64,000 nt of DNA from Branchiostoma floridae (lineage: Eukaryota > Chordata > Leptocardii > Amphioxiformes > Branchiostomatidae): assembly GCF_000003815.2 (NCBI RefSeq), contig NC_049992.1, positions 15,175,525-15,239,524 of the forward strand, read 5' to 3'. Both the position numbers and the translations under genes were made by a program. Positions 1-64,000 of this stretch are shown in pieces. The notes beneath the pieces are model-generated. The model saw nothing but the letters and a program-made list of their open reading frames with translations, was not told the origin of the DNA and searched no databases. The stretch's first letter is position 1. Every line of letters starts with the position of its first letter.

Positions 1-181
1 ATATTCATACTATCTGTGGAGTATCAGCAGTGGAAGCTCCTATAGGAAAAAAAACAGAAACACATACATTAAAGAAAAGAAATGAAATGAAACTGACATT
101 TACTTTCAAAAATAACATATCAAGCGAACTCTTTAGCAGTTAGTGATCTTACAATATCAATTAAATTTCACAACCAAACAT

Positions 182-3100
182 TTACGACACAATTGTGCTA
201 CTAGATGATGAGTCACCTTCATTCTGTCTTCCGTTTGGTATTTCTGTACTACTTGGGGGCCACTCAAGATGTGGAAGACCTGTGGGCCACTGTCCTGTGG
301 GAAACATTGGTGGTGGTTCTGCAGAATTTTCACCAGCTGCTGTTTCTTCTACAATGCCACAGGTATCCTAAGAAACATGATTATTATCATTATCAATATG
401 ATATTACCAATGTTGATCACTGCAACTGACCAAATTTTCAGCTTGTCTAAATGTAATACTTATCGACTTTTAAAGGATGCAAGTTCCCCAGTACATCTTA
501 GATTAAAAAGGACTTATGATTGTTATCGTTATGATATCATATAATAGCACAGCTTTTGACAAACAGTACTTACAGTGTCTTCAGGTGCCTGGCCTTGACG
601 ATGGTAGGCTACACTGACTCCATCTGTGGAGAGAAAAAGTCTTGTACTCACGGTAGTTCAGAAAAGGGATTCAAAGTATAAATTATCATGTCTGTTGCAC
701 ATTACTTTGACCGTTAGTGGTGGTAGAGAAAAAGAACATTTACTTACCATCCCCTCTTCTTCGTTTCTCAGATTTCCTAAACCTGATGTAGCCACAGTAG
801 GCAGCAACGCCAGAGCCTCCTACTATCAGTAAGAGGCCGACCATTGCAACTGCCACTCCAAGAGAGGTTTTGTTGCCTTTCTTCTTCATGTTTCTGTTTG
901 TACTGGTTCCAGCACTCTCCCTCTCCTTTCCAATTGGACCATACTGAAGAGGATTTGTGGTACTAGGGCTCTGCTGACCGTCATGTTCATCAGGTCCTTG
1001 TGTCACAGGCTTTCCTGGAGTCTCCATTCTGATCACTGATCCTGTACAGATTACAAGGAATCAAAGAGAATGGACAGTAAATTCATTGAAATTCCTGGGA
1101 TTTAAGCAAGACTCAGTCAAGTATATTTTGCTGTTATCAAAACCCAATGCATATCCAATGCCGTCTTAACAGAACAAGTGACGGAAAATCCTTCTTTGCC
1201 CCATGGATGTTAAACGTTAGTCAGGCTACAGACTGAGATGACATTATCCACATCAGTACTGCAAGGACTTTTAGTTGAACTTCATGAAAGCCACAATGCT
1301 GTACCTAGAGTACAGGTCTATACACAAGATCTTCATGCAACAGATTAACAGGGAAAACCTAATAACCTGTCGCATTGTATTAACCAGCTCTCTCCATGGT
1401 GCTGAACATAACATTCATACCATAGTCATAGACGAACACAGTTTGTGGCCTTTCTCAGGTTTGATACTTATTACGAAACCACCTGACTTCAAGAAAGTCA
1501 CGCAAATACTGTAATTCACTTTGTCTTCTCGGTACCAAACTTTCATGGTCTGAGAAAATTTAACTTGTTCTCGGAACTAAATGTTCACTGTCGCGGCAAG
1601 TGCACATAAGAAAATCTGTGAATTATTTGTTATCTGAGTAATGATAAGTTCACGTTACAGTCGTCACCGTGAAAACCGTGAACATAACAGTACATCAGGA
1701 ATTACAGTACCCTGGACATGTAGATAATTCAGTTATGCTACCCTTGAACCTTGCCTGGTATCCAGCCGTAATATAGCTCCCGAGAGGAGAGAAGAGACTC
1801 GGGAGCTATATTACGGCTGGATACCAGGTTCTTGAACCTGGATACGATGATGTTGTAGCTGACCGAACACTACTCTGGAGCTCCGAATCTGTTGACCAAT
1901 CACGAGACTTACATACCATGGAACAATAGAACTCTTATGATGCTCATGACCAGGCTTTTAGCCAGGCATGCGTCAATGCGTCATCTGGACACACTTTTCT
2001 TAGAATAACAAGAAATTTGATGCCCCTGGACGCCCTTACACTGGTTAGAAAATCGTCTGACAGGCATGAAATTCTGATTGACCAGGGATGCTATCATCTG
2101 TGGTCACAGTCTTCTACTGTGACCTCTGGAACACTATTTTTGCCTCTTGGGATACCTAAGAATGCACATTTTTTAACTTAAAATCATCAAAAACTCTGCA
2201 CCATGGAAGGTGGATGCCCCCAGACCACCCCTACAATAGTCACTTACCGCGACTCACCAATAAGTTTGGACTCCCTATTATAAAATTCTAGCTAAAAGCC
2301 TGCTCATGACGCCATAGTCTAACAGGTGAAACCTACCTGGTGTGGGATGAGTGACACTACCAACTGTTGGTGGTACCTGGGGGGCCGTACCACTTGAGGC
2401 TATGGGGGGTGCATATTCACACACCGCATCATGTTCTGTTGTGCCAGGAATCATCTCCTTCAGTCTCTGACTTGCACAGCTAAAGATTTGTAAAAATACA
2501 TGAGAATAAATGTAGAAACTGTTGAGTCTTGTATACTACTCCATATGTCATACACAAGCAAAGCCACAAAACCATAATCCTCAACTAGTGACATTATGTA
2601 TGTAGACTATGCTACAATTATCAATAACAAGAATTCTGCTACAACCACCTGTATGAATAACGTATGCTGATAAGACACTTAGTTAAAGCTGATTTATGAA
2701 TCTTTGCACCACCTGATAACCGTCTGTGTCCAAAGAAAAGAAAGTTTGGCTCAACATTCTGCACAGTAAATCCTAACCAAAGTAAATCCTAACAAGGACA
2801 CATTCCACTTACTCTGTCCAGACTTGACATGTGTGATTTCCTCCTTGTGAGAACATGCCCATTGCACATGGGGCACAGCTTGTGTCAGACCTTCTTGTTC
2901 CTGATTTGATGATAATAATAGAAAGAGAGACCACTGTAAGTAACACAATATTCATCTCAAAAGTTCACACTTAAGGTCTTCTCTATACTGATTCAGATAC
3001 AGTAAGTTTGCTTACATCATGGTGGTTGGCAATAGGGCTGGGTATCGGTACAGCATACCGGTACAAAACCGCTTTTTTTTTTTTTTTTATTGGACCGGTC

Positions 3101-5408
3101 CAGAAAAACCGGACCGGAAAAAATTAGGTGGACCGGATGTTGGACCTATTAGAAAATTAACAGATTACTTGATCAGGCATTCACACGTTTTGGTACTTAC
3201 AGGTGGAAGAAAATAACACTCCACCAAACAGATTTCTTTGCAGTGAAATGGACCATTGTCATGAGTCATACAGAATCAGGTTCAGGTTTAGGTCCGGACC
3301 TGGACCTGATCCTCTGGACCTGAACCGGACCTGAATTTTCTGTACCGGTACCCACCCCTAGTTGGTACATATTAAAACACACCTTCCTTGAGCACCCCCT
3401 CTCCAGGCTGACACTGCTGGTGTCTGTAGCACATGTCTGCGTCCCGGCCGGGCACCTGGGGTGGTTCCAAGAAGAAGCCTTTCATACAGCGACATCTCCT
3501 GTTCTGGTTGGGCAGGCACGTCCTCCTCTCCTCCATGCCATGGTCCTCTGAGCACCGCTCACACAGAAGGCACCTGTCCAGGTAGTTGGAGAACTCTGTG
3601 TATGTTCCTGGTGGGCATGGCAGGCAGTGGGCAAGACTGTCCTCCACATCACAGTCAATGTGCCTGTAGTAACCTGAGGCAATTATATATGACATCGATT
3701 TAGTAACAGCATTTCTAGACTCCTGTTCTTAAAGTTCTTATGCAAGGCATTAAAAGCTTCACATATATCAAACATTTTTTTTGCTGCACCCTAACCGTAG
3801 CTAAAAGATAATTTAGTATCACATATATAATGAACATCAAACCTTTGTCAATGTAAGATAAGCATTAAAATATATCCTGATTTGCTTCCAGACAATTCTT
3901 GTGGAAAGTCTATTCCATCAAAATGATCAATAAATGCAGAATCTGAATATGAAATAGGACTCCAAGACAAGATCTACTGCCTTGATAAAGAGACAGAGTG
4001 CCACGTCTCGAAAGCTTGACCCACTGTAGTTGTGTGTTTTTGTCTAAAATTTTGTCATGATTAAGAAAAGGAAATATATTATCAAATATAATCATCATCA
4101 TCATCATCATACAATCTGAGAAAAATGACTCCATGAAGGTGCATTTTACTACCTCTTGGACACTTTGCACAGCAGCGGTTGTCAACTGGGAAATGTTGGC
4201 TATCACATTCCACTGATGAAGCTAATCCCTGAAATGTCAAATGAAGTGCACCTGATAAGAATCTGAACATTATTGTCCTATGAATGGCAATAAACATTTA
4301 ACATTATACTTCATTCTTACCACAATTGTTGACTTGAAAAAAGTCAACAGGTAACAAGTAACAATGTATTAAGCATCAGAAACATTAAATTTATCATTCA
4401 GAATAAGATAAATACCGTTCATATCCTGGCATGCATAGGTGTAAAGAGAAAACAGAAAGTTAGTTGGGGGGATCTTACAACATTGTGAGTAGGTAAGCAG
4501 GGTTCTAGCTAGAATCTAATATTCTGATGTAATGGTGTACTGTATACACTGGTAAGGTAGTGAAGTGACCAATCGTGGGGGAAGGGTGTAGAGGGCCCCC
4601 TGTTAGCCTCAAATTCAACAGCAAGGTAATTTTGAAAATGTAGGGAAAAAGGTTGGCAATAATATCAGACACCCATGACACCCCACTTAATTCTAATAAT
4701 TTTTTTTTATAATCACAAGTAATTTGAAAGATTTTTTGCCTTAATTGGTCATATCAACATTTTTCACAGTTGATCACAAATAAATACTTGTCAACTGTGC
4801 ATAGTTGAAAATTACCATGGTGGTGGCAAATTATACTTTATAGTGTGGTAGACCATTACGCTAAAATGTACTAACTAGAACTCTGACCGTCAGTTAATAT
4901 TTCACGTGCTTATAGACAGTCTAGTATTATGTTACAATACATGTAGATTAAAGAGATGATTATTTCTCAATCTAGTGACACTGATCAAAACAGCAGAACT
5001 GGCCTGAATAGCTTTGATTTACTTTCTGTCTGAACATGTATTAAACATGTTTGTACATGCAGTACATTCTCCAGTAGAACAGCAGATGGTGTTTCCCATG
5101 GCCGTATACTGTAATGTTTACACTTCAAATGAACAGATTGGAGCAGTCAGACCATGGTTCAAGGTGACTACAGGTAGCCAAACAAACATGTACGCAATGT
5201 ACATAGAAATTCCATCACATCAAATCACATAGAACGGCAGCACTGTAATTTCAGTTCCACTGGTTGATCAAGTGCATCATGAAACATGTCATAACAAGTT
5301 TTCATGTCAGTGTACTACAGACTACACACACGTACAGGTATAACGTTTACTTACCTGGTGGCTGACCAAAATCATCAAGGTGAAAATTGGCCATCTCGAC
5401 AGCTCCAT
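182..5408 (-). CDS. TNF receptor superfamily member, type I membrane protein, no death domain (8 coding exons)
   Basis: Exons on the minus strand: 5408-5355, 4228-4153, 3673-3383, 2900-2813, 2479-2337, 1041-748, 623-574, 367-182. All have AG/GT borders and matching phases, and total 1182 nt, giving 393 aa and a stop. Exon 1 encodes a signal peptide (MELSRWPIFTLMILVSHQ). Exons 2-5 encode cysteine-rich TNFR repeats from about residue 24 to 215, with motifs such as NRCCAKCPRG, HCLPCPPGTYTEF, SCAPCAMGMF and PGTTEHDAVCEY; by eye about four repeats, as in CD40 or TNFRSF1B. A Thr/Pro/Ser-rich stalk follows, then a membrane span at about residues 277-302 (GVAVAMVGLLLIVGGSGVAA), then a basic stop-transfer (RFRKSEKRRR). 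The tail is about 90 residues, Pro/Ser-rich, ending in SSSSSTIVS. It has no death domain and no exact TRAF-binding motif that I can see. The family binds TNF ligands at the cell surface. The superfamily call is firm; orthology to any one vertebrate member is not established. Confidence 0.9.
1507..1692. mobile_element. MITE, TACTGTAATTCAC family, copy 1
   Basis: A 186-bp element bounded by TACTGTAATTCAC and the inverted end GTGAACATAACAGTA. A second copy at 62722-62906 is nearly identical along its whole length, including the internal GAACTAAATGTTCACTG. It has no coding capacity. It lies in the TNFR intron between exons 5 and 6. Confidence 0.8.
1754..1828. repeat. Perfect 31-bp inverted repeat with 13-nt loop
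   Basis: Arms 1754-1784 and 1798-1828 are exact reverse complements over 31 bases (CCTGGTATCCAGCCGTAATA and onward), separated by the purine loop AGGAGAGAAGAGA. It lies inside a TNFR intron. It could be a recent fold-back element or a precursor hairpin; sequence alone does not decide. Confidence 0.85.
3033..3360. mobile_element. hAT-like non-autonomous element, GGGTACCGGTAC family
   Basis: A 328-bp element with terminal inverted repeats TAGGGCTGGGTATCGGTAC and GTACCGGTACCCACCCCTA. The flanks GTTGGCAA (3025-3032) and GTTGGTAC (3361-3368) agree at 6 of 8 bases, as expected of a decayed 8-bp hAT target duplication. A related element is at 32281-32729 and partial relatives start near 47975 and end near 56950. 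It sits in a TNFR intron, 22 bases downstream of the exon 3 donor. Confidence 0.75.
4498..4885. mobile_element. Non-autonomous DNA element, CAGGGTTCTAGC family
   Basis: Begins CAGGGTTCTAGCTAGAA and ends CTAACTAGAACTCTG, giving imperfect inverted ends that match the larger element at 62605-63119. No target duplication is clear. It lies in the first TNFR intron. Confidence 0.5.
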
Positions 5409-5880
5409 GCCATCCAAGAAAGGCACAAAATTTAAATGGCTGGCTGAATTTTCAGTGCGTCACTCAAGCCAGCAAGGAGAGCTGAAAGTTGGGGGTTACC
5501 ACCGGAAGTCATGTGAGTCACACATGACTTAGGGGGTTACCTGAGAACCTTGCCTTTTGTCATGTTAACTATGTGCTGGAACTTGGCCAAGTTTTTGATC
5601 ACTGTAATGTGGCCAGGTTAAAGGTAAATTGTTATATGAGGGCATTAAGGCTGGTAAATAAATGCAAGGAGATTAAAAAAGACCTCCCTGATAAATATTT
5701 ATTTTAGATTCAACAAAGTCTTCTTCATTACACAACCTTCTTTTAATTATTCCGTAAATGTTTCTAGGTAATAATTTGTTGAATTGAGACCTGAAAATGA
5801 AACGTCCGTTATACCACTGTGGCGACAATGAATGGAGGGCGTGTTTACTTACTTTTATATTAATATCTTAAGTGTCATCC

Positions 5881-5947
5881 AGGGACACTAGATATTGATA
5901 TGATATGATATTATTAGGGACACTAGACATTGATATGATATGATAAT
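5881..5947. repeat. Short direct tandem duplication
   Basis: AGGGACACTAGATATTGATA is followed about 38 bases later by AGGGACACTAGACATTGATA, each with a TGATATGATA tail. It is non-coding and lies between the TNFR start codon and the candidate upstream exon. Confidence 0.6.
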
Positions 5948-6260
5948 ATTCATTAAATAAATAAATACGTCATGATGTTGTCAGCCATTAATTCGCCACC
6001 GATAGTTTGTGATCACCTTATTCAGGTTATTGCACAGCGTTATTCACTAACGTTAGTACAAAAGAGTTCATCTAGTATCCTATTGCTATTGTAACATTTA
6101 CCAAAGAAGATTAGCCCTTGCGTGTCAACAGCGCCACTCGGCGGAATATATAGTAATGACATGATTGAAAGATTCTCGTTGCTGTCGTAACTACGTGACA
6201 AAGGCGCCGACTAACGGAACAGATATGAAGTGCAATAGAAATTGGTTGTGTTGATCCTTA

Positions 6261-6542
6261 CCTGGCAGCTGGTGTCCAATCTATCAGGCCGGATTTTTCG
6301 GCGCTGTAAAGTGAACGTGAAAGCTCTCCGCCGCCCGGACCATCTATGGTAGGTTTGTGCTGTAGTAAACTCTGTAGTGGGTTTCTGCAGGGCTTGATAA
6401 CTCCAAAATTCGCAATACTAGTGCTACCAAGACAAGCATAGTTAACCGGCTGCCCGAAGAGCTCGGAGACGACAACTGCACTACACAGTGTTCCTCCGCA
6501 AACTCGCGGTGCTGACAATAGTGCGAAAAAGATCTTGGACAC
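6261..6542 (-). other. Possible 5' (untranslated) exon of the TNFR gene
   Basis: A 95-codon open stretch on the minus strand runs directly into a good splice donor (CCAG|GTAAGGAT, exon end about 6261) and lies about 0.85 kb upstream of the TNFR start codon. Candidate acceptors (TTTCAG, ATTCAG) lie between 5420 and 5480, just upstream of that ATG. The translated stretch resembles no family I recognise, so a 5' untranslated exon is more likely than coding. Transcript data would decide. Confidence 0.25.
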
Positions 6543-8142
6543 TTAGACAGAAAAGTATCATAAATAGCTGAAGAAAATGCAGGCTTTCATGTCATATGAA
6601 TTTGGATGTGAAGTATTCCCTGTTGTCCGACGGTCGTGGAAATTTCTAGGGAGTATTGCGGCTGCCTGTTGAGGTGATTTGACCGAATCTTTGTATACCT
6701 CCGCCATTTAAAAAAGGCGGGAAACGCAAGTAAAACCATGAATTTTCAAGCTCAACACACTACTAATTGGGAAAAAGCCTTATACTTTCAGATAACACCA
6801 ATCAACTTTTCCCGTTGTGACTTGAGGATAGTTTTACCCTCCGCTTGGGGGCACTGTCAAATGCACACGCCATCTTACGAACACTGCATTCTGAATTTCT
6901 TCCGCTGGGCGTCGCTAATAGACCGTTGCATGAACGTAACCCAATCCTACAATATTGGGTTAATTGCATTGTCATAATTTTCCATCATTTTGAGGTTTAC
7001 ATACAAGCACGACTTAAGAAAAATACTCTCTGATGCGATATATAACATTCCTAACTTTTATTCCTGTCCAACAAAGAAAGCAAGACGAATTCGAATGACC
7101 AAAAGAAGACTAAGTCAGGCAACGATTCAAACGATACTCAGACACGTTAATAACGTTACAGTCACAAAACGATGACAATGTAACGTTGCAAGAAACAAAG
7201 ATGAGCTAATACAGTCATAAAACAATGACTGGGCGCGTGTTTCAATAACATACTTGTCACGAGCGTCTCCTAGCGAAACTAATCCGACACGCAGGGCGAT
7301 GTCCCTTGCTTCAGCTTTCCGAGCCCACTGGGCTGCTTCAAAGCTTCAACTTTGTAAATGAAATAACAATGTCGCACTATTTATCATACGCACATCTGGA
7401 TTATATTTTTGGACAAGAACACTTAACGATGGAATTGACGGATCGTCAATTTGGCATGTAGATACCCTAAGTAATGACTTACATAACAAGATACTAATTA
7501 TACAAATCAACACCCAATATTTTTTTTCTAGTTTGCTCTGGCGATTGAAGCAAATAATGTGATGCCGTAAGGTATTTTCGAACCTTCCTAATCAATATAT
7601 AAAAAAATATTGATTAATTATTTGATACATCTAAAATAATGAAGAGGTATAACAGTAACGTGGACTTTTACAGGAGTTTTCACACTCTATCCTCAGTGGA
7701 ATTGAAACGGTCTTTTATGCAAGTTATTTGTTACTATCTGATGAATACGAATTATTCGTAGACATCCTTTAGACTTAAGAGACTTTTGAGTTGCTCTCTG
7801 GGTGATAAAAATTATCATAGTGTAAAATGTACAACCTCACTATGAAGAGAATTGGTCCAGCACTTATCTAGATTAAGTAGTTCTCACACAAATGGCCACC
7901 ATCCACTGCTTTCTGCTTCAAACTGTTGAAACCTGTTGAAGAAGTTTCCAATTAGCTGGCACGTATATTCGCCCACAGAAACAAAGTGGAGCTTAAAAGT
8001 GCCGTATAGTGGAGAGAAGAATACCTTTCAGCGTCATCCCATTGTAAGTGTGGTCACTCTTAACCTATAAACATGCCACGTATACTAGTATTACATGCAA
8101 AGACAGGAGTGTGCTGCAACTTTCGAGAGAGTTGTCATTAAA

Positions 8143-8591
8143 GGTCCCTTCACACGAGAGAAAGAATGAGCCGGAATGCCGTCAGAATGAAAACTCTTTT
8201 CCATTCTTGGGAGTTCGTTGTGTATTCTAGATATTTACAGATGCCCGTTCTTTTGGCTGGCCGAAAGTTTTTGACATGCTAAAAACTTTCGAGGTGCATT
8301 TGAAGTGGAGAGATATCGAACGGCATTCAAAGTGTATTCTAAGTGTATTTTAAGTATTCTAACTGCAGTATGACCACATTCTACGGCTTTCCAACAGTAT
8401 TCGAAACATTTTTATCTAATTCGATGGAGAACCAAAACGGCAAGTCACTTCGAATCCTGCCAGAATGTGGCCGAAAGAATATCTGGAATGCAGTGAGAAT
8501 TTCTAGAATATACACTACGAATTCCCAGGAATATAAAAGAATTTTCATTCTGACGACATTTTGGCTCATTCCTTCTCGTATGAAGGGAATA
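8143..8591. mobile_element. MITE with about 95-bp terminal inverted repeats
   Basis: The left arm begins GGTCCCTTCACACGAGAGAA and the right arm is its imperfect inverse, ending TTCTCGTATGAAGGGAAT. The arms share GAATGAGCC and GTCAGAATGAAAA and continue to about the GTGTAT region. There is no transposase frame. A related end may lie near 8700 (CAGTGTGAAGG). Confidence 0.7.
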
Positions 8592-9256
8592 TAACGTTAT
8601 AAGGTCCATTTGGAATTCCTACCCGAATGGCCCCGAATGTGGCATGAATTTTGCAAATACTCCATTCAGGTTGGTTCTGCTTGATTCCTGCTGATTCGGT
8701 TTCAGTGTGAAGGCCGTATAATATAGGACCATTTCAATTTGTGAATATGTTTATTCCTTACAATGGATACATTATGTGCGATTCTGCTAAGAGCGTAAAT
8801 TGCACCTCTCCAACCATCGCCAATTACTATGTGTTTCAACCACTTAGTTTTCTGATTGCTACTCAGGGATTGAGTGCTCACGCGGCACGAGGCATGCACG
8901 AAAAATCAAGCTTACTGGGTACCGACTGATCCAGTATTTTCCAGCTGACTTCGTGCCACAGATGTCGACGTGTATACCCACGCGTCTTGCACTTACATAA
9001 GTTTTTTGTCTTTATGCTTACATAAGCTAGTAATTATATAATCATATTTGACCCATATAGAGAGTCGGATGTATTTAACACCCGGCCACATGAGTGACGC
9101 TCAAGCAACCACCCTGTAACTGATATCTCGATGAGCAGAAAGCCGAAATACAGGTAAGCTTTTTTATGATATTTTTTGTAGCTTAGAACAACCATGACCT
9201 ACCGATACCTTGGTTGAGTATCTTAATCTATAAGCCGGTACAATGGCCCTTCGACG

Positions 9257-9700
9257 TAACGCGGCAGCTTCTGTATGTGTATCTTACATAGCAAGTATAA
9301 CTACATTTAGAAGTAACACACCAGCTTCTGTGTCTGTATCTATATAGCCAGTATAACTACCATTCGGCGTTACACACCAGCTTCTGTATCTGTATCTATA
9401 TAACCAGTATTTAACTACATTTCGGAGTAACACACCAGCCTCTATACTTGTATCTATATAGCCAGTATAACTAGCCTTAGACGTAACACACCAGCTTCTG
9501 TATCTGTATCTATATAACCAGTATTTAACTACATTTCGGAGTAACACACCAGCCTCTATACTTGTATCTATATAGCCAGTATAACTAGCCTCAGACGTAA
9601 CACACAAGCTTCTGTACCTGTATCTATGTAACCAGTAACTCATTTAGGAGTAACACACCAGCTTCTGTATCTGTATAACCAGTATAACTACACTTTGGCG
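9257..9700. repeat. Minisatellite, 50-60-bp unit, about 8 copies
   Basis: Units begin GTAACACACCAGCTTCTGTA and contain TGTATCTATATAACCAGTAT. Unit length varies from about 50 to 60 bp. Two unit types alternate in the middle, so a dimer of about 114 bp is itself repeated. A 119-codon minus-strand frame crosses it, but this is a repeat effect and shows no protein family. Confidence 0.85.
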
Positions 9701-12404
9701 GCAGCAGCTGGTGATCTTACACTGAACGACCTGTCCCACCTAACCTTTGCACATCTCACTGAAGGCGCTCTTTAAAACCAATCTAATGGTAATGCACCTA
9801 CAGTACTTGATAGTAATGAGTTACTCTCTAAGATAGCTCTGGAAAAAGGAATTTTTGAACACCTCCATTCTGGGCTCAACTCTGGTGCCTGAAGTCATTT
9901 GGCTTAGTGTGGGCATAGTCTTCTGCTTACTCTTTTGACTTCGAGTGGCATGAATTGTATAGATCTGGTCTTATTTTTGCCGACTTTGTCGTAGTTGTTC
10001 GTACAGAATCTGACAGCTCGGATCTGTACCCCTTTCAGTTCATCCTTGGTCTTTCTGACAAGTATAGAGGTATCAAGTATACACTATAGGTTGTACATAC
10101 AAGTAGGCTGATATTTGCAGTCGTTATTACCACATGGGGAGGTTCTCTTTGGCTGGGAAGCCGTAAGAAGTGACAAGCGTGGGAGGGAGTCTTAACCTTT
10201 TGTTGTTGACTGAAGACTTACTCTCTGATTCTGTCCCTTTCTTTCTCAGTGGCTTTCAGACGCACGTCGTGAGAAAGACATTCAGTGAACATCCGTGCTG
10301 GTAGTGGTGAACCTTTTCTGAGCATCTGGGGAAGAAGAGGCTGGACTACCCTTACTACCCAGGCCTTCGCCAATATCCACCCCAGACACCTACAAACAAG
10401 GGCGCTGTCTATTACGTAAACCAACAAGATGTCAACGTTGTACAGGTAGGTTCAACTGTATTTTTTTTGTTTCTCCTGTCGATTGGACAGATGAGGAGGC
10501 AGACAGGCTATTTGTCTGACCTGCACATGACTTTTTATGGTGAAGGAGGGGTGTGCAATTCCTTCTCCATCCTCTCGTCTACTGGAGCACTAAGTCTAGA
10601 GATCTCACAGGGGCAACTCGGTTCAACTGTATAGATGTGTATAAAAGGGTCGTTTTACAACTACACAACAACCTGTTGATTTACTGCGATGTGCTGTCAT
10701 CGGATAGTTCGTAGCCAGCTCAGGAACGACCAACCTGGGCTATGGCCAAAGTGAAGGGGTCTAGAAATAGATTAAGATGAATCGGTCATTTACACTGCAC
10801 TGAAGCATAAATATCAAAGTGCTTATTATAATTGTGATCATGGAATACAATATTGTCTTATCATCTCCGACAAAAACAGTATCATCCAATGAACATTCAA
10901 ATAGAATTGAATTTCTATAATTGAATAAAAACGGAGATTTGAGAGGCATCCATCACTCTTCTTCAGCGCCACTAGGACGAAGTGTCAGAAACAATCCAAT
11001 ACAAGTACGCCTAACTATAAAAATCGTTCGGTTGGATAAACTGTCAAATGTACATAAACCTGAGAAACACCTTTCTGATGTTATCGAATATTTAACCAGG
11101 AAAAAATCTCACTTCCAACTGTTGATTCTGCCACCAGGATATACACCATTATTGCAGACCTCTAGATTGTTGGTTATACTCCTAGATTGCTGTGTGCCAT
11201 CATCCAACTATTTTTAACGGGTCCCGCTGCGTACGTGTCGGTTGACATTTTGAGCTGTTGCTACAAAAGACAAATGTAAACAGACGCGTCAGCTTACCAA
11301 CTGTTCCAATCCCCAACATTAATTGGATCCAACCATTTGTGAGTTGCGTGTGTACCCACTTAACGGCAACAATTCACAAGAGGAAGGTACCGCTTAACTC
11401 CACCGCTCCTGCCGCATGATTATATTTCCTACCTTTCATCTCTGCGGTAGAGGGGGAAATTTGTGTACCTAAGTATCTTAGCATAGGGAATGCTTTTAAT
11501 TCGCACCAGCTGTTCATGTGTGGTGTTTAAAGACTGTTTACAACTACAGGCACCTTTGATTCTCTCATCAACGTCTTTTTACGTCCGACCCACGATCTGT
11601 TCATCGCCGATGTCACGACAGTGGCAAACAATGACAGCTTGTCCATTACAGTGGTGCATGTTGTCTTCCCTGTATCACACTAGACAGTCTAGCTACCTGA
11701 CCGTTAATTATAACCGTTGGAGAACTCAACCAATCCTGTCTCCATTAACCAGAACTTACCGAGATTTAATTTGTATAGTTCGTTTTACTCACTCACCCAC
11801 GCCACAGATGTTGTACATTCCATCGTGTATCAGCTATGGTGACCTGATTTTCATCTGCTGGAGGTCACTTCACCGGTCATGCGTGTTGCCAGGCTGGATA
11901 TAATAACCTTTTCTTTTTCTTTTGCGGCCTGTTTGATAACGAATTGCCATGACCCGTATACACGTGCCAGTCATATCGTCATTAGTGTAATTCGGCCAGT
12001 AGGTCACAACAGTTCTGTTGACGTGAGAATGGACGTGAAGGTTCTGATAATTTTTCAAAAGTCTGGAAAGTGTGGTCATTTGACTGAAACAAATTATTAG
12101 AGGTTCCCAAGGGACATGGTGCCATGCCTTGCGTTATGAATATGCTAATAGTCCTTATGTAAGGTGAATTGTTATGAGATATGATTTCCAAGAAGCTTGA
12201 TAGGCTTACAGCCAAGTGCTTTCTCAGTCTTCAGGCTGTTTTGAAGCCAATTCTAAGGCAACTAATACTGAGACCATACTAAGGGCATTTTTACTAACCA
12301 CTTAGATGAATGTAATGTTGAAAATAAACCCTTCTCTTAGCTTGAAGGCTCATTTTTGTTTGTACGAGTTAAATCTAAATTTTCAACACAAAAAATTGGA
12401 CGTA

Positions 12405-12641
12405 CCCAACTTTTCGACTAAACAGTTCCAGTCTATGTCAAGGAATGAATAGGAGGGATAAAAGAAGCATCAGAGCTTTACAACTATCCCTGACCGGAGA
12501 CAGTGGGCGCCATAGACTTTCTGCAACTTATGAGCCACTGCTCACCGAGTCACGTGTCCTATCTGCATAACGTGACGTCACAGCATCAGCGGATTGTTCA
12601 TTCCTTGACAAGAACTGGAGCTGTTCAGTCGAAAATTTGGG
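12405..12641. mobile_element. Inverted-repeat element with about 45-bp arms
   Basis: The left arm CCCAACTTTTCGACTAAACA runs through GTCAAGGAATGAA; the right arm is its inverse (TTCATTCCTTGAC through TTTTCG to TTTGGG). It is 237 bp with no reading frame of note. It fits a MITE of unknown superfamily. Confidence 0.7.
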
Positions 12642-14710
12642 TGAGATTATTTTTTGCGCTGAAAATTACAGTTTAAAACATTCCAGAATAACTCTTAGTA
12701 GCAGTACAAAACTGATTCCACCAATAATATAGACCATCAGTCCCAGCTAGTTGTCCTTTCACATTCTCCTACGCAGAGGGACCACAGTCGTGTCAAACCT
12801 CCTTGTGTTTACCTCTGCTATCTTGTGCACTCAGACCAGTTAGGGACCGCCCTACTTATAAATATTAATGAGCTTGCCCTCATATGGGCATTCAGCCGTT
12901 GGGGATCGGGCATAGGAGGATGGAGCCGTGTAATACGTAACATGATTGGCTGATAGCTTCCCATCGGCCTTTGCGAGACAGCTTGCGACAACAAAAAGCC
13001 CAAGAAAAGCCTATTCTCTAATTGGTTGACAGCTGGTTTGTGGCGACAATCATAATAACCACTGATAGGGCATGAGATAGCAGGGCCCCATAGGCTAATG
13101 CCGTTTGGGACCGGGCGTTAGGAGGATGTCCTTTCAGCACCGTGGAGAGACACCATGCTGCTGTTAACCTTATCACGACAGTAATGATATGTATCATAAT
13201 GGTGAAGATGATGAATGATATGTAGAAAACGCGATGGATCAATTACTTAAGCTCTCAAAACATAAAAGAAAAAAAATATTCAAAGATGTCTAACTTGTTA
13301 TCAAAAGATATGAATTTGGGTCTAGGCTTCATGATGGTTATAAATCCGATACACAATATTCTTTGATACACAATGGATTATCATAAAAGGTTGAGAAAAA
13401 ATCTAAGCGCAGCTCACCCCAATAATGCTACATCAGTGTAAAAGCGAATGGCATTTCGTACAATGCTAAGTGTAGTTGAGTATTTGCCAAGCTACAATTT
13501 CAATTTGCGTCAGAGGACTGTGGAGAATAGTGTTCTGATTTGCTTGTAGAAAGCCACCATTACCCTGGCGGGCCTACCTACAGATAGCCAAATGATCTAC
13601 CCGCTATGATCATTGTTATGGTCACCAACAACTTCTTTCCTACAACTTAAGAATCTCTAGATTGAAAATGGCCCTGGTGTCAGGCCTTATTACAGTTCAA
13701 GGAAGTCAATTCCACGGGTGCGGCGCATCCGGTTCTATTAAAAGACACAATTTACGTGGCTGACAGTGTCTTGACCTTTTGGGTGGCCAGGAGGGTGGGG
13801 AAGGGGTATTCATTACATTGCAAACTGACACCAATGACAGTGTTTAAACATCTACTTGTCAAATGAGCAACTCTTACTTACAACCTGACATGTCATCTAT
13901 CTCTTTTGAGGTCACCTTCGGTAGGTCTATATTACAGCGGGAAGCCTTTGTTATATATATATATTAGTTGTGAAGAATCAGTTTTTAAACAAGAAAGACG
14001 ACTACGTTTATGACCTTCTTCCACAGATCCAGACGGCGATACATTAGAGAGCAAATGATCTCTCCAGTGCTGGCAAAATATCTTATCTTAAAAGCCTTTC
14101 TTGCCCGAGGTCGATCAATCATAAGTTTGAATCATTATCTATGTGCAATTTTCAGCAGGCGTAAGTATGTTGTGTTATCAATCATACAGCACCGGGGAAC
14201 GGCGCTTCTAACATGATTAGTGCAATCTCATCAGCGATTATTTCGCAACCGATATGCTATCACTTATTAGGCATGCGGGTAATCACATTATCAGTGGGCA
14301 GGACAAACTGTCCTATCTAACTCTTGTCCATTAGTGTAACGACTACGACGTGAATTACATAAAACTCCATCTGATCTGTGATTAAGAGAATTAACCACCT
14401 AGCTTGGTATCCCAACTTTTCTTGTTTAAGAGAGAAAACGTACCAGAACAGTTAGCCTTTAGACCTTACCAATTTTATGTGTTGCTTCTCGGATTCCTTT
14501 TTTTTCATTTTCAAAAAAAATTAAACAGGTTTTTCTATCACAAAACTGTAATATAATATATAATAAATAGTACCATTCTGAGCCACATACACATAATTTC
14601 AGCCGAAAAACAATGCCCTTTATTCAAAACATTGGTAACAAATCAAAGGAAGGAATTTCTTATACAAAACGTGCCATTAAAATCCTCAGGCTCAACCCTA
14701 TTTCATCGAG

Positions 14711-14750
14711 CTCCCCCCCCCCCCCCCAGACCCTACACACCCCACCCCCC
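14711..14750. repeat. Poly-C tract
   Basis: A run of about 17 cytosines followed by C-rich sequence (CCCCACCCCCC). Similar homopolymer tracts occur as poly-G at about 35175 and 35630, and poly-C at about 36850. These are simple repeats, probably unstable and prone to sequencing error. Confidence 0.8.
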
Positions 14751-15829
14751 TACATTGCCACGCGGTGAAGGGACAATAATCCACGGACATCGGAGTTTTG
14801 CGTTACACTGTCTAGAAACTGGCCAGTTGAGCAATATTTCGGTTTAAAAAACACGTGTAAATCAACATACATAGTATCAGTCAAAACCTTATTTAGTAAT
14901 CACCGCTTCAAAACATATTGACATACTGATCATAACTGACGAATGAAACTTATATTTTATTGATTGCCCTTGTGTGGTAATACATAATTGTTCCCTCCGT
15001 GATCTATGTTGCTTTCACAAACCAATTAGAATTCCAACCACGTAAAATCTAGGTCATGGTCAAAGAGCAGGACCCAGAAAATTACTTTCATTTATATTCA
15101 TCCACGGTAAAACCCAATACTGATTTATAGCCAGGAAGCCGACATCGCAACCAGATAACATATATCGGAGCCATGTAGGCTACAGGAGTGTAATATTTTC
15201 ATATCGTAGACGGAGAACTAAGACCAAAATGGCTTATCTAACGTTATCCTACTAGATCGAAAAAAGCTGCAATAGGTTAAAACCTTTCCTTATATAACTT
15301 AATGTGGCTTCGATAAACCAGACACATGAGTAGCACTGACAATTTTATATTTCTCGTGCGTTTTGACAAACCGACAATAGCTAAACCCATACAGTCCTAC
15401 ATTTTCACCATTACCAAGAAGCGAGAAGAAGCCGAACTTTTGTGTTAGACTAGATTTGTGATACTTTTATATGTATATATGTTGACTTGTTGTGACCTGT
15501 ACTTAGCTCGGTTGGGCAAAACTGTACAATAAAGGTCTTCATTCATTCATTCATTCATTATCGCATGAACGTAACGTAAATAAGTTTAGCCTCATCACGT
15601 TTCATTGGCATCGGAAACAAATCAAGAAGATATCGTTACGAAGAAAACCGATACAGTTTGAACTTAACGTCATCCTCAAGGGAGTTATCTATAACCTTTA
15701 AACAAGCCTTTCACTCCGTATTATAGGTAACCTTTCTCACTTTTCACTCCATTTGTACTTATTTGCGTTTGTTTTGTTGTTTTTTTTGTTTTTTTTTCTA
15801 AATCGTTGTTCGTAGGGCCTGATGTTACC

Positions 15830-16245
15830 ATCATGGTAATGAAGAGCGGCCCATAGCGATAACTGTAGCAGCATCTCTTCTCCCTGAGTCAGAAACATCA
15901 AGCTTAAGCAAGCTTGACTTCACTGACTCAATAGGCGAAGCAGGGGTTACGAGGCTGCTCGGGAAATTCCCTACCCCATTTTGGCCGGAATGGTTTGATC
16001 CGCCACATCGCACCATCGCACATGTGGCGGGTTCTTTTACGTGCCCGGGGTGTGGCTCTCCCCAAACACGGGACCTCCATTTAACGTCCTATCCGAGGGA
16101 CGACTCATTTTCACTTGAGTAAAGTGAGGAAAGTCGTGTAAAGTGCCTTTCCCAAGGGCACAAGACCGGCAACACGGTAGGCGGATTCGAACCGGCGACC
16201 TCTCGGTCACGGGCCGAATACACTACCACTGTGCTACGCGGCCCC
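15830..16245 (-). mobile_element. tRNA-derived SINE
   Basis: Read on the minus strand, the right end has a Pol III A box-like block (TAGCACAGTGGTAGTG, about 16222-16238) and a B box (GGTTCGAATCC, 16183-16193), the hallmark of a tRNA-derived SINE head. The body carries GAGGTCCCGTGTTTGG and CCACATGTGCGATGG. Body fragments recur at 20215-20560 (opposite orientation), 60395-60492 and 61125-61320. There is no coding capacity. Confidence 0.75.
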
Positions 16246-17058
16246 ACACAACATTCCCTTAACGTTTCACAAAGACGTGGAGGTGAAAGGTTTTTGCTTC
16301 CTCTCAGGTAAGATGAGTACAACAGTACTTCTCTTACAGCAAAGCCCGGTCCTATTGCCACTTCTCTTTCATGTTACCTATTTCATTATGGCGGCTCACA
16401 CCAAGTCAATAAACAAGGGCAGAAACCTTTTTTGTAGTTTCAAAAGCAGCCACGTCATTGATAAATTACTAGAATCACCGCTGCGAAATCCATGTCTTTA
16501 CCTTACCCCTTGGGACATCTTCCTTCGACTTCATACATACAGCTTAAGAGATAACGGGAGAAGGACATACTCAGTCGATCAATAATGTATGAAAGGCGAA
16601 TGACCTCTTCTTAAAGAAAGTCAATAAGAAATGTGTCTTGGGTAGTGCTGACATAGATAGAATGACATATACATTGAACTGATAACTATTACTAATTGAA
16701 ATGTCAGAAAGACATCATAGTAAATATTTTGTTCTTGGCTAACATGTACATACAGGTAGCAAAATGGGCATTCCTTTATAGATCTTGAAATATACTGGAA
16801 AACGCCCCTTTGCCCTGGTAAAATAACCAGCAATGGATGCAGCACAATCTAATATTATGGTAGATGAATATGGTGGTAGATTACAATCCATAACTGTTCT
16901 CGGGAAATTTGATTATCTGTAGAAACCTTTCTTGACAAAGATGTCAGCTTTTAATGTTTAGCTCTAAAATCAAAATCAGAAACTAAAACTAAGTCGGATA
17001 TAAGAAAACATTATTGAGCCTGGTTTAATCAAGTCAATGGGAATCTGAAGGAGAATTC

Positions 17059-17725
17059 GAAAAGGAATTGAGTAGGCGCGAAAAGGAATTGAGTAAGCGC
17101 GAAAAGGAATTGAGTAAGTGCGAAAAGGAATTGAGTAAGCGCGAAAAGGAATTGAGTAAGCGCGAAAAGGAATTGAGTAAGCGCGAAAAGGAATTGAGTA
17201 CGCGCGAAAAGGAATTGAGTAAGCGCGAAAAGGAATTGAGTACGCGCGAAAAGGAATTGAGTAAGCGCGAAAAGGAATTGAGTAAGCGCGAAAAGGAATT
17301 GAGTAAGCGCGAAAAGGAATTGAGTAAGCGCGAAAAGGAATTGAGTAAGCGCGAAAAGGAATTGAGTAAGCGCGAAAAGGAATTGAGTAAGCGCGAAAAG
17401 GAATTACGTAAGCGCGAAAAAGAATTGAGTAAGCGCAAAAAGGAATTGAGTAAGCGCGAAAAGGAATTGAGTAAGCGCGAAAAGGAATTGAGTAAGCGCG
17501 AAAAGGAATTGAGTAAGCGCGAAAAGGAATTGAGTAAGCGCGAAAAGGAATTGAGTAAGCGCGAAAAGGAATTGAGTAAGCGCGAAAAGGAATTGAGTAA
17601 GCGCGAAAAGGAATTACGTAAGCGCGAAAAAGAATTGAGTAAGCGCAAAAAGGAATTGAGTAAGCGCGAAAAGGAATTGAGTAAGCGCGAAAAGGAATTG
17701 AGTAAGCGCGAAAAGGAATTGAGTA
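17059..17725. repeat. 21-bp minisatellite, about 32 copies
   Basis: The consensus unit is GAAAAGGAATTGAGTAAGCGC. Because 21 is a multiple of three and the unit lacks stops in several frames, both strands stay open (plus: repeating SKREKEL; minus: repeating AYSIPFR or RLLNSFS). A distinctive variant block (ACGTAAGCGCGAAAAAGAAT, then CGCAAAAAGG) occurs at about 17405 and again at about 17615, exactly ten units apart, showing block duplication within the array. Confidence 0.95.
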
Positions 17726-17993
17726 TGTGCCGTGATGCAGGCAGTGTGTGACATCTGTGTCAGCTTCAATTTTGCTCTCCACGTTCGAATATTGATTTGA
17801 TACAAACGGTTACAATAGAATGGGCCATGTTGTAGTTATACCACTGAGGAAAAGGTGAATTGCCCTAAATTCGTGCAGGGTATGTATGACAGTATGTAGT
17901 TCTTTTTGGTCACGGAGCTAAGACTCTTGGCACGCACAGTCTTGATTACAGTTACATGGCGAGCAGATAGGTCGTGAACTATCCACAAATTGC

Positions 17994-18199
17994 TTAGGCT
18001 TGGGTCACATTTTGAAACCGGGGCCCGGCCGTGCAGCTTACGGAAGGGAAAAGAATTATATGAAAGACACCAAAATACTCTAAATCTCAACTTACATAAG
18101 ATTCATTGGCAAAAACTGTGTATGTTTCTAGGTCTAGATCTTAATTTTTTGTTTGTATAACCCGGCCTGGCCCCGGTTTTGAAATGTGACCTAAGCCTT
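17994..18199. mobile_element. MITE with about 33-bp inverted ends
   Basis: The left end TTAGGCTTGGGTCACATTTT continues to GAAACCGGGGCC; the right end is its inverse (GGCCCCGGTTTTGAAATGTG through CCTAAGCCTTAA). The flanking TTAA-like bases would fit a piggyBac-type target, but that is a guess. It directly abuts the next element at 18201. Confidence 0.65.
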
Positions 18200-18200
18200 A

Positions 18201-18434
18201 AGGTGTACTCTCACTGCAGTCGCGTCACGCTTGCGTCACTGCGGGGTTCGAAAGATACTCAACGAATTTCAGATATAAGAACGAATTTTCTTACCTTTTG
18301 TGTATTTTGTCGTCTTCTTAGTCATACTTTTACGCATTAGGCGATATCTAAATCATTTTTTAAAAATCGGAGAAAATAACAAAACAGTGACGCAGTGAAC
18401 ACATCCCGCAGTGACGCAAGCTTGACGCAAGAGA
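18201..18434. mobile_element. MITE, (A)GGTGGTATCTCACTGCA family, copy 1
   Basis: Starts AGGTGTACTCTCACTGCA and ends with the inverted GCTTGACGCAAGAGA. The interior shares CACTGCGGGGTTCGAAA, GAATTTTCTTAC, TGTATTTTGTCGTCTTCT and a GTGACGCAGTGAACACATCC block with copies at 25155-25396, about 37025-37255 and 42924-43464. It is non-coding. Confidence 0.7.
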
Positions 18435-20214
18435 TGGCAAAAACAATTCCTGTTGCTTAAAATAGACTTAGAGTCACTTGCCTTGGGACTCTAACAAGAG
18501 CATTCCTTATTCCCCCACCATACCCATAGCCTAGTGGGATAGCACTCAAGCGTCGACCTGAACCAAGCATTTATTTGCCTCATTTTCCCTCTAGGTTTCC
18601 TGAATCAATCTGTACGATACACTACTCATAAAACGTTCGTCCCTTTGGATTCAATTACTTAATATGCCACCAGCACGGTATAATTCGCTTATGGTTATTC
18701 TGTAGTTCTATTCATAGAATAGGATAATGACGTTTGCAAAATAGCAACACAGCCGGATGCAAGCAAAGCTGACAGGGAACATTTTGTAGTAAACACATTT
18801 CAACTCAAATTACTACCAAAGAAATATATTATTAGAATTAATTGAGGATATGCAAAATTATGTTGTCCGGAAACAACTCCAAACATTCGCTATTTTTTGG
18901 TGGATATAGACATTATCTTTGGCAACAGTAATTATCTTTATAACATGTGTTAACAAGGAAATGTCTTGGTAATTGATGGAGAGCCGTATAAAGACATTGC
19001 TGATGGACTATATTAGAGATCGCTTGGAGTATTGAACAAACTATATTCTTATGACACCCCAAGTGTCTGTTTTCTTAATTTTTAAGTTTGTATTTCATAC
19101 ACCCACTTCTTATTTCCCCTACTCGTTTTCTTTGACACACAGGTTATAGATCCTTCCATATTTATCGTGGTTTGTGACATTTTCAAATAATTATCTGAAC
19201 TCACCTTTGATGTAAAATTTCTAAACAATTCTTATGTCAACGTTGATTGACCTAATGTCATATTCCATAAACAATGCCCAGAGCTCGTGAGGGAAACAAT
19301 AAGCCTTCCTAGAGAACATTTTATTCTTCTAGTTGTAGATAACCCATGCAGAGTACGTTCAAAATTAAACAAGACTTGCACCAGGTATGAGCTGGCCTGG
19401 CCATCTTTAACCTTGAGTTGTATAAGCCGAAGACGTACCACGAGTGACGACCACCCATGCCATTTTCCGGCTTTTAGAAATAGCCCCGAAAATAGAATCC
19501 CTTCGCCGTGGGATAACTAAGGCAGATCCGGCCTACACGCTACACTATTAACTGTATCCGACACTTGCCATTCTCTCCACGTTACGTCTACTCACACAGA
19601 TCAGACCAGACCAGGCAATATCTACATTTCAACCAAAACGTTATAAGCTGTTGCAAATGTCGTGACATTACATTTGAATTGCCCCCATTACATGCTTGGA
19701 TCAGCTGCTCAGCTGATGTGCGCAATGGATCTGTTTCTACCGGCTTTTACGTACTGATACGTTAGATGTACGCTTTGGGGTGATCTAGAATCAGAAAGAC
19801 TGTGTGAAAGAGGAATACATTGCCATTTTTATGCCCAAAATTGGTATACATAGATTACGTATACTTTCTCCTTTTTTGAAGAGATCAGATTGCGTGACAG
19901 CAGTGGTTCTGCTGTTACCATACCTCTTGCTAGCTTGTAGCTCTTGTTCACCGATACACTTTTCTTGTTGAGTGGTTCTCTTAATTGGCTGTCTGGATGA
20001 TGCTACTGTTCTCGTTTGACGCCAGGAGAATAACGATGATAGAAATGCTTTTCGAAACAATTTAAGTCATCTTTCCTAGCTTTCGGCATCTAGAAGATCT
20101 TAAAAAATATATGAGTTATAACATCACAAAACCAACTAATCATATATCATTAGTCACTGCCTTGAAAATAGAAGTCATGCCAACCGACCACCCACAGTAA
20201 TATGATGATGAATA

Positions 20215-20560
20215 TACATAGAAACTTAGATGGAGGTCCCGTGTATGGGGAGAGCCATACCCCATGCACGTTAAAGAACCCCCACATGTGCGATGGTGCG
20301 GTGTGCGTTAGTGCAAATCCCTCTGTCGGGAGTTGGTGATTCACTTCAAATCACCCGGATGGAGGCCTGGCGAACCTCTGTCTCGTATCAGCCACATGGT
20401 GATCTACATCATTCACCCGGACGGGTGTGTCACCCCGTAAGGGGCGGTATAACCTGTCGTGTGCGAACATGTGCGAACATGTACAGGGTTAGCCCTTGAC
20501 AATAGCCTACGGCTAGTTGGGCAGCCCTTGCTGTTTGTAAACAGCTGAACAAATAGAGAA
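20215..20560 (+). mobile_element. SINE-related fragment, plus orientation
   Basis: GGAGGTCCCGTGTATGGGGA, then GCACGTTAAAGAACCC and CACATGTGCGATGGTGCG, match the inverse of the SINE body at 15830-16245. The tRNA-like head is not recognisable, so the copy is 5'-truncated or diverged. Confidence 0.6.
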
Positions 20561-20607
20561 TAGAGTAGAAACTTCAGACAGATTCATAGACAAGACCTTT
20601 TTACCTT

Positions 20608-20941
20608 ATTGTATTTGTATATGTACCATATTGTAATTAGCCTCAATGTATGGATTTGCAAAATATATCATAATTGGTTATCAGTAATGTCGCAGGAATT
20701 AGATACTGACATTAAAGAACATATAACTAAATCTTATTCAGACACTTAGCCATGTCAAGCAATGGCAATGGAATATTGAACATTATTGTATCTGTATGTA
20801 CCATATTGTAATTAGCCTCCATGCATGGATTTACAAAATATTATAATTGGTTATCAGTAATGTCGCAGGAATCAAATACTGGCATTAAAGAACATACAAC
20901 TAAATCAGTCATGTCAAGCAATGGCAATGAAATATTGAACC
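20608..20941. repeat. 177-bp tandem duplication
   Basis: Copy 1 (20608-20784) and copy 2 (20785-20941) both run from ATTGTAT-TGTA through TACCATATTGTAATTAGCCT, GTTATCAGTAATGTCGCAGG and ATGTCAAGCAATGGCAATG to ATATTGAAC. Copy 2 has small deletions. It is non-coding and appears fairly recent. Confidence 0.85.
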
Positions 20942-21660
20942 TTCCGCATCAAAGTTAAAATCACAGTTTTAGTTCTAATGCTACATGAAATCTAATAGCA
21001 CATCGTTCTAATGCTCAGTTATCTTTGATATCAAAGTGTGAAGTCGTGATCGAGTTGATTGTTTTGACCTTTTTGACGTTCATATTCCTAATAACTTTTG
21101 TTTACTGCTGTCGAGCGCAGCTCTTAGACTTGGAAGTGTGGAAATTATAACATGTCACGATGGCTCTTGTAAGCACCATTATTGAAATAAGCTCATTAAA
21201 AAAGAACTTGAAAAACAGCGGTGAGGCAGAAGATGTTGACACTAACACTTACAAGTTGATTGGTGAGAGAATATGTATTCTACAATGATACCTACCTACT
21301 GATAGATGTTAACAGAACAACGGTATGGATGTATCGAAAAGCCATGGAGATGTATATGATATGAACTAAATGTAAATAATGGGAAAACGTCAAAGTACTT
21401 GAACATGCTCAAGCCACTGATAAATTTGACAGAATCTTGAAAACCTATCTGTAACACATGTGCGTAAATACGCAGCAGTGTCTTGATTTCTACATTCTCA
21501 CACCACAAGCCGTCCATGGTACTACGTTTAACGAATGTCTAATGGGAGGGATGTGGTGATGGGCTGTATGTAGATGAGGGAGAGAGCAAATGAGATTGCC
21601 CTGTATAGCTCTATCGCTACGCACGTTGCTCATTTCAATTTACAGCTAGGATTGATCCAA

Positions 21661-21667
21661 TATAAAG
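21661..21667 (+). promoter_or_regulatory. Candidate TATA box upstream of the kinase gene
   Basis: CCAATATAAAGCGGGC places TATAAAG about 490 bases upstream of the proposed kinase start codon. The position fits a promoter with a long 5' leader, but nothing else proves it. Confidence 0.25.
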
Positions 21668-22149
21668 CGGGCACGCGCGTGGATCATTTTACCAGCAGGG
21701 TGAACATAGCTAGGTCATCCCCTCGGCGGCTTGAACCGGCAGGAATATCTAACATTTCACTGGTGATTTCTTTACTGCGGAGAGAAAAAAGGGCAACTGT
21801 GATTGGAGGAGCGCTGTGAACCCAGTCAGCTGGCTAACAGCCAATGCTGCGGTGAAAATCGATATGTAGACTTTCATTCACCACCAAACAGGCAGCGGTG
21901 TACAGCGGCAGCAGTGGTAGCATCAGAGGCGCTAACTGCTGGTTCAGGCAATCGTGATTTCGGTTGTTGAGAGAGACTTCAAGTTAGAAACCTTGGACAT
22001 GGAAGTCGTTGGAATGCCACAGCGACAAGCATGAATATTCAGTGTACAGCCTATCCAGTCATGTCGCCCGATGATGGGGAAGTGTAACCTCGCGTTCTGC
22101 CGATAACAAAGTCATACCCTGACTGTGAAACAGTTCCACCGACTCCAGC

Positions 22150-30553
<8,404 letters not shown>

Positions 30554-30575
30554 TGCGCTTTGTGGACGGTTTCAT

Positions 30576-30776
30576 TAGTCTCCAAGCAGACCCTACGGTG
30601 CCTTAGAAATAGTATCAAAGCTGGCAAGGGACTTAGTATAGCGGCACCAGGTGCCCGTTTGACTCCCTTTGGCCGGCTATCTCCCTTTGGCCCGGCTATC
30701 TCCCTTTGGCCGGCTATACTCCTTTGCCAGCTTTGATACTATCTCTTTAGGCACCGTATGGTCTGCTTGGAGACTA
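30576..30776. mobile_element. MITE with perfect 8-bp target duplication, in kinase 3' flank
   Basis: Inverted ends of about 55 bp (TAGTCTCCAAGCAGACC at left, GGTCTGCTTGGAGACTA at right) flanked on both sides by GGTTTCAT (30568-30575 and 30777-30784). The centre has three copies of CTCCCTTTGGCC(C)GGCTAT. Eight-base duplications fit hAT or P superfamilies. It begins 23 bases after the kinase stop codon, so it probably lies in the 3' UTR. Confidence 0.9.
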
Positions 30777-32280
30777 GGTTTCATACCAGATTAGTTTGCT
30801 ATTGCTTTTGCAGGAACATGTGGAGACACTGGTGTCACCTCCCAGAGGATGAACTAAACTGAACTGAACTTGCTTTTGCTGCGTTTTACGGACAGAAGTA
30901 TACATGTGTACTTGGGTACAATGTACAGACCCTCTTGTCAACCGAATAGACATGAGTAAGACAAAGTTTATAACGTAATATATAGCTCTAAAGAAGAAAA
31001 TACATGTATATGGTAGTGCCAATCAAACATGAAAACTGCCATGCTTCAGCGCTGGACGCTATTGTTGGAACCCAACAGTGTATAAATTTTAATGCATCAA
31101 TAGTAGTCATAGATATAGAATATGTACAGAATTAATATATTTGCGCTAACTCTTCTTTGTTACAACTCGAGACAAAAAGTATTTTGATGCGTCTGGCCAG
31201 AAAAAAAGTACTGATATCATTGATGTTGTGACATGATTTCCAATTCAAGTGTTCAATGATAATTCAATTGTAGCACACGATCTGCTCCCGTATTAAATCA
31301 ATCTTGCATGTAGCTATTAAGATAGACAACTGTTGCAAAGAGTAAGGGACGTAAGATGTATATTGTTTACCAAATGAAGGACACCAACTTAAGTTACAGT
31401 ATTAGGTCCAAAAAGAGCTGTAAATGCTTGCCTAAATTAAAGTCTGAAAGATTCAATAAATTCCGTGTTTACCTTACAGATATGATGCAATTGTGACCTT
31501 TCTTTTAGCGATCTCAGGAAATTACTCAGACATACAAGCAGAAAACAAGTCTCTGCCAAATCAGGTTGTGGTTCCACTTTTAGGATCATGCCATCTAACC
31601 ATCTGTCAGCCAATCAGAAAATCGGCTTCATCTAAAGAAAACATATGGATGATTCTCTGATTGGCTGGCAGTTGGTAAGAGGCCACGCCCACAAAAGTGA
31701 AAACCTCAGCCCGTTGTAGCTGAGCTTGCATTGAGATGTATTGTTTACGAGTATACTATACCCCTTTCTGCTAGAACGGCGCTCTCGCCATGCTCTCTCT
31801 GCGACCTACAGTTATACAGATCGCTCAACGAATTATATAGAAAAAAAACCGAATCGTTTTACGCTTCAATCGTTGTAAAATCTGTTCTTTATCCAGTTGT
31901 AGAGATTGAATTGTATCTGAATATTGTTAACTTGGATGTCTAACCTTCATAAACGGTTTGAGCTTTGTGTGTTTTGGTGTCTTTTCAGTCACAATTTCAC
32001 TTTTTGTGTGATGCGTCCAGTACGAAATCAAAGGTTACACATATCCTTTTTAGGTCGCATTGAGAGCGCAGCAATACTAGCCCATAGGGTGAAAGTGAGC
32101 CATACTAGCCCATAGGGTGCCACGGGAGAGCCTATTCCTAGAAGAACGCACAAGAAATGGAGATGTCGCAATGCTTTCGATACATCGACGTCTTTTCCAA
32201 GCATGGTCGAAAACCAAGGCAGTTACCAAACCTAAAACTTAAAGTCGAGCTTTGACGTCTATTACAAGTATGTTATGAAC

Positions 32281-32729
32281 TAGGGGTGGGTACCGGTACA
32301 GAAACTTCAGGTGCAGGTACTGGTACGGTCCAGGTCCAGGTCCAGGTCCAGAGAATTCCCTGGACCTGAACCTGGACCGAATTCTTTGTGAATGCTCAAA
32401 ACAATGGTCCATTTCGCTATAAAGGTATCTGTTAGACGATGTATATCCTATCTTTGCCTAAACAACGGTGTCTCTGTTACGTTAGACCAGGTTTGACTGT
32501 AGAAACTTGATAGAAATGACTATCAACACTCCTCAACGTCACTCATGTTATTTTCTAGGATCAATAAGCCTAAAAACGCGTAAGATCCTGTCGCTTTAGT
32601 GCCGGTATAATTTGTTCACTTTCTAATCGGTCCGATATATCCGGTCTACTGATTTTTTTCAGGTCCGTTTTTTTCCGGATCGGTCCAACAAGAAGAAAAA
32701 AAACGGTTTTGTACCGTTACCCACCCCTA
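32281..32729. mobile_element. hAT-like non-autonomous element, GGGTACCGGTAC family, larger copy
   Basis: Ends are TAGGGGTGGGTACCGGTACA and GTACCGTTACCCACCCCTA. Flanks TTATGAAC (32273-32280) and TGATGAAC (32730-32737) agree at 7 of 8 bases, a good 8-bp target duplication. It is 449 bp with GGTCCAGGTCCAGGTCCAGG direct repeats inside the left end and no transposase. Confidence 0.85.
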
Positions 32730-34482
32730 TGATGAACACATATAGCCAAAAACCCTGCCTTACTCCTTGCATTGTATCAGGCAACATCTCCAGACAGACC
32801 ATTCAATTATCAGTAATCCTCCAAGCAACAAATTCACGGGGAGAGAAAATTGCGTGGGCAAGGGTCGAGTCCTTCAGGCCAGTAACGGTCACGGTTATAT
32901 ATAGCCTGCTTCTCTTATCTAATTCTATCTCCTAAAGTCGTTCATGGCTTGTTGTATTATATGACCGATAGTAGCCATGGGAAAAATATCTCTGTACAGA
33001 GACAGAAAGAAAGTTATGGGAAGCAATGGCAGGATTGCTGGTGATAAAATGCCTATCTGTCCCATGTGTTGAATGGAGATAAAGGCATCTCCATAAAACA
33101 TGAGTTGCGTTGATACAGACTAGATGTGTACAAAGTATGTTAAAGGGGTGAAAAGGGTTGTGAAATGAAAATGTAGAGATTAAGAGGCATCGACAAATGA
33201 GTGTAAATGCATGTAGATTTTGCTTGGCATAGTGATAAGCACTTCTTGCTGCGTTTATATCCCAGTTAACAAGAAACGAAATTATTCTTATCATACCCTT
33301 TTCGGTAGAAGATACTGCATCATCTGTGCTAGATGATTTACCTAAAAGAAAGTACTCCTGGTATTTTCCTCCCCATCCAGGGATTCTAATGAAGGCATAT
33401 TATGTTCCAAATGTGCCATTGAAAACAGCAGGCAGAGCATCCAAGTCTGACGTATGATTGTGAGTGAAAAAATTGATGTTTTCGCACCACGATGTTAATA
33501 CTGATTAAAAAAAACGTTTAAGCTAACACGAATAATCACAAAAATTTAACGTTACAGACACCAAAACTATAACAGCAGACCGGCGGAGTGGGGAAATACC
33601 TACATCATCTTATCACTTTTAAAGCATAAAACAACAGCAACATTGCAAGAATTGGATTCCTTAGGAGGGAAGAAAGGGTACGACTATACGAAATGGTCCC
33701 CATGTCACATTGCTACCAATGTGACAATGATCTAGCATAGGGAGCCAAATTCCTGTAATCACCGCACGAGGCCTGCCACGATGAGGGGCTCACTCATAAC
33801 AGGAACCCTGATGAGATCCGCGCTCCAACGCTTGTGTCAGCCTCCGTCCCAGACCTCTGTCGCAGTGCGCCGGCTTTTTATTTCATGTGCGATGGGTGCT
33901 GATACACGACTGTCAGCCTGGGTCCATTTATGTCTATGTTTATTTACAGCGCTAGAGAGCAACCAAAGTAGCGTAGCAAGCCGGGCCTACCCTCTGCTCG
34001 GAGAGTATTTATCACGCCCAGGCTTGTATAGCACACGTTTTAGGCAAGCAGCAGCTGATCTAAAGCAAAGTAGAGTCCAACCTTTGCCTAGAGAGGAGCT
34101 AAAGAGGAAAATGTCAACACACATTCAAAATATAGGTGTCCATCAATAATCATTCAAAGCCAGAAAATAATGTCCAAAATTATCTAAGCAACTATCGACA
34201 TGCCAAAATTAGACAAATCCATCCAAAGGATCTTGATTTTTAGCTGCGAACAGGTTTAGTTTATTAGCATGAAAGCTCATCTGTGTTGATAGAATACATA
34301 TTGAAGTTTTTCAACTGTAGTACAACACAAATTATTCTCACCTCGAATTTTCAGTCGCTCTTCCGTCGACCTTCTTCAGGAGTGACGATTCAGTTACTCT
34401 GATCACGTGACTTAGAGACACGTGACTCGAGTAACGATCATAAATGCCTGGCAGACGATATCGGCCCCCGTCTCTGTTGAGT

Positions 34483-34582
34483 NNNNNNNNNNNNNNNNNN
34501 NNNNNNNNNNNNNNNNNNNNNNNNNNNNNNNNNNNNNNNNNNNNNNNNNNNNNNNNNNNNNNNNNNNNNNNNNNNNNNNNNN
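34483..34582. other. Assembly gap (100 N)
   Basis: Exactly 100 unknown bases, the usual placeholder for a gap of unknown length. The flanks are repeat sequence, so true length and content are unknown. Confidence 1.
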
Positions 34583-34757
34583 AGGGAGTTTTCCGTGGAA
34601 GGGAGCGAGTTTGCCGAAACTACGTATCCCTTCCTCGGCAAAATTCCCTTTCTCGGCATAGAGAACCTAGCCAACGTTAAAAATCGCGAACCAGCGCCCA
34701 CTACCCCATAAAATAAAAGCTAGCACCGCTCGAAAGTCTGCGACGGAGGCTACGCTC
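34583..34757. mobile_element. Remnant of the TAGCCTCC inverted-repeat element, cut by the gap
   Basis: CCCTTTCTCGGCATAGAGAA, then CCTAGCCAACGTT, and the end GTCTGCGACGGAGGCTA match the element at 45531-46255. The other end is lost in the N gap or lies beyond it. Confidence 0.55.
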
Positions 34758-37024
34758 GTGTCCTGATAGAGGTGAAACTTGTTAGTATGAACGTCGGGTA
34801 GGCGCGTGGCATGTCAGAGGTAACACACATGTACATTCGTTCAATTCATAACTGTTCTTCCGTTAGGACTGGATGCTCTGTGATTTTCAAGGATCACCAT
34901 GATCAATAGACTAATTTCCATTCAACAATACTTGAATTGATATGCTGCATCATATTACAAAGTTCCCTAAAACCTACAGATGGGTTTTATAATCAATAAA
35001 TAATCTGGAACCAACATGGACGTGAAAGAAATGCATTGCTAGATTTATAATCTAACGTTTAGCAACCTCTTTAATACTGGCGTTTAAGCATTCGAGAAAC
35101 GGAGAAATCACTCTAGACTCGAGAGAAAGATTGAATAATTTCTAGATGATGCAAATGATAACTCATCGACTTAGTGGGGGGGGGGGGCGGTGTAAGAGAT
35201 TTGTCTAGACTTTTATCGTATCCCAAACAAGACAGTCGCAGGTGCGGGTAACAATCAGAGAAGCTTGTTTGTTTGATATATGTGCCAGTGACGCACATGG
35301 CAAAGCCAACGTTGACTTTGGTGTTTAATGGAACATCAAGCTAAGTAATATTACACAAAGGTTACTATTTGAAGTGTTCTGGCACATTTCCTTCTAGCTC
35401 AAGCGTTTCCGTTTGTTTGCCTGAGTTCGTGTAACTTGGATTGACAGTTGGGGGAACAGAGATCAGCATTTAAAACATAACATTCAAAGGTCACCTCCGG
35501 TTTTCAGATATTTTTATCTGCTTACATCTCCGTGGGGCCGTCATATGTTTTTGGAGATTTGTATGTGTTTTTACCTATTCTTTCTATGGGAAAAGGAGCT
35601 TTATTGCAGTTCCAGAGCATACTGCTGGGGGGGGGGGGGGGGGGCATACAACCGCCACCATGAAATCAAGACCATAGCACGTCCAGGTAGGTCAAAAGAT
35701 AATAAAAAATCAGAAATTCTACTAGTGCTGCAGTACCAAGGTCGCATACCAGGAGGCCCAAAGTCGACCTTGACCTTTGTCTTTCCAACTCCTATCCACA
35801 TACCAAATATCATTGTAGTCCATCCAGAGATTGACTTATGATGACTACAAAAACCCAGAAACATAAACACACAGACACACACAAAAAAACTATATCTCCA
35901 TTTTTCCTGGAGATAATCACTGTTCATTCTGTACCTGCTTTCAAAGCATTGACCAAACCACAATCGCCAACTCACTGCACGGATGTCCTTGTGTCAGCTT
36001 ATTCAATTGTGAATCTTTATGAACACACCACGATAGCACTGGTCACTTGTGACCCTGGAGACCTAGAGTATGATATTAACAGGGCTCCACTGCAAAGCTG
36101 CAGGGCTCCACTGCAAAGCAGTGCAATAGCACTGAGCTGGACAACCCTGGGTAAAGATGACAGAAACAAATAAACATGATCTGCATACACTAGTACTTTT
36201 TTGGTCCAAGTCATGAAGCCGCCATTTTGAAAACTTGACTTATGACGTCAGTCTTGGTGTCAATGTCAACCATTCCATTCGAAGTTCTAGGTTGTGTGGC
36301 TATAAATGTGCTCTGTTATAAAGAATACCCCAAGCCTCGAAGGGAAATTGTCAATAAAATTGAGGTGAACGGTCACCACAAGAATTAGAAGAGACGCCGA
36401 CAAATGTCAAATTTTGTCAGAATTATGGCTCGTCATAATGTAGCCACATTTCACGCCTTTATTAACGTGCATTGCGGGATACAGCATCACGTTGCCTGGT
36501 ACTGGTGATTGGCAATTGGCTTTTAGTTACAGCAAATGCAGTTTGTACTTAAATGCACGGTGAAACCCACGTTTGGTGCTTGACATTGTCTCTCTTACCA
36601 GATGGACAAGAGCCAGAGAGTTGATTGAAATTTGAAAACAAACGTCCTTGGAACCTTTAAGCGTGGGGAAATTACGTGAGCGACAGATATCGCCATCCGA
36701 ACTGGCGTAAACAGCCTTTTCTCTCGATGATATAATCTAGCAACATATCACAAATATCATCAGGGACTGAAATGGAATGACTAAAGGAACTAGAAAGGCC
36801 TGTTACCTTATTTTGTCAAGCTGCTTGCACACAGTGCTACATCATTAGCACCCCCCCCCCCCCACACACACACATATTATTGTGGGGTGCTGTGTGAGAG
36901 TAAGAAAAAGGGCCACCCTACATCTGCTTGGTTTCTGTCCGCCACACATCTTCTTGGTTTTCGACAGTGGTTCTGGGCTCTGATTGGTTCCTGGCAGAAC
37001 AAGAAAAACACAAAAGCAAAAGCA

Positions 37025-37255
37025 ATTATGCGTCGCTGGCGTGGCACTGCGGGGTTAGAAAGAATTACTCAACGAATTTTAGAGATTAATAACGAATTTT
37101 CTTACGTACTGTGTATTTTGTTGTCTTCTAAGTCATACTTTTACGTATTACGCAATATCTAAATTATAAAAAAAATCGTCGACAATAATACAACTGTGCC
37201 GCAGTGAACGAACCCCGCAGTGCCGCACCGGTGCGCCAAGTGCAGTGAGATACCA
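37025..37255. mobile_element. MITE, (A)GGTGGTATCTCACTGCA family, copy 3
   Basis: The right end CCAAGTGCAGTGAGATACCA and interior GTGGCACTGCGGGGTTAGAA, GAATTTTCTTACGTACTGTG and CGCAGTGAACGAACCCCGCA match the other copies. The left end is degraded, so the start is approximate. Confidence 0.7.
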
Positions 37256-37786
37256 TTTACTTGTTGCCTGATGAAGATATAATTGAGTTAACTTAAGAGT
37301 CGCCGTCGGTGGGCCTGAGATCACGCCAACGTTTAATTACGTGACAGAGCAGAGGGAAGGCGCACTCACCTATAAAGACGGAGTACACGTTTGCACAGGT
37401 AAGCCAAACATGGGACAAGATATCCCAACTCTGTTGCGTGCTTTTGAAGACTATTTGTTGATATACACTTGATTTAGTCCTATACTTATTTGTCATCTTA
37501 TGTCTTTCGATACACGTAGTTTTGTGTATTTTCTTAGGTATCTGGTAGTATCTCTTCCATTCAGGCTATTAGTGATTAGTGTTTGGGAGACTATATCACA
37601 TATTCTGTGTACTAGTACTCCAAGCCTGCTAGCATGAGGTTAAAACACGAAAATAGTTCAAGAAAGAAGAGCGCTTAATACATAATCAATATTAAGGAAA
37701 GAATGCAGAATGTACAATGTTGTATCATTTTTACACATGCAAATTAAATAGAAACTTTTTTCCAGTTTTTCCCCACCGCCGGAATC

Positions 37787-39744
37787 ATGGCGAGCCAGTT
37801 GGTTGTTTGGGCGGGACTGTTTCTGTCCTGTGCAGTGTCCATGGTATCAACTGCCCCTGCAGAAACAGTGATGGTAAGTCGTTACATCAAGAACTCACAT
37901 CTTATAATGATAAGACCACTTGCATGGTTACGGCACGTATACGTTTCATTGCCGACGAAAATATGTAATAGCTTCACGACAGTAAGACGTAAAACGGCCG
38001 CCGCTGATTTTACATGTAAACACTGACTAGGGGAATATCCAAATTTTACAGTGTAAAAGAGTGGGTGGAGAAGGAAGTGCACACCTCTCCTTCACCTTAA
38101 AAACCCAAGTGAAGGCCAGCTAGACAGACGGGTGGCCTTAAACCCACCCTGTCTGCCTACCATTGTCTTCCGAGACAGATGGATGCCAAAACAAAGTGCT
38201 CATATTTCTAACGTACATAGAAAACTAATTTGGACCCGCTAGTATGGTTACCCGCATCTAATAGAAGTAATTAAAGGAAGACCATGGAAGACAATTTGTA
38301 GTCGTGGCAACGAGGTGTTGTTTCAAACAAGCACACCGTTATGAAATAACATAGAGTGAGAACTAGGTCGATCTTCTAAAATTCTATTATCCTCACACGA
38401 AAGAAAGTCAATCTGCGTTTCGCTGCAATCGTGATTGGTAACAATGTCAAGTGATAAGGAGTTCGTTAACTTCAAGAACACACATTTTGATCTCAAAGGA
38501 GGGCGTAACTTTAGCTTATCTTATCGCCTTTACACTAAACTAGACATCAAAGGCATTAACTAGAACTACATGTATTCCGCATTTTTTGTCAGAAATGGCA
38601 TGTCTGATACATTTTTATATACCATAGTAAGCTAGGTAGCATACACTCATATACCCTTCTTTCCATGTTTTATACATTTAGACAAGTTGCAATGGACGTG
38701 TGCTTTTATCTACTCAAAGAAGATATGGCCAGTGTGGCCCGGGCGGTGTAGATGTTTCGTCCGTTTAAAACGCCGATCGATCTATTTTTGCATGTACTGC
38801 AAACAACAAGAATACAAAAATGCTTCTTTGGTCCAAATTTTACACAATACTGACACGAAACTAGGATACCCTCCCACTTCCTCCTGCTTTAATATAATTG
38901 GGCCACCGCCACAAATAAGTAGGGTAAATAGAGAAAAGCAAACACTTTTAGAATGTTCTGCACTTACCAGTCGTGCTATACCACAAATCCCAACGACACT
39001 ACAGATGCGTTTTATCTGTTTTATAGCACCGACAAGTTTGACACTAACAAAAATTCAATGTCCGTATTTCACTAAAACACTGTAGAAAGACTTGAAGAAG
39101 TTCTGCGAAGCCGGAGATGAAGTCGACCAAGACTTAGCCCAGTTTGCCCATGACTGTCAGATGGCACAGAAGCACAACAGTGAACTGAAGACGAAAATCA
39201 AAGCACTGGAAAAACAGCAGAATAATTTGGTCTTTAATAATGAGGCTCTGGAGCAAATTCAAGGTACCATTATTATGATACTATTTTACTGAAACGATAA
39301 ACACACCTCATATATATGACGACGTTGGTCTGTGGTTCCTAATTTGTTCATAGATATAACTTATCGGCGGACTACCTGTACATGTATCTTTGCAAGTAAA
39401 AACAGCTTACTGTCGGCGTTAACAAAAGTTAACTAGAGCTCAACGTATTACGAGTTACAAGTCACTTCCTAACTCTTTGTGATGGATTGTGTAGGATAGG
39501 CAAGTGTATGATACGCAATCTGAAGTAATCGATGCTAACAATACCAACCTCGTTCCTAGATACCTGTCTTAAGACTGACGACATGAAAGAAGTATTGGAT
39601 ATAGTGAGGGATCTGAAGAAGAAGATTGAGCGGATGGAAGGCGGTATGAAATAATTCATATGGTTTCCTGTGACTGCGTACAACAACATATTTATATTTC
39701 AGCCATACCATAGGTATGGTGAAATATATTGTATTCGTAATGTT

Positions 39745-39779
<35 letters not shown>

Positions 39780-42700
39780 CCTGTCAAATCTTCAGAACAC
39801 GGTATCTCCGTTGTTCCTCAACCGAATGACTTGAAATTTGGCACAAGGGTAGAGTGGGCCAATACCCTCGGACGTTTTTTTTCATTTTTTCCATATCTGT
39901 CTCTTAAATGATTTTATTAAGGTTTTTTGGTCATCTTAAGACCAAAACTGCATATTTGGGCCCCCTGTACCCTGGTATTATAACCGAATTAGCTGAAATT
40001 TGGCACAGATGTGCCTTGATAAGTCCCCCATATAGATTCAATATCAGTTTTGGTGTACAGTATAACGAAATGCTTATTTTTGCGATTTTTTGGTCATTTT
40101 TTTACCAAAAATGGACACTTTTGGCTCCTGTACCTTGGTTTTAGAACCAGATGACCTGAAATTTAGTATAGGAGTGCCCTAGACATATGCGCACATGGAT
40201 TCAATAACACTTGAGGTATACAGTACAACAAAATGCTTAATTTTGCGATTATTTGGCCATTTTACGACCAAAAAGTACACTTTTGGCTCTTGTGCTCTGG
40301 TTTTAAAACCAAATGACCCAAATTTTGGTAAAAGGGCGCACTAGACATTTATTCAAATGACACATGTATAATTTTTGTCATAGACTACGTCAAAATGATA
40401 TATTTGGGGATTGTTTTGTCATTTTCCAATAGCCAGAGGGGTCAATGACCTTAAGGTCGTTGACCCCCAGCTGCAGATTGCACCTACTGGCATATATGTC
40501 TATCTATTCAATCTAATTAGATAGGTAACCAATCACTTAGCCTGAATCTATATCCTAAAGAGGGGGGGTGGCAGCCAATCAGCGAGCCCGGTGTTATCTG
40601 GAAGAGTCCATTCTTACACGGAGGGGTTCATTTTTTTAAATTCATCATTGGACTGGTGAAGTCTTTCAGTGGATGTATTTTTGGACAGGTCTATTTTGCA
40701 AATTTACAGAATGTGTGCTGGAAGAGTCTATTCTCGCACGGAGGGGGGATTTTTCAAAATTCATATTTTGGACTTTGGTGACTTCTAGTTTGTCAAAGTC
40801 TTTCAGTAGGGTTATTTTTGGACTGGTCTAATTTGCAATTTTACATGGGTGTTCTGGAAGAGTCCATTCTTACATAGAGGGGGCTTTTTTAAAAATCCAT
40901 TTTTTGGACTTCAGTGATTATGTCAAAGTCCTATTTTAGCGGATGTATTTTTGGACTACTCTACTTTACATGGAAGAGTCCATTTTTTGCACACGGAAGG
41001 GGGATTTTTTCAAATTCAGTTTTGAACGGGTGATGATTCAAAATTCAATTTCTAGTGGAAGTGTTTTTAGACTGGTCTATTATACCTTTTCATGCACTGG
41101 GACCTTTTTTGCTAAATTCAATTTTGGATTTGGTTTCTTATTCAAAAGGCCAAGGTTTCAGTGGGAGTATTTCTGGACTGGTCTATTGTGCAAATTCACA
41201 TAGGGTGCACTGGAGTCCATTCTTGAACGGGGGAATTTTGTAAGATTCATTTTTGGGTTAAACCGTCATTAGTAAAAGTGATTTTTCAAATGGGTGATTT
41301 TGAAATAGCCTATTGTTGCATGGGGAGGGAGATGGCTGAAATATGCTGTATTTGCTCTCAAGCAAATGTCGGCCTTTCTAGTTTTATTATCATTCACATA
41401 CAGAGAAAGTAAAGACACAGTGCTGACACATTCAAGTCAGCAAAGTTAGCACCACCATTAAACATATAGACACAAGCATGAACTAAACTCTAGATCTGCA
41501 GTTAAAAAAAAAACGCTGGGCCCCAACGGACACCACTTACTCTCTAGAGCTGTCTATGATTTAAAAAAATCATGAACATGGCATGTCAAGAACTCGAGAT
41601 ACCGAAATCGCAAGTCCGCGGTAGTACCATAACAAGCAGCTAGACGGCCAAATACTCTACCTAATCATTTCATGGCCTCATTAACATCACAGTATATATC
41701 AATACAATCCACCCAGTCCTTCTAGAGTTGTGCGGTCAATCCACAAACCTTCTTGGTTCAGTATAAAGTCACGGTTTGAGACGACAAGAGGCATTCTTGT
41801 AAAAGACAGAGCATAGTTTATTGTGCTGGTGTAATCGTATGTCTTCTGCTTTCCGTTCCTAGAACAAAACTTAGCAAGGTACAAGCCAACTGAACAGTCT
41901 AGTACGGCGTACAACGGTTTCTCGGACCGAGCCGTCGATGGGATCACCCACGGGCACTACTACACCGGCCGATCGTGCACCCACACAGAGGGAAACCAGC
42001 AAGACCCCTGGTGGTACGTAGACCTGCAAACCCCGTATCCCATCGGCTTGGTGAGGATCTACAACCGCCAGGAGTGCTGCTCAGAAAGAATCAACCCCTT
42101 CATTGTCTTGGTCGGTGAAGGCAGGTCAGATATTTTCTTTGCTGCTTTTTCTTCTTGGTTGATCATGCTTTGCGAATAGATTTATCAGATTGGCAAGTCA
42201 ACTTGCATAGCTCATTGAAAATTTCACGGACTTGAGGCAATATAATCAGAGTTGGGTAATGTTAATAAGGTGCCGTAACGCCACCATGCGACAAATTGAC
42301 AGAGTGCTACACTTTTTGCTCGTTAAAGGCTTGCAAGATAAAGCATGCATGTCACAATGCTTATAAAATACAGTCAGACGGTTTTTGCCAACAAGTGCAT
42401 GTCCGCCAAAGTTAAGAACTTCGCACCCCGAGTTTCCTATGCTTCTAGAATACGTAAATTCAGACTTGAATAGGGCAGCTCGAGTACGTATTTTATGTGT
42501 TTACAATGGCTCATTTACCCCTGGTATTAAAAGCCACACAGACCCCCTTTCGTCCAGCCGACAGTTATAACTTATACGGTTTGTGCTGTTAACGTTATAT
42601 TAACAAGTGTCATATTAAAGGCTACGCCGTGACACCGGCTTTTCGATGCTTTTAAAATACGTACTTCAGAGACTTAGTGCAGCCAGCCAATCCATGATAA

Positions 42701-43741
42701 GTGGTTACAATTGTTTATTTACCCCTGACATCACAAGGCATGCAGCCCCCCTTTCGTCCAGCCGACAGTGTGGGGGTGAGTGGGGTAGTGACTTCACAGA
42801 CAAGGGCGTCTTCTCCATCGACTGTGGCGGGATCTGGGGCCGGTATGTCGGGGTTAGCCTGCCTGGAGCACAGCGAACCCTCACGCTGTGTGAAGTCCAG
42901 GTGTTTGCAGGTAAGGGTTGTAAAGGTGGTATCTCACTGCACTTGGGGCACCGGTGTGGCACTGCGGGGTTCGAAACATTACTCAATGAATTTCAGAGAT
43001 AGGGCCACACCAATTTAATTTATTGGTTCACGGATTCGCTCGCTCCTATTTTTTGGAAAAAAAAATAAAAATAAAAATTACCACTCAGCAAATTTTCACC
43101 ATTAATGAAACCATTCACCAACTTTCTGGTGTAGCAAACATAAAAACTGACACTACTTTTGTAATTTGCAATGAACAGGTGCTGTTACTGTACAGTAATA
43201 GTGTTTTTGTACTTTTTTCAAGCTGAAAACTTTTTATTCTTTATGTTTTGGATTAGCCCTTACCTTTACCCCAACCATTTTACAATTTTTATTTTTATTT
43301 CTATATCGCCCTCTCGCTCCATATTTTTTATGAAAAAATCCGTGAACCAAGAAATTAAATTGGTGTGGCCTAAAGAACAAATTTTCTTAAGTGTATTTTG
43401 TTGTCATCTATACTTTTACGTATTACGCACTATCTGAATTATAAAATAGATAGAGATACCACCTTGATACAGGGAGAATGCTTTCTGGCTGAAATATGTA
43501 ATTTTTTGTAAACTCCATTATTTTAAATCCATTCTCTTCATCTTCCATAGTACATCTCCATATACGAATAGTGATGAATTTTGTTATGAATTAATTACAA
43601 AAGCTTGTGTTTCATGTAATTTGTAATACAGCAAAAAACATTTATGACTATTTTCTCTTTAGCTCAATAGTTTTTCACAAATCTAACAGAACTTTTGTTT
43701 CTTCAACAGCCAAGAATCCAGAGAAGATTAAGACAGGATAA
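37787..43741 (+). CDS. Secreted F-type (fucose-binding) lectin with N-terminal coiled coil, 6 exons
   Basis: Exons: 37787-37873, 39086-39263, 39560-39643, 41863-42124, 42762-42910, 43710-43741. All phases match and total 792 nt, giving 263 aa and a stop. Exon 1 encodes a signal peptide (VVWAGLFLSCAVSMVSTAPA). Exons 2-3 (residues 30-116) are a charged heptad-rich coiled coil (MAQKHNSELKTKIKALEKQQ; IVRDLKKKIERME), likely to oligomerise the protein. Exons 4-5 (residues about 117-254) form an F-type lectin domain: NLARYKPTEQSSTAYNGF, AVDG, SCTH, PWWYVDL, IYNRQECCSERI and a closing GRYVGV...LCEVQVFA. Compared with eel fucolectin, the fucose-contacting H157, R185 and R192 and the vicinal CC are kept, but the usual RxD is RxE (E187). 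A role as a fucose-recognition or innate-immune lectin is known for the family and inferred here. A pyrimidine-rich acceptor just before the ATG (TTTTTTCCAG) suggests a 5' UTR intron. Confidence 0.92.
39742..39780. repeat. (TTTC)n microsatellite
   Basis: About nine tandem TTTC units in the lectin intron between exons 3 and 4, at the left edge of the longer tandem repeats that follow. Confidence 0.9.
39790..40400. repeat. Degenerate tandem repeat, roughly 180-bp unit
   Basis: About three or four diverged copies, each with a GACCTGAAATTTGGCACA-like block, a CAGTATAACGAAATGCTTA-like block, a TTTTTGGTCATTTT block and ACTTTTGGCTCCTGTACC. It lies in the lectin intron between exons 3 and 4 and is non-coding. 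Confidence 0.7.
40590..41290. repeat. Degenerate tandem repeat, roughly 120-150-bp unit
   Basis: About five copies of a unit with GGAAGAGTCCATTCTTACAC, GGAGGGGG, a T-rich stretch, AAATTCAT-TTTGGAC and TATTTTTGGACTGGTCTA. It follows the previous array in the same lectin intron. The units look unrelated to those of the first array. Confidence 0.75.
42436..42768. repeat. Duplicated splice-acceptor region (two diverged copies of about 130 bp)
   Basis: Copy 1 (about 42436-42564) and copy 2 (about 42641-42768) share TATGCTTCTAGAATACGTA / GATGCTTTTAAAATACGTA, TTACAATGG(T)TCATTTACCCCTG, and the exact end CCCCCTTTCGTCCAGCCGACAG. In copy 2, TTTCGTCCAG is the acceptor of lectin exon 5. Copy 1 has the same acceptor sequence, but what follows (TTATAACTTATACGG) is not the lectin frame. 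Confidence 0.75.
42924..43464. mobile_element. MITE, (A)GGTGGTATCTCACTGCA family, copy 4, interrupted
   Basis: Left end AGGTGGTATCTCACTGCACT and right end GAGATACCACCT. The family interior is split by another element at 43003-43370, and the GTGCCGCAGTGAACG part near the right end is missing. It starts 13 bases after the lectin exon 5 donor. Confidence 0.8.
43003..43370. mobile_element. Nested MITE with GGCCACACCAATTTAAT ends and TA target
   Basis: Inverted ends GGGCCACACCAATTTAATTT / AAATTAAATTGGTGTGGCC, extending about 36 bp inward through GGTTCACGG. It is flanked by TA on both sides, and removing it restores the sequence seen in the other three host copies. A related end (GGCCACCCCAATTTAATTGG) occurs at about 63475. 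Confidence 0.8.
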
Positions 43742-45236
43742 CTGTCTCATCAAAAATGAGCAGCTTGTTTGCTGATGCTGATTCAGGCTGCCAAATTGCA
43801 TGAAGCCTTTTTAGTGAAGGCTATTTTAGTACTTGAGTTTTATCTTGTTGCTATATAGTTTTAGCTTTGAAGTTTATCTGCCACATGATGGACTAATAAG
43901 TTTTATATACTGATATCACTTAATAAGCATCTTTTTAGACAACCAGACAAATGGTGGACGTAAAAATTGATATAAAGCAGGAAAAATGACAATTAATAAT
44001 TAATTATCAACCAAACTTTCATGACTGTGACACATACTAACATAGTACATGTACTAGAACATTGTATACAGATAGTAATAAGAACATGGCCAATGATGAT
44101 TCAGTGAAATTATTTTGTTTTATTCTAAATCAACATTGTTCATCTACACAACTAGAGCACTCATAAACATCTTAGTTTCATAAAAATTAGTTTATTACAA
44201 TATAGTAAATTTGACTCCAACAAGTTACAGCCATAACATACGGCTCTTGCATGTTAATGTACATCAGTTATCAGAAATATCACCCGTAAGCCCCTCATCA
44301 TGTATTTTAACATAAAAGGGTTATCATAAAATAATAAAAAGCTCATTAAGGAGTGATCACAATGATATATCATGTATCACACTTAAATGGTATAATATGT
44401 ACTATTTCACTAGATTGTAAGACCACAAACACCACTGTCAGAGGTATGGAAAAATGACTGCCATAAAGAATAAAAAGGTGTAATATACACTATACATTTT
44501 TGTCCACAGATGTTTAATTAAAGCTGAAAAATAAACCTCCTTTTAGTTTTATGTGGAAGTAATTTGATATAGGTAATCTGTCACCCATATAAATATCACA
44601 TTATTCTAGTGCAGTGATTGTGCATGTGCATACTTATTTCAAAAGCATTGATGATATCTATATGATCATAAGCTTCTACTGTACTAACCAATGTGGTCTA
44701 TATCTGAGCAGAAGACCTCCTTGAAGCTTTATTTGCATGAATTTACTCTGTGTCATCAATGATATGCTGGTACTTGTTTTAAAATACATCATTAGTACAT
44801 GTTGTAATAAACCATTTTTGAATAGAAGATCTTTCAATGTCCTACAAACTTGTAATGAGAAAACTAACATCTACTTTGAAATACTGTGTGCATAATTGTT
44901 TTGAAAGCTAAATGTCTTGAAGTTCTTTTTCCAATACAAGTTGTTCCTAAAGCATGAAAACAACCAATCAACAAGACTGATCATTAGGCTAATCAATTGT
45001 TCTACAGCCAACCTTAGATGTGTGTGTGTGTCGAAGTGTAATTATTTACATCTATGTACAAAAAAGGAACAGTGTTAAGAATGTTACTTTGTCTGCTGTT
45101 TATAGCACCAAGTGGCAGGCTAATGTATTAAACACCACATACATGTTTGTGTGTGAAAATGTCTGTTTACCAGTCACCATTCTACGTGAACAAGTTACAC
45201 CAAAACGAAAACATGATCTATCATACATGTGTCCCT
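43742..45236. other. AT-rich region between convergent genes (3' flanks of lectin and CDCA3)
   Basis: The lectin stop and the CDCA3 stop face each other across 1.5 kb. Candidate poly(A) signals: AATAAA at about 44468 and 44527 on plus (lectin), and TTTATT at about 44728 (AATAAA on minus, for CDCA3). No further open frames or structured repeats are convincing. Confidence 0.5.
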
Positions 45237-48200
45237 TTACTCAATTTCCACATTTTCCTTGTCGGAGAAGAGTTCGTACTTGGATGTTAGCCTGATCGGG
45301 CGCTGTACGGTTTTGGTCAGCCCCAGCCGCGCCATCTGCTTCTGTTGCACGAGAACGCGTGGGTTCTCGTCGTTCCTGGTTGTCAGGGGCGACCGCGGCA
45401 GGTTCCCAGTAGCGGTGAACAGGACCTTCCTGTTGTTGGGATGGATTTTAACCGGCTTTTCTGCTGGCTTTACAGGTTCTGAAATGAGAAGGAATAGAAA
45501 CATCAGTCATGATAAGGGGTGAGTGCTGGTTAGCCTCCATTGCAGACTCTGATCTTGAAAATGGGGCAAAACTACCTTCCATTGCAAACTCCCTTTCTCA
45601 GCAAACTCTCTTTCCCAGCATAAGAGAACTTAGCCAACGTTGACCACCCTCACACTCAGGGTTGACAATCGCGGCAAAGCCTAACAATATCACCCCTGAC
45701 AACTCAGCCACAGAATTCGGTTATTAGGGGCGTGGCTTCTAACCAACTGTCAGCCCATCGGAGAGATGGCTTTTTGTTGTCGAAAGCTCGGAAAGGCGGC
45801 ATAAAAGGCGACTCATTAATATTCAGGAGCAAGATAACAGTACCGGCATAACGTTTCACAGTACTCTCAGCGTCCAGATGTCTTTATTTAGATACCAAAT
45901 TTAACAGTTGTCGGTTCTGTGGGTATAGGTAACCACGGCATCAACGTATACCGACCTAGCATATGAATAAAAAAAACATTACAGTCACGCAAAGATAAAC
46001 AGATCTTTGTGCACGCCGTGCCGTACCATGCGTACGCTGTTTGTTCAAAACTTGCAATCCGGTCATTGATTGGCCTGCGACAAATCAGGCAAGCTCATTA
46101 ATATTCATAAGCAAGGCGCCCCTAATAACCGAATTCTGTGGCTGAGTTGTCAGGGGTGATATCGTTAGGCTTTGCCGCGATTGTCAACCCTGAGTGTGAG
46201 GGTGACGTTGACAAGCACGAACCAGTGTCCTGTTTGGAGCCTGCAACGGAGGCTAGGTACCTGTACAGAAAACTCAGGTACAGCCCCGTACAGGTATGAT
46301 CCAGAGGATCAGGATCAAATGACTGTCAACTCTCCTCTACTTCACTCATTATTTTCTTGGGCCATTAAACCCCAAGACATGTGAATGCCTGCCAGTAAAT
46401 TCTGCTCATTTTCAAGTTGAATAAGAGGAGTTTTGAGACGACTTTGGTCCCCTTTGGGTAGAAGAATGTTGTGATAGGGTATCTTGCCCAGCGGTGAATA
46501 TTACTGGTAAACTTACTTTACCCATTAGAATAAGACTACTACATAGAAATATGGAATCATATGGACAAGAAGCACAATGGCACTCAGCCACTCACAAATA
46601 AAACTAAGCAAATCAGTTCAAAAAGCACACTCCTTTGTTAGTACCGTAGCATGGTGCAAATGCAATTCAAGCCACACATAGGTGAACTGTTGCCCTTAGA
46701 TTTGAATATTTCACATCGTCATGCTCATGGTAAATTACAGTCAACATTCCTGGCTTCTGAAACTTCAAAAATGCCAACTACACCTCAATCAGAAACAGTG
46801 TCAGATGTTACTGGTGGTGCAGAATGCTTGCAGCTTTGCTTCAAGTACAAGATGAAAGCTCAGTGGTATTACTAGTAGCAGAATAAAAGATTAAAGTACT
46901 GTTACGGTGGTGTGAGTTATTTCAAGCTGATGCCAGGCCACTCCAACTCCAAGGGTAGCTGCCACAAAGGAAAGACTTACTGAACATGCCATGATTACCC
47001 CACCCCCACTTCTGCTTGGAGGTTATTTTCCGACCTTTGGCCTTTAGAAGCCTGGTGTCCTCCTGTGTGGTGCAGCCGTCTGTCAGATTGTCCATCATGT
47101 CACACAGCTCACGCTCATACTGTGGGGTCTGCCGGGATCCTCTGCACAGGACAAAGGGTACATATTGGAACATGGTGTTTCACAAAGACTTACATTTAGT
47201 AAGTCCACAAGAATGTTTTCTCAGACTTTAGCATTTGCTATTGAAACTCTGTAGTACTACATACAGTAGCAATACAATGGAAACTGTGATGGTACATGGA
47301 GTCATGAATTTGCGATGGAGACGTCACCTAAAAAAAAAAAAACTTTGATAACACTTCAACAATACCTACACTGCTGGTGCTACTGTAACATCTTTCCTTA
47401 CAGCTACTTCACAAGCAGCAATGAAGATTTTGTGTGTCACTCATAAGATCCTACCTGCCACTCCCCCGACCGGGCGGGGTCACCTGGATGTCTGGCATCT
47501 GGGGCGAGGCATCGGGGTCATCGTCAAGGAGACGGCAGACAGAGGAAGTGCTGAGGTCAAGGGATAGTTCAGAGTCATAGCACCACGGCTCTGGGAGGGC
47601 GATAGAAATTAGTCCATGAAAAATACAGTATAAAATTAATGTACTTTCTTCTAATGCTACCATGTGCAATAATGTGCAAAGCAAATTTTCCTCAAAAATG
47701 AGGAACTTCTTTAGCCTGGGAACCATCTGGATAGTAGTTCGCTCTTATGTTCACTTCTGCTACCCTTCTCATCAAGACTTGCACTCGTATGCAAACCTTT
47801 TGGTGATGTCAGTTAATGAGCGAATTAAGGAATGGGTTCTGTCTGGTTGTAGAGCACTCGTTTGATGACAACAGGCATTCCATGAGTGGACGTAGGGCGT
47901 TTAAATTTGAGTGTTGAAGCGCCTGTTCGAGCAAGCGCTTGAACCCATTCCTTTATTCACTGATGCGTAGGGACTAGGCGTGGGTACCGGTACACCGTAC
48001 CGGTACAAACCCGATTTTTCTTATTGGATTGGTCCAAAAAAACTGGACTGTCCGGACCTCTTCCAAAATTCGGACGATTCCAAATGTTAGACTTAGAGAT
48101 GTCAAGGTTCCCAGATGAGAAAGCAGAGAAGGGACTGTATATTGTGTATGATCAAAGTCAGAGCGAGAAGCAACTGTATAAAGTGTATAATAATCGGTGG

Positions 48201-48860
48201 AGCGAGCTACTATCCCGGATGGTAACCAGGCTAGAACCTCTTTAGGTGGGAAAGACATACCTCTGTACTCTTCGTCAGATCCCTTTATTGGTGTCCGGTC
48301 AACTTCTCTTGTGGGTGAACGTGGGTCTACAAAAATTGCTGTTGGCTTTTCAACCTTGTGGGGGAAGAAAAAAAGCAATAGAAATTGAGATGCTCCATCA
48401 TCCATAGATATAGGTAGACTAGGTACATTTGTAATGTTGATTTTTCTAGCACATAAACTCCAGGCAAATTGCAACTGGCACATGACACTGCTTCTAGCTG
48501 ATCATGTTCTTAAGGCCACCTAAGCAATATTAGCCCGAGTCAGGGTTGTAGAACTTCAATTATCAAAGTTTAATTTTTGGGGCACTTTTCTAAGTAATAA
48601 GATGAAGTAACTACATATGTAGTGCAACTTAGATATCAATTTCGTACAGACTGCCCTATCTAGTTTCTTTCCACTTTTAATGCTCTAATATTGCTTAGGT
48701 CGCCTTTAACTTGTTTAAGTACTAGTACCTGAATAGGTGTTCTGTCGATGCCAGATGTTGGTGACCTGGGGTCAAACTGGAGAACTTTGCGTTGTTCAGG
48801 GGGTGTACTACTGGTGGAGTCATCCAGACTGGCCCAGCTCTTACTCTCAAAGGCACCCAT
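45237..48860 (-). CDS. CDCA3: Cell division cycle-associated protein 3 (Tome-1) homologue, 5 coding exons
   Basis: Exons on minus: 48860-48729, 48354-48261, 47590-47455, 47141-46981, 45478-45237. All phases match and total 765 nt, giving 254 aa (human CDCA3 is 268). Two copies of the family repeat are present, one per exon: FDPRSPTSGIDRTPIQ (29-44) and VDPRSPTREVDRTPIK (53-68). These are S/T-P sites of the kind phosphorylated by CDKs. RSPLTT (203-208) and a C-terminal KEN box in SDKENVEIE (248-250) match the human C-terminus in order and position. The known protein (trigger of mitotic entry) promotes mitotic entry through SCF-dependent Wee1 loss and is degraded by APC/C-Cdh1; that function is assumed here, not shown. 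MG at the N-terminus could be myristoylated, a guess. An acceptor (TTCCTCCAACAG) 19 bases upstream of the ATG shows the start-codon exon has a 5' UTR intron upstream. Confidence 0.9.
45531..46255. mobile_element. Long inverted-repeat DNA element, TAGCCTCC ends
   Basis: A 725-bp element beginning TAGCCTCCATTGCAG and ending CTGCAACGGAGGCTA. Arms of over 100 bp are mirrored (left CTCACACTCAGGGTTGACAA and CACAGAATTCGGTTATTAGG; right their inverses). It has no transposase. It lies in the last CDCA3 intron. A gap-truncated relative is at 34583-34757. Confidence 0.75.
47975..48060. mobile_element. Partial hAT-like element end, GGGTACCGGTAC family
   Basis: TAGGCGTGGGTACCGGTACA matches the left end of the elements at 3033 and 32281, followed by TTATTGGATTGGTCC. 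No matching right end was found, so the right limit is arbitrary. It lies in a CDCA3 intron. Confidence 0.55.
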
Positions 48861-48884
48861 GTCTATTCTTCAAAATGTGCTCTG

Positions 48885-49903
48885 TTGGAGGAAAAGAAAT
48901 CATTACAAATGCGAGCGGGTTGGTGCTGGGAATCGAGGAGAGCCTCGAAGCGGCTTTGGAGAGACGCTACTTGACGCTCGTGGGAGCGCTGCATCTCTCG
49001 CATTTCCTGGCGGTGGGAGGCCAGGATGGCCTGTATGTCCGTCTCCGCTGGGACGGGAGAGGGATCGCTGACCTGGCGGATATGAGTAGGAGGTGGTGGG
49101 GAGGGGTGTTGTGACGGTGTGTGTGATTTAGCAAGGTCCTCGAAAAACTGAAGGGTCATGCTAGCTTCGTGCAGGGTTTGGGGCGTAGAACGCTTTACCT
49201 CCCATGCCATTTGTTTGTCTTGAATTTTGCCTACGAACTCCCGCAGTCCCTAAAGATCCCTAGTGTTCTGATCGGCCTGGGGGTGAACTTTGGCGATTAG
49301 CCGGCGGATTCTGACCTCCAGAGACTGCGGCGTTTCACCCGGGTTGCGAGACAACGTGAAAAGTTCAGATTCAAAATGAGTGGGGTCGTTGGGTCTACTA
49401 TACATTTCCCTCAGGAAGTCAAGGGCGAGGTCGCAGGGTCCGTTCTTGATGGACGCCGCGGCCGTGTTGAAGGTCTGAAGGGCCCCACCCGATAGGTGAC
49501 GAATGAGTACAGTTTTGCTCAGGGGGTCGTCCCACTCGCCATAGGACCTGTCAGCGTTGAACTGAATTTCAAACTCTTCCCAAGTTATGTCGGAGACACC
49601 GTCAAACCTGCACATCAGTTTAGGGATAAACCTAGGGCGAGTGGTACGGGGGGCGTCTTCAAACTGCCCTGAGACTGGTGAGGGGGGGAATAGGTCCCGG
49701 GGAGTCGACGTTAAGGAGGGCCTGTTGTGTGAAGCCGGTGTGCGCTGGGGAGCGGGCCGGGGGGTCGCGGCTGCTCCGGTAGCGAGCGGGGTCCCCCGAG
49801 CACGGCCCCGGCCCCTGCCTCGGCCGCGTCCGTTGCCATGGAGACCAAAATTGAGTTGGACCACTTGGTCATCAGGTAACGTGTTGTCGTGTGCAGTGGC
49901 CAT
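48885..49903 (-). pseudogene. gag: Ty3/gypsy-like gag, interrupted by a stop, no pol
   Basis: On minus, a frame opens at 49903 with an RGRGRGRG-type basic stretch, then a retrotransposon gag domain: WEEFEIQF, LSGGALQTF, LREMYSRPND, RNPGETPQSLEVRIRRL. A stop codon at 49250-49252 interrupts it, after which the same frame reopens (KIQDKQMAWEV...) with a coiled region (REMQRSHERQVASLQSRFEA) to about 48885. There is no zinc knuckle, protease or reverse transcriptase; instead the CDCA3 splice acceptor follows. It is a 3'-truncated copy. Confidence 0.75.
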
Positions 49904-51109
49904 GTTACGGAGGCAAGGGGCGAGAACAGACGAGGGTAGATATGCAGATTTGGATAGAAGAGTGGGAAAATGTGCTGAGTTTACAAGTTTGATTGGAGTG
50001 TCGAGTCAAAACAAGGGACGGCAGGCCACACAGGGCGCCAAGGAAAAATTTATATCAGAAAGAGAGATGACACGAAAAAACGGCAATAACAAGGCTTTCT
50101 CTACAGCAGTGCAATTTAGAAGACAAAAGGCGTCTGCCAAACAATGAACAAATGCGACACGAAAAATTTGCAGTAACAGTGCTTTGTCGGCAGAGCGGGC
50201 CTAATTAGACCCTGGCTGTGACAATAGGTGCGATGACTAGAGACAAGGTGTAAAAAACTTACAAAGCGGGACGGCGCCAGGGAGAACTTGTGAATAACCG
50301 AAAATAAATTTACGCAAAAGTGTCAAGTCGCACGATGAAAAGCCACGTTCAGACTTGTTAAAACTGACCGGCGCCAGTGGAGAGACGGCCGCCCAGATCA
50401 AAAGAAAACCTAATTGAGGCGTGAAATGGCCAAATAACCATGAACAAAAAGTCGAGTTTCCTTTGGGAGATATTTGGAAGCAAACCCAGCGAAAGTTACT
50501 TTATAACGAAGGAAGTTTATAACGAATGGCTAGATTTAACGTTGGGAAACAAATGGACACTTTGCCGAGTGGAATCGAAACTTTTTGGGTCAATTTGGGC
50601 TGGGAATTTGAAATCAGGTAATGTGATAGGCCACAACGTGGAGAATCGGAAGTTTTAGATGCAAGAGCCAAATATTTTTTGAAGGAAATTGTATCAGATA
50701 TCGGCGTTTTACGATGCACTTGGACTCTGGAGTTAGGACGTGAATTTGACGGATAAAATTCGCACCAGGACGGTCAGGGAGCTTTGCAAAACGTGGCCAA
50801 GACGATTAGACAATTTTCGTGCGCTTCATTCAAAAGTACCGGAGTATCAACGTGAACTTTAACAGAGCGGTAGAATGGATTTCAACAATTTGGCGGAGAA
50901 CCGGATCGATTGTACAACAGAAGTTTGGTGCAACAACACACGTGTTTTGGGGGGATGTGACACACAAGAACAAAGGAAAGTTTTACTGTGCGTCACCCTA
51001 GCGCAAAACGGAACGCGACTTATACTTCAAACTCAAGGTACGAAGTTTACAAAAACCGAGTCGTAGTATTTTGATCACAGAGCAAAACTGTATCCACTAG
51101 TGGGGACCA
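49904..51109 (-). mobile_element. LTR retrotransposon leader with primer-binding site
   Basis: About 1.2 kb between the LTR and gag on minus. Immediately after the LTR is TGGTCCCCACTAG, which starts with the TGG expected of a tRNA primer-binding site (51109 downward). The rest has no convincing frame. Confidence 0.55.
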
Positions 51110-51564
51110 TGTAACATTTGGTCTTAGTGGTAGGATTTGGGCATTTACCTATACGTCAAGGTGACGCATCTATGCTATGCACTCTCACCAATATAGCCAA
51201 GGACCAGGGTTCAGTGTACAGTTTGATGTGATCTTTATTACTACGACCGATGGTACACAGTTTAAGCAAGTGAACGGAGGTAATGATAAAGACTGGCTTA
51301 ATACAAATAATACAAGATAAGATACCTGGACAGATGCGGGTGGATGATATTAACTAACCGGTTACGTAACTACGGCGGCGGAAGATGCGGTTGTCCTTGT
51401 CCCTGAGTCTGCTTCTCGTCTAACTAGCGCGTACCGCGTCTTATATTACATCATGGAGGCGGAGCTTACGCGAGCGCTGCGGGGCGTGGCCTAGTTGACG
51501 TCAGGGCGCGCCCATGATCACGTGCTCTCACCACGTGACCCCTGGGCCGCCCAACGTAATAACA
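51110..51564 (-). repeat. 5' LTR of the gypsy-like element
   Basis: A 455-bp stretch on minus begins TGTTATTACGTTGGGC and ends AAATGTTACA (TG...CA). In order it has two E-boxes (CACGTG at about 51518 and 51532), a GC-rich upstream part, a TATA-like ATATAAGACGCG (about 51437-51449) and a poly(A) signal AATAAAG (about 51233), a proper U3-R-U5 layout. No second LTR is in the window. Confidence 0.65.
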
Positions 51565-52252
51565 GACTTGCTACATGGCACTCATGTCACTCAACATTTC
51601 AAGGCAGATCAAATCATCTGCGCATGCGTATATCACCGCGTCGGTACACAGTTTAATTTTAACGTTAAACGATCAAGCAAAATAGAAGATTTCGCGCGTT
51701 CTTGGTCTAAGCTTTTCCCGGGTGTACGATCATCGTAACTGATTAGCTTTTGGGTTACAGATCTAGGTAACACAAACCTTACAAAAAGCTGTTAGGGGTG
51801 AACGGAAAGGGGTGCATATGTGGAAAGGGTTATGGGGGTTACCGATACGAAAAATATGCACGATATTCTGATTGAACAGTGTATCGCCAGCTACTCAGGG
51901 CTATGCTGGAAGGGTACGGGATTTATCAGGGGCTGTGATAATATCAGCAAGTCAAACTGGAAGTCTGTTTATATGCAAAGATCGCTTGTGAACATACGAG
52001 CTACTAAAAAATTTTAACCCAGTTTTCCTGCACATGAATGAATGCCCAAACAAGGTCCCGATCGATCGACTATCTCTCTCTAAACTGTCCACAGCAAGTT
52101 GCATTTAATCTGTTGGGTAAAAGAAAATATAAACTCTATCAAACTCACCTAGGATATCGCAGTAAATACACGTTTTGCCTGCTTTGTTGTACAAAACACA
52201 ATGGACGTTGACGATGTTGTATGAAAACAATTTTTTAAAGTTACCGCCTCCG

Positions 52253-52409
52253 CCAATCACGGACCGGTACCTGGGCGTTTCCATACAATAACCTGATTGG
52301 CTTATCTGTACATCACATGATCAGTACCGTCCAATAGAAGATCTCGTAACAGCCATAACAATTTCTGTGCTAGAAACCACGCGAGATATCTCGAGACTAA
52401 GATTTCGAA
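52253..52409. promoter_or_regulatory. Candidate bidirectional cell-cycle promoter (3 CCAAT boxes and a CHR-like site)
   Basis: CCAAT at 52253-52257 (plus), 52296-52300 (minus, ATTGG) and 52331-52335 (plus), spaced about 43 and 35 bases. TTCGAA, a CHR-like core, is at 52404-52409. NF-Y sites at such spacing with a downstream CHR are typical of G2/M genes. It lies 200-360 bases upstream of the USP5 ATG. Function is inferred. Confidence 0.35.
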
Positions 52410-52612
52410 AGCCTGAACATGCAACGAAAAATAATGATCAAATTGTAGAAATTGCTCTCGAAGAGGACGCTTAATCTACAGCTTTATTATATGTAACATC
52501 AACTTGATTTTATATGTACGAAAATCGATGATAAAGTTGACATTCATGACCATATGAGTCACAGCTTCTCTATATTTAGTGGTTTCGATGCGGTTGAGGT
52601 CTGCCATCCAAG

Positions 52613-55600
52613 ATGTCGGCGTTAGAAACTCTGTACGGCTATCTCCCCTGCGTCAAAGTTCCCCGGGGTGGGGAGAAGATATACAAGGATGAATGCATAT
52701 ACTGCTACGACACACCGGTAAGACAAAGACTCTTCTTCTATTTGAACCTCGTCCCATCTTTCTCGTTGAATTCTATCTCGAGTTATCAGGTCAGATCTGC
52801 GGCGACTTTGTTGGTGGTATTCTGAGCATGGCATGATTTGCAGTTGAATGGGCTATGGGGAGGGATGACATGAGACTGCAGAATTTACCAGATGCATGTG
52901 ATGTGGTCGTAACACAAACCTTATCACACTTCAGTAAAATAGAAATATGCTAGATGATTCCGTCCCTTGTCACTAAATCTAAATGCTAGGATACAGTGAA
53001 AACATCACATCTCTCTATCATTCTATGACATACACCTGGTGATTATTATACACAACTGTCATAAACTAAAAGAACAATTGCTCCAACCATCCTTGAAATA
53101 TCTTCATTAGAGGATTTTATTGTTTATGAACATAAGATTCTCAACATAATGATAATCCTGCTCAGAAGAAATCCAGCTCAGAAGAAATATTACAATCTGG
53201 CTTGACAAAAAAGGAATTTAGAGTCACTGAATATCATAGTATGTATGTTTCCAGTTGCTCAGTAAGAATTATAATGAAGATATATACATGATGTGTAAAT
53301 AATAGTGATAAATTCTGTCCTTTGTCACTTACTGAATTGAATTGAAACAATAACTGAACCTTTGGATTTTCTGAAAAGGAGCAGAAGGCTTTTCAATGTA
53401 GAAATAGAATAACATCAATGATCAAACATGACTGATTGGTTGCTGTTGTTGACCACAGCTCATCTGAATTGACTGAAACTCTTTTAAAGTTTGATTTCTG
53501 ATAAGAACACTAATTCAACACTGTACAACTGAGAACAAAACAAGAAAACACAAATTTAGATACATGCTACATGTGAATAATACTTATCATGCATTGTGAC
53601 TTTGTCCTGCATACAGTGTAACATGTTACATAGTGGTAACATTGACAGAAAATGAAGACTAAGAATATTTTTATTGGTAATGAATGTGCAACAATAGATG
53701 GGCTGGTTAAGCCTGGTTTATTAGTGTGTGTGTGTGTTCATGTTTGTAGGTGTGGTCACTCGATCTCTAACACAGATGCTAGATGATCCAGCGTTTAGGC
53801 ATTCCCAGTGTGACATTAGGAATCAGAGGAATGGGGAAGTGGGAGGGTGATAGGTTGTCCTGCAGATATGTGTCTCAATGGGAGATAAAAATAGCTCCAT
53901 GTGTGGAGAACACCATGCCCAATATGGCTGACTCCAGTCTAGAGGGACCGTGCAAAATGCCATATTGGTTGTCTCGTTCAACAGAGATAACGTAACGTAA
54001 ACGATTCTAATCGCCTTGTCTCCACAGGAAGATTTTATCTTTACAATTACAGAGATGCAGAAATGAAGAGGAATTTGGTGTGGTGTCATAAAGAATTGTT
54101 GTGAACTGACATTTTTAAAATGATTCATGGTATAAATGTACATGAGTTGTCTTAGAAATGAAATGTCACAATTGTCACTGAAACAAGAGATTCTGTGAGA
54201 AAGGGCCAAGCCCAGGGCATAGAAATGTTCTCCAAACTCAGTTTTATTACATAGACTAGCTCCTTAGCTCTAGGGCTAACATCTCCCCAAGGAAAGTTTA
54301 CCACAGTTAGACGGTTAGACCCTAACCCAGGGCCTATGGTAAATTTCTTTTAGGGCATGTTAGTCCTGGAGCCTAGGAGCAGTGTAGGCCCTTAAAACAG
54401 TCTGGTATCCAGGCTAACAGCAACATTATACTTGTCAGTGTTTGATGTGTGCCATGGTACTTCTAAATTAGCAGATGACCTCTACATTTTCTTCTCCCTG
54501 AGCTTTGTTTGTAGAGATGTAACTCTGCTACATACTCTGTGGCATTTTGGCCGACCTACAAAAAACAATCATAGACATAGCTGTGTCCTGACTGTGGCTT
54601 AGACTCTTGTTACAAAGGAATCTTTGCGCAGCAAGAAACGTCCCACCTGCTTGAAGTGTTGTGACATAATCTGTACTATTCTTATTTTGCCATCATGTCT
54701 CCACTGCTTCCTAATAATTTGCACCTATATAGTATATACTGTAATAGATTCCAAAATTCTTGAAACGAGCATAAAGCCACAGTAAGCGGGTTTGATCACT
54801 TAGAATAAGTTAGATTTTGCTGCCTGAACATATAACCTTTCAAAGCTGTATATTGTTTGGCACCAGACTTAAAGGTTCCATTCCTAGAATAAGTACACCA
54901 CATGGGCAGACATTCCTATTCCAACCATTCTACACTTGGACTCCTGCCTAGGGCACTGTTTAATACAGGAAACATTTTCCCAGATTGTCGGCCTTGAGTG
55001 TGAGGCAGCATTCCGTTTATAAATCACACACACACTTATAACGTATGTCATTATGTCACCCCCAACTCCCCAAGATATTTTTGGAGTGATGAAATTGAAA
55101 GGCTATATCTATTTATGGCAAGGCCAGACCAACTGTCTGGAGTATTGAGCTTGTGTTGCCTAGCAACACAGTATGGTTGCTAAGCAACAGGGCTTGGTCC
55201 AGTCATGGAGATGGTTCTGTGTGAGATAGATTACAAGCTGACCCACTTCCTGAGTTTCTGATGTCATGTGTCTGTGTCTGGGGATGGCTTTATCCTGGCC
55301 AATGTCATGGTCATCTTTCAGGCCTATGAGTACCAAATAGGGTCATTCTAAGCTTACACTAAGGCCTAGGAAAAAAATTGTGTGTTTCCTGTTTCCTTAC
55401 CTACCCTACAAAAACCTTCAACCTTTTTTTGGGTGGGCAATGGAGTCACATAGTATATACTGTTTCTCCTATCTAATGAAGGATAAATCTAAGCTATTCA
55501 CAACATTCAAGTTTGACAATTAAAGAGCAGGGCTCGAAATTCATTTTGGGGATTGGGTGCACTGGTGCACCCAGCTTTAAAAATTGGGTGCACCAAAAAA

Positions 55601-58600
55601 ATTTTGGGTGCACCACTTAACTTTAAGTAATAACCTAATAATAAAACTTATTTACAAGCTATCAAATTCTTAAACAAGTACCATGAGAGACATTTTTATT
55701 ATCTTTCTAACACTTAGATGTTAAGAATATGATGTCTACTAGTATACATGTACTTTGATATCTTTACATACATAAACCTAAGAAAATATTTGGGTGCACC
55801 TGGGTGCACATGCACCCAGTATTTCGAGCCCTGAAGAGTGACACATACTTCTACTTAGTGTACTCGTGCATTTCAGTTTACTTTGCTCAACTGTATTGTA
55901 ATATATCACACTAATCGTTTGGCCAGCCTAAAGATTACTACAAGAAAAAAAAGATAATCCCTTGGGCCTACACTACCTAATTTTTCAGGACTGAAACACC
56001 TCTCAAATAGAAGTACCCCCTGGAATAAAAGTACCCCCCGGACAAATCTTCAAAATCAAATAAAAGTACCCCCTGGAATAAAAGTACCCCCCGGAAAAAT
56101 ACCAAATTGACATGTAAACTGTGTCCATGCTACTTCAGTCCAAGAGAAGATGATAAGCAGGTATGCTCTTTTTATTTATTTATGCCTCAGTACCATATCA
56201 GTTAATTGTATAAATGATGAACAGAATAATTCCTATGTTATTGCACATATTTTCTTTATCTGAGTGTCACACCATCAACAAAGATTAAAATAAAAGCAAA
56301 AAATGAATGAAAATAAAAATAGAAGACATAAAAAAAGAAGTTTATTTTATGATCATTGTTACAAAATAAAATTTTGAAGAAACATTCCAACTTAGTAGAA
56401 TACCTTCTTCACCACTTGTTGTATTTTCAATGTTGTTGAAACCAAGGAGGTCATAGACACTGCCCCCTATCGAGATATAACGGTACTGCAGCAAATATGT
56501 CAATATCTCGCGCATTACCGCGAGATTTGGCGTGAGTTGATGAATCCAACATGGCGGATGTTTTCGAGCTGATTGAACGCTGTGCTTTATTTTGGAAGGA
56601 TTTTTTCGTTGCTGGAACATTAAAACAAGTTGACTACGGGTGAAAAGTTGTGGAAAAGTATTGGTAACTTTTTAATTTGTTTGGTTGGTGGTTAATTTCT
56701 GTGTTTTGATAGAGAATTTACGGAAGTGAGTGACTGTGTGTGTAGCATGTGACCTCGATGTTTGGCTATGTTTTCGTCTTTGTTCAGCGCAAATTTCAAG
56801 ATTTATGGAAGGTTAAAGATGGTCTAAAACGAAAAGGATACATTTTTTATGAGTCCAGTACCGAATCACTTGGGTTTCGGTATTTTTGGACCTGAACCGA
56901 AACGTTTTTGCAAGTCCAGAACCGGTCCTGCGTACCGGTACGCATCCCTAGGATGTTTGGGTCATAGCGCTAGCGGCAGGGAAATCCGCGCTGCCTCGTC
57001 CGAAAAATAGTGAATTTGAAGCGAAAATACCGCGGAAATATGGGCAGAAAATACCAAAATTTCAATATTTTTGGGGTCCCTAGTTAGTTAAGAAAGCCCC
57101 AATTTGAAAAAAAAAATAAACGTACCGTCTAAAATAAGGACGTACCGGGTGGATTTTGAGGCGGAAAAAAATAAACGTACCGGTACGTTTATTTGAGAGG
57201 TGAGAGTAAGCCTAAGATACTTCTGACTCTGGCTATTTAATTTGTTGGCTTCTTAATCACACTGAAGGGAATAAAATAGCTTTGGATTCACTAATTACAG
57301 GGCTAGGCAACAGAAAGAAATCAATGTGATGAACAAAACATTTATGACCACAAAGAATGGATGGTGAACCAAACAATCCATTTTGCATTGGCCTATTTAT
57401 AATGTATTGTACCAGGAAGTAAATGTAACTGTAAAGATATACATTTTTTCATATTTATTAATCACAATGTTTTTGTTATTTCAGGAGTCGGAGGGTGGTC
57501 TGTTTGTGTGCCTGAAGTCGTACATGGGCCTGTGTCACCTGCATGTACAGAAATTCTACGAGAAGTTCCCAGAGAACCCCATCTACCTGCACCTGAAGAG
57601 GACCAAACTAGAGGTACATCAGTCCTAATAGAACAAGAAAAACTTTATTGCATGACAATTGTACACGATACAATGTATAGCAACAACTATTACACAAAGT
57701 ACAAAATAGAGGTATAGAATAAAGCTTAACATCCTAGTTAACATTCAAATAAGGGCTAACATAATTCTTTGATATAGTATTGATCATGGCATTGTGTTAG
57801 AATAAATTTCTGTAAGCTAATACAGCAGGTATAGGCAGCAGACAGCCTCTGGAACTAGAAGCCTCAAGTTTGATTCCGGCTGTGTCGCTCACCTGACATG
57901 CACGCTACTGGAAAGGGTTTCATTCCTCGGGACGGGACGTTACCCCATTGTCCACTGTTCATTGTGCTTGTCGAAAAGAGCTAGGGGAATTTTTCCGGCA
58001 CAATGATCTCTTCTCTGTCATGACCAGTGGAAGACTAGTGCTTCAGTGAGCTAAAACTGGATTGAGGTCTAGATCACTTTCCCAGTGATGCATCTGAATC
58101 TTGAAAACTTATTAAGCTTGAGAACTGAATATTTTCCTTTTTAGCTTACTTTAATTTGTGACAGCCAATGTCATTCCTTTCCTACAGATCTCTGGTGCAG
58201 CAGGGGGTGGGGAAGCTGAGGACCCTCCAGCCAAGAAACCAACAAGGCTGGCCATTGGTAAGGATCAAAACATAGAACAGAAATATCCACATTTCAATAT
58301 ATAGGGATAACATCTAAATGATTCAATGAATGGTGTAATGTGTGGACAATAAATCAAGGTAAACAATACATTTAAGAAGGTTAGACATCCAGGTAAACAA
58401 TGTCCAAATACAATTCAATCTCTACAAACTAGATAAAAACAGATTGACTTTGTTTGATTTTATTTTCTAGTGACGCTGAAGAAGAGTGATGGATGTTGTT
58501 TGTTTGTTTGTTTGTTAAACGTCCCGAAGTGAATCTCCGTTTTTATCCAGTTGTAGAGATTGAATTGAATTGAAGTATGGTAAACAATATGATGAAAAAA

Positions 58601-59058
58601 ACTGAATTTAAGGACTGGAATTGTTTACTGTGATCGATTTTTTTGTATTGTAATTTGTATGAAATCTTTACCATCTACCTGTAGGTGTTGAAGGAGGTTT
58701 TGATGTGAGTGAAGAAGGTCGCTATGAGATCCAGGAAGAGATAGCCATCGTGGTGATGCCTGGATACGAGTCCTTCCCATACCCAAGTATAGAGGACACA
58801 CCTGTGCAGGTGAGCAGAACAAAGATGTAAAACATACCATCATCTCTGCAATAAAATTCCCCCTCCCCAACTGAAAGTACCCATTGGGCATAACTTCAGA
58901 ATCTAATAAAAGCACAATCCAGAATAAAAGTACTTGGTCCAGTTAGCCTGTGTTTACGCAATCTCTTGCTCTCTTGCAAAATTTGGTTGTACTTTCAAGA
59001 ATGTTTTTAGCAAATTTGATTTCTATTTAGGTCTTTGATGAAGCAGATTTGTGTACTT

Positions 59059-59111
<53 letters not shown>

Positions 59112-62100
59112 ATGCAGGGCTCAAAATACACATACTTAACTTGCAATTTGCTCGTAATTTTTGAGATTTGCACGTAAAAATATTCTGAACTTGCAATCTT
59201 GCATGTTGAAAATACCTGGCCTATAGTAAAAATACTGAAGCCACAGTGCCTTTGTTTGGCTAACGGGGATTGTCACCGGTCGTCAGAAGGTGTTATAAAT
59301 AATCAAATTTGGCTTTGCTGCAAACTTACATGCTTATTATGTGGATATCTTGCCAAAATTTGAAGTTCTGTCTATATTTTCATGCGCCGATTTCTGTCCG
59401 TCAAAAGTGACAGAATGAGCAAAATTCTCATCCAAAAGTCCACCAAAGTACAGAATGATGGATGCTGGCTAGAACACTGCTGTATAGACTAGTGGTATTT
59501 TGCATGTAAATTTTTCTAATTGCACATTAAATTTTTGCCAACTTGCAATTTTGCATGTAGCAAAAAAAAAGTATTTCGACCCCTGGTATGGTAAATCAAT
59601 GTTTTAAATGCAAGCCATATTTACTGCAGAAATTTACTGCATATGAATGCACATCTTGTTAGTTTGAATTTTTTCACTGTATAAACTAACTAACTAACCA
59701 ACAACCATTGACAAATACATGATCTCTTTGGTCCTTCAGCAATGCAGAAGTAACAGCGTTTGTCTTTTGTTTACATTCCTTGACAGATCCAGTTGGCGAT
59801 AGAAGGTATCCTGAAGTCCTCAGGTGCTGACAAGCAGTCTGCAGTGGAGGCCTGGGATGGGGAAGTCAGACAAGTTAGCAAGTAAGTCCCAGTCATTGTG
59901 TACCTAAATAATGATTTTCTGGGTATGGCACTGGTACTGGGTCGGGGCTCGAAATACCCACTTGCCCACTTAAAAATGCAACCACATCTTGCTTTGCGAA
60001 ACTTATTTTAAACCCAGGTTGCACACTGAGCAACCTAAAATTTTGCTGTTGGAACACTGCTTTTTCCCCACCTACATGCATAAGCTTTTGTATTTATTTT
60101 TTGATAACATAAAACATATTACATACATTGTAGTTACATATAACTGGAAGAAAAGATAATGGATAAGTAGCTGATTTGAAGAAAGTAACAATTTGAAAGT
60201 GGGGCAACCTGAAATGTTTATGGCGCAACCTGGCTTTTGACTCAGGTTGCCACTTGGACAACCTGGCTGAAAAAAGTATTTCGGGCCCTGTGGGTACAGG
60301 TACACATCCCTGAGAGAATTTACACCTTTTTTTTTTACTTATTGGTCACCACATAACAAGGCCTGAAGGCCACTCAAGCTTACGGGTTACACGATTACGT
60401 TACGAGGGCTGCTCGGGAGATTCCCTACCCTTTTTTGGCCGGAATGGTTTGATCCGCTCATGTTCGCACGTGCGGCGGGTTCTTTGATATACAAAAGCTA
60501 CTTATGACAGAGTTGGATGTAACAGTAACTTCTAAGAAGATCCTTTGCCTATATTTCTTCTGATTGAGTTTGATCCACGTTTTGTGCCTTTCAGACATGC
60601 AGATAAGCTAGAGCAGCTGAATAATGGAGTCAAGGTGCCTCCCAAGTAAGTCATGGAACATTGTTTGTACTATTGTTTGTAACCTTAAGTATACCAGGGC
60701 CATATGTGTTGCCATGGTGACTTGTACAATCTGTAGCATCCAATGGCAAACACATAGTGATTGCTTGTGTTGTTGTTTGTTTTGTTCTTTTTGTATACTG
60801 TAAATGCAGAAATGTTCGCGGTGGATTAATGTTTGCGGTTTTTGCGGCGGCTGCTTCACCGCGAATTTAAAACCACCGCAAACATTTTTCCATAATAGTA
60901 AGAGACTGCAGTGCATGGTGCTACCGCAAAATCAAAACCACCGCAAAAAGTCCATTTTACCGCTAGCGCGAAATTAAATCCCCGCGAACTTAAATGCATT
61001 TACAGTATCTGGTAAACCGCCTTATGGCATAACATGCCAGGTTTGTACTGAACAGTACAACTTACTACAAGCTTCATATCTGGACAGATTTATTTGAGCC
61101 ACTCACACCGTGAAAGACCCCTACTCTTTCTGGTAAGTGGTTTGGGTTCTTTAACATGCTCGAGGTGTGACACTCCTCAAACACAGGACCTCCATGTAAT
61201 CTCCTATCCAAGGGACGCCCCTAGCCGGAGATAGGTGCTAATTTTCACCTGAGTGAAGTGAGGAAAGCTGTGTTAACTGCCTTTCACAAGGACACAAGAT
61301 GAGACACATCAGCGGATTCTATAAGAGTTGTTGGTTACATAAAGGTTAAAACCTTCCAATTTGACGTTTTTATTCCTTGACAAAGATATTTCTTGTTCTC
61401 TACCAACAGAGGCTGGAAGTGTTCTAGGTGTGACCTAGTAGAAAACCTGTGGATGAACTTGACAGATGGAAGCATCTCCTGTGGACGGAGGTACTTTGAT
61501 GGGTCGGGAGGGAACAACCATGCCGTAGACCACTTCAGAGAGACAGGATTTCCTCTGGCTGTCAAGCTGGGGACCATCACGCCTACCGGAGCAGGTTGGA
61601 ACTAGTCTAAATTAATACTTTGTATCATTGCAACACATTGAATAAAGAGGCTCTTTTTACACAACCACAGCTTTAATTTCTCAGATGTTACTGTGACCAT
61701 CTGTCACCTTCTTCAGGGCAATATGCTGCAGCAATATGTGTGGTAGCAATATGCATTTCTGCAGCACAATGTGAACCAGTCATAATTGCCCTGAAGAAGG
61801 TGACAGAAAGTCACCGAAACGTTGCTGAAAATATAATTATGGTTATATAAAAAGAGGCTGAGCCGCTCTTTATTCAGTGTTATACCAACGGGATGAACTA
61901 TTTACGTAGGTTAGAACACCATTTACAAAAAGGATGTTCTGTCTTGGTATCTAGATGGCAAATTAAACATATAGGCTGTGAGGTAGAAAGTGGGAAGTGA
62001 TCATTGTCCTGTAGTTCCACCAAGAACTGGTAGGTGGTGCTCATGGATGACCATTGTGCTTTTCTTGTCAGATGTTTACTCCTACGATGAGGATGACATG

Positions 62101-63424
62101 GTGGAAGACCCTCACCTGGCCAGACACCTGGCACACTTTGGTATCAACATGATGAGCATGGAGAAGGTAGGTGGGCTTAGGGGTTCATGTCTGGCCTTAT
62201 TTGTAATGCTTAAAGTTGTGATAGAAATGTAATACTTGTGGGAAGAATATAATCTCTCCTCCTCCGTTCATCACATTAGGTCTTGTGACCAAGATTCTTG
62301 TTTCTTCTGGCATTCCGTATAGTTGTTGATAAAGTAATGCACAGGCAGAATCCTGTCATACAGTACTGTAAATGCAGAAATGTTTGCGGTGGATTAATGT
62401 TCGTGGTTTTCGCGGTGACCACTTTACTGCAAACTTAAAACCACCGCGAACATTTTTCTATTATGGTATTAGATTGCAGTCTATGGTGTTACCGCGAACT
62501 TAAATCCACCGCGAAAAGTCCCTTTTCCCGCTACCACGAAATTAAATCCTCGCGAACTTAAATGCATTTACAGTACAATACATAAAGTATTCTTTTGATT
62601 GTAGCAGGGTTCTAGCCAGCATCTGTCCTTCCGTTCTTTGACAGAATTTTGCTGCTGGGGGCGACAAAAAAATTTGCCCTGCTGTCCTTTGTGACGGACA
62701 AAAATCTGCATATAAAGATATTACTGTAATTCACTTTGTGTTCACGGTACTAAACTTTAACGGGCTGAGAAAATTTAACTTGTTCTCGGAACTAAATGTT
62801 CACTGTTGTGGCAAGTGCACATGAAAAAAGTCTGTGAATTATTTGTTATCAGTAATGATAAGTTCACGTTACAGTCATCACCGTGAAAACCGTGAACATA
62901 ACAGTACATTGAAAAAGTCAGGAATGATTGAACTAAGCTTAATCTACTAGCAAAATTTGCCCCTCAAAATAAAGGAATATAGCAATTTAGAGGGTCTAGT
63001 TTTAAAAAATTTTCCCAGCGAGCATACCACCGGACCCCTCTAGGACCATTACGCCTTTGACAGGATTTTCATTCAAAATCCAGAGGATGGACAAAAATTT
63101 CAGGCTGGCTAGAACACTGGACTGTAAATAGTTTGGAGTTTGTGACACAGTATTGTTCATGCATCTGTGTGTATGGTATTCTTTCCATCTTAACATTTGT
63201 CTATTATTTCTATAAACAACCACAACCCAGACCGACAAGACAATGACGGAGCTTGAAATCGACATTAACCAGAGGGTGGGGGAATGGGCGACCATCCAGG
63301 AGTCGGACAAACAGTTGAAGCCCATGTACGGTCCAGGGTACACCGGGATGAAGAACATGGGAAACAGCTGTTATCTCAACTCCGTCATGCAGGTCATCTT
63401 CACACTACCAGACTTCCGGAAAAG
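52613..63424 (+). CDS. USP5: Ubiquitin carboxyl-terminal hydrolase 5 (isopeptidase T), first 9 coding exons, 3'-partial
   Basis: Exons: 52613-52717, 57485-57613, 58188-58257, 58685-58809, 59787-59881, 60595-60645, 61410-61594, 62072-62166, 63231-63424. All phases agree and encode about 349 aa collinear with human USP5. In order: the N-terminal cryptic zinc-finger region ([37 protein letters not shown]), then the UBP zinc finger with ligands C196, C199, C216 and H229 ([22 protein letters not shown]), then [13 protein letters not shown] and [12 protein letters not shown], then the Cys box [19 protein letters not shown] with catalytic C332 (human C335). The enzyme disassembles free polyubiquitin by gripping the free C-terminal Gly-Gly with the zinc finger. 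The His box and UBA domains lie beyond the right edge. The exon 7 donor is a weak GTTGGA. Intron 1 is 4.8 kb. Confidence 0.96.
54250..54390. repeat. Short inverted-repeat element
   Basis: AGCTCCTTAGCTCTAGGGCT and its imperfect inverse (AGTCCTGGAGCCTAGGAGC) flank about 90 bases in USP5 intron 1. It may be a small MITE. Confidence 0.45.
55529..55833. mobile_element. hAT-like element, CAGGGCTCGAAAT family, copy B
   Basis: Ends CAGGGCTCGAAATTCATTTT and CCAGTATTTCGAGCCCTG with a perfect 5-bp target duplication AAGAG (55524-55528 and 55834-55838). Nearly the same interior as the copy at 27694-28021, with extra GGGTGCACC repeats. It lies in USP5 intron 1. Confidence 0.9.
55997..57202. mobile_element. 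1.2-kb DNA element with CACCTCTCAAATA inverted ends
   Basis: Ends CACCTCTCAAATAGAAGTACC and, inverted, CACCTCTCAAATAAACGTACC. The left part has GAATAAAAGTACCCCCCGGA direct repeats; the right part contains an embedded GGTACCGGTAC-type hAT end (about 56870-56950). A 92-codon minus frame at 56342-56620 shows no known domain. It lies in USP5 intron 1. Confidence 0.6.
57840..58010 (+). mobile_element. Degenerate SINE-like fragment
   Basis: AGTTTGATTCC resembles a Pol III B box, and the following TCATTCCTCGGGACGGGACG resembles the AGGACGT-type body of other SINEs here. No clear A box. It lies in USP5 intron 2. Confidence 0.35.
59063..59107. repeat. (TA)n microsatellite
   Basis: About 22 TA units directly left of the transposon at 59115, in USP5 intron 4. 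Confidence 0.9.
59115..59585. mobile_element. hAT-like element, CAGGGCTCGAAAT family, copy C
   Basis: Ends CAGGGCTCAAAATACACATA and GTATTTCGACCCCTG with a perfect 5-bp duplication GTATG (59110-59114, 59586-59590). The interior has TTGCAATTTTGCATG-type repeats and a GGCTAGAACACTG end of another family at about 59468. It lies in USP5 intron 4. Confidence 0.85.
59943..60290. mobile_element. hAT-like element, CAGGGCTCGAAAT family, copy D
   Basis: Ends CGGGGCTCGAAATACCCACT and GTATTTCGGGCCCTG with a perfect 5-bp duplication TGGGT (59938-59942, 60291-60295). The interior is rich in CAACCTGG/CAGGTTGC inverted words. It lies in USP5 intron 5. Confidence 0.85.
60395..60492 (-). mobile_element. SINE body fragment
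   Basis: GAGGGCTGCTCGGGAGATTC, TTGGCCGGAATGGTTTGATC and GCGGCGGGTTCTTT match the SINE at 15945-16035. Both ends are truncated. It lies in USP5 intron 5. Confidence 0.7.
60796..61006. mobile_element. MITE, TACTGTAAATGCAGAAATG family, copy 1
   Basis: Ends TACTGTAAATGCAGAAATGT and TTAAATGCATTTACAGTA, 211 bp, with several CCACCGCAAA/GCGGTGG inverted words inside. Collinear with 62364-62575. It lies in USP5 intron 6. Confidence 0.85.
61125..61320 (-). mobile_element. SINE fragment
   Basis: GGTTCTTTAACATGCTCGAG, ACACAGGACCTCCATGTAAT and TGAGTGAAGTGAGGAAAG match the right part of the SINE at 16030-16150. The tRNA-like head is degraded (CAGCGGATTCTATAAG). It lies in USP5 intron 6. Confidence 0.65.
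62364..62575. mobile_element. MITE, TACTGTAAATGCAGAAATG family, copy 2
   Basis: Ends TACTGTAAATGCAGAAATGT and CTTAAATGCATTTACAGTA, 212 bp, collinear with 60796-61006. It lies in USP5 intron 8. Confidence 0.85.
62605..63119. mobile_element. hAT-like element, CAGGGTTCTAGCC family, with nested MITE
   Basis: Ends CAGGGTTCTAGCCAGCATCT and GGCTGGCTAGAACACTG. Flanks GATTGTAG (62597-62604) and GACTGTAA (63120-63127) agree at 6 of 8 bases. It contains the complete TACTGTAATTCAC MITE at 62722-62906. It lies in USP5 intron 8. Confidence 0.7.
62722..62906. mobile_element. MITE, TACTGTAATTCAC family, copy 2 (nested)
   Basis: 185 bp, nearly identical to 1507-1692, with the same ends (TACTGTAATTCACTTTG; GTGAACATAACAGTA). 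It sits inside the element at 62605-63119. Confidence 0.8.
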
Positions 63425-64000
63425 GTTAGCAAATGGTCCATTCGTGTTGTTGTGTTTCTTTTAGTTTTATTTTAGGCCACCCCAATTTAATTGGCTGCTT
63501 CTTGGTTGCCTGTCCATTTTTTGCGTTTCGTCGCCCAATGTATTGGGTTTTACCTTCAGTGGTTGCTTCGGTGCATGGATGCATGCTTGGTGCTTGGTTT
63601 GGTTCAACACGACCGCATGCAACTGCTACAACTGTATGTTCGGAAATACCATTGCATTGTGGTTTCGGACTTCAATATCCTGGAAAATGGCCATATAACA
63701 TCTATTCCACAAGATTGCACAAGAACAAAAAATGATTTTATCAAGAAAGCGACCGAAAATCGACATAAATAAGACTATGTAGTGAGGTTAAAGAATAATG
63801 TACACTCAGATACAATAGACGTGACAACTTAGCTCAATCGGTAAAGTCATACGCCTTCGGATCCGAAAGGTCCTGGTTCGACACCGAGAGTGGATTTTTT
63901 TCTTTTATAGATATTCTATTTATTTATTGATATTATATTTTTATATATCATTTTTTTAAATTTTAGTATTCATTTCATGTATGCAAGGCCTTTGTCTTAT
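63425..64000. other. Start of USP5 intron 9; no further exon seen
   Basis: A GT donor follows exon 9 (AG|GTTAGC). The next USP5 exon is not within the window. The sequence holds a possible MITE end at 63475 (GGCCACCCCAATTTAATTGG), a tRNA-like stretch at 63824-63895, and AT-rich sequence. Confidence 0.6.
63824..63895 (+). repeat. tRNA-like sequence with T-run, probably a tRNA-derived element
   Basis: TTAGCTCAATCGGTA resembles an A box / D arm and GGTTCGACACC a B box / T arm, at tRNA spacing, followed by a T-run like a Pol III terminator. However, the acceptor stem and anticodon stem do not pair, so a functional tRNA is unlikely. Confidence 0.35.

What the first reader, a model, noticed from the sequence alone, without database searches (positions are those of the whole stretch)
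45237..63424. CDCA3 and USP5 are head-to-head, as in human 12p13
A complete CDCA3 homologue (minus) and USP5 (plus) are divergent neighbours with no protein gene between them except a retrotransposon fragment. In human they are also adjacent and divergent. If the species is an invertebrate, this is a pairing kept since early in chordate history, and it suggests a shared promoter linking a mitotic-entry factor with polyubiquitin recycling. It also extends CDCA3, known mainly from vertebrates, outside them.
Basis: partly seen in the sequence, partly recalled or inferred. Interest (0 to 1): 0.75.

Follow-up and report, generated by a model that had tools for sequence, protein, structure and literature searches.

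The report
Back-to-back CDCA3 and USP5 genes
A gene for entering cell division and a gene for recycling ubiquitin lie back to back in this animal, as they are believed to in humans, and a stretch resembling a cell-division switch lies between them, so a shared control region may be what has kept them together.

Summary
Minus strand: an intact CDCA3 gene with five coding exons (254 aa, ATG 48860, stop 45237). Plus strand: the first nine coding exons of USP5 (349 aa, ATG 52613), running off the window. No assembly gap separates them. Both genes are named at the CD4 locus from mammals to fish in print; human adjacency and orientation are recalled. CDCA3's first coding exon follows a strong splice acceptor (48881), next to a gag-like remnant, so its promoter probably lies beyond the remnant. 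There, 280-380 bp from the USP5 ATG, are three CCAAT boxes, then a CDE-N4-CHR element in CDCA3 orientation like those of G2/M genes (the only strict match in 64 kb), then a fair splice donor at 52149. I infer a compact bidirectional promoter at about 52.2-52.6 kb, with the remnant inside CDCA3's 5'UTR intron. A functional link between the two proteins is not supported; bidirectional promoters are common in amphioxus. CDCA3 outside vertebrates is not new; it is annotated in shrimp. No animal genome could be searched: species, conservation in relatives and promoter function are untested. New member of a known kind.

The parts
48729..48860 (-). CDCA3 coding exon 1 (ATG, first DPRSP..RTPIQ repeat)
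   Evidence: in-frame TGA 12 nt upstream
48261..48354 (-). CDCA3 coding exon 2 (second DPRSP..RTPIK repeat)
47455..47590 (-). CDCA3 coding exon 3
46981..47141 (-). CDCA3 coding exon 4
45237..45478 (-). CDCA3 coding exon 5 with D-box RSPL and KEN box, stop TAA
   Evidence: motif definitions from PMC9926468
48861..48881 (-). predicted 5'UTR part of CDCA3 coding exon 1, behind acceptor tttcttttcctccaacag|AG
   Evidence: acceptor ties for best of 163 AG sites scanned in the gap
52149..52233 (-). predicted non-coding CDCA3 exon 1, ending at donor CTAG|GTGAGT; start not determined, no ATG in it
   Evidence: donor ranks 2nd of 235 GT sites scanned in the gap, but 77 donors at least as good exist in the window
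52234..52248 (-). CDE-N4-CHR element GGCGG-TAAC-TTTAAA in CDCA3 orientation
   Evidence: only strict match in the window, one of two matches to the broad pattern
52253..52335 (.). three CCAAT boxes (52253 +, 52296 -, 52331 +), spacings 43 and 35 bp
52336..52612 (+). USP5 proximal upstream region / 5'UTR, start site not determined
52613..52717 (+). USP5 coding exon 1
57485..57613 (+). USP5 coding exon 2
58188..58257 (+). USP5 coding exon 3
58685..58809 (+). USP5 coding exon 4
59787..59881 (+). USP5 coding exon 5
60595..60645 (+). USP5 coding exon 6
61410..61594 (+). USP5 coding exon 7 (zf-UBP zinc finger)
62072..62166 (+). USP5 coding exon 8
63231..63424 (+). USP5 coding exon 9 (GNSCYLNS box); gene continues beyond the window
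48912..49903 (-). gag-like reading frame with one stop at 49250, taken as a retroelement remnant; the low edge is set by eye
   Evidence: by eye; Pfam and PDB do not confirm

Best explanation
CDCA3 and USP5 form an old head-to-head pair held together by one compact bidirectional promoter at about 52.2-52.6 kb. On the CDCA3 side it is a G2/M-type promoter: three CCAAT boxes (NF-Y) followed by a CDE-N4-CHR element (E2F/MuvB, DREAM), which would silence CDCA3 in resting cells and switch it on for mitosis. The other side would drive USP5 as a housekeeping gene. CDCA3 transcription would start at about 52.2 kb, make a short non-coding exon ending at 52149, and splice over a 5'UTR intron of about 3.3 kb to 48881. 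A retroelement has landed in that intron, so the 3.75 kb between the two ATGs is misleading. What keeps the pair together is shared promoter DNA, not a shared protein pathway. Shown: both gene models, their orientation, and the motifs as sequence. Inferred: transcription starts, the 5'UTR exon, factor binding, ancestry of the pair.
For: Both gene models are consistent exon by exon, and USP5 is a firm match. With CHR defined as TTYRAA (PMC4974476) and a GC-only 5-mer 4 nt before it, 7 of 250 CHR sites in the window qualify; only the one at 52239 on the CDCA3 strand has 3 CCAAT boxes in the preceding 130 nt (the other six have 0 to 2). The strict CDE-CHR pattern occurs once and is expected 0.14 times in the window and 0.018 times in the gap, both strands. 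TTTAAA is a known CHR variant (Ccnb1), and human CDCA3 is in a table of 210 potential DREAM-CHR targets (PMC4705690, passages). The acceptor at 48881 ties for first of 163 and the donor at 52149 is second of 235 in the gap, with no ATG in the predicted leader. By eye, the gag-like sequence comes to about 30 nt from that acceptor, leaving little room for a host promoter beside the coding exon. A recalled GNB1 query finds nothing significant in the 45 kb on the CDCA3 side, where human has GNB3 (order in PMC12077880), so on that side only the pair seems kept. CDCA3, USP5 and GNB3 are named among genes conserved at the CD4 locus between mammals and fish (PMC4470515).
Against: No transcript, CAGE or chromatin data. 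The motif was noticed first and the patterns were written afterwards. The broad CDE-CHR pattern has a second match at 60474 and, with three CCAAT boxes, appeared once in 3000 simulated gaps. The CDE does not fit the SGCGCS code of PMC4974476. A different CCAAT triple at 63.5 kb is tighter. In the MKI67 promoter CCAAT boxes set only overall activity, not cell-cycle timing (PMC8629999). Donors at least as good as 52149 number 77 in the window, 0.6 per kb per strand, so about two are expected in the gap; the weight matrices were trained only on these two genes. A second acceptor-like site at 52109 scores the same as 48881. CpG o/e at 52101-52500 is 1.16-1.30 against 0.70 for the window, but GC is only 0.38-0.40 and other stretches of the gap reach 1.5, so there is no clear CpG island. 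No other animal genome was examined.
Confidence: 0.63

Rival explanations
1. CDCA3 in this genome is driven by a retroelement LTR: an LTR-like promoter on the minus strand (E-boxes, CRE, TATA at 51445, AATAAA at 51239) starts a transcript through the gag leader that splices into CDCA3 at 48881. The ancestral shared promoter is then bypassed.
For: Ordered promoter-like elements on the CDCA3 strand between the remnant and USP5; the top-scoring donor of the gap lies in this stretch, at 51359.
Against: No second LTR or other copy was found in the window, element ends are unresolved, Pfam and PDB do not recognise the frame, and the G2/M signature lies upstream of it.
Confidence: 0.12
2. The two genes are neighbours by ordinary retention of old gene order with separate promoters; the CCAAT/CDE/CHR cluster is chance or serves USP5 or a non-coding transcript.
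For: Gene order can persist without regulatory cause; the predicted factors are not demonstrated; USP5's own start is unknown; donors as good as the one used are common (77 in the window).
Against: The strict CDE-CHR pattern is expected 0.018 times in the gap; with three CCAAT boxes it appeared in 0 of 3000 simulated gaps, and the broad pattern once.
Confidence: 0.2
3. Adjacency arose independently in the two lineages or by contig misassembly.
For: Linkage in relatives could not be tested here; only one assembly was seen.
Against: No N run in the interval; the CDCA3-oriented G2/M signature lies next to USP5; independent meeting of the same two genes is unlikely a priori.
Confidence: 0.05

Closest known systems
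Ancestral chordate bidirectional promoters (372 putative cases; amphioxus functional genomics 2018, PMC6292497, passages read)
   Same: Two protein genes 5' to 5', with an inferred promoter distance well under 1 kb, one of them of housekeeping type
   Different: Whether this pair is on their list is unknown (supplements not readable here); no CAGE for this window; one partner is a G2/M gene
Human 12p13 GNB3-CDCA3-USP5-TPI1 region (GNB3, CDCA3, TPI1 order from PMC12077880, passages; USP5's place and the orientations recalled)
   Same: CDCA3 and USP5 neighbours; divergent orientation in human is recalled
   Different: No GNB homologue detected in the window; TPI1 would lie beyond USP5, off the window, so it is not informative; ATG-ATG distance here 3753 bp, with a gag-like remnant inside
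CDE/CHR and CCAAT G2/M promoters (PMC4705690, PMC8629999, PMC4974476, passages)
   Same: CCAAT boxes near a CDE-4 nt-CHR tandem
   Different: CHR is the TTTAAA variant; CDE is GGCGG, not SGCGCS; no binding or expression data

Membership tests
CDCA3 (Tome-1) | C-terminal D-box RxxL and KEN box | tested here: met
   RSPL at 203 and KEN at 248 of 254; human at 198 and 258 (PMC9926468)
CDCA3 (Tome-1) | similarity to human CDCA3 along its length | tested here: inconclusive
   Clear only in the N-terminal part with the two DPRSP..RTP repeats (39 of 110 identical); the middle does not align convincingly; human sequence recalled
CDCA3 (Tome-1) | profile match in a curated family library | tested here: inconclusive
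   No Pfam family at E 0.1; whether Pfam holds a CDCA3 model was not checked; NCBIfam, PHROGs and PADLOC not searched
USP5 (isopeptidase T) | variant UBP zinc finger plus UBP zinc finger before a UCH domain | tested here: met
   PF17807, PF02148 and start of PF00443 above cut-off
USP5 (isopeptidase T) | USP5 rather than USP13 | tested here: inconclusive
   Zinc-finger chains: USP5 235.9 and 220.4 bits, USP13 186.3, chains of unequal length; no tree, possibly a pre-duplication gene
USP5 (isopeptidase T) | complete catalytic domain and UBA domains | not testable with these tools
   Gene runs off the window at 64000
Bidirectional promoter | divergent genes with start sites within 1 kb | tested here: inconclusive
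   Divergent: yes. ATGs 3753 bp apart; start sites inferred to be under 0.5 kb apart, not measured
DREAM/MuvB-regulated G2/M promoter | CHR (TTYRAA) with CDE 4 nt upstream and CCAAT boxes | tested here: met
   CDE by GC content and the GGCGG form only, SGCGCS not met
DREAM/MuvB-regulated G2/M promoter | binding of LIN54/E2F4 and G2/M expression | not testable with these tools
   no expression or ChIP data

The most novel reading that the evidence does not exclude
One bidirectional promoter has joined a DREAM/NF-Y-controlled mitotic gene and a housekeeping deubiquitinase since before the vertebrate genome duplications, with the CCAAT/CDE/CHR block itself kept, and it has tolerated a retroelement landing in CDCA3's leader intron because the intron shields the promoter.
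Probability: 0.4. Interest if true: 0.55.

Novelty: new member of a known kind. Interest (0 to 1): 0.42.

Why it matters
If the promoter block is kept in lancelets and vertebrates, it is a natural test of why some gene pairs survive half a billion years: a cell-cycle switch and a housekeeping promoter that cannot be pulled apart. It also gives a precise, mutable element (CHR at 52239-52234) with which to ask how one promoter gives a cell-cycle pattern in one direction and a steady pattern in the other.

Tried and rejected
Own-genome search: the genome search (own, PF00443) failed ten times as busy, so linkage in relatives, copy number and species were not tested. Wider conserved block: tblastn of recalled human GNB1 and TPI1 against the window gave no hit better than E 3.7; TPI1 would lie off the window, so only GNB is informative. 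Retroelement identity: Pfam and PDB gave no match, and no second copy or LTR pair was found in the window. Species by repeats: a weak 5S rRNA-like and a tRNA-like hit and one paper naming BflSINE1 did not settle it. Promoter beside the CDCA3 coding exon: rejected, because the gag-like sequence comes close to the acceptor.

Literature: CDCA3 and USP5 as adjoining words gave 0 papers. Searches of CDCA3 with USP5 or amphioxus (20 of 28 listed), with bidirectional promoter (20 of 29) and with Tome-1 or invertebrate (20 of 48) listed no title on this pair in an invertebrate. Searches (20 of 3,617 listed; 5 of 2,657) say nothing about CDCA3: no listed row holds the word. Irimia et al. 2012 is not held. 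Papers: passages only from PMC9926468, PMC13295535, PMC12077880, PMC4470515, PMC10339062, PMC4705690, PMC8629999, PMC6292497, PMC3747384 and PMC4974476; every other paper was seen only as a search listing.

Full report
What is there. The CDCA3 gene on the minus strand has five coding exons between 48860 and 45237. Every intron between them is GT-AG, the phases run 0, 1, 2, 1, and the frame is open for 254 residues. The protein has two DPRSP..RTPI repeats near its start, an RSPL D-box at 203 and a KEN box at 248. The human protein has its D-box at Arg198 and its KEN box at Lys258 (PMC9926468, passages). Against it, BLASTP without composition correction or masking gives 47 bits, 39 of 110 identical, E=7e-11 for a one-sequence search. 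The Smith-Waterman score of 113 exceeds all 2000 shuffles (maximum 92, mean 44). tblastn of the same query against the window gives a best E of only 0.002. PDB (E 1) and Pfam (E 0.1) show no relative.

USP5 on the plus strand begins at 52613. Nine exons with fitting phases give 349 residues up to 63424, after which the gene leaves the window. The match to the USP5 chain 3ihp has E=1.3e-145; 206 of 341 aligned residues are identical. Both zinc fingers and the start of the UCH domain pass Pfam cut-offs. USP5 zinc-finger chains score above the USP13 one, but no tree was made, so the gene may predate the USP5/USP13 split.

The gap. The interval has no N run; the only one in the window is at 34483-34582. 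The ATGs are 3753 bp apart. The three plus-strand frames of 48001-63001 match only ubiquitin hydrolases in PDB. On the minus strand, from 49903 to about 48912 (edge by eye), runs a gag-like frame with one stop at 49250. Pfam and PDB do not recognise it, so 'retrotransposon' is a judgement by eye. On the same strand, E-boxes at 51537 and 51524, a CRE at 51503, a TATA at 51445 and an AATAAA at 51239 follow in the order of an LTR, but no second LTR was found.

Where the promoter should be. The CDCA3 ATG lies 21 nt behind a strong acceptor that ties for best of 163 AG sites scanned in the gap, and the gag-like sequence comes, by eye, to about 30 nt from it. So CDCA3 probably has a 5'UTR intron and starts on the far side of the remnant. 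There, read in the CDCA3 direction, stand three CCAAT boxes at 52331, 52296 and 52253, then GGCGG-TAAC-TTTAAA at 52248-52234. [quoted passage not shown] A donor CTAG|GTGAGT follows at 52149, second best of 235 GT sites in the gap, and the predicted leader has no ATG. The donor alone is weak evidence: 77 sites at least as good exist in the window, 0.6 per kb per strand.

How surprising is it. With the CHR code TTYRAA (PMC4974476, passages), 250 sites exist on both strands and 7 have a GC-only 5-mer 4 nt upstream. One of these 7 has three CCAAT boxes in the preceding 130 nt, and it is the one described; the other six have 0 to 2. In first-order Markov simulations the strict CDE-CHR pattern is expected 0.14 times per window (150 simulated windows) and 0.018 times per gap (3000 simulated gaps); with three CCAAT boxes it was never seen. 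The broad pattern is expected 0.52 times per window and 0.09 per gap, and with three CCAAT boxes it came up once in 3000 gaps; it matches twice in the real window, here and at 60474. Against this: I saw the motif before I wrote the patterns; the CDE does not fit the SGCGCS code used in PMC4974476; a tighter CCAAT triple exists at 63.5 kb; CCAAT boxes in the MKI67 promoter affect only overall activity (PMC8629999); and the stretch is no CpG island (GC 0.38-0.40, CpG o/e 1.16-1.30 at 52101-52500, with other parts of the gap as high or higher).

What it means. [quoted passage not shown] GNB3, CDCA3 and USP5 are named among genes conserved at the CD4 locus between mammals and fish (PMC4470515, passages). 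The human order includes GNB3, CDCA3, TPI1; USP5 was one of the loci removed from that analysis (PMC12077880, passages). That human CDCA3 and USP5 adjoin and diverge is recalled. A recalled GNB1 query finds nothing significant in the window, so on the CDCA3 side only the pair appears to be kept here, as expected if the shared promoter is what holds it. The USP5 side cannot be judged, because that gene runs off the window. In amphioxus a quarter of neighbouring protein genes sit in bidirectional promoters, and 372 putatively ancestral ones are counted (PMC6292497, passages). This pair is most simply one more, perhaps already listed in a supplement I could not read.

The link between mitotic entry and polyubiquitin recycling is not needed: unrelated genes commonly share promoters. 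CDCA3 outside vertebrates is already annotated, for example in whiteleg shrimp (PMC13295535, passages). The species is not established: the 60% USP5 identity fits a non-vertebrate, by recall of vertebrate values, but no call names the organism.

Limits. No animal genome was searched; the genome search was busy at all ten tries. Transcription starts, factor binding and conservation in relatives are inferences to be tested.

Noticed in passing
window 45645-45732 and 46117-46204: 88-bp inverted repeat, 99% complementary, 384 nt apart, inside the last CDCA3 intron; looks like a MITE.
   Followed up: no
window 52109 (minus): A second acceptor-like site with the same score as the 48881 acceptor, 39 nt after the predicted donor; too close for an ordinary intron, by general knowledge.
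   Followed up: no
window 29576-30550 (plus): Protein kinase domain in one long frame, Pfam Pkinase E=7.5e-60.
   Followed up: partly
window 41835-42999 (plus): F5/8 type C, NedA-like galactose-binding domain, E=3.5e-13, the nearest recognised domain beyond CDCA3's 3' end.
   Followed up: partly
window 3375-3728 (minus): TNF-receptor cysteine-rich repeat, E=5.3e-11.
   Followed up: partly
window 26484-26599 (minus): 5S rRNA-like match just at the Rfam gathering score (38.3 against 38), perhaps a 5S-derived SINE.
   Followed up: no
window 16180-16236 (minus): tRNA-like match of 31.6 bits that ARAGORN does not call, perhaps a tRNA-derived SINE.
   Followed up: no
window 17029-17748: Long tandem array giving repetitive open frames on both strands.
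   Followed up: no
window 63482-63546: The tightest CCAAT clusters of the window (two overlapping triples, spans 52 and 53 nt), in the USP5 intron after exon 9.
   Followed up: no
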